Below are positions 1 through 64,000 of a DNA stretch of 64,000 nt, piece by piece. The notes under the pieces were generated by a model. The model was not told the origin of the DNA. It did not search any database and saw nothing but the letters and a program-made list of their open reading frames with translations. The position numbers and the translations under genes were made by a program. The number at the start of each line of letters is the position of its first letter. Within the stretch, counting starts at the first letter, position 1. The DNA comes from Sacculina carcini (lineage: Eukaryota > Arthropoda > Thecostraca > Sacculinidae): contig OU696578.1 in NCBI GenBank assembly GCA_916048095.2, positions 7,628,045-7,692,044 on the forward strand, written 5' to 3'.

Positions 1-118
1 TGTCTTGATTTTTTCTTTGTTTCTTTGTTCTGTCTTGATTTTGTCTGTGTTTTCTTTGTTCTGTCTTGATTGTTGTGTTTTCTTTGTTCTGTCTTGATTT
101 TGTCTGTGTTTCTTTTCT
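1..118. repeat. Degenerate ~30-bp tandem repeat in intron
   Basis: Four imperfect units starting TGTCTTGATT (at 1, 31, 62 and 90) follow each other with T-rich spacers. The stretch 119-299 after it is TG-rich intronic DNA with no gene. Everything from 1 to 9611 is intron upstream of the first visible contactin exon. Confidence 0.7.
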
Positions 119-304
119 CCCCCCTCCCTCTCTCTCTCTGTGTTTGTGTCTGTGTGTGTACATCTTTATGCTTGCATATGTTTGTATGTGCGTGTTACGA
201 GTGTTTGTGTATATGTGTGTGTGTGCTTTGTAACTGTATGTTTGGTCTGATCTGGTCTGTATTGTCTGTACAGACACACGGATACAGATATATGTATACA
301 GTAC

Positions 305-463
305 TGTGCGTTAGTATATTAGAGTGCTGCATATCTAGCCAGAGCGGTGTGAGTGAGTGTCGTATTCGCGTGCATATGTATGTCTGTGTGCGAGTGTGTG
401 CATGTTTGCAGCGTCAGCTTGCTGACTCGGCTCGACTTGCATTTGAGCGTTGTGGCAGGTAGT

Positions 464-514
<51 letters not shown>

Positions 515-680
515 ATTTACATGTATGTTGATGTGTGCTTGTGTGCGATGGTCATGAGAAGCCGGTGCAGGGAGAGTTGAATGTGTGTGTTGTCTGTGGA
601 AGGATGGTGTTTGATTGCTGAGCGCTGGTGCATGAAAATACAGGTGAAACGTGGTGCTGCTGTCATCTGACTTTACTACA
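305..680 (+). repeat. 5' LTR of the sense LTR retrotransposon
   Basis: Direct copy of 9131-9538 apart from a shorter (TG)n run at about 462-514. It starts TG and ends CA. It is followed at 681 by AGCTATTTCGGC, the same 12 bases that follow the 5' LTR of the second, - strand element, so this is the likely primer-binding site. It does not begin with the usual TGG of a tRNA 3'-CCA complement. Confidence 0.9.
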
Positions 681-709
681 AGCTATTTCGGCATTTTACT
701 GATTCAATC

Positions 710-935
710 ATGAGTAATCCTGATCAATCGAGTGGATCGCAGTCAAATTTTGATCTCAAGCTCATCCCCGAGTTTGACGGCTCCGGGAAACAAGATGTTT
801 CGGAATGGCTGGAAAAAGTAGAGCTCGTATGTCAGCTCAAAAATGTGGACGATGTCGCAACTGTCATTGCGCTACGCGTGACAGGAGGGGCGTTTGCGGT
901 GTTTCAGCAGATGAACCCCCTCGATCGGGTTAATT
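710..935 (+). pseudogene. gag: gag, N-terminal part (interrupted)
   Basis: The ATG at 710 opens a Gag N-terminus that resembles the Gag start of the second LTR element (on the - strand from 23458): both have an LIPE-D-G segment followed by SEW/SEWI and a V-x-R-V-T pattern. The frame is interrupted at 935/936 by the P-like transposon and resumes at 5399 after one copy of the 8-bp target duplication. Without the insertion gag would be about 268 codons and shows no other break, so the transposon insertion is the only visible lesion. Confidence 0.85.
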
Positions 936-1092
936 CAACGCCACCTAGATACAAGGCCCTTCCATCCCCTCCCCATGGGGGGTGTTACGTCAGCCCATCC
1001 GTCCTAGCCCTACCTGGGTATCACAGCTCGGCTCACTCAGCTACAAACTCGGCAACTCAGCTACAAACCGATGCTAATGACTCAGCTACACA

Positions 1093-1475
1093 CCGTTGAA
1101 ACGCTGACGCTGCATCGCTGATCACGTGATCAGTTCGTTGTCAGTTCGTCAGTTCATTGTCAGTTCGTGTAGCGTTGCGCGTGTTTGTGTTATTGTGTGT
1201 ATTTGTGGCGTTGCGCATTTTGTGATTTTACGTGTTTTCGCGGTGTTAAGTTGGTTTGTGCTGTTGCGTGCGACGCAGTAACAATCCGTTGAAACGCTGA
1301 CGCTGCATCGCTGATCACGTGATCAGTTCGTTGTCAGTTCGTCAGTTCATTGTCAGTTCGTGGTCAGTTAGTGTAGCGTTGCGCGTGTTTGTGGTATTGT
1401 GTGTATTTGTGGCGTTGCGCGTTTCGTGATTTTACGTGTTTTCGCGGTGTTAAGTGGGTTTGTGCTGTTGCGTGC
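1093..1475 (+). repeat. Subterminal direct repeats of the P-like transposon
   Basis: Two copies of a ~180-bp unit (1093-1271 and 1286-1475) start CCGTTGAAACGCTGACG and end CTGTTGCGTGC. The second has a ~7-base insertion (GTGGTCA) and a few substitutions. Each contains the palindrome CTGATCACGTGATCAG and short GTCAGTTCGT reiterations. In Drosophila P the subterminal DNA holds transposase sites and the promoter. A similar role here is inference. Confidence 0.8.
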
Positions 1476-1705
1476 ATTATATTTTCAATGCGGCGTAGTT
1501 GGTTCGACTTTTTTCTTCTAGTATTGTCGGAGTGAGAGGTAAGTCGACAAATTCATTTGCTCTGCATTTCATATCGTAATAATAACATTATCCATCTCAT
1601 AAAGATATTCTTACCCAATTGCTTGCGAAAATCCAAGTTGCGTTGTGATTGTTTGGTCTATTAAGGTTCAGGTTAAGGTTTTTATTATTGTGGTGTCCAG
1701 GAAAC

Positions 1706-1855
1706 ATGCCAGATAAGTGTTGTGTGCCTGGGTGCAAAGGCAACTACAGTAGCGGCCCAAAAGTGAGCGTTTTCCGTCTACCGAAAGATGAGGCGCTGCG
1801 AAACAAATGGATGAGAGCAATCAAACGTGACATGCCAATAACCTATAACGTCTAT
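1706..1855 (+). CDS. P-like transposase exon 1 (THAP domain, first part)
   Basis: The ATG at 1706 opens 50 codons with the start of a THAP zinc finger: CCVPGC supplies the first two zinc ligands (C-x4-C counting the first), followed by a basic stretch with FRLPKD and a W (WMRAIK), typical of the fold. The exon ends at 1855 before GTAAGT. The frame resumes in phase 0 at 2109 after a 253-bp intron ending CTTCCAG. The splice restores the missing C-x2-H half (VCQNHF), which is strong evidence for the intron. THAP is the sequence-specific DNA-binding domain of P-element transposases and of THAP9. Confidence 0.88.
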
Positions 1856-2108
1856 GTAAGTTTTGACACGTGCAAATTGTGTAAATACGACATGAATGTA
1901 TATGCGCGTATCATTATCGTTTTTATAGATTCAATTTTGTCCATGAGTTTGATTACATTAATAATTATTCTCATGAAAATGTGTCAATTCCTAGATTTCT
2001 TATGCATGCGCTTTCATGTTTTTTTGATTTATTGGCTTTTCCCTATTGGATATCCCTGGGCTAGTCAGAGTGTCTTTATGTTACTCAACCAATAATATAC
2101 ACTTCCAG

Positions 2109-4745
2109 GTTTGCCAAAATCATTTTCGCGAGGAGGATATCGAGCGTAGTACTTCAGCGGTGGATCCAACTACTGGCAAGAGAGTGGAATGCAAACTGGG
2201 CAAGCCACGACTGGCGCCAGGAGCAGTTCCTTGTATTTACCCCAATTTGCCGTCGTATCTGTCTTCATCGTCATTGTCTTCACGGAAATCAAGGGACAGT
2301 AAGAGACAGCGTCTCGAGGAGCAGCAGCTGGAAAAGGCTATTCAGATGAGTGCCACAGAACACTCTGAATATCTAGAGAGTAGGAGGATTGACAGTTTCG
2401 AAGCGTTAAAAACAAAATTCGACAGCGTCGTTAACAGGGACTATTGGAACTTTGTTGACGTAGATTCGAAAATCGTAATTTCTCATGTCACAACATGTAA
2501 CGTTCGCGTCCAACATTGCGTTACAATTAAGGAAGATCTAACCATTTCTGTATTTGTGGAAGGCGCACAAATATTCGATGATGCATTTGCTAAAGAATTA
2601 AAGACTCTCGATGATTTGCAAAAAGTTCTGGATAAGGTTTCTTCGTTTCAAAGCACATATGATTCACCAGATGGTCACATTGCTTTGATTCAGTTGGTTT
2701 TGACTCTGTTGACACCGCTGCTCAATTGTGGGTACAAGTATGAGTGTGTGATCGAATTTGTCTGTGAGCAGCTGCGGATCCTTTTAGGCAAACATCCAAA
2801 GTACTCAGTGCATTTCACAGTGTTTTCTTCGCTGTTATACAGCCTTTCACCTTGTGCGTACAGGTTTATTCGAAGCTCATGTAGCATTCTGCTGCCTAGT
2901 TATTCGACTATACGCCGTATCAACCTAACATACGACGTAAATCCACTGAAAGAGCAAGTCCCCTCACACTTCTTGTCCTACATAAAACAAAAACTGCAGT
3001 ATCTTTTACCTGAGGACAAAAAAGTTTCGCTGTTGGTCGATGAAATTCACTTGCAGCCATCTTTTGATTATAAAGGTGGGAATATTGTTGGATCGTCGTT
3101 TGATGGTAGTGGTGCGGCGACCAGTGCTTGTGTATTCATGATTAGTAGTGTTCTGAGTAAATTCAAAGACGTAGTGCACATATTGCCGGTGAGAACACTG
3201 AAAGGCGATGTTTTGCACCGATTCATTCGTGAAATTATCATACGTCTGGAACAACTTGGATTCATGGTAATATCGGTAATAACGGATAACAATTCTGTGA
3301 ATCGCAAAGCAATGTCATTGTTCCGTAGTCCTCCCGGTCTTTCCATTGTGTACCAACATCCGTCTTGTTCCGATCGTCCGCTTTTTTTTCTATTCGATAC
3401 TGTGCATATATTGAAATGTGTACGGAACAACTGGCTGAATATAAAGGATTCTAGGAAGGCCTTCATTTTTCCGCATTTCTCGTTGACCGATAATTTCATG
3501 GTAGCATCATTCACAAGTATTCGTAAACTGCAATTTGTCGAGTCAGAATCTTTGGTAAAGTTTGGTTATGGCCTAACAGTGAAAGCTGTAAACCCTTCCA
3601 ATCTAGAACGTCAAAATGTTAAGCTCGTTTTGAAAATTTTCAGTGAGTATGTGATTCAAGCACTCAAATCTCTGGGCGCCAGTAAGCAACTAGAGTACGC
3701 CGAAGGAACTTCACATTTTCTAAGCATTTTCTTACGATGGTGGACAGTATGCAATGTTAAAACACCGAATAAGGGCAAACGGTTAAATAACATGTATTGT
3801 CATCCGCTAACAGATTCAGAAAACGATGCGAGGTTTTTATTTCTTGACAAATTTTTGCAATGGCTAGATCATTGGAACTCAAACAATGCGATGGTGGGAT
3901 TGACGAAAGAAACATTTTCGGCGCTTCATCACACAACATACGCCCTAAGTGAACTCACTAAATTCTGTATTCGTGAACTGGGAATGTTGTACATTCTGCC
4001 TGGCAAATTCCAGACGGATTCTTTGGAAGATCGGTTCGGCCAATATCGACGTTTATCCGGCTGTAATTACGGTATATCCACTAGGCAAATTTTTGAAAGC
4101 GAGAACAAAATAAGAGTCCGTAGTGTAACCGATTTGAGGCTCCCCATTGCCAATAATCACGTGGATTTTTCCCATGTCGATTTTTCAAATCTTCCTGACT
4201 GGCATTCTGACTGTGTGCGGGACGCTCCCCGGAAATTCATAATTACTATATCCGACGAAGACATTTCAGATTGCAGGGAATATTTGCCTGTTCTAGTTTA
4301 CATTGGAGGTTATTGCTGTTTTTCAGTTCTTCGGAGGTCAAATTGTTCGGCCTGTAAGCAATTTCTTGTGGCACCAGACGAGAATACCCAAGCATACCGT
4401 TTTTCGTATGTGAAGGGCATTGATCGTGGGTGTTTGTTCTATCCCGGTGATGTAGTAGTGGATATTGTCATGTTTTGTTATTTAACAGTAAATAAATGTG
4501 TTTGTGTTTCCGATTTTCTCACATCGAATGACCAACGGTGCATTGCTATTTCACATTGCTTAGAAATGATTGAGGATCATGCCATAGAGTTTAATGAACC
4601 ATTCTGTTCGGCACATGATATGAAGAATATCATCGAGAAAATTGTTTGGACTTCAGTAAATATTTTACTGAACAATTTTTGTTCTAAAAAAAATTCCCAG
4701 GCGCAGTCTCGTGTTAAACACAGGAAACTCGAAACATTTTCATGA
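2109..4745 (+). CDS. P-like transposase exon 2 (THAP end and catalytic region)
   Basis: 878 codons follow exon 1 in phase 0, giving a 928-residue transposase ending at TGA 4743-4745. It starts with VCQNHF (C-x2-H of THAP, residues 51-56). A charged, coiled-coil-like stretch rich in R, K, Q and E follows at about residues 110-150. Candidate catalytic acids are D361 (LLVDEIHL), D443 (VITDNN) and E690 (SLEDRFGQYR), in the order expected for the RNase-H-like P family. FDTVHILKCVRNNW resembles the conserved H-L-K-x-x-R-N segment. Near the C-terminus YIGGYC and SNCSACK match the Cys-bearing tail of P/THAP9 proteins. No stop or frameshift is visible. The exact catalytic assignment is inference. It is much longer than the 751-residue Drosophila transposase. 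Confidence 0.88.
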   Translation, partial: VCQNHFREEDIERSTSAVDPTTGKRVECKLGKPRLAPGAVPCIYPNLPSYLSSSSLSSRKSRDSKRQRLEEQQLEKAIQMSATEHSEYLESRRIDSFEALKTKFDSVVNRDYWNFVDVDSKIVISHVTTCNVRVQHCVTIKEDLTISVFVEGAQIFDDAFAKELKTLDDLQKVLDKVSSFQSTYDSPDGHIALIQLVLTLLTPLLNCGYKYECVIEFVCEQLRILLGKHPKYSVHFTVFSSLLYSLSPCAYRFIRSSCSILLPSYSTIRRINLTYDVNPLKEQVPSHFLSYIKQKLQYLLPEDKKVSLLVDEIHLQPSFDYKGGNIVGSSFDGSGAATSACVFMISSVLSKFKDVVHILPVRTLKGDVLHRFIREIIIRLEQLGFMVISVITDNNSVNRKAMSLFRSPPGLSIVYQHPSCSDRPLFFLFDTVHILKCVRNNWLNIKDSRKAFIFPHFSLTDNFMVASFTSIRKLQFVESESLVKFGYGLTVKAVNPSNLERQNVKLVLKIFSEYVIQALKSLGASKQLEYAEGTSHFLSIFLRWWTVCNVKTPNKGKRLNNMYCHPLTDSENDARFLFLDKFLQWLDHWNSNNAMVGLTKETFSALHHTTYALSELTKFCIRELGMLYILPGKFQTDSLEDRFGQYRRLSGCNYGISTRQIFESENKIRVRSVTDLRLPIANNHVDFSHVDFSNLPDWHSDCVRDAPRKFIITISDEDISDCREYLPVLVYIGGYCCFSVLRRSNCSACKQFLVAPDENTQAYRFSYVKGIDRGCLFYPGDVVVDIVMFCYLTVNKCVCVSDFLTSNDQRCIAISHCLEMIEDHAIEFNEPFCSAHDMKNIIEKIVWTSVNILLNNFCSKKNSQAQSRVKHRKLETFS

Positions 4746-5398
4746 GTTGTGCATGAGTGATACCTTCGGCGGCTCCATAAGGCTCCGTATCGGCTCTGCT
4801 TATTACCCATCAGCAGGCGCATTATATTGCATTTTCAGCAGGGAATTCCCCACATGTTAACAACCGCTGCTCTATGTGGTATTTCGTTTTCATTCACCAT
4901 CATATTTATCATTGTGCGTTTGTCAATGCTTGAATTTATTCTCAGTTGTTCGCTTTGTGTTTCGCACTGTTGTATTCCTGAAATGTTGTAAACACTTTTT
5001 GTCGACATGTTGATGAGCTTGAACATGTGAATGATGAATTCAATAGCGTGCCCGTATCTGAATTCACCGCTGCAAGTAATTTATGAGACATGTCGCATTG
5101 TTTTCTATATTTGGTCCATGATTTGCTGTTGTTTTTTGTCATGATTGGTTCAATACATGTTCGTAAACCTTCTATTTTGTTTGTATTAGGTTGTAAAAAG
5201 AATTGTTAGACATTATACAGCTTCTAAATGCAAGGTTTCATTTAAAACTGGGAGTATTTGTGAAAATAATGCACCGGCGTACGCATAATATCAACTAACA
5301 GTGCACCGCAACACATACACACTGCACCGACGTTGGCCGAACGCTGTGACGTCACAAAATCGTGAAACGGCCTTGTATCTAGGTGGCATTGGTTAATT

Positions 5399-5979
5399 GC
5401 GACAAACTAAAGGCTGAGTTGAAAGCTGCATTTGGCGCGGACCGGTTTACCGCCTATGAACAGTTCACGCGCCGCAAACTGTACTCTGGCGAGTCACCGG
5501 ACATATATCTGGCGGATTTGAGACGTTTGGCTGCGCTATTCGGTGGCGTACCAGAGACAGCGATCACGTGCGCGTTTGTTGCAGGGCTGCCTTCCAATGT
5601 GCGTCAGCTTTTGAGGGCGGGCTCACGCGTGGAAGTCCTGGACACTTATCAAGTTCTGGCTCATGCTCGCATTCTGTTGCAGGAGGACCCTCAGGCGTCA
5701 TTTGTGCAATCAGGACTTGGTGCTCGAACAGCGACCGTGCCAATCAACAGGAATACTCAGCTACGTTGTTTTGCTTGTGGCGGAACAGGACATTTTGCCA
5801 GATATTGTCGGGATGGAGCTGTGAGCTTTAGAGGAAGAACAATGAGGAGAGGCGCTGTGGCCCGTGGCAGTGTGGTGCGGTGTCATCGCTGCAATGAAGT
5901 CGGACATTTCTCTCGAGAGTGTTCGGGAAACGACCAAGGGGAGAGGCCGTTTGCGCAAGCGTCTTCTCCCGCTCTCTAA
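5399..5979 (+). pseudogene. gag: gag, C-terminal part with two zinc knuckles (interrupted gene)
   Basis: Continuation of gag after the nested transposon. It contains a capsid-like segment with AAFGADRFTAYEQF, then two CCHC zinc knuckles: CFACGGTGHFARYC (about 5770-5810) and CHRCNEVGHFSREC (about 5881-5922). These bind nucleic acid during packaging. The ORF ends at TAA 5977-5979 and overlaps pol, which is in the -1 frame. The slippery heptamer at 5925-5931 lies just after the second knuckle. On its own this fragment has no natural start; read-through from the nested element is not expected. Confidence 0.88.
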
Positions 5980-8900
5980 ATTCTGCGCTTCCTACTGTTT
6001 CAATGTGTGTTAACGGCGAGCGGACGACAGCATTGGTGGACACTGGATGTTCGATTTGTGTAGCTCATGTGTCTATCTGCAGTGAATTCAGACCCACAGA
6101 AACAAGAATTGTGACAATGTCAGGGCAGCGGCAAAGGTGCAAAGGGATTGGAAATGTGAGAGTATGTATTGATGGAGTGAATGGGGTGCGACTGTTGAAA
6201 GTGTTGGTGGTGGCCATTCGACCTTTGGGTTTCGAGTTTATCATGGGGATGAACGGTGTTGAAATGTTGGGAGGTGTGACGGTCAGCTCCTCGCGTGTTG
6301 TTCGGTTCGGAGCCCAAGGTCTTGAGGTAGTGAGTCGTCCTACGCTAGGGGTGTGTCTCGGTGCTAGAGATAAGGTTCCAGATGAATGTGACGGTGATTT
6401 GAGCCGTGCAGTTCATGAGCACTGCGCTGAAAAACGGGATGGCAAGTCGAACAGAACGGACTGTGCTCCAGTCTCGCATGCAAAAATTGTTCGGATTGAA
6501 GAGAAAGATTTTGTTGTGGTGTTTGACCCTGTCAAACGCACGTGGACGGCTGAGTGGAAGTGGTCAGATGCTGAAGAGCCCGGAGTGTTGTACAATCGTG
6601 TCGGGCAGTATTCTATGTCGCACGATGTCCGGTCTGCATTTGAGGAGGAACTGGAAGAGTGGATACGTGAGGAGTGGCTGATTCCATATGATGAGCGGAA
6701 GCATGGTCCTGCAAAAGGTCTTGTCCCGCTGATGGCGGTGCCACAAAGAAACAAAGTGAGACCAGTGATGGATTTGAGGCAAGTGAACGAGCACATTGAC
6801 GTACACACTAGAGACGCTGATGTGTGCGCAGATCGAGTGCGTGAATGGAGACGACAGGGCAGGAACGTGTCAACGCTTGATTTGAAAAAAGCGTACTTGC
6901 AGATTCGGGTGTCTGATAAGATGTGGCCATATCAAACGGTGATTGTGAAGGGTCAAAGATATTGCCTAACGCGTCTGGCGTTTGGATTGAACGTCTCACC
7001 GTTAGTCATGAGAGCTGTGCTGCACTTTGTGTTGTCAGCCGACCCCGAAGTTGAGAGAGGCACTTCGGCTTACGTCGACGATATCTTGGTCAATGAGGAT
7101 GTTGTCAAAGTGGAGCGAGTTGAGAGTCACTTGAACCGATATGGACTCGTTTGCAAGGCAAGTGTGAAGGTGACGGATGGTGCGCGACTCTTGGGAATGA
7201 GAGTCTGGGGAGAGGGTGGTGCGCTGTCGTGGAGGAGAGACGGGGAGGTTTGTGAAATGCCCGAAATGATAACAAGAAGATCTGTGTTTTCGTTTTGTGG
7301 GAAATTAGTCGGTCACTACCCCGTGTGTGGATGGCTGAGGGTGGCAGTAGCTTTTATCAAGCGGCTCACGAATGCGCACACGAAGGGCTGGGACGATCCA
7401 GTTGTGAACGATCACGTGAAGACTTGTTTAAAGGAGGTGCTGAGAGTTGTAAAGGATAATGATCCAGTTTGTGTCAGATGGAATGTGGAAGGACACGAGG
7501 CGAAGGTTTGGGTTGACGCGAGCTCGCTCGCCATGGGTGTTCGTCTTGACGTTGACGGTAACATAATTGAGGATGCAAGTTGGCTGAGATCTGACAGTGC
7601 GACGCACATCAACATGGCGGAATTAGACGCACTGATAAAAGGACTGAATATGGCCTTGGTGTGGAAGATGCGGAAAATCGAAATTGTTACCGATTCTTTG
7701 ACTGTTCATCGATGGGTCACTGATTGTTTGTCAGGTAAGAGACGACTGCGAACGAAGGCTGCAGGAGAACTGCTGGTGAGAAGGAGACTTGACATTGTGG
7801 CCGCGTTGGTGGAAGAATACAACCTGGATCTTTCAGTTACGTTAGTGGCTTCGGCACTAAACAGAGCGGACGGCATGACGCGCGTGCCTCAACGGTGGCT
7901 GAAGCTATCAACTGACTGCTTCAGTGACTTAAAAACGTCGTTCGTCGGGTGCGGAATTGCTGAGTGTGAAGACGATGGGTGCTCGTCAGCAGAGGTGATT
8001 CGTGATGTTCATCATCTGATGGGACATCCTGGAGCTCGGAGGACGTTACAGTGTGTCAGACGGACGCGACGGAATGTGAGCTCGCGAGAGGTACGGGAGG
8101 CTCTAAAGCGGTGCCAAATATGTCAATCGGTAGATCCAGCGCCGGCAAAATGGAGATCTGGTCATCTGGAGGTGGAGCGCGTGTGGCAACGAGTTGCTAT
8201 CGACATTACCCACTGGAAAGGATTGTCGTGCTTGACCATGGTGGATTGTGGACCGTCACGGTTTGCAATATGGCGGCCGTTGCGCATGCAAAATGCCGCG
8301 TGTGTCATCGAGCAACTTGAGAGTGTTTTCTGCGAGCGTGGACCTCCGGAAGAGCTTTTCGGCGATAACGATACGGCTTTCAGAAGTAAGCTCTTCGCGG
8401 CTTTTGCTGAAAGATGGGGAGTCAGACTGAGGTTCAGGTGTGCGTATGTACCAAGTGGTAACGGGGTGGTGGAGCGTAACCATCGCACCGTGAAGGTTAT
8501 AGCGGCTAGAAAAGGGTGTTCTCTGGCCGAGGCAGTATACTTGTATAACGTGACGCCGCGTGGTAGCGGATCAGACAGTTGTCCAGCCGCTGAACTGTAC
8601 AAATACGCAGTCAGAGTGCGAGGCATTGATAAGGTTTCAACGCTGACGGGCGAATCAGAAGATTGTGTGTACAAGAAGGGAGACTTGGTGTGGGTGAAAC
8701 CACCAAACGTGCGATGTGATCAGAGATACGGTAAGGGTGTGGTCACTGGTGTGGTTTCGCATCAATCTGTGGAGGTGGATAACGTTCCGCGCCACGTGCG
8801 CGATCTGCGACCTCGTGATCAGTCTCATAACGAGGCTGAACAACCAGAAGTTCTAGATGACAACGCGGATGATGAAATGTTCATCACTCTGCCTCATCGA

Positions 8901-8990
8901 CGGAGTCGCGAGGAATGTGACGCTTTATCGGGTTTTCAGCCCCGCAGATCAGCGAGGCTGATTGAGAAGCGGCAGCGCGCCGTCCGATGA
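5919..8990 (+). CDS. pol: pol polyprotein: protease, reverse transcriptase, RNase H, integrase
   Basis: This is an uninterrupted frame of about 1,020 codons, reached by -1 frameshifting from gag. Domains in order are: aspartic protease with DTG at 6039-6047; reverse transcriptase with VRPVMDLRQVN, LDLKKAYLQI, LAFGL and the catalytic YVDD at 7071-7082; RNase H with WVDASS (about 7509) and MAELDA; integrase with an HHCC zinc finger (HHLMGHPG about 8010, then CQIC about 8110), the catalytic D in IDITHW (about 8200), DNDTAF (about 8360) and E in VVERNHRT (about 8466). A basic tail (PRRSARLIEKRQ) ends the protein. All expected catalytic acids are visible, so the enzyme may be functional. The track start at 5919 is not an initiation codon; translation enters by frameshift near 5925-5931. 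Confidence 0.92.
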   Translation: MFGKRPRGEAVCASVFSRSLNSALPTVSMCVNGERTTALVDTGCSICVAHVSICSEFRPTETRIVTMSGQRQRCKGIGNVRVCIDGVNGVRLLKVLVVAIRPLGFEFIMGMNGVEMLGGVTVSSSRVVRFGAQGLEVVSRPTLGVCLGARDKVPDECDGDLSRAVHEHCAEKRDGKSNRTDCAPVSHAKIVRIEEKDFVVVFDPVKRTWTAEWKWSDAEEPGVLYNRVGQYSMSHDVRSAFEEELEEWIREEWLIPYDERKHGPAKGLVPLMAVPQRNKVRPVMDLRQVNEHIDVHTRDADVCADRVREWRRQGRNVSTLDLKKAYLQIRVSDKMWPYQTVIVKGQRYCLTRLAFGLNVSPLVMRAVLHFVLSADPEVERGTSAYVDDILVNEDVVKVERVESHLNRYGLVCKASVKVTDGARLLGMRVWGEGGALSWRRDGEVCEMPEMITRRSVFSFCGKLVGHYPVCGWLRVAVAFIKRLTNAHTKGWDDPVVNDHVKTCLKEVLRVVKDNDPVCVRWNVEGHEAKVWVDASSLAMGVRLDVDGNIIEDASWLRSDSATHINMAELDALIKGLNMALVWKMRKIEIVTDSLTVHRWVTDCLSGKRRLRTKAAGELLVRRRLDIVAALVEEYNLDLSVTLVASALNRADGMTRVPQRWLKLSTDCFSDLKTSFVGCGIAECEDDGCSSAEVIRDVHHLMGHPGARRTLQCVRRTRRNVSSREVREALKRCQICQSVDPAPAKWRSGHLEVERVWQRVAIDITHWKGLSCLTMVDCGPSRFAIWRPLRMQNAACVIEQLESVFCERGPPEELFGDNDTAFRSKLFAAFAERWGVRLRFRCAYVPSGNGVVERNHRTVKVIAARKGCSLAEAVYLYNVTPRGSGSDSCPAAELYKYAVRVRGIDKVSTLTGESEDCVYKKGDLVWVKPPNVRCDQRYGKGVVTGVVSHQSVEVDNVPRHVRDLRPRDQSHNEAEQPEVLDDNADDEMFITLPHRRSREECDALSGFQPRRSARLIEKRQRAVR
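5925..5970 (+). promoter_or_regulatory. -1 ribosomal frameshift signal (slippery site and hairpin)
   Basis: G GGA AAC (5925-5931) is in the gag frame as X XXY YYZ, a canonical -1 slippery heptamer. After a 7-nt spacer comes a hairpin: 5939-5945 (GGGAGAG) pairs with 5964-5970 (TTCTCCC), G5946 can pair with C5963, and 5948-5952 pairs with 5957-5961 around a GCGC loop. Pol is open in exactly the -1 frame. The same heptamer is present at the matching place in the second element (22775-22781, - strand), which argues for function. Confidence 0.85.
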
Positions 8991-9130
8991 TTGTTGTCAT
9001 GACTATTTGACACGAATGTTCGGTTTTGTGGTTTGTTCTTTTGATGTTCATGTTGTGCTTCTTTTCTTCTTACCCCTATTGTCCTGTGTTAACTTGCGTT
9101 TTTTGTGATTTGTATATAATCAGGGGAGAG

Positions 9131-9289
9131 TGTGCGTTAGTATATTAGAGTGCTGCATATCTAGCCAGAGCGGTGTGAGTGAGTGTCGTATTCGCGTGCA
9201 TATGTATGTCTGTGTGCGAGTGTGTGCATGTTTGCAGCGTCAGCTTGCTGACTCGGCTCGACTTGCATTTGAGCGTTGTGGCAGGTAGT

Positions 9290-9364
<75 letters not shown>

Positions 9365-9538
9365 GTGTGTGCATTTACATGTATGTTGATGTGTGCTTGT
9401 GTGCGATGGTCATGAGAAGCCGGTGCAGGGAGAGTTGAATGTGTGTGTTGTCTGTGGAAGGATGGTGTTTGATTGCTGAGCGCTGGTGCATGAAAATACA
9501 GGTGAAACGTGGTGCTGCTGTCATCTGACTTTACTACA
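9131..9538 (+). repeat. 3' LTR of the sense LTR retrotransposon
   Basis: Matches 305-680 base for base outside the (TG)n tract (about 9290-9371), which is about 30 bases longer here. The polypurine tract AGGGGAGAG lies immediately upstream and the target duplication AGTAC follows at 9539-9543. The 3' UTR between the pol stop and this LTR (8991-9120) has no further ORF. Confidence 0.92.
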
Positions 9539-9611
9539 AGTACACAGATACATATGTGCACATGTATGTTTATATCAGTCTGTCTGTGTGTGTGTGTGTG
9601 TGTTTGTGCAG

Positions 9612-9752
9612 GTTCTAGTGGTCGGGTGCGCGTGTTGGACAGTGGTTACTTGCTGGTGCAGTCGGTGGCTGATAGCGATCAGGGCCGGTACAGCTGCGTG
9701 GCCAGCAACCAGTACGGACGCGACAGCAGCTCGACCGCACTACAAGTGCTAG
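9612..9752 (+). CDS. Cont: Contactin exon (C-terminal half of Ig5)
   Basis: The acceptor TTTGTGCAG is followed by 141 bp, phase 1 in and phase 1 out, and the donor GTAGTG. It encodes the end of an Ig domain: LLVQSV then D-x-G-x-Y-x-C (DQGRYSC) and VASNQYG, the F and G strands. It joins in phase to the exon at 10755. Counting back from the four FN3 repeats, this is Ig5 of the usual six. The upstream exons (signal peptide, Ig1-4) are outside the window. Just before the acceptor, (TG)n replaces most of the pyrimidine tract, and an LTR element ends 73 bp upstream. Confidence 0.9.
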   Translation, partial: VLVVGCACWTVVTCWCSRWLIAIRAGTAAWPATSTDATAARPHYKC

Positions 9753-9824
9753 GTAGTGAGGGCCTGTTTGTGTTTGTGTGTTTGTGTGTTTGTTTGTGTG
9801 TGCTTGTGTGTGTGTGTGTGTTTT

Positions 9825-9856
<32 letters not shown>

Positions 9857-10067
9857 CTTGTGTGTGTGCTTGTGTGTGTGTTTGTTTGTGTGTGTGTGCT
9901 TGTGTGTGTGTTTGTGTTTGTGTGTGTGTTTGTGTTTGTGTTTGTGTGTGTGCTTGTGTGTGCTTGTGTGTGTGCTTGTGTGTGTGTTTGTTTGTGTGTG
10001 TGTGCTTGTGTGTGTGTGTTTGTGTGTGTGTTTGTGTTTGTGTTTGTGTGTGTGCTTGTGTGTTTGC

Positions 10068-10102
<35 letters not shown>

Positions 10103-10754
10103 GGCCGTTAAGCCCATATTTTTATGTAAAATTATATTCCATAATTTCCATGGTGGGCTTAATGGCCAGAGCTATTTCACGAAGAAAAAAATTCAGTCTG
10201 TCAAATTTTTATCGATCCGAAATAACAAGCTTCATTATAGTATCAATTATATCAATGTTAATAAAGTACAAATATGTGCAATAGTTTGATGAGAAATGTA
10301 AATTAACACGTAAATGAAAGGATGGAAGGGATTTTATTCGAGGTACTGTATATATGTGGAACAAACAGAGCTATTGGAAAATACTACCGGAGAACAGATA
10401 ACAAATTCTACTAAAAACCTAGTATTTCACGCCTGTAAAGTGGCATGGGCCTAATGGTCGGGATTTACGGTATGTACGTGTGTTGTTTGTGTATATAGTC
10501 TGAATGTATACGTGTAGAGTATGTATGTGCGTGTGTGTGTATATAGGTGTGTGCCTGTGCTTGTGTGTGTGTGTATATATAGGTGTGTGTCTGTGCCTGT
10601 GTGTGTGTTTGTTGTGGTTGTAGTTGATTGCCAAAAAACCTGAACATCTCAAATTATATATTATATATTAATTTTCCTGGCATAGTCTATCAATATACAC
10701 ACACACATACATTTCTCATACGTGCATGCATGTGTGTGTGTGTGTGTGTGTCAG
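9753..10754 (+). repeat. Contactin intron with TG/TTTG minisatellite
   Basis: Positions 9760-10100 are an almost pure run of TG and TTTG/TGCTTG units, giving spurious long Cys/Val ORFs in all frames. The rest (10101-10754) is AT-rich intron with a second TG-rich patch at 10470-10610 and a (TG)n tract just before the next acceptor. No gene is seen. Confidence 0.85.
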
Positions 10755-10924
10755 CGGCGCCTGTATTCACCGCCCAGCCCGAGGCCAAATTATATCGCGT
10801 GGTGGGTGATCGGGTGCAGTTACAGTGTGATGCACGGGCTGATCCGTCACTTGATCTGTCGTTTGTCTGGTCTCATAACGATCTGCCCGTCGATTACCAC
10901 CACCCAGACTCTCACTATCGCAAG
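10755..10924 (+). CDS. Cont: Contactin exon (N-terminal half of Ig6)
   Basis: 170 bp between TGTGTCAG and GTGAAC, phase 1 in and phase 0 out. The split codon G|CG gives Ala. It encodes the start of an Ig domain: APVFTAQP linker, then RVQLQCDARADP with the B-strand Cys, and the conserved Trp in FVWSHNDLPVD (C strand). The F-strand Cys partner lies in the next exon (16353-16491). The acceptor is a (TG)n tract ending CAG. Confidence 0.92.
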
Positions 10925-12015
10925 GTGAACCACTGTATGTGTGTGCTAGTGTGTGTGTGCTAGTGTGTGTGTGCCCCGGCTGTGCTATACTATTGCTCTG
11001 GTCAACACGATTTTTCTGGCAAAAAGGTTTAAAACAAATTCTGACTACCAAATTCTGACTAAGGTGTTTGTAATCAACCATTTTTATTTACAACCAAAAT
11101 GATACTGATTTTTTCATGTAAAAAGAAAAATTCTGTACGCAGAATTCAAGGTCTGACTTTTATATCGGTTGTATGAGACGACCCACAATTTTTAGGGGTG
11201 ATTTTTTTACTTTAATGGTCGTCTTATACGCCGAAATATACGGTAATTTTGGGCTTCTGATTACGAAAATGAACTAAGATTTTTTCTGTCACATCAGGAT
11301 ATTGCGTTAGATCAGTATCTATTTTTATGAAAATTACTCATCAGCCTATTGAAGGTGTTGAAGCCTATATATTTTGCATATACATAGTGAAGGAACAACA
11401 ACGGCTATAATATTGATGTACAATAAATGAAATACAGTGACTAAATTCGAATATAAAACATAAAAATACATACATGTATATGTATTTATATGATGCACAA
11501 GATCAACGGAAAATTTCAGTTATTTGAATTTTCTTTTCTTGGCTGATTGACTGATGTGCAGCTTCTGGATTATCTCTCATCAAGCTCCAGCAATAATCTG
11601 ACATCATATGTGAGTCCCATCAGCCTTGGTACCGATCTTTTATTGTTTTAACGTCCTGGTGGAGCCGTTCTCCTTGTTCCTCGCTTACATTCCGAATGAT
11701 CTCCGCAAAATTGTCCAAATAGCTGTGTAAATGGTGAACCTTGATACTCATGCTACACCCAGGATCTCGCAGGCTCATTAGTAGCTCTTCCACAATCTCT
11801 TCATAGTTGTTTAATTTCTTATTCCCTAGGAAATTCTGTACCACATTACATTATATATTCCATTACATTATACTTCTGTTTCGTTCCTCTTCTTATCTTG
11901 TTTTATGTGATCACATATAATTCCCAACTCTAATAATGAGTATCAGACACTGGAGAAGCGCGTGTTGGAGTTAGCTCGCAACATGCTGTATGCGCGTGTG
12001 CTGTGCGTGCTCGTG
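10925..12015 (+). other. Contactin intron, first part: repeat fragments
   Basis: This is the start of a 5.4-kb intron. Positions 11051-11242 are a truncated copy of the MITE that is complete at 39493-39933 (shared end GTCGTCTTATACGCCGAAATATACGG). A fragment of the Cys-ORF family lies at 11620-11844 on the - strand. The remainder is AT-rich with no gene recognised. Confidence 0.7.
11620..11844 (-). pseudogene. Fragment of the Cys-ORF repeat family (C-terminal part)
   Basis: A 74-codon - strand frame contains VQNFLGN, EEIVEELL and IKVHHLHSYLDNF followed by SEEQGERLHQD. It closely resembles the C-terminal region of the broken ORF at 45868-46149 (DNFLGN, EEIVHQLLES, LKVHFLHQHL). The family therefore has at least two copies in this window. 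No start or catalytic motif is visible. The function is unknown; I infer mobile-element origin from the repetition and from the terminal repeats around the second copy. Confidence 0.7.
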
Positions 12016-13335
12016 TGGTCTATGGATTGCGTGTATGTGAAAGATGTGTGTGAGTGATTGTAAAAGTTCGTTGAGTTAGTCTGTGTCTTGTTGTGTGAGT
12101 GAATACAACGTGGTGATCTTCTTCCGTGCTTCGTGACATCAAAACAGTGAGTGAGAGTGTGGCGGAGCCTGTGGTGTCAGAAGAAAGGCGAAATAAATTT
12201 GTATACAGCAAACGCGAGAAAACACGCAAACTGGTAGCAGAGAGAATATGTGAAGGAAATTAATTGAAAAATCTAGTTGCAATGAATTGAAAGGATTTTG
12301 CCAAAGTACCAGTCCAACTGCCCGCGCACCGAGGCGACGGGACTTAAATAAACTTGGCCGTGCGTGTGCATCGACCCGACCGCGTATGAATATTGTAACA
12401 CGATTGGTCAGGCAATAAAAACAGACAAATGTAGCCACCTGATTGGTCGCTATGTGATCACGCCAGCACGTAGGCTACTGTGATTGGTGGAACTATTTTC
12501 GCAAGCTAACACGCACACATACACAAGCTAAGTCGCACGCAGACACACGCCATTTAACCTACATGGAACATTCTAGAAGGCATGCCACACAAACATACAA
12601 ACACATGCGGCACATTCAAATAGACGCATACGCGCACGCATACACATTAAAATATGCACACGTTTATATAACAAATAAAATATGCATGACACGCCACACG
12701 TTCATAATGGCTACAGGTCCCCCTTTCACAAAGGAAAGTATTAGCCGCTCAGAGGCGGGGGTATCATAGCTGCCAAGCTACTCATTGTCGCCTGCTTTTT
12801 ATGTCGTAGCATTTTTAGATGTTGCCACTTGTTCCACGCTCACAGATCTACATCATCTGTAAGATATATCCGACAGCGTGTTTGTAGTCAAACACATTCT
12901 TCGTGCAATTATCGTCTTATCTAGAGTAGATTGGAGTGAATCAGACGCATCCTCATTGTCTTGCAACCGTTGCAAATCATCATATATCCTCCGTCTTGTG
13001 CCGTATTTTCTTCCAGAGTTTTGTCTTGCGAGCGACTGTTTTGTCGCCGTCCTGGCAATGCATCATGATTTACATGTCCTCGCAGTTACAGAGTTGGCTG
13101 TACGTGCAGATAACGTGCACTTTCAAATGAGCATGTCTGAATGAACCATCTCGTTATGCAGTTATTGCTTCACACTGCGCCGTAAAAGTCACAATATTAT
13201 GGCAGCGCCACAAATCGTCGCCATATAGCGTTGTCGGCAACCGGCGTCTTTTGATCGGCATGTAGTATTGTAGAACTGCGGCGGGATCGAACAGTCTCTT
13301 GTGTAGTACGACTATTACGACCGGCCAAGTGAGGC
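12016..13335. other. Intronic stretch without recognised gene
   Basis: TG-rich (12000-12100), then mixed-composition DNA with short ORFs (12878-13144 +, 13154-13406 -) that show no family motif. The 12470-12680 part is rich in CACACG/ACACAT. I cannot assign it; it may be the flank or UTR of whatever element carries the - strand ORF at 13336-14118. Confidence 0.5.
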
Positions 13336-14118
13336 TCACCACGGAAGATTAGGAATGGTGTCTTCAGGTGGCAGCGGATCAAATAGATCGAAATTGCACG
13401 CTCCATTAGTGTTATCCTCGTTGTAGGACAGCAGTTGTGTCACATCATTTAAGCTGAACTCAGTCGGGCGAATGTAATGTGTGAGTTCATTACGAGTCGG
13501 CGATGCACACGCGGTTGACGAATGAAAAACAGAGTTTTCATTTTCAGGTAGACATGGTCTAGATAAGCCACGAGGGTTCACTTCATGGAGGTCCTCCTCG
13601 CTGATGTGTAGCAGAGATAACGTATCAGTCTGCTGAGATTCCCTGTGAACAGTGGCATGTGTTGAGGTGTTTACACTGGTCTCAGTGTTTGCGAGAGCCA
13701 GTGGTTCACTCGCTGATTCACCATTGTCGTTGTTGTTGGTCTCGGCGGGCGATGCGCTGACCGATGTTACACACACACGAGAGACAGTGTGCTGACCGAT
13801 GTTGTCACACGGATACAAGCCAGCTCTCATTTTCTTGGTTGGTGATGGAGTTGTAGCACATCCACTTCGCTTCCTCTTACCAAGAGAGCTTTTTGAGATT
13901 ACCCACCTTTTCATGTCCTTGACGAACTGTTCACCTCCTCTGGTGGTTGGGGGATATTTTCTTTTTAGAGGTGAAATCTTGTTCGTTACTCGGCGGGCAA
14001 TGCAGTTGTTGTCTTTGACATTTGTTGTTCGACGCTGGTCATTTGTTTTTGAGTTGTTAGATTCGCACATGATGTTAGTGCCTGCGAAGCTTGTTGTCAG
14101 TGATAAAGGCATATTCAT
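13336..14118 (-). CDS. Unrecognised single-exon ORF, 260 residues, basic and Ser/Thr/Asn-rich
   Basis: The ORF reads ATG to TAG on the strand opposite to contactin, inside its intron. The N-terminal half is basic, with SPLKRKYPP, LGKRKRSG and SPTKKMR segments that could be nuclear localisation signals. The middle is low in structure and rich in S, T, N and E. The C-terminus is acidic and hydrophobic (FDLFDPLPPED) and ends NLPW. No Cys-His finger, transposase or RT motif is visible. A small DNA-associated protein or the accessory ORF of a mobile element would fit. It could also be a retrocopy. No poly(A) or flanking duplication was found. I do not recognise the family. Confidence 0.4.
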   Translation of the reverse strand: MNMPLSLTTSFAGTNIMCESNNSKTNDQRRTTNVKDNNCIARRVTNKISPLKRKYPPTTRGGEQFVKDMKRWVISKSSLGKRKRSGCATTPSPTKKMRAGLYPCDNIGQHTVSRVCVTSVSASPAETNNNDNGESASEPLALANTETSVNTSTHATVHRESQQTDTLSLLHISEEDLHEVNPRGLSRPCLPENENSVFHSSTACASPTRNELTHYIRPTEFSLNDVTQLLSYNEDNTNGACNFDLFDPLPPEDTIPNLPW

Positions 14119-14515
14119 TCCAACTTTGTCCAGTTTGGTCGGAGAAAATCACGTATAAACGTTTGCGCTGAGATGCGTAATGCACATAAGACGCCACGAA
14201 ATTGAACAGGTCAACGACTCGGTCGATATTATACAGCCACATTTGTTTTTCTTAGAAAACACACGCCATTATTATATTGACGCCTTTGATTTTAATCATT
14301 CATGTTGAGATTTGATATATTTTATTGTATTCAATTAACTCCAAGTCGCTTGTTTTAAAATGGGATTAATATATAAAAATACATTTTTGTAACCTCAAAT
14401 TATTCAAGTATTTAATAGCATTATTGAATATAACTGGGTTCAATTATTTAAATACAGCTCAAACTGAATTGATGCGAAATTCTCATGGAAAAGTGGCGTT
14501 TATAAGCGTTATTAC

Positions 14516-16260
14516 TAGGATGACTTTTTGGTGCGCTGAATATCCTAAAAGTTGCGCTAAAAAGCTGCACTTAAAATTTTGCAGAAGCTTCACTAAACCT
14601 TGTAAAATGGTAGTGAAAATCACTTAATTATGAAAACTATTGTAGCATTTGTGAAGAAAAAAAATTGTACTTTTTACATTCGATAACTATTACTACAATA
14701 CGTTTTGAGCATTTGCTGTTATGCTAGGATTGTATGCTGCATGAGCTTCAACTGTCACCTCATTGACGACAAGGGTGACATTTGGATGCGCCAAAAATCG
14801 CAAATAGTTGCGCTAATGAGTTGGGCTAAAATATCACCAATTTTAAATAATTGATTTATAGAATGTAAACACTGAAATCAATCCCAATCAAACCAAATTG
14901 CATTTTGAGCATTCGCGGTTGCGTTAAGATTGTGTTTCACATGCTTGTCTAGTGTGTCGAATCTGTCGCACTGATTCCTGGTAGTGATACAGTAAACCCT
15001 CGCTGTTTCTCGGTCTCGCCGGTTGGCGTATTCGCGGTAATTTGCGACACCTCCGCCGTTCACGAGTGGAAATTGGCGGATTCGCGGAAAAAATCACTTC
15101 AATGAAGAGGAGCCAACTGATGAAGAACATGGCTCAGGAACAAGATGAACCAGCTGATGACGGTGACCGTGATGGAGAGGAAGCTACTCCACAACCCCTC
15201 ACCCTTCGCAACCTTGGAGAGCTCTTCAGGAAGATTCAGGTGTCGTCATGGGTGGTGGGGATAGATCCTCTCTTAGAGAGATCTTCTAAATTCAGAAGGG
15301 GCTTGGAGTCCTGTTTAGCTCCTTACAGGGCTGAACACCATCAACTAGAAATGAGAGTAAGGCGGACTGCCATCACCCAGTTTTCTCAAATCGGTTCGGC
15401 ATCATCGTCACGCCGACCACCATCAACTTCGGCCAGATCAGCAACCCCAAGACAAGAGGAAGACAGCGACGACCAACTTTCTTGTTGACACATCACCCGC
15501 CACCCTCCTGTCCATTGAGTCAGTGTTGACTGATGCAGCTTCTTCATGTAGCTACAGTATGTAAGTAAAAATAAGTGCAGGATGCTTTTTTCCTAGTCAG
15601 GGAACCAAATAACTATTGTTTCATATGTTTATAGTCCCACCGATCGATTATTTCGCCGTTCACGGCTTCTCCATTACCAATACCCGCGAACGGCGCACGG
15701 CGAAAAGAACAAGTAATGCGTGGAAGGTAGAGAATGAGAGTAGAGGAGGGTGAAGCAGAGCGAGCGCAGTGTGCAAAAGAATGTGAGAGCAGGTGTTGCA
15801 TGGAATGCAGCACCGCTGGGAGGATGAAATAATTATATACTGTCCCTCTGAACATTAATAGCAACATCAAACAATATTACGTTAACATATACAAACATAA
15901 GCCCTACTATATTTACATGCAAAAACGTGGCACATTACACAATGTTCACACGTCTTCCAGATACATGATTATCGAGTTTATGTTGACAATACATGAACAT
16001 ATGCTGTATTGTACACCTTTACAACTGAAACTTGTTCTTGATAGTGTGAAGTAACTGTGTTACAAGTTCAAAATTGTCCTAAATCCAAATAGTTGCTTTT
16101 TATAATGAAATAGTTGCAAACGTTGCGCTAAAAACAAAAAAGTTGCATTTATAACTTTTCGAATAATTACCTCAGATCAATAAAATACTGATTTTTGGGC
16201 TTTTCAGGATGAACAGTCTATGATAAATAAAAGTTGCAGTTACATCAAAAAGTCACCCTA
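14516..16260. mobile_element. TIR element copy A (8-bp duplication GTTATTAC)
   Basis: The element starts TAGGATGAC and ends GTCACCCTA, bracketed by an exact 8-bp duplication GTTATTAC (14508-14515 and 16261-16268). Its subterminal DNA is rich in AGTTGCGCTAAAA. Its right end matches the left end of copy B (44518-47233) in inverse orientation: both share TATTGATCTGA, AGTTATAAATGCAACTTTTT and GCAACTATTTGG. An 8-bp duplication suggests a hAT- or P-type transposase. No such transposase is encoded here. A Tigger/pogo relic is nested at about 14990-15700. Confidence 0.85.
14990..15700 (+). mobile_element. Truncated Tigger/pogo-type transposon relic
   Basis: The left end ACAGTAAACCCTCGCTG resembles the Tigger/pogo terminus CAGTAAACCCTCGC. 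An open frame (15042-15488) resembles the C-terminal tail of Tigger-like DDE transposases: acidic linker, then LTLRNLGELFRKIQ, the D-P-L-x-E-R-S-x-K-F-R-R-G-L pattern, LAPYR and a run to the stop. The HTH and DDE core are missing, so this is an internally deleted, inactive copy nested in TIR element copy A. The right terminus was not found cleanly. Confidence 0.7.
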
Positions 16261-16352
16261 GTTATTACTCTTATTATTATTAGTTTTGTTAATGTTATTA
16301 TTGTTAGTGTTGTTAATGTTATTATCATTGTTGTTGTTGTTGTTGTTGTCAG

Positions 16353-16491
16353 ACGGACAAGCGTGGTTGGCTGGAGATTCGTGACGTCACACTGCAGCAT
16401 GCTGGACGGTACACGTGTGAGGCCATTACCACCGTGGCTCGTGTGCAAGTGTCCACTGAACTGGTGGTCAGCGGACCCCCCTACGCCCCAG
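16353..16491 (+). CDS. Cont: Contactin exon (C-terminal half of Ig6 and linker to FN3-1)
   Basis: 139 bp between the acceptor (GTT)nGTCAG and the donor GTACTC, phase 0 in and phase 1 out. It encodes LEIRDV, the F-strand LQHAGRYTCEA (the second Cys of Ig6), the G strand and the GPPYAP linker that leads into FN3-1. The acceptor is a (GTT/GTC) repeat rather than a pyrimidine tract. Confidence 0.92.
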
Positions 16492-16644
16492 GTACTCATC
16501 CCCCTCTCTCTCCCCCACTTTCACATCTCTCTTTGTCTCACTGTGATGTTTTATTGAATAATCATCATTGGTATCGTGTTTATTCTTGTTTTTTTGGCTC
16601 GTAATTTTTGTTTGGTGCATTTTCAGCGGTCATTGTCGTGTGTT

Positions 16645-16945
16645 TTCAACGGTAGTTAGCGGTGCAACCCCGAACCCCGACTGAGGAGAATTTCTTTGGC
16701 GAATTCTCTAATTCAACAGCCCCTGTCCACCCAGCAGTAAATGGTACCAGATATCAGTCATGTGTAGTGCCATGCATTCTGGGGGGTTGACCCTCTCTAA
16801 TACATATTCCGTCCTTGTGGCGTCATAGCGTGGAGAGGGTCGGTTCTGCGGTGACAGCGAGCTGCACGGGACACACCTGTGTGTGTGTTCATAAGCTTCG
16901 GCTTCTTTCCGTGTAGCAGCTGTCACTTGAGGCCTTTAACCTTTT
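16645..16945 (+). mobile_element. tRNA-Val-type SINE, copy 1 (head degraded)
   Basis: The body matches the copies at 29425-29755 and 42250-42590: GAGAATTTC-TTGGCGAATTCT, CAGCCCCTGTCCACCCAGCAGTAAATGGTACCAGATATCAGTC, GTGGAGAGGGTCGGTTCTG and a 3' end CACTTGAGGCCTTTAACC. The tRNA-like head survives only as TAGTTAGCG and CCCCGAACCCC. It lies in the contactin intron just before the exon at 16986. Confidence 0.8.
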
Positions 16946-16985
16946 GAGAAACTTGGTGATTATGGCGGTGGCTGTTTGATGGCAG

Positions 16986-17129
16986 GGGGAGTGCGCGTGG
17001 CTGGAGGACTAGCCACTGAGACAGGCACGCTACGCTGGCAGGATTTCTTCAACAACGGTCGCGAGATCAGCCACTACACAGTGCAGGCACGCACTAACTG
17101 GAGTCCTCACTGGTTCACCATCGCTGACA
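16986..17129 (+). CDS. Cont: Contactin exon (FN3-1, first half)
   Basis: 144 bp between TTTGATGGCAG and GTCAGT, phase 1 in and phase 1 out. It encodes GGVRVAGG, the B-C strand LRWQDFFNNGREI with the FN3 tryptophan, and SHYTVQARTNW (C'-E strands). It joins in phase to the exon at 17959. The acceptor has a weak pyrimidine tract. Confidence 0.88.
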
Positions 17130-17958
17130 GTCAGTCATTTCGCTGTCGTGTGCTGTTCTGTGTGCTATTAGCGCCAATGTGCTTTTGCTTATACCGTGAA
17201 AACCTCTAATTGAACGGCACTTTGATGAATTATTCTCTTTTGGCAATAAATATATGGTAAATATGACTGATTGGTTTTAAGTAGTTAATTTGTGATTAAT
17301 TACCAGTAATTACTGTGTATTTGTGTCTTTTTTAAACTAATATGCATACGTTACCTGGTTCTTTTTCATCGATATAATTTGCCATATCTTCTCAAAATTC
17401 TCACCAGCTAGTAGAAAAATAGAGCGGCACTCTCTAAGTGAATGACATTACGGGGGAAGGTTTGACAAATAGAGCGTTCAAATTGGAGTTTTACGGTATG
17501 ATCATATAAATGTGTTTGTGTTTTTCTAGCCGCCAAATATCACCGTCTATTGTTTATTGTTGATGTTTGGCTGCGTGTATGTCTATGAATGTGTATGTGT
17601 TCAGTTCAGTTCTGTCTGATTTATTGCACTGCTACAATATACTTGCCTATTCTGTGCAAACCATACCAACATTTATATACCGTATTTCCCTCGTATATGA
17701 GAAATTGTAGAAATTTTTAAAAATGAAGAAAGTATGAAATGAAATTGTAGGAAATACACATAATCGTGTCAAAATATTCACTCCCATATTTAAGAGACCC
17801 TCTATTTTTATAATTAAAATTTAGACCAGGATAGTATCTTATACACGGAGAAAATAGTGTATATCACGTATTTCACTTAACTACACACACACACACACAC
17901 ACACTTAGACAAAATGAACACCATATATGTATGTGTGTATGTATGTGTGTGACGTAAG
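17130..17958 (+). other. Contactin intron, no gene
   Basis: AT-rich intron. Positions 17676-17880 contain a degenerate ACCGTATTTCCCTCGTATATGAGA-like segment that may be a decayed relative of the CCGTATATTTCGGCGTATAA MITE. A short (AC)n run at 17883-17904 precedes the acceptor region. Nothing else is recognised. Confidence 0.5.
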
Positions 17959-18209
17959 ACGTGGTATTGGAGCGTGACACAGTGTCTTCATCTTCTTGGC
18001 TGAGCGACGAGCGACGGCTGCAGTTGCGCGAGCTAGCGCCTAATTCACGCTACGAGTTTCGCGTGGCTGCCGCTAATCCGCTGGGCCGCAGTGATTTCTC
18101 GCCGGCGTCGCCCAGCTATCGCACACAGCCGTCGCGGCCGCTGGTCCAAGTGGCGCACATTCGTTCTGGCGGCGGCGGTATGCAGGGCGATCTGGTCATC
18201 GAGTGGCAG
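17959..18209 (+). CDS. Cont: Contactin exon (end of FN3-1, start of FN3-2)
   Basis: 251 bp between ACGTAAG and GTGCGA, phase 1 in (A|AC gives Asn) and phase 0 out. It contains the FN3 signature LRELAPNSRYEFRVAAANP (L-x-P-x-x-x-Y-x-F-R-V-x-A-x-N), then a linker and the first strands of FN3-2 with VAHIRSGGGG, a Gly-rich loop, and IEWQ carrying the conserved Trp. Confidence 0.9.
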
Positions 18210-18563
18210 GTGCGACACCACTCTGTTGTTCTACTGTGCATTGTGTGTGTGTTATCTTGTGTTTGTGTACGTATGTGTGTTATCTTGTGGAATTGTGTGT
18301 GTGTGTTCTTGTGTAATTGTGTGTGTGTGTGTTAACGTGTGTATTTATGTGTGTTTGTATGTTATCATGTATGTTTTGTGTATGTATGTCTGTGTGTATT
18401 TGTGTTGAAACAACCAAACGTCACACAAAAGAAAAAAAACAAAGAAGAAAATAAAATCACCTCAAGCAAAAGCAACCAAACATGACACACACACACACAG
18501 GCACACAGACACATGGAACAACACGATAAGCCAGTGTGTTGGTTGTGTTCGGTGTTGTAACAG

Positions 18564-18746
18564 ACATTGTCGGAGCGGTACCAGGGCGCCGATGGTGTCT
18601 ACTACAAGATCTTCTGGAAGCGACACGGTCTCAATCCGGAGAGCAATTTCAAAGAGCTGACACTGCGCGACCGCGGCAACGTGGGTCATCACGTGGTGAT
18701 CGTGGGTGAACGCTATTTCTACACCAGCTTCAAGGTCAAGGTTCAG
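18564..18746 (+). CDS. Cont: Contactin exon (FN3-2, middle)
   Basis: 183 bp between TTGTAACAG and GTGCGT, phase 0 at both ends. It encodes YQGADGVYYKIFWKRHG (the Y-x-I/V-x-W C strand typical of contactin FN3-2), and VVIVGERYFYTSFKVKVQ (F strand). The donor opens a 12.5-kb intron full of retroelements. Confidence 0.9.
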
Positions 18747-19425
18747 GTGCGTGCGTTGGCGCTGGCTGTGTACAGGGTTTGTTTGGCTTAAATCATTTGG
18801 TTTTTTGTTGTTTTCTTTTCAAAAAAACGTTTTTTTGAAAATTAGTTTTTTTGACAGAAATGATTTTTCTCTTATTGGAATGATCAAATATTTTCAGAAT
18901 TAGTAAATCAGTTCATTAATACAGCTTTAAATCTTCTTAAATATTACTTTTTGACATGATTTTATGGGTTTGCACGATATGGGAAACAGTTTTATTAACA
19001 TTTTTAATTTTAATTAAAAAAAATTTTTTTTTAATTTTATTAACATTTTTTGCTGGGGAAGCATTGTAGTAGGTATTTATGATAAATGCTAAATTTTTAC
19101 GACAAAACATTTGAGTTTCTATTTAAAACACTATTTTTAGAAACCCCTGAGTTAAAAAAAACTGTGTTAACAAACATGAATTAACTTCCATATACAAAAC
19201 GATTTTTAGTCACTAGGTTTTCATAAATAAGGCCACTGGCTATTTGGATTTGGACTTTGCAAACATATGTGGGTGTTTACAATCGACTGCTTTCGCAATT
19301 GGAAGCGGTTTAAAACTTCCGTTGCCTATAGATGCTACAAGGTGGAATTCAAGATCCTGTGTGTACATTTTTATGATATTATTTTTATCTTTTTTAAATA
19401 TTTACAAAACTCTTGGTAAGTGGTA
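18747..19425 (+). other. Start of the 12.5-kb contactin intron, no gene
   Basis: AT-rich DNA with poly-T/poly-A runs (18800-19050). Short ORFs here have no family features. It ends at the target duplication TGGTA of the second LTR element. Confidence 0.6.
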
Positions 19426-19856
19426 TGTAAGTTCTGCTTCGCCTCCGCCATGGTGAAGAATCACAGACAATGGATGATGTATTTGATGAAGTAATATGAA
19501 GCAATGACTCTGTACAACAACTATATACACATTGAATACCCGCACGCACAATCACACAACGCCCGTTCACACAACGCCCAATCCACACAGCCAACACGAT
19601 AACACCACTTATTCACACTGATAACCGCTGACACACACTGCCTATCGCTCACAGTGCTTGATACATACACGCGTTTCCACACTTCAACGACACACGCGCA
19701 GACACACACACACATATGACCATTCACACTAACACAATGCACAAGTACAACTGTAGAAGGCACAGACAGGAATCCATATATACATTCGCATATACTCACT
19801 CACGCTCAAACGCCATAAACTACGCGCACATAAACACCCACACCTCCTCCTGAATC

Positions 19857-22781
19857 TTAAGATTCACATAAACGACATACTCTCCTCTGCCTAATCCTTT
19901 CGCTTCGTCGCGGCTCAACGTGCGATTCATAGTCTGTTGGATCCGGACTCCTGCGAAATTGAAGGTGCATTGGTGACTCGTCCGAACATTCATCGTGATG
20001 GTGTTGACATTCCCGTTCCAACCTCCGACGAACATCTTTTAGATGATACGGCATGCCATCTACTTCATCCGCATGCTCAGATATATCCGCTGTGACAACA
20101 CCTTTTGCCCATACCTGGTCGCATCTCGTGCCCAGTTTTCCGACCCACACTCTCTCCTGGCTTGTACCCACTAGTTCCTCGTCGTCCTGTCGTTTCTTCT
20201 CTACGATTGATGTCCTTCACTCTGGGAGTGTAACGATAAATACGAGCCATGGGAGTGGTTGACTCACGGACATCATCGGTAGGAGACAATTTGTAGCGGA
20301 ACACCGCTTTCTCCACACTGCACTGACTCCGTGCCGCTATTACCTTCACCGTGAGATGACATCGCTCCACTATGCCATTTCCGTGAGGCTCGTAGACACA
20401 TCGGTACTTGGGAACCGCACCCCAATCAGCTAGAAACACCTTGAACTCGCGAATTCTGAATACTGTTCCATTGTCCAGTAACACCTCAATCGGAGCTCCT
20501 CGTTCCAAGAAAACTGTTCTGAGTAGTTCGATAATGTTCCTGCTGTCCTCTTTCTTCAGCATTTTCCACAGCGCGAAACGGGACGGTCCACAGTCTATTA
20601 CAGATAAATAAATATCGCCTCTAACATGTGTGACATCCATCGCAAGCCTCTCCCAGTTATTTTTCACCGACAAATTTCTATGCCTCCATTTAAGTGGGGC
20701 TGGGTCGATGGAACGACACATCTCGCAAGATTGAACGACGGCTTGAGCTTCCTTTCTGGTTGCCGCTCGATTGGATCTGCGGGCGAAGTACAATGTTCTC
20801 CTGATGCCGGGATGACCTGCTGATTCGTGGATCTTTTTTATTTCCTCTGTGCCCATTTGACCAGATTGACCTGCACAGCAAACTGTTAGGAGTCTGTTCT
20901 GCTTATCGCACATCGCCAGCCACTTTTCCGGTACGCGGGTTATCGCGTCAGAGTGATTTTCAGCAGAACCAACCAATATCACCTCCATATTCAAACCAAG
21001 CTCTTCTTGAATCGCCTTCAGAGTACCAAGTCTCCGCCGAATCAGCAGCTCTCCGCTAGCACGGGTTTTAACACGAGCTTTCCCCGTGAGAGCATCACGC
21101 ACCCAGTGGCAAGCTGTTTGGGAATCTGTGAATATTCGAATCTCTGTCATGCCCCAAGCTGCTGCCAGATTGATGCCCTTCAGAATGGCGTCTAGTTCGG
21201 CTAAATTTATATGGTGGTCGTCCTTGCGCAGCCAGCTAGCGTCCTCAATCACCATTCCATCAATCTCCAAAACCACACATATTGCCAACTGACTAGCATC
21301 TACCCAAACGTCAACTTTCTCCCTTCAACTCTCCACAGACCATGCGCAGCGTCCTTTTTCTCAATTTTCTCTTTATAAAGGCGAAACACGTTCAAAGTAC
21401 GGTTGTCGACTTCTTCATCCCAGGATTTAGCCGATTCACTTCCCACTCTCTTGACAAATGAGGAAGCGACTCTCATACAGCCACAGACGGGAAGGTGCCC
21501 AATTGCTTGCCCGCAGAATGCAAATATCTTCCGTTTCGTGAGTGGCTCCTCAATGTCATCCACATCATTATCCCTCATCCAGACCAGTTGTCCTTGATCT
21601 TGAAGTAATCGTAAACCTAGTACCCTCCATGATGGATCAGGTCGACTCACGGGCTTGCATAACAGACCATATCTCAGCATATGGCTGCTAACTTTTTCTG
21701 CACTCAGAATAGATTCATCTACGAGAATGTCGTCAATGTACGACGAGGTGGCCGTTTGGACACCCTGATCTTGCGCCAATGCAAATTCCACAATCGACTT
21801 CATAATTATAGGAGCTGCACTGAGACCAAATCCAAGTCTGGTTAAGCAGTATCTAGTTCCTCGGACAATAACGGTATGATATTTCCATAACGACGGGTCC
21901 ACTTCTATTTGCAAATACGTTCTCTTGAGATCCAAAAGTGCCACATTATCTTCTCGTCTTCTCCAATCGCGAAGTTTCTGATGACAAACGTCCACCTCTG
22001 CTGAGTGCACCTTAATGTATTTATTCAGCTGGCGAAAATCCATAACTGGACGTACTTTCGATTTGTTTTTCTGCGTTACCGCCATGAGCGGAATCAAACC
22101 CTTTGCTGGTCCATGAACGCCCTCATCGAATTCAACCAACCAATCCTCAGCAATCCACGCTTTCAATTCTGCGTCAAACTCTTCTCGGGAACTCGAGGCA
22201 ATCGCATACTCTGAAATGTGATTGGGGAGCACTTCCGGGTTCGCTATCCACTTCCAGCTCACACGCCAAGCTTTTTTGGTCCCACTAAAATACGCCACAA
22301 AATCTTTGCCTTGAATTTCAGCAGTAACATCTGACACGGCCGCTACTTCAGTTCTTGTCCCACGATCCGGTGGTACACGACCTGCGCCGTCCTTGTCAAT
22401 GCTGGTAACACAGAGTGTCTTGTCAATACAAAAGCCTCCCATGGCAGCCACACTATCAAGTGCTTGGATAAAATCGGCTCCAACAGGTCGATGATTCACT
22501 ACAATAGCGTCAACGTAAAAGCCGAGACCGTCTTCCACATATACATACACATTGCTGATACCGGCACACAACATCTTGTCCCCGCTGATGGTCACGAGCG
22601 AAACCTCACACCGTCTCACTCGACCCCGACAGAGCCGCTCATTCACAATACTCCTTGTGCATCTAGTATCAAGTAGAGCATGACACCTTACACCATTCAC
22701 GGTTGTCTTCAGCATCACTGGCGCCAAACTCGAACACGCGGAGGAGAGGCTGGCGCTGATGACTCTTCTTGTTCGTTTCCC
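19857..22781 (-). pseudogene. pol: pol of the - strand LTR element, two frameshifts
   Basis: Three successive frames (to 21300, 21288-20077, 20171-19857) together cover the same domains as the intact pol. The protease site has DTRC in place of the DTG-Cys of the other copy. The RT has VRPVMDFRQLN and YIDD. RNase H and integrase follow (HESAGHPG, CEMC, MDVTHV, DNGTVF, IVERCH), with a basic tail (PRRSERIRQRR). The first shift falls near 21310 between the RT-linked tether and RNase H; the second near 20100-20170 at the C-terminus. The protease change and the frameshifts indicate an inactive copy. Confidence 0.85.
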
Positions 22782-23458
22782 GGACAATGTGACTGGTAGT
22801 GCCCACGAGCTCCACATCTGAAGCAGACAGGTCCGACAATTCCTCCTTCTGAGTTTCGTTGATCGTTGCGAAGTGAGCAGTCCCGCGCAACATGACCGAG
22901 TCTGCTGCATATGAAACATCTGATTTGTGAACTACTTTTTGGTCGACGCAACGGCTCTGACGCTAACAACCCTATTGTAGCGCCCCCATTTTCCGCTAAA
23001 ACAACACGCGCTCTGTTGACGACGTCTTCGATGGGCATATCGTCCAGCTTGGCATTTGCCCGCAGGGTGTGCCGAACCGATTGTGGTAATGCTGCCACAA
23101 AGGCGCATCTGATGGACACTGGATCTGTGCTATTACACCTGGCACCAAACTTTCGCAGATCTGACACCAACACATCAACACACTCATTGGGAGCAAGCCG
23201 CCGATTGATGAGTTGATCATAAGCCGCAAAAGTGTCCATACCAAAAGCTCTTTGCAGGGCCCGCTCAATCTTACTCATATCCAGCTGGTCTTCATCTGAT
23301 AGCCCGTCAATTACGCTATAAGCATTCCTTGTGACCCTCATACCTGCAACTTGAGCCACATCTCTCACACCGCGCAGCCGGCACGACTTCTTCACTCTGC
23401 TGATCCATTCTGAGGGATCCTGGTTTCCGTCGTATTCAGGAATGAGCCTCATGTCCAT
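22715..23458 (-). CDS. gag: gag of the - strand LTR element
   Basis: A 247-codon intact frame starts MDMRLIPEYDGNQDPSEW. Capsid-like region: LQRAFGMDTFAAYDQL. Two zinc knuckles follow: CFICSRLGHVARDC and CFRCGARGHYQSHC. Directly after the second knuckle comes G GGA AAC in the gag frame (22775-22781 on +), where ribosomes would shift -1 into pol. The domain order matches the interrupted gag of the sense element. Confidence 0.85.
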   Translation of the reverse strand: MDMRLIPEYDGNQDPSEWISRVKKSCRLRGVRDVAQVAGMRVTRNAYSVIDGLSDEDQLDMSKIERALQRAFGMDTFAAYDQLINRRLAPNECVDVLVSDLRKFGARCNSTDPVSIRCAFVAALPQSVRHTLRANAKLDDMPIEDVVNRARVVLAENGGATIGLLASEPLRRPKSSSQIRCFICSRLGHVARDCSLRNDQRNSEGGIVGPVCFRCGARGHYQSHCPGNEQEESSAPASPPRVRVWRQ

Positions 23459-24059
23459 TGTTGACTCAGCGATGGCCGAAATAGCTTGTAAGTTCTGCTT
23501 CGCCCCCGCTATGGTGAAGAGTCACAGACAATGGATGATGACGACGATGGATGATGTATTTGATGAAGTAATTTGAAGCAATGACGCTGTACCAAACAAT
23601 ATACACATTCAATACCCGCACGCACAATCACACAACGCCCGTTCACACAGCCAACACGATAACACCACTTATTCACACTGATAATCGCTGACACACACTG
23701 CCTATCGCTCACAGTGCTCGATACATACACGCGTTTCCACACTTCAACGACACACGCGCAGACACACACACACATATGACCATTCACACTAACACAATGC
23801 ACAACTACAACTGTAGAACGCACGAACAGGAATCCATATATACATACGCATATACTCACTCACGCTCAAACGCAATAAACTACGCACACAAACACCCACA
23901 TGGTACTAAATATGTTTAACTATACACTAAATAGCATGGTACAATCCTTTTTTATTTGTTTGTGCAAAGTGTAAAAAACATGTTTTTATTTTATTTATTA
24001 TTATCATTATTATTAATTACAGGCAAATCCAGTAACATGGGAAGAGTGCAAGCACTATC

Positions 24060-24569
24060 ACCACCCTAAGGTGGCCGCATGTACCGGAAGCGCCCAAAAG
24101 ATTCAGAGAGAAAGAGTTCGAAAAGAAAATAATAAATATATAACAATAAATAATAAACCATCATCCGATAACACTCCATAATGTCACTCCGCTCACGTTC
24201 CTCAATACATAATAGCAATCAACAATAAATATGTGATTCAGTAAATAAGAACCATCAATAAATATGAATAAATATTAATAAATAAGTAATAAATAACAAT
24301 CAAGAACAATAAATATGATTCAATAAGTAACAACACAAATAAATATGATTCAATAAACAGCAACAACAATAATTATGATTCAATAAACAACAACAGCCAA
24401 CACTGAGTAAAAGTATAATTTAATAAATAACAACAACCAATAATAAATAGTAATAAATAGAGAGTAAAATAAGAATAAGTATAAATTAATAGAAAATAAA
24501 TAACAATAAACACGAATAATATAAATAACAATAAATATGAATAAATAAACAATTAATAAGACTCAAAAG
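24060..24569 (-). repeat. AT-rich 3' tail of LINE copy 1
   Basis: About 450 bases of AATAAATA/ACAATAAATATGAT-type reiterations lie just downstream (on the - strand) of the stop of the LINE reading frame. This resembles the simple-repeat 3' tails of non-LTR elements, though it is unusually long. The flank 23906-24059 has nothing recognised. Confidence 0.6.
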
Positions 24570-25250
24570 TCAATTCCGCTCTTTCAGTAGCATTTCATTT
24601 ACTTTGGCCTTGAATTTGTTCAAATTGTTCTGCGAGAAAGCCTCCTCCTTCAACGTGTTCCAAGTAGGCCACTCTTCCACAGTGGCCGGAAGCAAGCAAC
24701 GTCGAAATTGCTTTGTACGACAACGAATTGGAGCCATGCACTGGGAATGCTGATTGGATGTAAACCGTGTGCTTCTTGCTGCCACGAAATCATCAGGAAT
24801 GGACTTGCTCATCGGATGATGGTCGTTGTGCTTGATCTTGTGTAGCATGCACACGCTGCTGACCTTTCGACGATGGCAAAGATCACCAAGAACCAAGTCA
24901 CCACAGAGGAACATGCAAGTTCTAACAACTCTGTTGATGAGATTGAGGTGACAATCCGCAGCAGAAGTCCACACGGGGGCGCAGTACTCCAGAATTGGCA
25001 AAATGGAACAGCGAAAACAACTTTTTGAGATTGTGCTGCTACCGAACATCCGATATGCCTTTCTTATAATTCCCAGTTTCCGCGATACCCAACAAACCAG
25101 CTTCGGAATGTGACTCTCAAATGTCAGTTTTGAGTCTACATGCACTGCCAGTATTTTGAGCTCATCACACATGCTGAGTTGGGCGTCATTTATGAGGACA
25201 GTTCCATGTGAAGATTGAACGGTACGTGACCTATAAACCAGCAAGCTTTC
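24570..25250 (-). pseudogene. LINE copy 1: 5'-truncated, C-terminal RT region
   Basis: The 224-codon frame (25244-24570) covers the region after the RT active site: CDELKILAVHVDSKLTFESH, ILPILEYCAPVW and a basic C-terminal tail. It is highly similar to 27528-27100 of LINE copy 2. Similarity stops at about 25250, typical of 5' truncation during target-primed reverse transcription. It is inactive. Confidence 0.85.
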
Positions 25251-25511
25251 AGTAGATTCGTGTGTTTAGTAGTCGCGTGTGCATTTCAGGGGGCGTTTGA
25301 AGCCACATTCTTTCATTTGCGTGCAAGTTGTCTCACATTCTACGTACGTCTATTTGTAGTATTTGATCAAGTTCGAGCACGCTACATCGCACATGCTGTT
25401 CGCGGAATGAGCTGCATGAATATATTTGGTGTGTCCACGCATGTGTGTTCAGTTGAGTCGGCGATTGCTTGCTCGCTTCTTGCTGCTTCGCTATTTGTAC
25501 CAATCACAAAG

Positions 25512-26042
25512 ATGGTTCGTTCTACGACAAGACAACTGACAGTTTTTCTGGCCATACTTTACTTCGCCAATTGGCCGAAAGTGATTCACGGATTAACTGT
25601 CATAGTCCTTCATTCAAGTGAAATTTGTCAAGTAATGATTTCAAATGGCACGTTTCTGAATGGTTGTAGTTGTTTGAAGAACAATTGCCAATCTTCCTCT
25701 GTGAACGACCACTGTTCTTGTAACAGTGTGACAGTCAATGACGTAGAAGAATGCCAACCAACTGTTTCACTATCAACATTAGGAAATTACACGGTAAAAG
25801 GTGAGCATACTAATGTGGCTCATGTAAAAGCTAGAATGAAGAGTTTCAGTGGCAAAACGACGGTCATGGTCGTACTGAAAGATACCAATGAGGGAACAGT
25901 GACAGGAGAATGTGAATGCTCCAAAGTAACCGGCGATGGAGGTGGTTCTCAATGCGAAACGAACACAGATTTGGGGGATGCATGCCTGTGTATATCTCAG
26001 AATGACAAGTGTTGGCCTTTTGTCTGGTTTGTCCCCATCTAA
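25512..26042 (+). CDS. Putative secreted cysteine-rich protein, single exon, 176 residues
   Basis: The ATG at 25512 has a favourable context (AAAGATGG). The N-terminus MVRSTTRQLTVFLAILYFA fits a signal peptide (basic, then hydrophobic), with possible cleavage near IHG. The mature part has 13 Cys, many in C-x-C pairs (GCSC, HCSC, GECEC, ACLC), and two N-glycosylation sequons (NGT, NYT). The frame is open further upstream to 25260, but without a better ATG context. It lies in the contactin intron between two LINE copies, on contactin's strand. A - strand frame (26399-25779) overlaps its 3' half, and only one is likely real. I recognise no family. It may be a host gene, a captured gene or chance. 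Confidence 0.45.
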   Translation: MVRSTTRQLTVFLAILYFANWPKVIHGLTVIVLHSSEICQVMISNGTFLNGCSCLKNNCQSSSVNDHCSCNSVTVNDVEECQPTVSLSTLGNYTVKGEHTNVAHVKARMKSFSGKTTVMVVLKDTNEGTVTGECECSKVTGDGGGSQCETNTDLGDACLCISQNDKCWPFVWFVPI

Positions 26043-26738
26043 GCCTTTTTCGACAAGCAACGTGCCGCTTGTCGTGACGACATGTGGCGCATCTGCAATT
26101 GGCGCGGTGGAGGGCGTCTTTTCTGGTGTTTTCAATTGAAACTCTCTGACCGCTGTGGTCCTGTTGTTCAACTCTTGTAATGTTTTCGATATTAATTCGG
26201 TGATGGTTGACACTTTTTGTACACTTGCACATTCTGGTTGCATTGTTCCGTATCTCTTGATGAAGGTGTTGGTTGGGTCTATATTGGGTATGCCGTGTGT
26301 GTTGGTGTATTTTGGCCGTGTGTGTTCTGCTGTGCTGAACTGGTCTATAATAAAGTCTGCCTTGAAATCACCGTCTCTACTGAAATCAGCTACGCACAAA
26401 TGATCAAATTAAGTGTCGGTCTGTTGTGAAGGGTGACATCGCGACCCTTCGTTTGACCAAAGTTTAAATCGTATTTTCTGTTCGACAGTGACCAACCGAG
26501 TCTTGGGAGGTCGGAGTTTTCTTGTGCAAAACCCGCCGTAGCATGGATATGCCAGAAAAACAAAATATAATAATATTTGTCGAATTTGTCTTAAATTGTA
26601 TGTATAACGGCGCAGACATGAATACGCAATATATTTAACACAGGGAACAAAAAACTCGAAAACACTCGATAACCCGCAATGGTCACCCTCAAAACACAAC
26701 GTCTCACCGCCGTACAATCAATCACACGCACAATGCGC

Positions 26739-26840
26739 TCCACTTGACAGCACCCCCCTCCGCGTCTCACCACTTGACAGCACCCCCCCTCCGCGTCTCA
26801 CCACTTGACAGCACCCCCCTCCGCGTCTCACCACGATACA
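26739..26840. repeat. 32-33 bp tandem repeat (3 units)
   Basis: The unit CACTTGACAGCACCCCCCTCCGCGTCTCAC recurs three times in a row with a one-base length change in the C-run. It is GC-rich against an AT-rich surround. Confidence 0.85.
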
Positions 26841-26853
26841 GCATCTCCGCACA

Positions 26854-26999
26854 GTCTAGGCTAAATGTGTAAGGCTTCAAGAACATTAAATTGAGCTAAT
26901 TTATAACGCTGGAATTCATTAGAGCAAACACGCTTCTATATTTTTCATAGATTTTAGGTTAGATTAGGTTTAGCGTTCTAATGTACCTCCTCTAGGTTC
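26854..26999. mobile_element. Truncated MITE, relative of 54585-54816
   Basis: It begins GTCTAGGCTAAATGTGTAAGG and contains TATATTTTTCATAGATTTTAGGTTAGATTAGG and GCGTTCTAATGTA. These segments occur, in rearranged order and orientation, in the complete copy at 54585-54816. Confidence 0.65.
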
Positions 27000-27750
27000 A
27001 GCGTTCTAATGTACTGCCTCCTCCTTCAACGTGTTCCAAGTAGCCACAGTGGCCGGAAGAAAGCAACGTTGGAATTGCTTTGTACGACAACTAATTATAC
27101 TAATGCTGTTTGGATGCAAACCGTGTGCTTCTTGCTTCCACGAAATCATCAGGAATTGACTTGCTCATCGGATGATGGTCGTTGTGCTTGATCTTGTACA
27201 GCATGCACACGCTGATGTCCTTTCGACGATGGCAAAGATCACCAAGAACCAAGTCACCACAGAGGAACTTGCAAGTTCTAACAACTCTGTTGATGAGATT
27301 GACGTGACAATCCGCAGCAGAAGTCCACACGGAGGCGCAGTACTCCAGAATTGGCAATATCGAACAGCGAAAACAACTTTTTGAGATTGTGCTGCTACCG
27401 AACATCCGATATGCCTTTCTTATAACTCCCAGTTTCCGCGATGCCGAATAAACTAGCTTCCGAATGTGACTCTCAAATGTCAGCTTTGAGTCTACATGTA
27501 CTCCCAATATTTTGAGCTCATCACACACGCTGAGTTGGGCGTCATTTATGAGGATAGCTCAATGTGAAGGTTGAACGGTACGTGACCTAGAAACCAACAA
27601 GCTTTTAGATTTCGAAGTGTTCAGCATCATATTCCACCTCTCACACCACTTCAGGACGCTGCTGAGATCGTCGTTGACCGTTTGACGCACCTGTGGTCTG
27701 TCCGAAGGAGATGAAATTACAGCCATCAAGGTGATATCATCAGCATATCC

Positions 27751-28431
27751 TTATACAGGGTTGCGTGTGGTTGTGTACAGGTCAGCGGTGTAAATGTTGA
27801 ACAAAATAGGACCCAACACACTTCCCTGCGGGACACCGGAGACAATGCTCTGCCAGCGACTGTATGCTCCATCGATGGCAACACGTTGTACGCGATTGGA
27901 GAGAAATTGATGCAAAACACTCAGCAAGCGGCCGCCGACTCCAATGTTTCTCAGTTTTTGCAACAAGCCCTGGTGGCTCACACGGTCAAATGCTGCCGAG
28001 AAATCCAACTGCACAATCCAGGCTTCACTGCCTTTGTCTAGCACTTGCTTGAGCTCATGCGTGATAGTAAGCAGAGCGTCAGTCGTGCTGAGTTTTTTGC
28101 GGTATCCAAATTGGTTTTCCGACAGCAGATTGTTGCTGTCCAGGTACTTGGACAGTCTGGAAGATATCAATTGCTCGAATATTTTGGACAGAATCGGCGT
28201 AATTGATATCGGCCGGTAGTTTGCAACATCTGCTGAATTGGTTCCTTTTGATATGGGCGTGATATTCGCAACCCGCCAACAGGATGGAAACGAACCAGTC
28301 TTCATAAAGCGCCTGAAAACAGCACTGAGCTTCGGAGCTAACGTATATGCCGTGTTCTTGAAAAATAGCGGAAACATATTCAGAGGGTCTGTTCCTCCGT
28401 GGGCATCAAGATCTTTCATGAGATTCACCAC
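27751..28431 (-). pseudogene. LINE reverse transcriptase fragment
   Basis: 226 codons of RT fingers and palm: WRVANITPISKG, NYRPISITP, QFGYRKKLSTTDALL, LDFSAAFDRV and GVPQGSVLGPILFNIYTADL, the standard motifs 1 to 4 of non-LTR RT. The frame stops just before the catalytic YADD motif, which is encoded in the following DNA (about 27745), so a small lesion separates the two. The frame 27528-27100 is the downstream thumb/C-terminal region. Confidence 0.88.
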
Positions 28432-28587
28432 TTCTTTTGATCGGAAGGCAATACCTTTGATTTTCGGGGCGAGGACAGATTAATCGTCAGACGGAATGGA
28501 CCCTTGACATTGCTTGGAATTGAAGAAATCCATAAGCAACTCTGCTTTCTCTGTTGGGTTGCTTTTGAACTCACCGTTAGATGAAAA

Positions 28588-29423
28588 TTAAGGAGGGACA
28601 GACAGGTCATGTCCAAACACTGACGATTTCAACGTTGACCACCATTTGTGGGCGTCATTGGCAGATGTTAGCTTTTCAGCAAGTTTCTTCGAGTGACATG
28701 TTTCCGCTTCTGAATACACATGCTCAGCATGCCGTCTGGCCTCAGTGTAGACATTCCATGAATTGGCTGAGCGCGATTGAAGCCACTTGTGGTAAGCCTC
28801 CTGCTTGGATTCACGTGCGCTGCGACATTCGTTGGTGAACCAGGCTTTGTCATCAGAGCGAAAACGTAGTTTTTTAGTAGGCACTCTCCTTGAGATGACA
28901 TCGGTAATGTATTTGTTCAATGCATCGATGGGGCATTCCTTCTGCAGCAGATTTGAAACTTTAATTGCTTTCAATTCATCATTCACCTTCACCCAGTAAA
29001 CATTGTTATTCATGTGCACGAGCCTTGAAATCGTGTAAGGAGAAACCTTCTGTCTCAATGTCAACTTCACGGACAGCGACGAGTGATCTGAACTTCCTAT
29101 TGGAGCTTCCACGTTTACACTCAGAATATCTGAGACGTCTGTCATAACCAAGTCCAAACAGTTTCCCGCTTGATGTGTGGGACCGGACACCATTTGGGAA
29201 CAGCGAGAAATGTTGCAGAAATCATATGCTGCCCTACCATGGACGTCTGTAGGATATGTCGACAAGAGCCACTCACGGTGATGGGCGTTCATATCCCCCA
29301 CAAAATACAAACGCTGACTTGGTGTCCTTCTCCTGAATTGTTGACATGGCTGACAAGAGACATTCATAGATAGAGTCGTTACTGTCTGGATTTATGTATG
29401 CTCCAAAGATGTAAAAACTCTCT
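28588..29423 (-). pseudogene. LINE endonuclease C-terminal half and linker
   Basis: The frame covers FYIFGAYINPD, then YFVGDMNAHHREW (GDxN motif), LDLVMTD and SSDHSSL (the SDH motif), all characteristic of APE-type endonucleases that nick target DNA. It then continues into the linker toward RT. It is separated from the N-terminal half by the SINE at 29425-29755. Confidence 0.85.
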
Positions 29424-29424
29424 G

Positions 29425-29755
29425 GACTCCGTGGTGCAGTTGTTAGCACACCCGCCTCACAAGCGGGAGGTCCGTGGTTCTAAACCCGGCGGAGCAGAAT
29501 TTCATTGGGCGAATTCTACAATCCCACAGCCCCTGTCAACCCAGCAGTAAATGGTACCAGATATCAGTCATGAGTTGTGCCATGCATTCTGGGGAGGTGA
29601 CCCTCTCTAATACGTCTTACGTCCTTGTGGCGCCATAGCGTGGAGAGGGTCGGTTCTGCGGTGGCAGCGAGCTGCACGGGGCACGCCTGTGTGTTCATAA
29701 GCTTCGGCTTCTTCCCGTGTAGCAGCTGCCACTTAAGCATTTAACCTTTAAAGTG
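29425..29755 (+). mobile_element. tRNA-Val-type SINE, copy 2, inserted in the LINE endonuclease
   Basis: The tRNA-like head GACTCCGTGGTGCAGTTGTTAGC (A box) and GGTTCTAAACC (B box) surrounds an anticodon-arm-like CCCGCCTCACAAGCGGG, with CAC at the anticodon position, as in tRNA-Val. The body is shared with copies 1 and 3. The 3' end is TGCCACTTAAGCATTTAACC. It splits the LINE endonuclease frame, so it postdates that LINE. Confidence 0.85.
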
Positions 29756-30540
29756 CAGTCGTGCGCTGTAATTCTCGTTGCTGAAAAACCTTTGCGTACG
29801 TACACTGCCATGCCACGCCGCCTGTTTTTTGAGTCACGTTTGATTAGCAATGGTTTACTGAAACCTGGCATCGGACACAAGCGTTTCGGCACAGATAACG
29901 ATGTCCTTGGAGCGACTGGCTGCTGTCAAATCTCTGATATTCTTATACAAGCCTCTGATGTTGGCAAAAAGTATATTTGAAAATCTTTTTTGTGGTCGAG
30001 CAGGACCGGGATTCATTTCAACATCGCCACACATCATCAACAGAAACGACAAATCCACGGTGTGAGAAGGCACACACACAACGCAAAACAAACATACAAA
30101 TAAACACATAATGCACGACGCATACAAGCACAAATACACAACACATAACACATGCATACGAAATGTCACAACAAAAAACAAGCATACAACACACACAATA
30201 CAAGGCAAACATACACACAAATACACACACGAGAAATACACTAGAAAATACATGTGAGAACAATTTATTGAGAGCTCCTTGTTAAACACATATCGCAAAG
30301 CAAAATGCGCGACATGGGCAATGGGCGACAACAAAGACAGAGTATGAGAGCAACACAGATTTAGTTGGCACCTCAGTGCGGGGAAAGAGCTGGGCGCTGA
30401 CGGAAAACCGGCCGTTAGCCGTTGGGGCGGGGCTGACATTTTAGCCCGCCATATCAACAAACAGACATGAAGCAGAAAATAGTACATATATCCATGGATA
30501 GCAATTATATTTATAGACAAAGTTAAATTAAGTAATATGC
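29756..30540 (-). pseudogene. LINE 5' part: Leu/Cys-rich leader, 2A-like motif and endonuclease start
   Basis: The frame 30520-29855 reads a hydrophobic, Cys/Val/Leu-rich stretch (partly from a CA-type microsatellite), then LLMMCGDVEMNPGP and NILFANIRGLYKN, the start of the APE endonuclease. D-x-E-x-NPGP is the signature of 2A-type ribosome skipping, known at the N-terminus of some non-LTR elements (e.g. trypanosome L1Tc, sea urchin CR1-like). A frameshift near 29880 moves the endonuclease into another frame (FSKPLLIKRDSKNRRRGMAVYV). Confidence 0.8.
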
Positions 30541-31042
30541 AAACTGAACTGAGAATTAAAGAAAAAGAATGTGATGAGAGAATTCAGCAGGAAGATTGCA
30601 AAGCAACTATGGCTGCGAACCCTGATTCTCAATCACATTCAGAAACAAAATATAAAAATACAAATATATAACCTGAAACAAAAGGAAGATTAATTGACTT
30701 AAAAAAGAAAACAGTCTTATAAATAAATGAATGAGCTCGCAAGAAGAAAATATCCGCCTTTAAAAAGGCAAATATAATCAATGAACAAAACGAGTAATGG
30801 AAAATCAAAATATCGCTAAATCAAATATAATAATAAAACAACTGAAATATAACTCAATGAACACTCAGCGTTAGCAGAAAGCAGGATCTGTCGTCAGCGA
30901 AGCGTAGACAGCCGGGCGCGAACGAGCGACGGTAAACACGTGCACACTCAGCGAGGGTTAGTCAGAGACTGAAACCATGGTTTTTTGGGGGTTTTTAAAC
31001 CCGGTTTTTTCAAACCCTGCCTATGTGATACGCTGTCATAAC

Positions 31043-31136
<94 letters not shown>

Positions 31137-31263
31137 GCCAGTCATCAATTGGCCTGATCGGGAAGTTTTATATTCGCTCATCCATGTGTATACGCGCGCG
31201 TGTGTGTGTGTGTATTTCACGCGCGGATGTGTGTGTTTGTGTGTGTGTGTTGATTTATGACAG
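30541..31263 (+). other. End of the large contactin intron, with (TG)n
   Basis: AT-rich 30541-30840 may be the LINE 5' flank. Positions 31045-31133 are a pure (TG)n run of about 44 units, followed by shorter TG runs up to the acceptor TTTATGACAG. There is no gene. Confidence 0.7.
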
Positions 31264-31449
31264 CCATTCAACTCGCTGGGCGCCGGGCCGGAGTCGGACG
31301 AGGCGGTGATTTTCAGCGCCGAGGGCATGCCGAGCACCGTGCCCACCAATGTACTGGTGCGACCCTACAACTCCACCGCACTCAACGTCAGCTGGGCCGG
31401 CGTGCGTGAAGGACGCGACACTGTACGCGGCAAACTGCACGGCTACCGG
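31264..31449 (+). CDS. Cont: Contactin exon (end of FN3-2, first half of FN3-3)
   Basis: 186 bp between TTTATGACAG and GTCTGT, phase 0 both sides. It starts PFNSLGAGPESDEA (the FN3-2 G strand N-x-x-G-x-G-P), then EGMPSTVPTNVLV and ALNVSWAG with the FN3-3 Trp, ending RGKLHGYR. Confidence 0.92.
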
Positions 31450-31719
31450 GTCTGTGTGTGTGTGTGCGTGTTTGTGTGTGTGTGTAAAGTAGAGTAAATT
31501 GCATTTATTGAACATATTCAAAGTATTGATTGAGGGTGTGTCTATGTGTGCGTTTGTGTGTGTGTGTGTCTATGTGAGTGTACATGTATGTGTCTGTGTG
31601 TGTGTGTGTGTGTGTGTCTGTATATATATGTGTGTGTGTAAAGTAAAAAAATTGCATTTATTGAACATATTCAAAGTATTGATTGAGGGTGTGTCAATGT
31701 GTGTCTGTGAGTGTGTGTT

Positions 31720-31809
<90 letters not shown>

Positions 31810-31842
31810 TATTTGTGTATATGTGTGTGTGTGTGTGAGCAG
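31450..31842 (+). repeat. Contactin intron: (TG)n and a duplicated segment
   Basis: A 390-bp intron made almost entirely of TG repeats. The segment AGTA(g/a)A..ATTGCATTTATTGAACATATTCAAAGTATTGATTGAGGGTGTGTC occurs twice (31490-31543 and 31642-31697), a ~153-bp local duplication. The run 31729-31806 is pure (TG)n. Confidence 0.85.
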
Positions 31843-32014
31843 GTCAAGTATTGGCCGAGTTACGGCGACGAGGAGACTGAATCACTCATTCTGCTGTCTC
31901 CGTCGCTCAACACGTCAACGCTGATAGTTGGCCTCAAGCCGTTCACCATCTACAACGTCAAGGTGATGGCCTACAACTCGGCCGGCTCCGGCCAGGAGAG
32001 CGAAAATGCCGACG
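31843..32014 (+). CDS. Cont: Contactin exon (FN3-3, second half)
   Basis: 172 bp between GTGTGAGCAG and GTAAGA, phase 0 in and phase 1 out. It encodes VKYWPSYGDEE, LIVGLKPFTIYNVKVMAYNS (L-x-P-x-x-x-Y-x-V-x-V-x-A-x-N, the FN3 E-F signature) and AGSGQESEN. The acceptor is a (TG)n tract. Confidence 0.92.
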
Positions 32015-32452
32015 GTAAGACATCTCTGTGTGTATGTGTGTGTGTGTGTTTAGTGCACACCACCGGCGCGTTCATATGGGGCGGATTCAGGGACTCAGGT
32101 CCTCACAAATGTTCCGTCAACTCCTCATAACTAAGAGGCTCACTAAGAGAGGTCAAGAAAAAATATTGTTCTGTAGAATTTGTCGATGCAAGCATTATCG
32201 CAAAGACGTTGCATAATAATGCATATGCATGACTGATCGCCTCCACTAAACTCACAATAAAATACAATGGAGGCAGCGTTGTCGCGAATCGCGGCCAGGC
32301 TAATACGCTGCCGGAGCCAGGCCGTCTCTCGCGGCCCTCCAGAACGCTGAACTATCTTGCGGCCCACGAGTTTGATATGTTGTCGTTCACGACTCCCCAT
32401 CACACAGACTTTCTCGAGTGTCTGTGTGTGTGTGTTTGTGTGTCTGTGTGTG

Positions 32453-32525
<73 letters not shown>

Positions 32526-32568
32526 TGTGTAGGCATTGCTTACACATGCGTAATTATATTTGTGTCAT

Positions 32569-32608
<40 letters not shown>

Positions 32609-32639
32609 TGTGTGTGTTTGTGTATAATTATGGCGTCAG
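32015..32639 (+). repeat. Contactin intron: repeat fragment and (TG)n
   Basis: Positions 32185-32235 share ATTATCGCAAAGACGTTGCATA-TGATGCAT and CATGACTGATCGCC with 37743-37795, a dispersed repeat. Two (TG)n runs follow (32448-32525 and 32574-32618). No gene is present. Confidence 0.75.
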
Positions 32640-32773
32640 GCCGGACGTACAAGTTGCCACCCCGCAGTCCGCCTACCATAGTGAACGTGACGGCTCCTAG
32701 TCCGCGTTCTGTCGAGGTGACTTGGCGCATCTCGTCGCCATCCTCCGACGAGGAGCCTTACCGCGGCTTCAAG
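32640..32773 (+). CDS. Cont: Contactin exon (FN3-4, first half)
   Basis: 134 bp between ATGGCGTCAG and GTGCCA, phase 1 in (G|GC gives Gly) and phase 0 out. It encodes PPRSPPTIVNVTAPSPRSVEVTW (the proline-rich FN3 start and the B-strand Trp) and EPYRGFK. The VNVT sequence includes an N-glycosylation sequon. Confidence 0.9.
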
Positions 32774-32813
32774 GTGCCACAACACTCACGTCACGTACAC
32801 TAATGCACTATGT

Positions 32814-33149
32814 CAGTGGTTCTCAACCTTATTGCAGGTACTGAACCATACACACAAGTTTCATACTTGCATTCGTCAGACCTTTCGTATTTGAAGTATT
32901 ATATAAGAAAAATCACAAATCACGTACGATCAAGACAGTGACACAAGTAGGCTACTACTGAGTGGACCGAGTTGCTTGCAGCACAGGTATCAAGACCAAG
33001 CGATGTGGCGTGATTAGCTGCAGCCAATGATGACCAAGCAGAGCTTGACGTCACGATTCATACGCGAGTGAGTGAACCGAACCGCCGAACCCCTGAAACT
33101 AACTCACCGAACCCCTGGGGTTTGATCGAAGCCTGGTTAAGAACGACTG
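32814..33149. mobile_element. hAT-type MITE in contactin intron
   Basis: Ends CAGTGGTTCTCAACC and GGTTAAGAACGACTG form imperfect inverted repeats (13 of 15). Flanking 8-mers CACTATGT and GGCTATGT agree at 6 of 8 positions, as an aged 8-bp duplication would. No ORF is present. The intron continues with TG-rich DNA to 33566. Confidence 0.7.
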
Positions 33150-33288
33150 GGCTATGTACAGCGTCACTTACACACGTGTTTGCATGTGTATGTGTGTGTG
33201 TGTGTTGTATGTATGTTTGCGACTAGAACTTTTGTGCTGATGTTGGTTCTTTGTTGTGTCGCGAATCGGTTTGCTTTTGTTTGCAATA

Positions 33289-33324
<36 letters not shown>

Positions 33325-33566
33325 TGTGCTTGTGAGTAAATGTGAGCGCTTCGGATAGTTTTGTGTGTAGAGCCCTTTATATATGCCCTAATGGTCTATA
33401 GTGTATATGTATGTGTGTGTAAATTTGTGTACCTTGTATGTTCATGTGGGTGTTTGCTTGTACGTCTGTGTGTGTGTATTTTTGTGTGTTCATGGAAGTG
33501 TCAGCGCGTCTTCTTGCAGACGAACATGTGTGTATGCATGTGTGTGTGTCTGTGTGTGTGTGTCAG

Positions 33567-33750
33567 GTGCGCATGTGGGAGCGTGAGCAGGACGGCTCGC
33601 AGGCCAATGACACGGTGGTGCCGAACAATGGCGTGCTGCGTGCCCGAGTTACCGACCTACAGCCTGGCCAGCGATATTATCTGCGTGTGTTGGCGTACAG
33701 TCTGGGAGGAGACGGCACCATGAGCTCACCAATCCGCGACGTGCAAATGG
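33567..33750 (+). CDS. Cont: Contactin exon (FN3-4, second half)
   Basis: 184 bp between TGTGTGTCAG and GTCCGT, phase 0 in and phase 1 out. It encodes VRMWEREQDG, NDTVV (N-glycosylation sequon), LRARVTDLQPGQRYYLRVLAYS (FN3 E-F signature) and GGDGTMSSP. Confidence 0.92.
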
Positions 33751-33956
33751 GTCCGTGTCTATGAGTCTCTCTCTCACACACACACACACGCGCAATCAGA
33801 CACACACACACACATGCATGCATATACACTGAAGGATGTATCGAACACAAATCGGCGAGTATATAAAACACACACAATCACATACAGATATACACACAAA
33901 CAAAATGAAACCAGAACTAATACAATGAACGTTATTTACTCTATTTCACATAAACA

Positions 33957-33996
<40 letters not shown>

Positions 33997-34052
33997 CATC
34001 AGTATGAACGACGTACATGAATATAAGTGTTCAGATAATCCTACACTTCGTC

Positions 34053-34128
<76 letters not shown>

Positions 34129-34716
34129 AAAAAGAGAGAGACAAATATATTTGGCGCTCAGACAGATGTATGCTCCTGACATGTACAATCAACACATAGA
34201 GTAATACACATCACTTAATTTCACAAGTTTTATATTACACAGTCCAAGATATTCAGATATGAATTCAGGCAAGCGTGTCATGACGTCCGTGTTTTTGCAC
34301 TGCATGAGCTGTATGAATTTGTATGTGTGTGTGTGTGTGTGTCGGTGTATGTGAAATAGAGTAAATAACGTTCATTGTATTAGTTCTGGTTTCATTTTGT
34401 TTGTGTGTATCTCTGTATGTGATTGTGTGTGTTTTATATACTCGCCGATTTGTGTTCGATACATCCTTCAGTGTATATGCATGTGTGTGTGTGTGTGTGT
34501 GTGTATTCTTGTGTATATGCCTGTGTGTGTGTGTGCATTTATGTATATCCGTGTGTGTGTGTGTGTCTGATTGTGTGCGTGTGTGTATGTGTGTGTTTGT
34601 TTGTGTGTGTGTGTATTTGTGTATGTGTGTGTATCATTGTGTATATGTATGCGTGTGTATGTCTATGTGTATGTTTGTATGTATATCCGTGTGTGTATGT
34701 TTGTATGTTGACCCAG
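33751..34716 (+). repeat. Last contactin intron: inverted CA/TG-rich segment
   Basis: Positions about 33811-33945 and 34350-34480 are long inverted repeats of each other: CATGCATATACACTGAAGGATGTATCGAACACAAATCGGCG... on one side and its reverse complement on the other, with CA runs on the left and TG runs on the right. (AC)n 33958-33992 and (TG)n 34056-34125 lie between them. The RNA could fold into a hairpin of over 100 bp. There is no coding. Confidence 0.85.
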
Positions 34717-34835
34717 GTGACCCGGAGAAGTTGCGAGGTCAATCTTCAGGGCAGCTGGAGCCCCACCAATGTCTGGTACTGCTCACGCCTCTGGCAATGG
34801 CCGTCGGCTGGCTCAGCTATCACAATGCACTGTGA
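34717..34835 (+). CDS. Cont: Contactin terminal exon (GPI-anchor signal)
   Basis: The acceptor GTTGACCCAG is followed in phase 1 by 39 codons ending TGA at 34833-34835. After [15 protein letters not shown] comes a hydrophobic tail ([15 protein letters not shown]) that ends with the protein, lacking a cytoplasmic domain. This is the arrangement of a GPI-attachment signal; SSG is a plausible omega-site region. GPI anchoring is a hallmark of contactins. The 3' UTR is not clearly bounded; no convincing AATAAA follows within the TG-rich DNA to 34960. Confidence 0.88.
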
Positions 34836-36090
34836 AACCGCCTGTCTGTCTGTCTGTGTGTTTGTGTGTCTGTATGTCATTTGTTTGTGTGTGTGTGTTG
34901 TGTTTGTATGTATGCCATGTGTGTGTATGTGTGTGTGTGTGTGAGTATGAGATATGGCCAATGATGTGTGGTGTTTTAAGGTTGTCATTGTTGAACTCGC
35001 ATGTGTGCAACGTAATTTCAATCTCTATATTCCAATGTGCCTGTATGTATGTGTGTGTGTGTGTGTGTGAGGTGGATTTTTGGTATATTTTTGGCGCTAT
35101 TTTATATCAGCTAGACATTTCGAACAGGCGACCGCAAGACAAATTATCGTGCATCGTATCGTGAGCCACTTGCAGTATGCAACATGATTTGGCTCGAGTT
35201 GCAATGTTGCCGTGTGAATTGCTCTGTTTGTTTTTGCTGTTTTTTGGCACAAGCGCTGAGTATTTTAGCTGTTGAACTTTTTCGACATTCCGTTTTAGGT
35301 GAGCTTTTTTTGGGTGCCTTTTCAAGGTGGCTTTGTGAATCGTCTTCAATGTATAGGAGCACATTTGTGTGTCAAACATCCGTCCATTAATGAGTTTTAT
35401 CGTTGTGGTCAATTGCAATCTCCACTTGCAATGTTGCATCATCTGGTGTGTTCAGTTTTTGTTTGTCATTTGATTACTATTTCTCCCAATTTTACTGTTG
35501 AATGATTGTATTAATTGTTTGCGATAATTATGTAAACAAATTATGTTTCGTTTTTCATTGCACCATTTGTTGTTTTTTGTTTTTCAAACACATCTATTCC
35601 TGTTTTATTATTTGTGTTCTTTCACGGCGCTTAGAGAATCGTTTTCTTAAAGTTTATTTTTACGTGAATTGCAGTGCATTGCTTCTTGGTTTCGCCTACA
35701 ATACAATTTACATCAGCTATTCTCCATCACTGTTATTGCTCTAAATAGCTCAGGTGAAATGTGTGTGTGATGTTCTGAATTAAGTAGACGTGCAGCTTTG
35801 TCTGGCCACAAACCAGATCCAAAGCTGCATACCCCCAATTCGGCCTTGATATCCTAAACCAACTACACATTATGGACAGATTACATCCGCGGGATGAGGC
35901 CGGCGGGGGAGATGACTGTCTCTTGTTAATTTCTTTTGGTTCTTCCTTCTTCGAATATTTCTTTTGAAGATTGTTGTGAATGCGAGATGCGAGCTGCCGC
36001 CGATAAAACAAAAATCGACGGCGGCAGCCTTTGGCGGAAAAGGGGAAAGACGAAAAATCCATCGACAAACAAACAAAAAAAGTCCTCAAA
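34836..36090. other. Contactin 3' flank, no gene recognised
   Basis: TG-rich to about 35070 (possible 3' UTR), then AT-rich unique-looking DNA. Several overlapping short ORFs on both strands show no motifs. The stretch 35740-36090 leads into the tandem repeat. Confidence 0.6.
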
Positions 36091-36535
36091 CAGACACAAA
36101 TGACCTCAATGACCTTGAAAATGACCTCGGATGTCAACAAAACCTAGCCTATGACCCTCTTGCATCCATTTACCCCTAGGAACCAAGTTTCATCAAAATC
36201 GGTTCAGTGGTTTAGGAAATAGGGTAAACAGACACAAATGACCTCAATGACCTTGAAAATGACCTCGGATGTCAACAAAATCTAGCCTATGTCATTCTTG
36301 CATCCATTTTGCCCCTAAGGACCAAGTTTCATCAAAATCAGTCCAGTGGTTTAGGAGGAGATAGGGTAAACAGACACAAATGACCTCAATGACCTTGAAA
36401 ATGACCTCGGAGGTCAACAAAACCTAGCCTATGACCTTTTCGCATCCATTTTACCTCTAGGGACTAAGTTTCATCAAAATCGGTCCAGTGGTTTAGGAGG
36501 AGATAGGGTACAAACAGACATTTAGACAATTTGCT
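36091..36535 (+). repeat. 138-142 bp tandem repeat, three units
   Basis: Units start at 36091, 36229 and 36371 with CAGACACAAATGACCTCAATGACCTTGAAAATGACCTCGG and carry CCAAGTTTCATCAAAATCGGT-CAGTGGTTTAGGA. The last runs into CAAACAGACATTTAGACA. The AAGTTTCATCAAAATCGGT motif is one I associate with 3' ends of some invertebrate non-LTR elements (recollection, not tested). A CGGCCCTTCGGGCCG palindrome follows at about 36567. Confidence 0.88.
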
Positions 36536-39164
36536 ATCAGTGCAGGGCAAAAAAATTACCATCAATTCGGCCCTTCGGGCCGAATTGGATAAATGTCGTC
36601 TCTACTACGATTTGAACCCACAACCTGAAGAATTGAGCAGTTGAGTATCTATTGTTGTTGTGTATATATTGTGTGTGCTACGCTTTTTAGTACACACTTG
36701 ATTTTCTAATCACTGAAGATCTGGATTAGCAGAGCCGTATGAACCGCCCCGAACTTCCCAGCCGGGGGGCCCGAGTGTTGAGGGCCCCATTGCCTCACGC
36801 ATGATATAGAAATTTATCAAAAAGTAGAGCATAAAAGTCTCGAGCTGGAACTGAGAGGCCACACGTAACTGAATTTTCTCAAGAACAGGATCTCTATTAA
36901 AATGGCGCTTTACTATAGCGGGTATATACTACAGCGGGGTTTCCAAATATTACCTCCGTTGGACCAATTATTTCCTCCATGGGGTCTATAAGACCTCGTC
37001 ATGGCTCTGTAGATTAGCATTGTTTGTTCAACAATGAGATGGATAGCATTTCTATCAATAAGGCACTTGGGCTGGCGACGGTCGATCGAAGCTCTCGAGC
37101 AAAATATTATCTGGCAAGTTTTGCCCGAGAGGGGAAATTTGCATTTGTGGTTAAATACGATCGCGTGTTGGAATTGAGTTGTGAAAGATTCATTGCACAT
37201 ATGTGCCGGCGTGAGTAATATCAGCTAGCAATTGTGCAACGCAGCTATTTCGGCGTATCGTTGCGTATGTATGCGTGCTTGTGTTTGTGTATGTGCAAGA
37301 AGCCTGCAGCCAGAGAGCGAAGTTGTGTAAACGGTGAATCCTAGTGGCGTAGTAGCGAGTGCTAAAGAGTGCTAGCGAGATTCATGGTCGAGTCGTCGGC
37401 GACTAAACCGGCTCCCCCACTGTTCTGCAGTGAGGAGGGTGGCTAGACACCCGACAGGAAAAAAACAAAACCTGTTTCAAGGGCGGATGAGCTATCTGAT
37501 AGCCAACGGTCATCTAGCATGTTCCAGTTTGCAAACGTGTTTTCATTTTTCTATTTGTGCCTACTCCCTGCTCGCTGTGATGTTCCTGTCGGTTGTCTTT
37601 TTCGCGCCTGTGTATAAATATGTGCGCTATATTAAATATATGTTGTTGTTGTTGTTGTTGTTGCTGAATCGGTTCTTCGGTTTCTTTCGGTTAGTTTATT
37701 CTGACAGAAAAAATATTTTTCCTGAAAAATTTGTTTATATATACATTATCGCAAAGACGTTGCATAGTGATGCATGGACATGACTGATCGCCCCCAAGAT
37801 TCAGCCCTCCCCAAAAGTAATTCAGTCCGTCCCGAAATTGCGCTCTGGATTCGCCACTGGCAATCTGCAATGCATTGTTTACACAATGGAAATTAGAAGA
37901 CCTTTTATATTCGCTGTATTGTGGCTTTTATATACATATCTGTTGATTATATATATGCATATGGTAATTTTATCATGTTTATCAGGTTGTATTTCTCCTC
38001 ATCTCGCTTTAACAAATTTCGCTTTTTCGTCACGCACCTCACATACTTCCGCCCTGACACCTTGTTCCCTTGGCAGTTGTGCGGTTGTGGTCGGGCGGAT
38101 GCATTTTACCCCAGTTTCCATATAGACTTGCTTCACTTGTAATAATGTATTTCCGTTTGTCTCGACCAAACAGATATGGACTGCTGTGCTTGATTGCGAT
38201 ATTTGAGGTTTTGTTTTTATATTGTGTCCGATTGTCATACTTGAGATTTAAACTGTTTCCCAAATTGCATGCTATGAGTTTTTCATTATTTTGTTATTCC
38301 TGGAGTTCGTACTATGGAACTTAACGGAAATTAGTTTCGATGTGGTGTAACAAAGATAAAAATATTTTGGAGACGAATAACAGTGTGCCTTACACGTATC
38401 TGGCGTACGTCCAAATAGTGCTTTATCGGCGTTTGCTTATAATCGTATGTGTGCCTTGTTATAAATTGAGGTACGGTACAGTATTTCTATGTCTTCTAAC
38501 ATATATTCAGATTAAATTGATTTTTGAAGTATTTTTATGTGTCTGCTGAAACTCCGGAAGTTTGCCCCGTATCAATCGATAACTTTGGATATATTAAACG
38601 GCTCTATTTTAAGCTTTATAATTTATTGTTTACTTTGTTTATTTGTTCAATATATTTTGACGAGTTAATTTAGCTGGCTCTTTGGTATATTTTATGTATC
38701 GGCCGACCTACCTTAGGTTGAACCGCCGTTAAGCAAGAAAGGCGTGGTTGCATGTCTTTCTTTTTCATTTTTGCCTTATGCTTACCATTACCATTTATAT
38801 ATACCATTGCCATAACCATTTTTACCTTACTTTATACCTTATATTACCAGGGGCTTGCCACAATACAAAAGACAGTCAGTACGTTTTGTTTTTTCTCAGT
38901 AAATTGTGATTGTTTTTGGTTTTCTCAAGTTATTGTATGTTTTGCAAACCTGCTTGGATACGCACCCTCACATCTTCCGACTGCAGACAAAATTGGTTTG
39001 CAATGATGAAGAGCAATCACTCGATTGCTACCATATGGTTTCTACGTCGTTCTGGTGTGTTAGGAAGTAAGCGCAGCCTGGAATTTCTCTGGCACAGCTA
39101 TTTCAAACGGAATTGTCGTTACTAGCATTTCAAGCGTTTACCACCCTGTTGATACTTTATGATA
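36536..39164. other. Intergenic, no gene recognised
   Basis: Mixed AT-rich DNA. Positions 37743-37795 repeat a segment found at 32185-32235. ORFs up to 117 codons (37430-37783, 37838-38125) are hydrophobic and lack motifs. (GTT)n lies at 37643-37662. Nothing is supported as a gene. Confidence 0.55.
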
Positions 39165-39286
39165 CGCCCTCTGTGCGTCCGTCTACAGAGGCAACTCCCA
39201 GTAGGTTCAAGCGGAGGTGTTGATAAATTAACCTGGGCCAGGATTCGAACTGGTAACCTCTGGTACCAGAGTTCAGCACTCAGGCT
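39165..39286 (-). mobile_element. tRNA-derived SINE fragment (Ser/Leu-like head), - strand
   Basis: On the - strand it reads AGTGCTGAACTCTGGTACCAG, a B-box-like GGTTACCAGTTCGAATCC and ATCAACACCTCCGCTTGAACCTACTGGGA. A related sequence on + at 48534-48725 has GAGTGGCTTAGGTGCTGAACTCTCG and ATCAACATCTGCGCTTGAA. Confidence 0.55.
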
Positions 39287-39337
39287 CCTTTCACACGAGG
39301 CAACTAGTGGTGGACACTAGTTGCCTCGTGTGAAAGG
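39287..39337. repeat. Perfect 23-bp hairpin with 5-base loop
   Basis: 39287-39309 (CCTTTCACACGAGGCAACTAGTG) and 39315-39337 are exact reverse complements around GTGGA. It borders the SINE fragment and may be the joined termini of a small transposon; GGCAAC recurs just after it (39341, 39354). Confidence 0.9.
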
Positions 39338-39492
39338 TCAGGCAACCGCGTTGGGCAACTAATCCGTTGTGTTGGATTCCAATTAATGGATGAAATTCTC
39401 GCTTTTTTCAGGTATTATTATAACACTTTTTCTCACTTTTAGCTGATAATTCCCTGGGAAATAACTTTTGGGATTTTTGAATATTCTATTAC

Positions 39493-39933
39493 CGTATATT
39501 TCGGCGTATAAGGCGACCGTCAGATATGACGAGGTACAAAATTAGAGCAAGTTTTTATGCATTCATCATATATCGGTTGTATAAAACGACTGCTAAATGA
39601 AGAAACCATGTTTGTTTGGCCTAGGCTAGTGTGCTAGTAGGCTAGGATAGCGGAGATGAATTTGATGGGTTTTAGATATACATATGGAGCAGGTTTGATT
39701 TTTGATATTGATGATGTTGTACTGTAATACCTACTCTTATTGAGAAATTAAGGTGTTTGTAATCAACCATTTTTATTTACAACCAAAATGATACTGATTT
39801 TTTCATGTAAAATGAAAAATTCTGTACGCACAATTCAAGGTCTGACTTTTATATCGGTTTTATAAGACGACCCACAATTTTTAAGGGTGATTTTTTACTT
39901 TAAGGGTCGTCTTATACGCCGAAATATACGGTA
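39493..39933. mobile_element. MITE with CCGTATATTTCGGCGTATAA termini
   Basis: The left end ACCGTATATTTCGGCGTATAAGGCGACC is the reverse complement of the right end GGTCGTCTTATACGCCGAAATATACGGT, apart from one mismatch (an A/G difference at the twenty-second base). The outer bases are TA on each side, consistent with a TA target. There is no ORF. Its right half (from AAGGTGTTTGTAATCAACC) recurs at 11058-11242. Confidence 0.82.
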
Positions 39934-40398
39934 TTTTATTCATTTTTTAATACTTTTTGTCATGGTTGATAAACATTGTTTTCGAAAATAACTCGAGAAA
40001 AACGTGCTTATCTTTGCTGCTGATCTCCATTAATTGTCTCATAATTGTGATTGTGTATTTTTCTCTCTTCTGGACTCTACCTTATATGTTAATATCTTGT
40101 AACTCAAGCGCAACTCAGAGTACATGCACGTATTTCATGTCTCAAATTATATCTTTGTTCAGTAAAATTTATTATAATAATAAAACATAACCTTTTTGGC
40201 AGCCTGGTTGTTTGTGATATTTTTATTATTTAATATCATGATATTTTTGTATTATAATATTGATTTAGCATGTTAATATTTTTTATCTATACATTTTTTA
40301 TCGGTGAATATTTCAATTGACTTTCACTTTTGCCAAAGTTATTTTCACTGATCGTAAAGCGTATATTTACTGAACTCTATATTTTCACCATTCATACT

Positions 40399-40869
40399 GT
40401 GTTTGTGTTTCGAACCCGCCTAATGTCATAGTTCGGTTAATGTCATACTTTTTGCTGTCTCGTATGACATTTGTCTTTACAAATAACACCGGTTATTATC
40501 ATACCCTTGTGGTCAGCCAGTCCATGTGTTTTGTGTGTTTGCCCATTCAGTCAAGAGCATATTCATTATTTGCGCGTAGTGATTGTAGCAGCAGTGATGG
40601 GAAAGCGTACTGAGTTCACGCTGCAGGATAAGTTGCAAATATTGCACCAGCTCAAGGCTGGCAAGAAACAAACGACCATTGCAAAGAACTTTCTTCATGA
40701 AGCAATGACTTGTATACTGTGCATTATTTTTACATTTCTGATGCTTGTAAAAATAAAACGACTTATAAACACAAGTTTGGAATTGAAAAATTTCCAAAAA
40801 GGTTGAGCTCGGTTAATGTCATACTTTTTGCAGGTCCCGAGGGTATGACATTAAGCGGTTTCGACTGTA
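40399..40869 (+). mobile_element. Internally deleted pogo/Tigger-like transposon
   Basis: The ends CGAACCCGCCTAATGTCAT (left) and ATGACATTAAGCGGTTTCGACTG (right) are imperfect inverted repeats; the right one ends ACTG|TA, the pogo-type terminus and target. Inside, TCGGTTAATGTCATACTTTTTGC appears near both ends in direct orientation. The ATG at 40597 begins GKRTEFTLQDKLQILHQLKAGKKQTTIAKNF, cut here to its motifs: a CENP-B/pogo-type helix-turn-helix N-terminus. The frame then runs into the truncated remainder with no DDE core. Confidence 0.72.
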
Positions 40870-41136
40870 ATGGACTAATGTTTACTGCTGACGGTAATTA
40901 TTATTATTATTAATAATAATATTAAAGTGAAATAGGAAGAGCCCTGGCGTTATATATTGCACATGACTGCAATCTCCATGCACCTTGATCAACAACAGAC
41001 AGACAGACAGAGAGAGGAGGAATAACATTAGAGAAGACTGCAACACACTGTTATTGAAGTGTTGTGATTGTTGATGTTGCACAGTTGCAGGGCAGTGGTT
41101 ATGCACGAGTGTTGGTGTTGACGCTGGCCTGGCATC

Positions 41137-41481
41137 ATGTCCAACGAACGCTGGCCTCATCTCAAACGAGAAGCCTGTCCTGAACTGTCCAAAGGTACTG
41201 TCTCAATATCTCTCTCACTGTTCTCATTCGCTCTCTCTCTCTCTATCTGTCTATCTGTGTATGTGTCTGTCCGTCTGTCTGTCTGTCTGTCTGTCTGTCG
41301 CTCGTTCTCACTGTTTGTGTGTGTGTGTGTGTGTGTGTGCATGTTTGTCTGTGTGTGTTTGTGTCTTTGTGTGTGTATGTATTCTTGTGTGTCTGTGCGT
41401 GTATGTGTGTGTGTGTGTGTCCCTGTGCGTGTATGCGTGTGTCTGTGTGTGTTTGTGTATTTGTGTCTGTGTGTATGTATG

Positions 41482-41516
<35 letters not shown>

Positions 41517-41652
41517 ATTTATGCGTATATGTGTGTGTATTTGTCTGTATATGTGTGCCTGTGTCTGTGTGTGTGTCCCTGTGCGTGTATGTGTGTGTGT
41601 GTGTGTATTTGTGTATGTGTGTTTGTGTCCCTGTGCGTGTGTTTGTGTGTGC

Positions 41653-41699
<47 letters not shown>

Positions 41700-41757
41700 T
41701 CATCACCTACCTACGCTTCTTACAGGGGCAAATATGTGCTTGGTTGCGGACTGACGA
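41137..41757 (+). other. Possible small two-exon transcript (low support)
   Basis: An ATG at 41137 begins a 20-codon segment rich in charged residues, followed by AAAG|GTACTG, a 500-bp TG-rich stretch and CTTACAG|GGG at about 41726. Splicing would give a peptide of only about 28-32 residues, depending on the acceptor base. The donor and acceptor are good, but no homology is recognised. It could also be non-coding. Confidence 0.2.
41316..41700 (+). repeat. TG-rich minisatellite
   Basis: TG tracts mixed with TGTTTGTGT and CCTGTGCGTGTATG units produce long spurious Cys/Val or His/Thr ORFs in all six frames. A (CTGT)n run precedes it at 41264-41299. Confidence 0.85.
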
Positions 41758-42081
41758 CTAATTTATAACAGCGTTTTGAAATGCTGATGAAATATGTATA
41801 TATTTATGCGGAAAATTGTTGATAAATAAAATAATGATAAATTTGATTAGTAAACTGCATAATGAGAATGTGGAATTTGCGTTTGCTTGCCGAATTGCTC
41901 TGTTAAAATCTCCATTGGAGGACATTTTGCAAACTCTCCACAGTGTCGAACGAACCTTTCTATACATTTCTGGGGGCCCGAATGTTGCAGGAGTTGCCTC
42001 ATGTTCAAGGTTGCATAGGATACCATGATGTTGATGATGTTGGCTATTTGGTCGTTACCTCTCGTTGGGTAATTCACCGTA

Positions 42082-42109
42082 ATCACCCAAGTATAAGACT
42101 ATACTTGAA

Positions 42110-42174
<65 letters not shown>

Positions 42175-42199
42175 TATGGTAGAATATTTGGGTGATTAT
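42082..42199. mobile_element. Short fold-back MITE around an (AT)n microsatellite
   Basis: GTAATCACCCAAGTAT (left) and ATATTTGGGTGATTAT (right) are inverted repeats flanking a ~60-base (AT)n run at 42113-42172. It is non-coding. Confidence 0.65.
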
Positions 42200-42249
42200 G
42201 ATGGATTCCCGATGCGTAAGCAGGGATTCAGAAGGACCAAGGTGTGCTG

Positions 42250-42590
42250 GACTGCGTGGTGTAGTGGTTAGCACACCCTCTTCACAAGCGGGAGATCCGT
42301 GGTTCGAAACCCGGCGGAGAAGAATTTATTTTGGCGAACTCTATAATCCCACAGCACCTGTCCACCCAGCAGTAAATGATGGTACCAGATATCAGTCATG
42401 TGTTGTGTCATGCATTCTGGGGAGGTGGCCCTCTCTAATACGTATTTCGTCCTTGTGGGGTCATAGCGTAGAGAGGGTCGGTTGTGTGGTGGCAGAGAGC
42501 AGCACGGGGCACACTTGTGTGTTCATAAGCTTCGACTTCTTCCCGTGTAGCAGGTGTCACTTTGAGGCCTTTAACCTATACCATGTTTCA
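42250..42590 (+). mobile_element. tRNA-Val-type SINE, copy 3 (best-preserved head)
   Basis: The head GACTGCGTGGTGTAGTGGTTAGCAC carries an intact A box and GGTTCGAAACC an intact B box, so it could be bound by TFIIIC. The anticodon loop region reads CTTCACAAG. The body and 3' end (CACTTTGAGGCCTTTAACC) match the other two copies. Similar to a tRNA, but the acceptor stem does not close and a 270-bp body follows, so it is a SINE. Confidence 0.87.
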
Positions 42591-43453
42591 CAATATATAA
42601 TTTAATTGTCGACGAAGTTTTTTGGGGGGGGGGGATTTTGTTCTTGGTGTTGTTCTCAGGGGCAACGGGAGCTTGATCGTAACATTCAGAGGGTAACATT
42701 CTGGGATGAAACATATCAGGATCCATTATCAGTCGTTTAAGAGACAATGAACTTGAAAAAACAAATATCAACTATATATTTAGTGGATTTTCGTAGGGTA
42801 ATTAACGATCGATCCGTAATTCGTTAATTTGAAGGTAATTTGGCATTCTAGATGATAGATAAAGACAGAAATTATCAACTAAATATATTCAAACGAAAAA
42901 CAAAGATGAACTAGCTCACATTACAATGCTAGCTTACTTAGCCTGGCCTTAAGGCTGATACATAATACACTCTACGAAAAGAAGTGTTTTCTTACGTTAT
43001 AGCATGGTTTCAATGCCATCTCTCAGCAGGTCTTCCAGAGATATATCACTGTATGTATTCGCTTCAGTTATTGCGACACTGTTGATTCCGAGTCCTCATC
43101 ATCCCATTTCGACTTTCTCTTCTTCACGTTTGCCTTTTTCTTTGGTTATTCCTTGCTAAACTTCTCAGTTTGAGTAGGAGCTCCCTACTTGCGAAGTCTT
43201 GTCTTAGACTTGTTCATCTCTGCAATCTTTTGGTGGCAATTCTCATCAGTTATTACAGCTCATGGGAATGACTCTCCTCTTTTTTGTGAGGGGGTCGCAC
43301 CACGTCCTCTGGAGTGTAGGACAGTCTCTATGCAAGCCAAGTGAAGCTGTTTGCATGACCGCCGCGGTATTCTAGTTGACTATGGCTCCTGGCGGGCTCC
43401 GCGAAGTACATTTCCTCGAAATAATACAAGACGTCGTCGCACGTGGTGCACCA
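42591..43453. other. Intergenic; faint pogo/Jerky-type tail on - strand
   Basis: On the - strand 43340-43090 reads, through stops, YTPEDVVRPPHKKE and later KKANVKKRKSKWDDEDSES, resembling the C-terminal tail of pogo/Jerky-like transposases. It is heavily decayed. The rest is AT-rich without a gene. Confidence 0.35.
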
Positions 43454-43498
43454 CGGGGCAATTGACGATCGCTATAGGGGTAAATAGAAATCGGGGAT

Positions 43499-43582
43499 GG
43501 GGCATATTACGATCGGTGTGGGGCAATTGACGATCGCTACACTGATCGTCAATTACCCCCACACCGATCGTAATATGCCCCA
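43499..43582. repeat. Long near-perfect fold-back (about 36-bp arms)
   Basis: GGGGCATATTACGATCGGTGTGGGG-AATTGACGATC and its reverse complement surround the loop GCTACACT. GGGGCAATTGACGATCGCTA occurs again just upstream (43455), and GCGATCGCGAATTGCCCC follows at 43669, so the fold-back is the core of a larger palindromic element. Confidence 0.88.
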
Positions 43583-44517
43583 CTTTCAGAATGATGTGGT
43601 GTCTTTAATACTTGCATATAAATGCTATGGAAGAGATAGCTATAGCCAATTGCCCCAGTTTCTTGAAGCGATCGCGAATTGCCCCCAAATTTTGTCCATG
43701 TGGTGAATTATAACAAATTTTCTGAAACATTGCAAATGTTTTGTGCAACATGTTTTGAAAGGTTTTGGCAGAAATTGTGTCACACATTCATTTTTTAACG
43801 TAGAAAGACGATTCATACACTGAAATGACCGCAAACGATTGCTCTAATAGTTTATCCACTCATTTCTCGTACATAGCGATTTCAACTCTCCTAAGGTCAA
43901 AATCATTTTTTACCCCCAAAATAACCAAATCGCCATTTGCCCCAAATGACTATAATGTTTTCACGTGATTATTTAGCAAAAATGAATCAATGGTGAAAAA
44001 TAATATTTCATAGATAGTGAAGGAAACATGATGTCTGCAGCCGCAAAATTTTCACATATAAATCTTATGAAAATGTTGTGTGTTGTATTTAACACGATGT
44101 GTTTCCTTGTTGGCTTAGGTTTATTAATCAATGGACTTGATCGGCTATAAATACACAATTAATCTTCACGATACATATTTCCTTCTCTCCGAGGTGTATC
44201 GCGTCGATCAGTGGTTCTCAACCTATCTTGGCGGCCATTCAAAATTTGGCACAAATCAAGCATTGTGACCCGAGTTTATATGTGTATGTGCGTGTGCGTG
44301 CGTAATTGACTGTTATTGTAATTGATTGGCACATTAGAGTCATACTAAAAGTTGTTTTCAAAGTCACGGCAGAAAATTATCGTACGAAAAACTTCAAATT
44401 GTCGATTTCAAATTGAAATTTCAAAATACTTCAAATATACATTCTGTTTTGGAGTTTTCATTGAATCATGGTCTGCTTGAACCCGTAAGACTGGGCACCA
44501 TTTATTTTCATTATTAC

Positions 44518-47233
44518 TAGGATGATCTTTTGTTTCAAATGCAACCTTTTCATCTCAAACTCTATCCATCCTGAGAAGCTGAAGCGGAGAAGCAAAACCC
44601 GTCTTTTATTGATCTGAAGTGAATATTAAAAAAGTTATAAATGCAACTTTTTATTTTTGAGGGCAACTATTTGGTTTTGGGAACAAATTTCTATCTTTAT
44701 TTCAATCATTCTAAACTATCGGGAATAAATTAGTTCTGAAGTTGTACAATGCAGCATATGTTCATGTATTGCAATACAAACTCGATATAGGAGGCGTGTG
44801 AATATTGTGTGTTGTGCTATGCAGCCTGCGTGTGCATAGCACCACACACAGACATATACATACACAATATTGACATAGACAATATAATATAGACATAGCA
44901 CTCTGCCTGATATAAACACGTGTTTTTTGCATTAAATGTTTACCTTAATTTTTATATACCGCATAACACCGAACAACATATTTCAACAAAAATGTTTCAC
45001 TGCAGATGTGTAAAGTGATTTAGACTAATTTGGGTGCGCTGATCTTAAAAATGATAACCGATTTGCTGTATCACGTCAGGAGTTTCAGTAACAAAAATAT
45101 TTCATTGTCTAGTATTTTGTCAGTATTTTATTGAAATTTGCATATGTTTTAGCATGTATCTTTCGTACAATTGTTGTTAACTTGTGTTATATTTCCTTCC
45201 TTCTGGTAAAGATGAGTAGGCATTCCTGTAGCAAACATCCTGACATCTTCTGTTATGTCTGTGGTCGGTATATGCTAATAAATATCAACAGCGAAGTATA
45301 TCTCCTGCAGTGAAAACGAAGGCCGTTTACTTTCTTTACTTTGGGTGTAAGATGAGGGACCAAGAACAGAGCTGGACAACACACATCTGCTGCACAAGCT
45401 GTCACACATCCTTGACTCAGTGGTTGGTGGGCAGGCTCGCCAGCATGCCATTTGCGGTGCCCATGCTGTGGTGTGAGCCGCGGAATCATCATGATTAATA
45501 TTTCTGCTGCACAAACATCACCGGCTTCACTAAGAACAATAAAGGCCACATCAAGTACCCTGACAGGGTCTCTGCTCGTAAACCTTTGCCTCATGATGAC
45601 GAGAACCCCGTTCCAACACCCCCATCTGATCAGAATATTGCTGTAAGCAGTGATGAAGGGGATGGTGACGATGAATCTTTTGAACCCGACACTCAAGAAC
45701 CACACGTTTACCAGGGAGACTTAAATGATCTTGTAACAGATCTCTCGCTGTCAAAGGCGAAGGTAGATCTGCTTGGATCAAGGCTGCTGCAGTGGAATCT
45801 ACTTGAACCTAACACCATGATGTTCTTGTTCAGAACACGCCGCAGTAACATGGCTTAGCTATTTGAGATGGAAGACACGGGGACATTCTGCAGTGACATT
45901 AACGATCTGTTAAAAAAACTTGGGTGTGATCACGATCCTACAGACTGGCGCCTCTTCATCCACTCGGGGAAGAACAGTTTGAATGCTGTGACGGACAATT
46001 TTTTGGGGAACGAACGCGCGGACAAATATGAAGAAATAGTGCATCAGCTGCTGGAGTCCTTCAGGAAACTTGGCTCCAGGATGTCCCTGAAAGTCCACTT
46101 CCTACACCAGCACCTGATTTTCTTCCCTGACAACTTGGGAGCTGTCTAATACGAGCACGGCGAGCAATTCCACCAAGAGATTTCACTCATAGAGACGCGT
46201 TACCGGGAGCGACACAACCCGAACATGATGGGACACCTCTTCTGTTTCCTGCATCGTGAAACTGACACAGACCAGCACAAAAGCAAAGCCAAATGTCTAA
46301 AACGTTTTTAACGACATTTTAGTTGATGTTTTCTGTAATTTCTATAATTTTGAAGCATTCATGATGACATAAATGAATAAGTGAACTTTTCTAAATTGCA
46401 TTGAAATCCTTACTTCTAAGTAATGGAAATATTTCTGTTACTGAAGATTATGACGTGATACAGCAAAACGGCTATGATTTTTGAAATCAGCGCACTCAAA
46501 TTAGTCTGAATCAGTTTACACAACTCCAGTAAAAATTGTTCAGTGTAATCAGATGATGTAATTATCTGCAAAATTCGTTTAGACTTTAGAACATTTAAGA
46601 AAATTAACATTGAGTGAGTCTGTCAAATTATATTGTAGATTTAAATGTCACTACCAGGCATCAGTGCGACAGACTCGACAGACTAGACAATCATGTGAAA
46701 CTGACAATCTTATCACAGCCACGAATGCTAAAACGTATTGTAGTAATCGTTATTTGATGTAAAAACTGCAAGTTTTTGTCACAAAAAGTATGTTTTTCAT
46801 GTAAGCGCGTAGATTTGTGTCGAGGCTCGGGGGGGGGGGATGACAGCCATCATGCATTAATGTTCAAAATTGGCTCAGATGGGCAATTGCATGGCACCCT
46901 CAACCAGTTTCGACGTATTCAATTACAACACACATACCTCAATGAAAAGTATATACTGCATATAACACACCTGCATATATACATACCTGTGTATCGTGAC
47001 ATTTTTGCTATGCTGCTTTTGATGACAATGTACCCAATGAACTGAACTCAGCAGAATTATCGGGGGGTATAATTGCATATTCATACCCCCAGTCAATTTG
47101 TCGTGGTATATATCCCCATACCCACCAGGATCTAAGTGATTTGCACCATATTTTTCCACGAGTTTAAGTGAAATTTCTTGGAAAAATTTAGCGCAACTTT
47201 TCTGGATTTTCGGCGCTGCAAGAGGTCACCCTA
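44518..47233 (+). mobile_element. TIR element copy B (8-bp duplication ATTATTAC) carrying a Cys-rich ORF
   Basis: It starts TAGGATGATC and ends GGTCACCCTA, with an exact 8-bp duplication ATTATTAC (44510-44517, 47234-47241). Terminal DNA matches copy A (14516-16260) at both ends in inverse orientation. Inside, about 100-bp imperfect inverted repeats (about 45010-45110 and 46435-46535, with ACTAATTTG-GTGCGCTGAT and TGCTGTATCACGTCA) flank a broken ORF. Two readings are possible: one transposon with long subterminal inverted repeats, or the ORF element nested in a hAT/P-like element. The first is simpler. Confidence 0.82.
45208..46310 (+). pseudogene. Broken Cys-rich ORF of an uncharacterised repeat family
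   Basis: Reading through several frameshifts: MSRHSCSKHPDIFCYVCGRY at 45211; then YFGCKMRDQEQSWTTHICCTSCHTSL (zinc-finger-like Cys/His spacing); MPFAVPMLW; a low-complexity acidic linker (SSDEGDGDDESFEPD); DLSLSKAKVDLLGSRLLQWNLL; CSDINDLLKKLGCDHDPTDWRLF; FLGN; and LKVHFLHQHL, ending about 46310. The part between the DWRLF segment and FLGN looks internally deleted. It resembles hypothetical proteins I recall as recurring in arthropod genomes. The molecular function is unknown. No known catalytic motif is seen. Confidence 0.65.
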
Positions 47234-47241
47234 ATTATTAC

Positions 47242-48056
47242 AGTATCTAATTATAATCACAGTGTCACTATTTTGCGCTGACACTACAGGTTTAACTCGA
47301 TGGGAAATGTGATTAATTTTGCCTACTGTCCTACATACACCACGTCAAAAGAAATGTGTGTTACTCTCCATTATCCTTTCATTGTTTATCTATTTTCAAG
47401 ATTTACCTGGACAGTGTTATATTCTTACTGCGTAATTCGTAATCGTCTGCATATTGTAAATCGTTCCGGGAATAATCTCGTGCACATTTTTCAAACGCTG
47501 CACACACACACATACAGGCACACACACACACACGCCCATTCTGCACACTGGCGTATCTAGTTGCGTATATAGGTGGAGCTTAGTGGATACAATTCGTGAT
47601 CAGCTAACAGAGGCGACCACTTCAGTGCACGCCATTTTGCCCTGAGCCTTGTCGATGCGTGCGTGTGTGTGCTTGTGTGTGTGTATTAGTGAGAGCAAGC
47701 TTGTGCGCCAGTCAGTAAGGCTGTATGGGTGCGTGTGTACTGTTGTGGTGTGCGCGCGAGTGTATATGCGTGCGGTGTGTGTCTGTCATCCACTTTACTC
47801 TGTCCGTGATCTAGTCCTGGTGTGTGCCTGCGTGTTGGGCGGTTGCTCAGTCGTTGTGTGACAATTGTCCGTGCTGTGTGTGTGATATTTAGCTAGTCGG
47901 TGCCTCCGTGCGTGCGTGTGTGTGTTTCTGTATCCTCCATGGACCAATGAGGAGTTACGTTGCGTGCGGTAGTGCTTGTAGTGTCTGCGTGCATTGAGAC
48001 TGTTTGAGTCTGCTGCTGGTTGTCGCATTGGTAGTTGTCCTGCTGTTGTCAACATC
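47242..48056 (+). promoter_or_regulatory. Candidate srGAP promoter and 5' UTR region
   Basis: No ORF of note. GCGTATATAGGTGG (about 47563) is TATA-like, and CACGCCATTTTGCCC (about 47628) resembles a YY1 site often found near transcription starts. The following 400 bp are TG/GC-richer, with no in-frame ATG that competes clearly with 48057. The assignment is inference from position only. Confidence 0.3.
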
Positions 48057-48168
48057 ATGAGAGACCCTCGTGCTCGTCATTATTCGGGAGGTAGTGGAGG
48101 AGGAGGTGGACTGTTTCAGTGCATCGCCCCGCCCAAGAACAACTGGACTCATGTACTGATCACAGCAG
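48057..48168 (+). CDS. srGAP: srGAP exon 1 (start of protein)
   Basis: The ATG at 48057 (CATCATGA context) opens 37 codons ending at GCAG|GTCGGC, phase 1 out. The leftover G joins AT at 55043 to give Asp and the F-BAR start DLRLQLNEQL. The exon encodes a Gly-rich N-terminus (SGGSGGGGG) and FQCIAPPKNNW, unlike the charged N-termini I know for srGAP, so it may be a lineage-specific first exon. The phase match and donor support it; the start codon is an assumption. Confidence 0.6.
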
Positions 48169-48213
48169 GTCGGCACAACGCCTACCCGACATGCTGTTTG
48201 TATTTGTTTGTGT

Positions 48214-48496
48214 CAGGGGTCGGCAAACTTTCTGCTTAGGGCCGCCTAACTGAAAATGCTCTAGCGCGGGCCGCATTATTATTAACTTAAATACTTGCAA
48301 GCCAGAACGAAATCTCTGGGAAATAGGGCAAAACACTAAACCTGGCATTCCTTGTTTATCTTGGGTGATTTTCGTGTAAAGAACAAAAACCAAAAATAAC
48401 TAGCATCTTTATTTACGTTAAAGTTATCAAAGAAGCTACGTCCGTCCATACGTTTTGTCAAGCAAACTGAAGTATAAATAAGTTTGCGGACCCCTG
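48214..48496. mobile_element. hAT-type MITE (CAGGGGTCGGCAAACTT ends)
   Basis: The left CAGGGGTCGGCAAACTT and right AAGTTTGCGGACCCCTG termini are inverted repeats (16 of 17). It starts 45 bp after the srGAP exon 1 donor. No convincing target duplication was found, and there is no ORF. Confidence 0.75.
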
Positions 48497-48533
48497 TTCT
48501 ACATGAATTATACAACTCTTGAGGTTTTGCTTT

Positions 48534-48725
48534 CAAGTAGCTGAGTGGCTTAGGTGCTGAACTCTCGTGTGCCAGATCTTGATCCCAGCTCGTTCATCAA
48601 CATCTGCGCTTGAATACTGTTATTTATTAATAAACTTGAATACTGTTATATATAGTTCTTGTCACAGGCTAATCCCAGTAGGCCTAAATCCACTCACAGG
48701 CTAATCCCAGTAGGTTGCGCGTCAT
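48534..48725 (+). mobile_element. tRNA-derived SINE (Ser/Leu-like head)
   Basis: GTAGCTGAGTGGCTTAGGTGCTGAACTC is A-box-like and is followed by a degraded B box (GATCTTGATCCC). The tail has a short direct repetition of CACAGGCTAATCCCAGTAGG. It is related to 39165-39286. Confidence 0.6.
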
Positions 48726-48926
48726 TAAAATAACAATCATTTATCAAGTCTGATAGTTTTCCACCAGGGGCAAGCTGTTCTGGACGAAATATACTAACAC
48801 TAATAGCATGTTTGCGTGTTGGTGCTGTCGTGTTGTGTATTCTTGGTCAGCGTGTATTTGTCTCATGTTTATGATGGCGGTATCAGGCGTGGTATCTAGA
48901 GTGAATGGGAGTTTGGCGGTCTAATG

Positions 48927-49181
48927 CAGTGATCCGTAACTTTTCTTCTCAGATTTCCCACTTCTTAATAATCCATCTCTTCATTTTCCACAACAGCGCT
49001 GAGGAATACAATAAATTCAGTTGATACACCAAATGAAATGTCAGCAAGTCACCAGAAACGAAAATATACGAATTCAGATTGATAAAAACACACATTTGTG
49101 CTTCTATATGACCCTTAATTCCCCACTTATTAATCTCTCCATTCTCCACCCAGGGGAGTTCCCTCAAGATACCGACCACTG
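48927..49181. mobile_element. hAT-type MITE with 8-bp duplication, copy 1
   Basis: The ends CAGTGATCCGTAAC and GATACCGACCACTG are imperfect inverted repeats. The flanks GTCTAATG (48919-48926) and GTCTGATG (49182-49189) match at 7 of 8. The interior (CTTCATTTTCCACAACAGCGCTGAGGAATACAATAAATTCAG) is shared with 56120-56311 and with about 62335-62605. Confidence 0.8.
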
Positions 49182-49189
49182 GTCTGATG

Positions 49190-51773
49190 GCTGTGTTGGC
49201 TAACAACGCTTTCTTTGCGGGTTTCCATACTGGCTGTGTTGACATGCTGTTATGTCCGTAGTTGACCTAAGCTGGGTTTCAGAGAGTACCATCGACGAAC
49301 TGGTTCACTGTTCAGACAGTGACTGTCACTGTTTTGACGACACATTACGATGTGTTCCATCCGGTTTTTTTTGATGAATTCTTTCAGATTATTTTTGGTG
49401 ATTTCAGTTAGGTTTCGGTAGAGTATTTTCCGGTGGTCAAGGCAAGAGATGAGATGATTCGATATTCATTTACCTATAGTAATTTGAGTAATTTATAAAA
49501 CCTATTTTTCGTCTTTCTGACTCATCGGTAATTAATTTATATTTATTCTTTTTTTTAAGCTGGGCTGTTTTTTGTGATATTGTTTTTTGTGTCATAATGT
49601 TCCATTTTGAATGCGCTTTCGATTTTATATGAACTTATATTTAGGTGAAATTCGATCAAAATTTAGGTTTTTCTATTTCATTCATATATTTGTTTTGGTC
49701 ATCTTCAAAAAACACTTAGAACGAAAGTGTTTGTTTTTATCAAAAGGAAGAACACTATCAGCATATATACCCTTCATTGCTCTGTTGATCCATGCATCAG
49801 TCATTAGTCTGTCAATTCCTACTATTCACTGGTCTGTTGAAATTTTACCTGGCGGTTGTTAAAACGCCCTACTTATAATATCTGGTATTTGGTGTCGTAC
49901 CAGGTTTTATTCATTCTTCCATCGTTTTAGGTAGTATCTGTCGTCGTCTCAATCGACAGACTCGGAATGACCCGTCCAGTAGTGGATTGATTCAATTGGA
50001 TATGGGATCAGGTTGTTCAGGTCAGATCAGGTCTTCGGCATGAATGATTAATTTTAGCCTATCAGATGTCAGTTCGTTTCCTAAATCTACCGCTGGTTCA
50101 TTTCGGGAATCAGAATTACCGCAGATATCTCTCTAGAACTTGTATTGGTTATTGCTGTAGTTCGTCTCAGATGTCGACTGAATTATTGAGGGCGAGTTTA
50201 TTCTAGCTACTTCGTGCTGGATTGTTAAAAAGGAAACTCTCTCTTCAGAACGCGTGCGTGTATCGAGGTTGTCGTTTATCCGGTTCGATTAAGACAGATG
50301 CTACTGGTATTAACGTCATGTTGTTAATCTCGTATTGATGCTGTTGTAAGTAGAAGTGATGTTGTTGTAAGTGTCATGTGTGTGCAGTGTGCGTTCCGCA
50401 TGGACACAGTTGTGTATGCATATCTGGTCATATATACAACGGGATCGCTGGGGTGTGTCAGGAATGTTCTGCGTCTGCAAACATTTGAATGCATGCAAGT
50501 CATTTTTGCAATAAAAAACAACACGAGTCATCGTTGCGTCTCCAAATCACAAGGTTTAATCCTGTGGTTTCCAAACCGTCTGGATCACCAAGCTATTTCA
50601 TTGGACCGATAAGATTTTGTAGAAAGTAATTATTTTGCCACTAAAATGTAATGTAATTTTATAATTTAATAAATAGAATGCATGATCCTAGGATTGTAAG
50701 CAGAACGTGATTGTAATCATGATTTGATCGAAGTGCACCGTGATTAGTCATAAAGACAATTTGTGTCAATGGTTATGTAGGCTTTGGTAGCGATGCTTGA
50801 TTTATGCTCAATTTTGGGTGGCTGCCAATAATGGTTAGCAACCAATGGTTAAGACTGTGCTAATGATCCAGATCTATTCTCAGAGAAATAGTGACGTCAC
50901 AAAATATGACATTTGAATACGCTGTGGTTTCGTTACATACATTGATTTCTAGCGCTGTTATTGTCGTTTTCAACTGCACTCTTAGTATATACGGCCTTGG
51001 TAGATTTTTCATTTCTTTTCTAAGGTTCTTGCTTTTATCTATGTGTCTCTTGATGACCAAGCTGCGTAGGTATTGCAATCATGTATTTTCCAGCGCTTGC
51101 ACTCCTCCTATTCCACTGTTTGTAATATTGATATACGTTTGATTGTTTCATAGGTTCCCCCAACTCTTATTTTTACCAGAAATAGAATTTTCCAGTCATT
51201 TTTTTTGCGCTGTATTGTAAAACTATTTTATTCCGTGTATTTAGATAACTCGAATTCAGTCAGTGTTCCATGGTTTCGTATCAAAGGAAAGTTATTCTAT
51301 TTCGTACTTATCAACGTTTGCGTAGTGGTTTGCTTCCTATCAAAGGGGAGGAGATAACAGAAATGCTCTCATATCAAGAATATTCAGGTGAGATCATGAG
51401 ACATCCATATATTGATTAAAGTGTTGTCATTTTTCAAATCAAATTTTAACTCAGTTTCAAGATGAGGCACGCGATTATTGTGTCAAATATTGTCCGTATT
51501 TGTTCATGGCTCCATATAATGTCTTATAATGCACGCGTAGCAGCTTAGCCAGTCTCTACGCTGTCATGAGCGTATTAAATGAGCACTTCACAACGTCCAA
51601 CTGACATGTTATCTGCATACGTGTGTGCATGTTTGGCGTTTGCCAACATGAATGTATGCGTGCCGGAATGGTTTTGTAACAGGCTATCCATTGAACATGT
51701 CTTTACATGTCTATTGAGTGTATGCATTTTGCGCAACACTCCATGTCGGCCAATGCATATTTGCCAGTAAGGT

Positions 51774-51806
<33 letters not shown>

Positions 51807-54800
51807 GTGTGACGGCGGAAATGTCCGTTTGACATTTGGTCCACTTTGTCGTGCCAGCTGGTGGCTGTTATTCGACAGTGTCATGCGCCACTTTCGCCAC
51901 ACGTGCTGTTGTCATTCCTGCATGTGACCCGATATATTTCCGTGCTTATGATACCGTGCTGACTGTTGCGTCACTGACTGCCAGAATCCACAGGCTCGCG
52001 CATGTTTGAGTGTGGTCTCCTTTGGCGTTTGCCGTGGTGTTTCCTACTCTCTGAAAGATTAATAGGTTTCGTCAACGCTGGGTCTGTCAAAAAATTTACC
52101 TAAAATCAGAAAAAGTAACTTTATTTTTGAGAAAAAGTAACTGAAAAATAGTACTGTTTCGTCGCTTGACCTCAAACATGGGAAAATGGCGCTATTTTAC
52201 GTTCTTAAACTCAAGTGCTACTTCCTGTCCAAGTGAATGATTATTGACAAGTGCTACAGTGCAGTATCTGGTATAGAGAGCTCACACATCGTACTTTACC
52301 ATGCTCCAAACATCTCACGACACCCTCCGGCTCGTGGACATTTCCTAAAATGGAATGACGCTATCCTGCGTATCCAAAAACGTATAAATATCGAGTAGCA
52401 CAGATATTAAGGTGAATATCAATTGTTAAATCTGAACAGCCGAAATTTTGGCATTTCTTGATCTTCAGACCTAATATTTTATCTCTTTTTCTATTTTATC
52501 CTGTTTTATATCGTTTTTGTGTCTCTTGCCTGCAAAAAGTGACAAAAATCCGTGGTGAAGTGAAGGGTCGTCAGGTTACCAAAAGGTAACCTGACAATAA
52601 AAAAGTAACCGAAAAGTAACTTAACGATGAAAAAGTAACTTTAGGTAACCCAATCGTTTTTTTTAAATTATCGTACACAATTTTTTATGCAGTCTCAGGT
52701 AGTTTATGAAAATGTCATCTCTAGGTGAAAAATTAATTTGATTAACTTTTGACATCCCTACTCATCACTAATTCGAGATCTCTAATCTCGTGATAACTGG
52801 ATTATTCGGGCATCACTGACGATTGCTTTTCACGGGATTATTGGGGGGTCACTGACAGATGATGATTGGAGATTATTTGAGAGTTGCCGGAATGTTTGTT
52901 AGTTGTCTGCGATTAAGGGGTTGGTGATCTGTGAGATATTTGGTGACCGAACTTTCTACAAAACACCTCACTGTCACCGGGATTGAGGAGCAAGATAACC
53001 CTTATCTTTTTAGGAATAATTTGACGCTGTCAAATCCGTGAAATGCTTGAACTGACTGGGGATTTATACTCTTCCGATGTGGTTCCGATTATACTCTTAC
53101 GATTTCACGATTGATTGAAAATTTATGCTGTGAAAACGTGCTTATTTCCTTAGGAATGATATCGGTTCAGTCAGTGTTGGGTTATTAGTAACATAACAAC
53201 ATTCCTGACCATTATGTAAATCTACTTAACATTGCCTGGTTTTTGGTTTTTAGTCGGACAAGTTAACGACCTAAATGTTTGTGATAATATTCCTCAAAGA
53301 GAGATAGCGCAGTCTGTGTGGGTACATGGCGTAGACAAACAGCTCAGTAACAAGTTGTTATCATATGCAAAGAGGCTCTGATACAAACGATGTTGACACA
53401 CTATACACTCTGTTAATCCGACTCACACTGATTTGCTTATGACCGATGTGTTTACGACGCCAGACGACAAATATTAGATTAGTCTCGTCTCTAGTGTGTT
53501 TATTGCATCTGTTTATACAACTGTTCATTCGTTCTTTCACTTGTGACGCTCATCTATATCTCGATACTGACCTCGTAAACACACACACACACACACACAT
53601 GCATACCCACATACAAAGCAAATAAACACTAAAACACCCTCTGATATACTCATACCCATGAACATACATGCCCATGAATAGTATGTGTGTGTGTATGTGT
53701 GTCTGCTGATGGTTTCCATCATGCAAGGTGACAGCAACAGAAGCTGTTTATCTCATTTGTCTGTGACGTACTAGCTCAGGCGCTCCAACGACCCTAATGC
53801 CACCCCTGTTGCTCTGTACGTCGGGGCGTTACATTCACTCTCTCTCTCTCATACACACGCACACAAACATACGCATACACAGATTGTTGGTGTCATGTCT
53901 AATCAACATGTTCTGAACACCAGAGGTCCATAGTGCCCGTTTGTGTATCATCTTTCAGTGCGGGCGCTTTTACAGGTCTATACATGTACACGTTTCCACA
54001 TGATACATGATGTTTCCAAATTGTTTCTATGACACGTGCCAATTAATTATTATGAATTATCACACAAAACGAGCAAAGTAACGCAGTAAGTGATACAAGG
54101 ATATTATGCCTACGGACCATTGCGCCTACGCTTCAGTTCCGGCTCTTTCTCTTTCTTGTTAGGCTAGGTAAGGAGGGGTTAGGTTAGGATAGTTAGGAAA
54201 GAGAAATAGGGCCAGGACTGAAGCGTAGACGTAATATCCTTAGCTTCCTCACTGCGAGGCGTGATATTTATGCAGTCACGTGCATGCACGCTTATCATGA
54301 TCTGTAGTGAACGGACATGATTACTGTCTTTGTTGTGACGTGCACGAAAACTGTGTTCTGCATCATGTCGCGAAGATATCATCTTATATTATCGTTGTCT
54401 ATCACACAACAAGACCGGTAACAGTTGCTAATCGTTGCTAGATTATCTTGTGTTGGGCACTGATAATTTTTTGTGAAGTAAAAATGAAGTTGTTCACGAT
54501 GCCGAAAGTGTTCGCATAATACCTGTAAGGTCCTCGCGCACGCGTGGCATAGGTTGGGAACCACTGTTGTATGGTCATGACTATGTTTGACGCTAAATGT
54601 GTAAGGATTCAAGATCATTTGATTGAGAAAATTTGATTTAACGAATTTCTTCCAGTCCCTCGCTTCTTGCAAAGGCAGCACATTACATTAGAACGCTTAA
54701 CCTAACCTAACCTAAAATCTATGAAAAATATAGAAACGTTTTTGTGCGTTTTTCAAACGTTTTTTATAAATTTGCCTTTATAATGTTCTTGAATCCTTAC

Positions 54801-55042
54801 ACATTTAGCCTAGACCCATGACTATATGGCGATATGGCTTTCGATTTTTGTGTTGTGTGTCGATCTGGCGATGGTATTCTGTTAAAACGTTTGCTTAGTA
54901 TGGGTTGATGTTTCATGTAATTTTTGAACTCCAAAAACTGCTTTTGTCGCATCAAATAGCCACTCCTCTTTTCAAACAATCAATTTCAATGTTTTCGATC
55001 AGTTATGAATTGTGTGTGTGTGTGTGTGTCCATGTGTTCCAG
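49190..55042 (+). other. srGAP intron 1, mostly unique-looking
   Basis: About 5.8 kb of AT-rich DNA. Noted inside: TG run 51776-51810; a cluster of AAAAGTAAC motifs (52110-52640); an AC run 53579-53600; and a MITE at 54585-54816. ORFs are all under 100 codons and show no family features. Confidence 0.6.
54585..54816. mobile_element. MITE with GCTAAATGTGTAAGG inverted termini
   Basis: GACGCTAAATGTGTAAGGATTCAAGA (left) and TCTTGAATCCTTACACATTTAGC (right) are inverted repeats. The flanking 9-mer CATGACTAT is duplicated (54576-54584, 54817-54825), so the true duplication is 8 or 9 bp. It is non-coding. A truncated relative lies at 26854-26999. Confidence 0.8.
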
Positions 55043-55125
55043 ATTTGCGTCTTCAGCTGAACGAACAGCTACGATGTCTGGACATCCGGCTGGATACCCA
55101 GAATGCTGTTGTTTCCGAGCTGCAG
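55043..55125 (+). CDS. srGAP: srGAP exon 2 (start of F-BAR domain)
   Basis: 83 bp between CATGTGTTCCAG and GTGCGT, phase 1 in and phase 0 out. It encodes LRLQLNEQLRCLDIRLDTQ and AVVSELQ, the first helix of the srGAP F-BAR domain (compare the E-Q-x-x-C-L-x-x-x/LLQDLQ pattern known in the family). The intron 55126-56364 that follows holds (ATA)n at 55177-55193 and the MITE 56120-56311. Confidence 0.85.
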
Positions 55126-56119
55126 GTGCGTGCTGGGTCATTTCGGCTCAATCGGCCGAATATTGATAACTCTGTATAATAATAATAATAATAATGGCCG
55201 AATTATTGCCGTTTATTCGGTGTGAAATCTCGTGGCGGTGATTCTTGAGAAGATACTGTCAACAGACTGAAAATATAGCCAAATTAAATTTACTAATTAA
55301 AAAGAATATATATTGTGGTTTTTGCATACGCAATTATATAGAAAATTGTGGTGACTCAAATATAGGTCTTTTATGAAGTGGTGAAACTTGTTTGCAAGAG
55401 CATTAGTTATTTTGGATCTAATCCCGCAACACAGTAGTTTCTTCAATGTCCAGCTTTTATTCATTAATCTGTTCGAACTGTTCTGCGGCTAACTTGAAAC
55501 ATATGTTGTCAATCAGGATGAGTAGGATATTTCACGTTCACTCAGTATCTGTTGCATTGTGTTCTATCCTGAATTGTGACAGGCATATGACACTGCCGTA
55601 CCTGCGGCAATGAAAACGTATTGACTTTCTTCAGTGACACATACTCTCAACTCTGAGCTGGCACTTACAGACCACAAACTCACTTTCACTCAATCACACT
55701 TACAAGTTCCTCGCTGTGTTGAATTTGTGAAAGCTTACTTGGAAATATGGAGTAGCGTATAACTGCCCTTTGGTTGCATCCGGAGTTTTATTTCTTGGCT
55801 TAAATCTGGTTGATTTTGTAGTTTGGATGCTTTCAACCCATGTGACCATTGATTTTTTTATTCACCCCACGTGGATAAGCATAGCTGCTTATTGAGTTCA
55901 GTTTTGTTCGTGGTAGTCACAATTACTAGATGCTCCACTTTTTCTACACTGCCCCAAGTCACAAGACTCTCAGAACGATGTCCTCATTGAAAGTTCATTG
56001 GTTTGATTGAAGCACTGCCCAACATCCCTTCCACTTGCTTTGCGGCTCTTCCCCGTGTTTGAGTAGGAGTGAATTGAAGCCCCACTGGATAAAGAACATC
56101 ACCGACCATCAATCTACAT

Positions 56120-56311
56120 TAGTGGTCCCTTGGTTTTTTCTTATTCCCCACTTTTTAATGAACCAATTCTTCATTTTTCTCAATAACGCTGTGAAATCCA
56201 ATACATTAAGTGGATATAACAAATTGAATGCCAGGAAATTAATTTTGTCCGACCTTTAATTCACTACTCGACAACCCCAGTGTGGAATTCCTCACAGGTT
56301 ATGGACCACTG
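56120..56311. mobile_element. hAT-type MITE, copy 2
   Basis: The termini TAGTGGTCCC and GTTATGGACCACTG are inverted. The flanks ATCTACAT and ATCTAAGT match at 6 of 8. The interior CAATTCTTCATTTTTCTCAATAACGCTGTGAAATCCAATACATTAAGTGG aligns with the copies at 48927 and about 62340. Confidence 0.75.
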
Positions 56312-56364
56312 ATCTAAGTTGAACCGCGTCTGTGTGTGTGTGGGTGTGTGTGTGTGTGTGGTAG

Positions 56365-56465
56365 GAGTATTTTCGTCGTCGGGCCGATGTCGAGCTGGAG
56401 TACAGCAGAAGTCTGGACAAGCTGCACAAGTCACTCAGTCAACGACACAAAGACATTCGACAAAA
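56365..56465 (+). CDS. srGAP: srGAP exon 3 (F-BAR)
   Basis: 101 bp between (TG)nGTAG and GTGAGC, phase 0 in and phase 2 out. It encodes EYFRRRADVELEYSRSLDKL and then LSQRHKDIRQ, matching the E-F/Y-F-R-R-(K/R)-A-(E/D)-(I/V)-E-L-E-Y-S-R-S-L-(E/D)-K-L signature of srGAP F-BAR helices, which bind and curve membranes. Confidence 0.93.
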
Positions 56466-57872
56466 GTGAGCATATCGTATGCAAATAACGTAGATTTGTG
56501 TAGATTATTTCTAATTTTTATAACTTGTACACTAGCTGATTGCAGCGTAAGAGAAGGCTATATTCGCGTGTAATTTTGCGGGGGCAAAGTATCACGGTGC
56601 CGGCTGGTACACCGCAGGTCCGGCCGCCACACACGGGTTATCTCGCAGTCACGCAGCCAGCTCACAGAATATTCCACGTCCGCACGCGCACAAAAACCGC
56701 CATCCAGCAAACGGGCTATACCATTGACAAACGAACCCAGCCGTTTTATCTCGCCAGATAATCGAACCCAAGACCACTCGTACTCAAGGCGTGCGTTGTA
56801 GCATCTGTATTCATGTGCATTTTTATTCATCTGTGCCGTTTTTATGTAGTGAAAGTCCCTCCACGCACTACAAGAAAACAAAACTCCAAGTCCACGCAAA
56901 ACTAACGTGAACTTCATTTAATTGTTTAGAGAATCAGCAGCAAACTTGGTTGAGTTTTTTGCAAAAAAGAAAAAAATAATTGTAGAAACAATCGTCACAT
57001 TAAATTTTTTGAACAATTTAGTTCTGCCCGAATGAGCTGTTAATATTGGGATGGTGTGTGCTTCCCGCTATATCTGTATTCACTGTAGAGTCCACTCTCC
57101 CTAACCCTGGGGTCCACTTTCCCCAACCCTGGGGTCGTCAAAAGTGCGGTTACCAAAACCTCAAACTATCAAGCACGTTCAATTGTCAATTCTTACATGC
57201 TTTCCGGATAAACGTAGAGAGACACAGTCATTGAGGCACGGTGACAGTGTTAGTTTTGTTAGTGTATGAGAGAATCCCTCCTTGGCAGTAATTTGTAATA
57301 TTATACATTTTACTTATGTTAATTTTGTCTTTATGACCTAATTGTAACTCTCTTATAGAAATGTGTATACTCTCTTTTAGAAGGGTTTGCTAGTTTCACT
57401 TGCTATAACTAGTAGCATATAATAATATTCTTCAGCGATGCATGGACAACATGAACTTGCACGTTTCTTCCATATCCATTTCTAGCCATCAGTATATGTA
57501 ATACTTGAAACACATCCCGCTTCATCTGATCTAGAAGGTCCTCACTTTGTGTGTCTCGTCGCTTAGCTATGCTCCTTGGATGATGTGAACCGCAAGTTCA
57601 AAGCAATAATTTATGATCCAGGAGTGAGAATATCATTGTGGGCCAATAGCAATGCACGCCTCATCTGTAGCAACTGTGGACTTTATTTCACTGACTTTAC
57701 TGTTCAACACGCTTGTTTGTTTGTGTGTGTGTGAGTGTGTGTGTGTTTGTGAGTGAGTGAGTGAGTGTGTTTGTGAGTTACGTTCAACCGTTGTGTGGTG
57801 TATTGTGACACAATGCTTGCACGAGCTGTGCGTGTGTAAGGTCGACGACCCACGTGTTGGAAGATGGTTGTG

Positions 57873-57939
<67 letters not shown>

Positions 57940-58913
57940 AATAGAGAGTAACAAACGGGCAGATGCATGCAAGAGAGATCTCCGTCAGATGTGTCCTCTT
58001 TATGTACATTTATATTGTATAGTTCTATCAGGATTCTACGACTCAATTTTGGTTTTGTTTTTAAAGTGTGAAAATATAATGATATAAGTAGGTGTCTGTA
58101 CATTGTCCATCAATGTAGGTTCCGCAGTTCAGTTACCATGTTCGTAGATTACTTTGGAGGCGGCAGGGATATTCAAAATAAATATTCAAACTCTCCAGGT
58201 AGAAGTCACTGTATGCATGCCAAGTACTTTGTTTTGGAATTAGTGATGAATGATCACTGAGATCACTGATACGATCTCAGTTTGGCGCTCAAATAAGGTT
58301 TGTCGCGCTCTGTTTCTGTTTCCTCTTGATTTGAGCTATCAATTGTTAGCCACGATGCCTTTAAAGTGTAATTCACACCTTAGCCATTCTTTAATAAAGA
58401 TTATTTTTGGTCTCGCATTCTACGTGTCTCATGCTGTTTGGGCGTTTTCATAGCTTCGTTCTCATTTCATATATGTGTTTCTGTTTATTCCATTTTTTTA
58501 TTTATACTTGGTTTCACTGTTCATTATGTCATTTTGTTTTCTCAGATATTGCGAAAGGTTGGATTCTACCGGTGCATTTTGATTGCACGGTTCCCCATGA
58601 CAATGAATATGCCCTTGTTATAATAGTAATGCATGTTTAGGTTATGCCCGTTGTGGTGCCCTCGTAGCCGAGTGGGGAAGATTCATGCTTTCTGCGCGAG
58701 TGATTCTGGTTCAAATCCCTGGTGAGGTATATTTGGTTGTAGTCCACTTGTGGCATGTCGGGCTTCTTGTGTGCGTACAGCAGTGTAGTTTTCTGTGTAC
58801 TGGCCGTGACTGCGGAATAACTGACATGTGGCGGCCTGACATGTTCAATATCCTGATGGATTGCCATCTTGAAGCGATCACCAAGGTGTGTGTGTGCGTG
58901 TGTGTCGTGTCAG
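56466..58913 (+). other. srGAP intron 3, no gene
   Basis: Contains (TG)n at 57873-57938 and a tRNA-like SINE head at 58654-58760 (CCTCGTAGCCGAGTGG A box, GGTTCAAATCCC B box). Other ORFs, including a 119-codon - strand frame at 56558-56917, have no motif. Confidence 0.65.
58654..58760 (+). mobile_element. tRNA-like SINE head
   Basis: GTAGCCGAGTGGGGAAGA (A box) and TGGTTCAAATCCC (B box), spaced as in a tRNA with a Ser/Leu-like D arm. The acceptor stem is not cleanly closed, and 3' CCA or a terminator T-run is lacking, so a SINE is favoured over a tRNA gene. Confidence 0.55.
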
Positions 58914-59079
58914 ACGCGACCAGATGCCCGTCTTCTCGTCGTACTCTTGCTGGCAGCTGCTGATGAATCAGACGCGCCAGGACGCACGGGACCGCGCCGT
59001 GTTGGCCGACGTCTACTCTACAGTGGTCAGTCCCCGGCTGGCTCGGGTCAGCGAGGATCTGCAGCGGATCTACAAACGG
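58914..59079 (+). CDS. srGAP: srGAP exon 4 (F-BAR)
   Basis: 166 bp between GTCGTGTCAG and GTGAGC, phase 2 in (AA|A gives Lys) and phase 0 out. It encodes SSYSCWQLLMNQTRQDARD and LADVYSTVVSPRLARVSEDL, then QRIYKR. This corresponds to the C-W-x-L-L/V-x-x-Q-T-R-x-x-(S/A)-R-D segment of srGAPs. The gene must continue beyond the window; the SH3 and RhoGAP parts are not here. Confidence 0.92.
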
Positions 59080-59090
59080 GTGAGCGATGT

Positions 59091-59170
59091 GAAATGCTCA
59101 TGCGGATACTGGAGATAACCTCATGCGGATACTGGAGATAACCTCATGCGGATACTGGAGATAACCTCAT
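59091..59170 (+). repeat. 23-bp tandem repeat right after srGAP exon 4
   Basis: CTCATGCGGATACTGGAGATAAC is repeated three times (59097, 59120 and 59143) and then decays (CTCATGG). It begins 18 bp inside the intron. Confidence 0.85.
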
Positions 59171-61390
59171 GGCCAGGCGGAGCTAAAGACAGTCCTGGTT
59201 CTCATTTTCTTTCCTAACTGACCTAACCCTACCTCACATAACCTAATCTAGGATAGAAAAAGATAGCCGGGACTGAAGCGGGACCAAACGTACCTGGAGC
59301 GTAACATCATGGTTTCCTGGTGCTACCAGGTTCCCGAATAGTGGTTCTGTGGCTTGGACGCTAAGCTCCTGCGCAAGGGTTTCACTGTGCTGTCTTTCAC
59401 TGTACCTGTCCCCGGGTTGGTCTCACAACACATCCCTCAAGGGTTTACCGGCTTTAGATGGGCGTAAAGTGTGTCGTGAAATATATAGTATCCAGGGGTT
59501 GCCGTGCCCGCTTCAAATGCGTGGTAACCTTCATTACCAGCTAGCTCACTTGATCTGTTTCGGAAAATGTTCGGTGAGTTGCTCCGTCATGTTGACATGA
59601 AACAATTGAATATGTCCATCTGGTAGGCGTCAATCGCTACTTGGAAATCAGCATTCCACATGTGAATTTCACCGTTGAAAAAATGGAACAAGGCAAGATG
59701 AAACTAAATGAAGCTGTCATTTCTACTCGATTGGTCTATCGATTACATATATCAAGAACTAGAGGTTACATATGTTAGCGGACTATATGTGTTAATAACT
59801 AGAAGTTACATGAATTACATATATCAAGCACATATGTTATGTATGTGCATACATATGCTATAACATATGTTTTTCAAGCAATAAGGCGACATACACATCA
59901 ACGCATATTTATATGTATTCCATATTGTTATCAATCTTTGTATTCCTTGTAACAGTATTCCATACACCGTGTATTCATTGATAATACTATCGCTCGTGCG
60001 TAATACTTATGTGAGAACGCACATACACACACATACACACACACATACATGCATTGCTTACTGTCACTCTGTGCCTGTGAATGTATTAAGGGCGTGCATA
60101 CAGCAAAGACACACACTCTCTATCTCTCTCTTCCTCTATGTGTCGCTTCCACGCTTGTTTTCTGTGCGCAGGCCGCCGTCGTGTTCACTGTGCTTTCTCT
60201 GCTGTGCTTCCATTGGTGCCAACACAAATATACCGCACTGAATGCATGTATACGGTCTCGGGCTGTCGCAAAGGCAACATGCGCTCGCGCACACGCCTCA
60301 TTCAACCCAATACCACGTGCCATTTGTGTGTGTGTGCACATGTGTACACCTGAATATGTTCCACCCGAACATTTCGTTGCATGCCAGTTTCTGATGAAAC
60401 TTTCTATGTGGTTTCAATTGAGAATGACGCACACACCTACACACACAGAGACACACACGCAGACATACACGCTTGCATATAGAGCGCAACGATCAGAGCA
60501 GGTCTAATAATACCTGTGAATCGATCAAGTGGTAGCGATTTGACATGTGGGGTAGGCTGTGAGCGCAATTCTGTTTGTATGTATGTATGTGTATGTGTAT
60601 GTGTGTGTTGCAGTGTAGTTTCCTGTATGTGCAGCCCATGTGCGTGCACGCACTCTTGTCATGTATATATGTGTGTGTGTGTGTGTGTGTAGCAACAGTT
60701 GTGTGTATGCTTTCGATGGAATTGGAACGCGCCCAAGGCTTCAACTGATGTGTGTGCGTATATATATGTGTGTGTGTGTGTGTGTGTATATATGTGTATG
60801 TGTGTGTGTGTATATGTGTGTGTTTACACGGCGCGACACTGTCCCTCTACCTGTGTTTCGTGGCCTCTTTGCTCTCTTGCTCTGTCTCGTGGAGGTCCGT
60901 GCTCTCTCCAAATCTTCTCAGTATCACAACACTGGTGTATTTATAGCACGTTAATAATCTAGCCTGCTGTGCTTGCTTGTTATGTTCCCTGCTAGCTTTC
61001 ACCCGTCCAGTGATACTGTGTCTGCTTGTTTTGGTAGTGTATAGATCAGTGGCGGTGTCAAGTGGGTGTTTGAAGGGGCTGAAGCCCTCCAAAAAGTGTC
61101 ACGTCCCTCCGGAGCCGCCCGAAGAATATTGTCCACGAACATTTCGAATGTATTTTCTCATGTTTCTCCAAGCTTCCGCATTTTTTTCTCAGCTCCCCGC
61201 CGGAGTAATCCTGGCGCCGCCACTGGCATGGTATGGTGTGTGTTTATCACTTGTGCCATGTTTGAACTCTGGCTGGTGTGTCACGATGGCCGAGTGGACG
61301 AGTTATATTCACGAGTTCGATTTCGTAACGGTACCGTGACATTTGAACAGGTCACTACAATTGACACAGCTCTTGTGCGGTCATTTAGTA
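59171..61390 (+). other. srGAP intron 4, first part
   Basis: Holds TG/AC microsatellites (60024-60052, 60420-60480, 60669-60690, 60760-60830) and unremarkable ORFs. No exon of the next F-BAR helix was found. Confidence 0.6.
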
Positions 61391-61732
61391 CAGTGTTTCT
61401 CAACCTTTCTCTGTCGTGGGCCACTTCAACACAATGCGAATCCTTGTGGCCCCCAGAAACAGTCGTTTGCTCCCCTAGAAGTCCTTGTGATCCCATACAC
61501 ACATGTATTGTCACGCCAGGCAAACATTGGAGGTCGCTTTGTCGCGCGGGGCACACAATTCATATGTACAACATCGAAAATATCAACATAAATGAGTAAA
61601 TTGTTTCAATACGAATTTTTCCTGACCCGTGAGAAAACATGGTGGCCCCAAATTATTCATTCTGGCTGTATGGTCCCTTAAAGAGTCACATGTCCTCCAA
61701 GGGGGCCATATGGTCCACGTTGAGAAACACTG
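61391..61732. mobile_element. hAT-type MITE (CAGTGTTTCTCAACC ends)
   Basis: The inverted ends CAGTGTTTCTCAACCT and CACGTTGAGAAACACTG, with flanks ATTTAGTA / AATTAGTA (7 of 8). The interior has GTGGCCCC repeats. No transposase is encoded. Confidence 0.85.
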
Positions 61733-61740
61733 AATTAGTA

Positions 61741-63009
61741 AACGATGTCAGATGTCAGCCGCGTGAACATGCTCTCTGAGGAGATGGCTGGTTCGAACAC
61801 GTTTTCCGTCTATGGTGTGGAAAGGGTGAACTCTAGGGTAGCAGTTGCAGGAATGATAAATTCACACTTTTCGTCTGCGAGGATTCTACTTGCGTTTTTT
61901 AACGGATAGATTTTCACAAGAATGTGATAACAATTTCACATAATCAGATGATTTGTCGATTATTTTCACGCATTATTATCTTTAATCTCAGTGATGTCTC
62001 GGCCTTTTCTCTGCAATCTGAGATTCGTTCATACACGACTATTTCTCGCGATTGAGACGTTTTGCAACTCGCCAACGGATCACACGTTCAATCATATTTC
62101 TCGGAAGGTTGGTGTCGGCATCACGCTGTCTGGCCTTCAACGGCCTTGAAGCCGCACACGTATCCTTCACGACGTCTCATCAAAGATGCCATCTCTCACA
62201 TTGTAATCTTGCATTCTTATCAGATGTATCAGATTCCATCTTTCATCTCTCCTTACAACAACAGTGGATGTATGGAAATATGACGCTCGTAAACGTGCGT
62301 AACCTTTCACTCTCGAATTCCCCGCTTCTGTCGGGAAAGAGCCAATTCTTTATTTGAACCAATTCTTTATTTTCCACAACAGAACCGGGGAATATAATAA
62401 ATTTTATTATTCAACCAATTTGAATGTCATGAAGTCAGTAGAAACATCAGTAGAAGTAGAAGTCAGTCAGTAGAAATATATACCAGTTTGGATTAATATA
62501 AACACGTCTGAATTTGCCTATCAGTTGGGTCTTCAATTCCCTACTGGGTAAGTCCCATGTATTCCTGATCATTGGGGATTCTTCATTTGGGAATTCCCTA
62601 CGGGTTACGGAATGGACATGTCATCAGTGATATTGTCCTCGTATCTCAGTTGGCCAATACGCTTGTTTGTTACTGGAATCGACTCAAGGCGTATTGGCGG
62701 TGTGGCTACTTCTCTGGTGTTGCTATTTTCTGTTGGAAAATGCTGAGTGTTTTACGACTCATATATATCAGTTTCCATTGGAGACCGAAACTATGATTAA
62801 TGATGCCAAACAACGTTTTTTGGTTGCGTTTTTTTGTTGCAAAAAACATGTTTTTTAGTTTGTTTTTTATGGGTTTTTTTAATTAGCCCCAATTGCCATC
62901 GGATGTTGGATTTTAGTACATAGAAATGAGTTCATTCGACGTTTTGTATATATTTACGTGTCATATTTCAAAGATAATTTGATAAAAAAATATATTTATC
63001 AATAAATAC
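61741..63009 (+). other. srGAP intron 4, with third MITE relative
   Basis: Positions 62335-62605 share CCAATTCTTTATTTTCCACAACAG and AATATAATAAATT with the MITEs at 48927 and 56120, but the ends are less clear. The rest is AT-rich without a gene. Confidence 0.55.
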
Positions 63010-63640
63010 CCCAGGAGACTGTTTGAAAGTGCATCCGGGTCCGGTGGTTTTGTTTTTTTTCATTGAGAAAACCCATGTTTTTAAAGATGGTTTTATGATG
63101 TGGATATTTGAAATAATTTGTCAGCAGAACAAATTCATTGAATAATCATGTGTTTTTCGAAGAAACCATGTATTTTATGAAACAATGCAATGATGTTTTC
63201 CAAACTGGTTTTAAATTCGTTTTATTAATGCACTTTTTCAGAAAATGTTGACAGCAGAACAAGACAAGTTAATTGGTTGGTCAAATTTTTTGTTGACAAA
63301 CGTATATTTAAACTAACGCTTTTTAATGAATCAATGCCTTCTAGAACAGTCTCTATGGAAGATAGATTTGATTGATATGCGTTCAAATACCTTTTGTATA
63401 GCAAGTAGCCTGCTGGTATAAGCGGCTGGTTGAACCACTTTATTTAGACTGTTTTTTAACCATGTTTTTTCAAAATAATTTTTTGAACGGGTTTCGTAGA
63501 TGTAGAGATTTTGAAAAAAATTGGCGGCAGATCAAGGAAAGTTGAACCAAATTAATTGATTTTTGGATGATGATTTGTTTGATGTAGTTATTTGTGTTCA
63601 AATACCTTTTTGTACATTAAATATATTACCTCAGTCGTTG
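63010..63640. repeat. Degenerate ~200-bp tandem repeats
   Basis: Three diverged units share TTTGAAA-AATTTG-CAGCAGAACAA (63108), GAAAATGTTGACAGCAGAACAAGACAAGTTAATTGG (63241) and GAAAAAAATTGGCGGCAGATCAAGGAAAGTTGAACC (63513), plus GTTCAAATACCTTTTGTA at 63383 and 63598. Positions 63641-64000 show nothing further. Confidence 0.55.
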
Positions 63641-64000
63641 TTTTCCTACACGAAAATATTGCCCGTTTTCTGGTCAGGATTGCCACTCTGAATGATGCGA
63701 CCCGCTTTTATTCGTAGTCTCATTAGGGACACTAAGTTTGTGTGCATATTTGTAGTATTTGTGTAAATATTTGCAGTGTTTGTACTTTTATTTTTGCAAA
63801 TAATTGATCTGCTGAATGAAATGATGAAACTTATTATAATCAACGTAGATCATTTCTGGTAGGAATAAGGTAATATGTAAAAAGGAATACAAAATTATGC
63901 CACCTGTTGTTTTTTTAAAAAAGTTTCAGATTTTAGCAGAAAAAAAAGGTTCTCAAACCCTGCTTTCTTACACAATGATTAACTCAATAATTGAATGCAA

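Follow-up and report, generated by a model that had tools for sequence, protein, structure and literature searches.

A P-like element interrupts an LTR retrotransposon

The DNA analyzed is a stretch of 64,000 nucleotides, hereafter called the window. Within it, a P-like element spanning positions 936-5391 is located in the gag frame of a young host LTR retrotransposon. The relevant features, with the evidence for each in parentheses, are as follows.

300..304, no strand: AGTAC, left copy of the 5-bp target duplication flanking the host LTR retrotransposon
305..680, plus strand: left LTR of the host retrotransposon (aligned with the right LTR, identical at 375 of 376 bases, apart from a 32-bp gap in a TG run)
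710..935, plus strand: 5′ part of the gag frame, broken by the P-like element (ORF, ATG)
929..935, no strand: left 7-bp target-site duplication, GTTAATT (sequence, TIR-pair comparison)
936..958, plus strand: left terminal inverted repeat (TIR), CAACGCCACCTAGATACAAGGCC (TIR comparison, core count, 30 TIR pairs)
1093..1475, plus strand: subterminal direct duplication with repeated TCAGTTCGT motifs (1093-1271 and 1286-1475, 92%)
1706..1855, plus strand: transposase exon 1, THAP zinc finger with C5, C10, P26 and W35 (Pfam THAP, E 3.9e-9)
1856..2108, plus strand: intron GTAAGT...CAG, 253 bp (borders; sibling intron GT-AG, in-frame, at the same codon position)
2109..4745, plus strand: exon 2 including the stop, with the remaining THAP residues (C52, H55, F56, P91), a helix-turn-helix (HTH) and a split RNase H-like domain (models, alignments)
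5369..5391, minus strand: right TIR, CAATGCCACCTAGATACAAGGCC in minus-strand reading (TIR comparison, core count, 30 TIR pairs)
5392..5398, no strand: right 7-bp target-site duplication, GTTAATT (sequence, TIR-pair comparison)
5399..5979, plus strand: 3′ part of the gag frame with CCHC zinc knuckles (domain search)
5898..8990, plus strand: pol frame with reverse transcriptase, RNase H and integrase, and a weak protease match, E 0.04 (domain search)
9131..9538, plus strand: right LTR of the host retrotransposon (alignment to the left LTR)
9539..9543, no strand: right AGTAC duplication of the LTR element

The two LTRs differ by one substitution and the 32-bp gap, both within a TG run, and the near-identity of the LTRs noted in a preliminary description of this DNA is thus borne out. 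Among 38 other places listed for the retrotransposon, the five copies that were read all carry the exact, uninterrupted insertion site. The proposal that the P-like insertion is younger than the LTR insertion is likewise supported.

Termini and target-site duplication

The preliminary description correctly recognized the TIRs, which agree at 22 of 23 terminal bases, but it placed the end of the element at 5390 rather than 5391 and reported an exact 8-bp duplication. An exact 7-bp repeat lies outside symmetric CAAYGCC ends in 29 of the 30 TIR pairs compared, whereas none has an 8-bp repeat outside symmetric CAAYG ends, and the asymmetric framing of the earlier description gives an 8-bp repeat in 11 of 30. 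The sequence GGTTAATT appears to be an 8-bp duplication because a G precedes the left 7-mer and a G is also the final base of the element. The comparison of TIR pairs therefore rules out an 8-bp duplication in favor of GTTAATT. The subterminal duplication at 1093..1475 is a candidate transposase-binding region.

The transposase gene and its protein

When 1706-1855 and 2109-4745 are spliced, the result is an uninterrupted frame of 928 amino acids, and both this open frame and the intron borders uphold the previous report of an uninterrupted, spliced THAP transposase. The two-exon structure recurs in a sibling gene of 58% identity; between the two genes pN is 0.29 and pS is saturated.

The window protein carries all eight THAP signature residues (C2CH plus P, W, F and P, as listed in the accessible part of PMC4168063), at the positions given above, which were assigned by eye. 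Exon 2 encodes D361, D443 and E690, a DDE triad matching that of P transposase, plus D480-x2-H483. When the PDB was searched with the window protein, the P transposase structure 6p5a was matched at E 2.5e-6, with D443 and E690 aligning with its D303 and E531; D361 was assigned by motif and is conserved in the sibling. Adding ten further, partly incomplete relatives to the profile weakened this match to E 7.8e-4. The Pfam TNP-like RNase H model is matched at E 1.3e-15, and the HTH match falls under its curated cut-off (20.8 versus 23 bits). Of 11 proteins scanned, 7 match the GTP-binding model TNP-like_GBD, at best with E 4.4e-6; the window protein has no match to it at E 0.1.

Kolobok is also a THAP-bearing superfamily, with TTAA as its target, and the GTTAATT duplication contains this tetranucleotide. 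However, no other duplication among the TIR pairs compared contains TTAA, on which ground Kolobok is rejected, and 6p5a is the sole solved relative found for the window transposase. It is therefore very improbable that the element belongs to any such superfamily other than P.

Further copies in the genome

The 19-nt TIR core occurs exactly 180 times genome-wide (89 + 91), and its reversed control not at all. A second copy of 4.47 kb, located on another contig, is 99.3% identical to the window element and differs by two amino acids, and a third is 97.6% identical over 4.15 kb. Internally deleted relatives also occur. The preliminary description had proposed a genome search for further TIR copies and regarded a single-copy state as speaking against its interpretation; the many copies found reveal a multi-copy family. 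For the relatives with 58% identity, an exact inverted-word search gave no TIRs, and these were obtained by comparing two near-identical copies. Searches of viral contigs and for COX1, a mitochondrial gene that might have placed the host, yielded no match.

The long, intact protein and its THAP9-like active-site spacing might be taken to indicate a domesticated THAP9-type host gene whose flanking repeats are incidental. Yet the gene is exactly bounded by TIRs and a duplication, a copy of 99.3% identity resides on a different contig, and the insertion breaks a retrotransposon that is uninterrupted there in the five other copies read. Copy number and the TIR-bounded state rule out domestication, the chance of which we judge to be vanishingly small.

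A different concern is whether the window copy is itself functional. Position 47 of its protein, between THAP residues W35 and C52, is Y, whereas both other long copies have D. Perhaps the family was recently mobile and this copy is non-autonomous, silenced by regulation or by Y47, one of the two positions at which its protein differs, with the transposase supplied by another copy. Position 47 is, however, outside the eight signature residues given in the part of PMC4168063 available, and we consider this scenario unlikely, albeit a serious one. The open transposase frame, the TIRs and the near-identical copies support the original view of a P-like, apparently intact element.

Head-to-head TIR tips resemble excision scars

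A genome search for head-to-head pairs of TIR tips separated by 0-30 nt gave 382 matches, not all of them independent, and none in the control. Many of the pairs that were read have 7-bp duplications, and most of their tips end at 17-18 nt, which is the residue expected from P-type excision with a 17-nt stagger. To judge from their sequences, these pairs look like scars of excision by members of the element's group. The scars, as head-to-head TIR tip pairs in a genome, are the new observation made here; searches of the open-access literature turned up neither a description of this element nor a census of P-like scars across any genome.

Among the 38 scars whose two ends are both canonical, 20 show a perfect duplication of 7 or 8 bp (8 bp in 4) and 8 more a duplication with one mismatch, while random re-pairing of the flanks produced no exact match. 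The other 10 are without a duplication, and several of these are copies of one amplified repeat. Most scars read carry the tips of related families. A stricter, window-type pattern was found at only 16 sites, or 15 after a duplicated pair is merged, and 13 of the 16 are flanked by a perfect duplication of 7 or 8 bp (8 bp in one). This pattern required tips of at least 17 nt; of its 32 tips, 28 end at 18 nt, 4 at 17 nt and none later.

It could be argued that the tip pairs are tiny MITEs that transposed as such, in which case they would be uninformative about the cut. Both tips are present, often with a duplication, as in a miniature element. Furthermore, scars of one type, which lack duplications, are found repeatedly between similar flanks (L095, L104, L108, L124 and L127), and composite units are repeated within C10:3.3-4.0 Mb; some tip pairs have therefore been copied. 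However, the fillers vary from site to site, copied scars aside, and often repeat pieces of the tips. Most tips also end at 17-18 nt although the TIR continues to 23 nt (51 of 76 tips in the 38 scars, and 32 of 32 in the window-type set selected for at least 17 nt). Finally, gaps of 31-60 nt give 105 matches versus 382 for the shorter gaps, and of the 50 listed among these 105, 22 represent repeated units from a single region of C10. Transposition of tiny MITEs thus seems an improbable source of the pairs, and excision scars are the preferred interpretation.

Proposed mechanism and relation to known P-type systems

The best reading of these sequences is that the element was recently mobile and was excised in P fashion. 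We assign a probability of roughly 0.88 to its being a cut-and-paste transposon of the P superfamily, apparently autonomous and inserted only recently, that uses the following staggered-cut excision. The spliced THAP/RNase H-like transposase would bind the element ends, cutting one strand at the outer tip and the other some 17-18 nt into the terminal repeat. The element would then be joined to DNA elsewhere, at a stagger of 7 bp, and the donor break would be rejoined with a short filler. The window transposase presumably makes these cuts and probably also moves the shorter copies, and tip length would report the stagger.

It is tempting to go further and speculate, at slightly less than even odds, that this P-like clade uses a variant P-type transpososome with a 7-bp target stagger and an 18-nt donor cut (the values for Drosophila P are 8 and 17, and either pair adds up to 25). 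Its geometry would be recorded directly in the natural scars of the genome, and excision would be frequent enough for scars to be perhaps as numerous as intact copies.

The tip of the Drosophila P element begins with CA, as does the TIR of the window element, and the P TIR sequence is otherwise unlike. Drosophila P (6p5a, 6pe2) also has an RNase H-like transposase, whose D and E residues align with those here, and the THAP and P-type HTH models match the window protein. A long staggered cut, inferred for the window element, is 17 nt in P according to the accessible portion of PMC7776569. The systems differ in that the duplication is 7 bp here and 8 bp in P, the transposase gene here has two exons, and window-type scar tips are mostly 18 nt long, which exceeds the P value by 1 nt.

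P-like elements outside flies are already known. The earlier view that dipterans alone are well known to have active P-like elements is not supported by the available parts of a review (PMC7776569) and a preprint (PMC10983969), which describe mobile P-like elements in zebrafish and THAP9 genes in vertebrates and Ciona. According to the same sources, human THAP9 excises and transposes Drosophila P elements, and zebrafish THAP9 excises without integration in the authors' assays. As set out in part of PMC7776569, P transposase is unlike other characterized cut-and-paste enzymes in its long staggered cut and its use of GTP. A P-like family that is young and multi-copy, is hosted by a probable non-dipteran and has scars apparently recording cut length would let the generality of this mechanism be tested, and active P-type transposases might be obtained from it.

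Zebrafish Pdre2/zfTHAP9 has very similar active-site spacing (D347, D434 and E679 versus D361, D443 and E690 here; PMC10983969, in part), and its genome likewise holds internally deleted relatives. Pdre2 differs in its 8-bp duplication and 13-bp TIR, and the window element has two almost identical long copies. Galileo, a P-superfamily element of Drosophila, differs in its very long, repetitive TIRs (23 bp here) and its target motif GTANTAC, which the window element does not match, and the host here is probably an arthropod other than a fly. As far as the accessible text of PMC2775673 and PMC4168063 extends, Galileo shares the 7-bp duplication, whose target is an odd palindrome in both (GTANTAC in Galileo, roughly SCTNAGC here), the repetitive character of its terminal or subterminal DNA, and the DDE and D(2)H motifs.

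Element ends and target duplication

The P-like transposon inserted in the LTR retrotransposon occupies the following interval.

936-5391: P-like element

Its left end is CAACGCCACCTAGATACAAGGCC and its right end, read on the other strand, is CAATGCCACCTAGATACAAGGCC. When these ends are taken as symmetric, the target duplication is the 7-bp GTTAATT, and the end at 5390 and 8-bp duplication of the preliminary description reflect an off-by-one framing. We tested the duplication length on 30 pairs of terminal inverted repeats (TIRs) from the same genome, namely the window pair, 19 pairs in comparison loci (L039, L041-L058) and a further 10 given by 60-base ends, among which two repeat sites already counted (L048/L049 and L043/L057, judged from flanks). 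An exact 7-bp duplication is present in 29 of the 30 pairs (the exception is L042), and 8 bp beyond symmetric ends in none of the 30; the earlier 8-bp framing fits 11. The third long copy (L040), whose right TIR has a single mismatch, therefore lies outside this set; it has GCTGAGC on either side. The 26 distinct duplication 7-mers tend toward an odd palindrome, roughly SCTNAGC.

A 7-bp duplication rules out a canonical P element, for which the length is 8 bp. Duplications of the element 1360 are mostly 7 bp. Those of Galileo are also mostly 7 bp (PMC2775673, PMC4168063), as in the window element, but the short TIRs and different target motif of the latter rule out Galileo.

Transposase gene

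The spliced open reading frame encodes 928 stop-free residues, with a Pfam THAP match in exon 1 (E 3.9e-9), which bears out the uninterrupted spliced THAP transposase proposed earlier. Exon 2 matches the Pfam TNP-like RNase H domain at E 1.3e-15. The Pfam P-element HTH model scores 20.8 bits, below its 23-bit cut-off. Of 11 proteins scanned, 7 match the model of the GTP-binding domain; the window protein gives no match at E 0.1. Drosophila P transposase is the sole solved relative found (E 2.5e-6); an 11-sequence profile, several of its members partial, finds the same chain more weakly (E 7.8e-4). Window residues D443 and E690 align with D303 and E531 of the P transposase triad (D230, D303 and E531; PMC7776569). 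D361, the first Asp, is assigned from its motif and is kept in the sibling, a related P-like gene. The spacing of D361-D443-E690 is close to that of D347-D434-E679 in zebrafish THAP9, as numbered in PMC10983969.

The sibling protein is 58% identical and has 928 residues, encoded by two exons as in the window gene, with an in-frame 180-bp intron. Between the two genes pN is 0.29 and pS is 0.81 (saturated), and this comparison therefore indicates that the protein has been under selection. The TIR of the sibling family (L012-L014), CAACGCCACCTAGATACAGGCC, has 365 exact occurrences genome-wide (169+196; control 0).

With its THAP domain, RNase H-like core, TIRs and 7-bp duplications, the window element has hallmarks that define the P superfamily; the GTP-binding domain and the P-type staggered cut are candidate features of it. 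Active P-like elements had been described as well known only from dipterans, but PMC7776569 and PMC10983969 already report P-like elements beyond flies.

Copies and age

The genome search for further TIR copies proposed in the preliminary description recovered the TIR core 180 times. A copy on contig C12 aligns over 4.47 kb at 99.3% identity, with 6 mismatches, 27 gap positions and two amino-acid differences from the window copy. Another, on C7, shows 97.6% identity across 4.15 kb and resembles the window copy less at the left end; its reading frame, although open, is changed around the exon junction and at the C-terminus. The transposase search gave at least 58 matches, pieces included; among those listed, all but the three long copies are at most 95% identical, and many are partial or broken.

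Exon 2 is missing from all 18 short copies read (L041-L058, 1.9-3.1 kb), and 16 retain a trace of exon 1. The 3-kb short copies are 93.9-97.5% identical to L041, and the short copies look like a non-autonomous family. Three of the six with ORFs listed (L041, L043 and L054) have an ORF of 142-169 aa that by eye resembles the terminal part of a reverse transcriptase from a LINE. One short copy (L051, C3:4341820-4345730) lies within an apparent sibling-family terminal repeat, with the duplication CCTAGAT.

The 242 gag-region bases ahead of the window insertion occur in 39 places, the window among them, and 10 of these reach the full score. The LTRs of the surrounding retrotransposon differ only in a TG run and the site is uninterrupted in all five other retrotransposon copies read; the insertion is therefore younger than its young host, as first proposed. 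From near-identity, open frame and recent insertion, we infer that the element may be active at present.

Probable excision scars

P-type enzymes cut one strand 17 nt inside the terminal repeat (PMC7776569), and excision followed by end joining would thus be expected to leave two head-to-head tips between the duplications. A whole-genome search for two 9-nt tip cores separated by 0-30 nt gave 382 matches (reversed control, 0), and gaps of 31-60 nt gave 105. Of the 50 listed among the 105, repeated units at C10:3.3-4.0 Mb account for 22 and nested tips for several more; because these units also hold shorter gaps, the 382 includes copies. At C10:3.3-4.0 Mb, TIR-tip composites are repeated across several hundred kilobases, perhaps a repeat that grew out of excision scars.

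We scored 44 of the first 50 among the 382, leaving six that lie in a cluster or within another match. Both tips are complete in 38 of the 44, and the flanks of these form an exact 7-bp duplication in 16, an exact 8-bp duplication in 4, one with a mismatch in 8 and none in 10. Random re-pairing of flanks gave no exact matches and about 0.6% one-mismatch matches. Several sites lacking a duplication (L095, L104, L108, L124, L127) look alike in their flanks by eye and stem from copying of a single repeat. The 76 tips measure 17 or 18 nt in 51 cases, 13 nt in 9, 15-16 nt in 9 and 19-21 nt in 7. At L085 (C3:4429260-4429530), L088, L089 and L090, tips stand in tandem or clustered at a spacing of about 20-22 nt, with a run of five at L085, as if by repeated insertion and excision at one place.

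A stricter pattern for the window element's own end pair, requiring at least 17 nt on each side and allowing longer tips, found 16 sites, one duplicated (L150, L151) and one (L138) the same as L111 of the broad search. Tips are 18 nt long in 28 of 32 and 17 nt in 4, and none extends beyond 18 nt; the two TIRs of the element match to 23 nt save one C/T difference, yet scar tips end by 18 nt. The duplication is exact at 7 bp in 12 sites and at 8 bp in 1, has one mismatch in 2 and is absent in 1, whereas mispaired flanks match in 4 of 240 combinations, duplicated pair included. Fillers frequently copy pieces of the tips. The simplest reading of these sites would be excision as by P transposase, the cut lying 17-18 nt in from the end; only the upper limit is firm, since the pattern is blind to tips below 17 nt.

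Other features of the window and genome

Further features of the window are as follows.

About 9640-9760 and 10628-10960: Ig-like stretches, by eye
17958-18332: FN3-like stretch, slightly under the Pfam cut-off
19860-23521, minus: second LTR retrotransposon in several frames, with gag knuckles, RT and integrase
24573-29391, minus: LINE fragments
27754-28479, minus: LINE RT (E 3.4e-27)
28591-29391, minus: LINE endonuclease-like, under cut-off
29425-29497: tRNA-Val, adjoining the LINE fragments
33423-33761: FN3-like stretch

Because of the FN3-like and Ig-like stretches, the window sequence suggests that the LTR element lies within or close to a cell-adhesion-type gene. A genome search for TTAGGG arrays found none. 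TTAGG arrays are abundant, at 20,354 overlapping matches against 5 for the reversed control. Together these results would suit a non-fly arthropod as host, as a hint short of identification, because the TTAGG arrays listed on C1 are internal.
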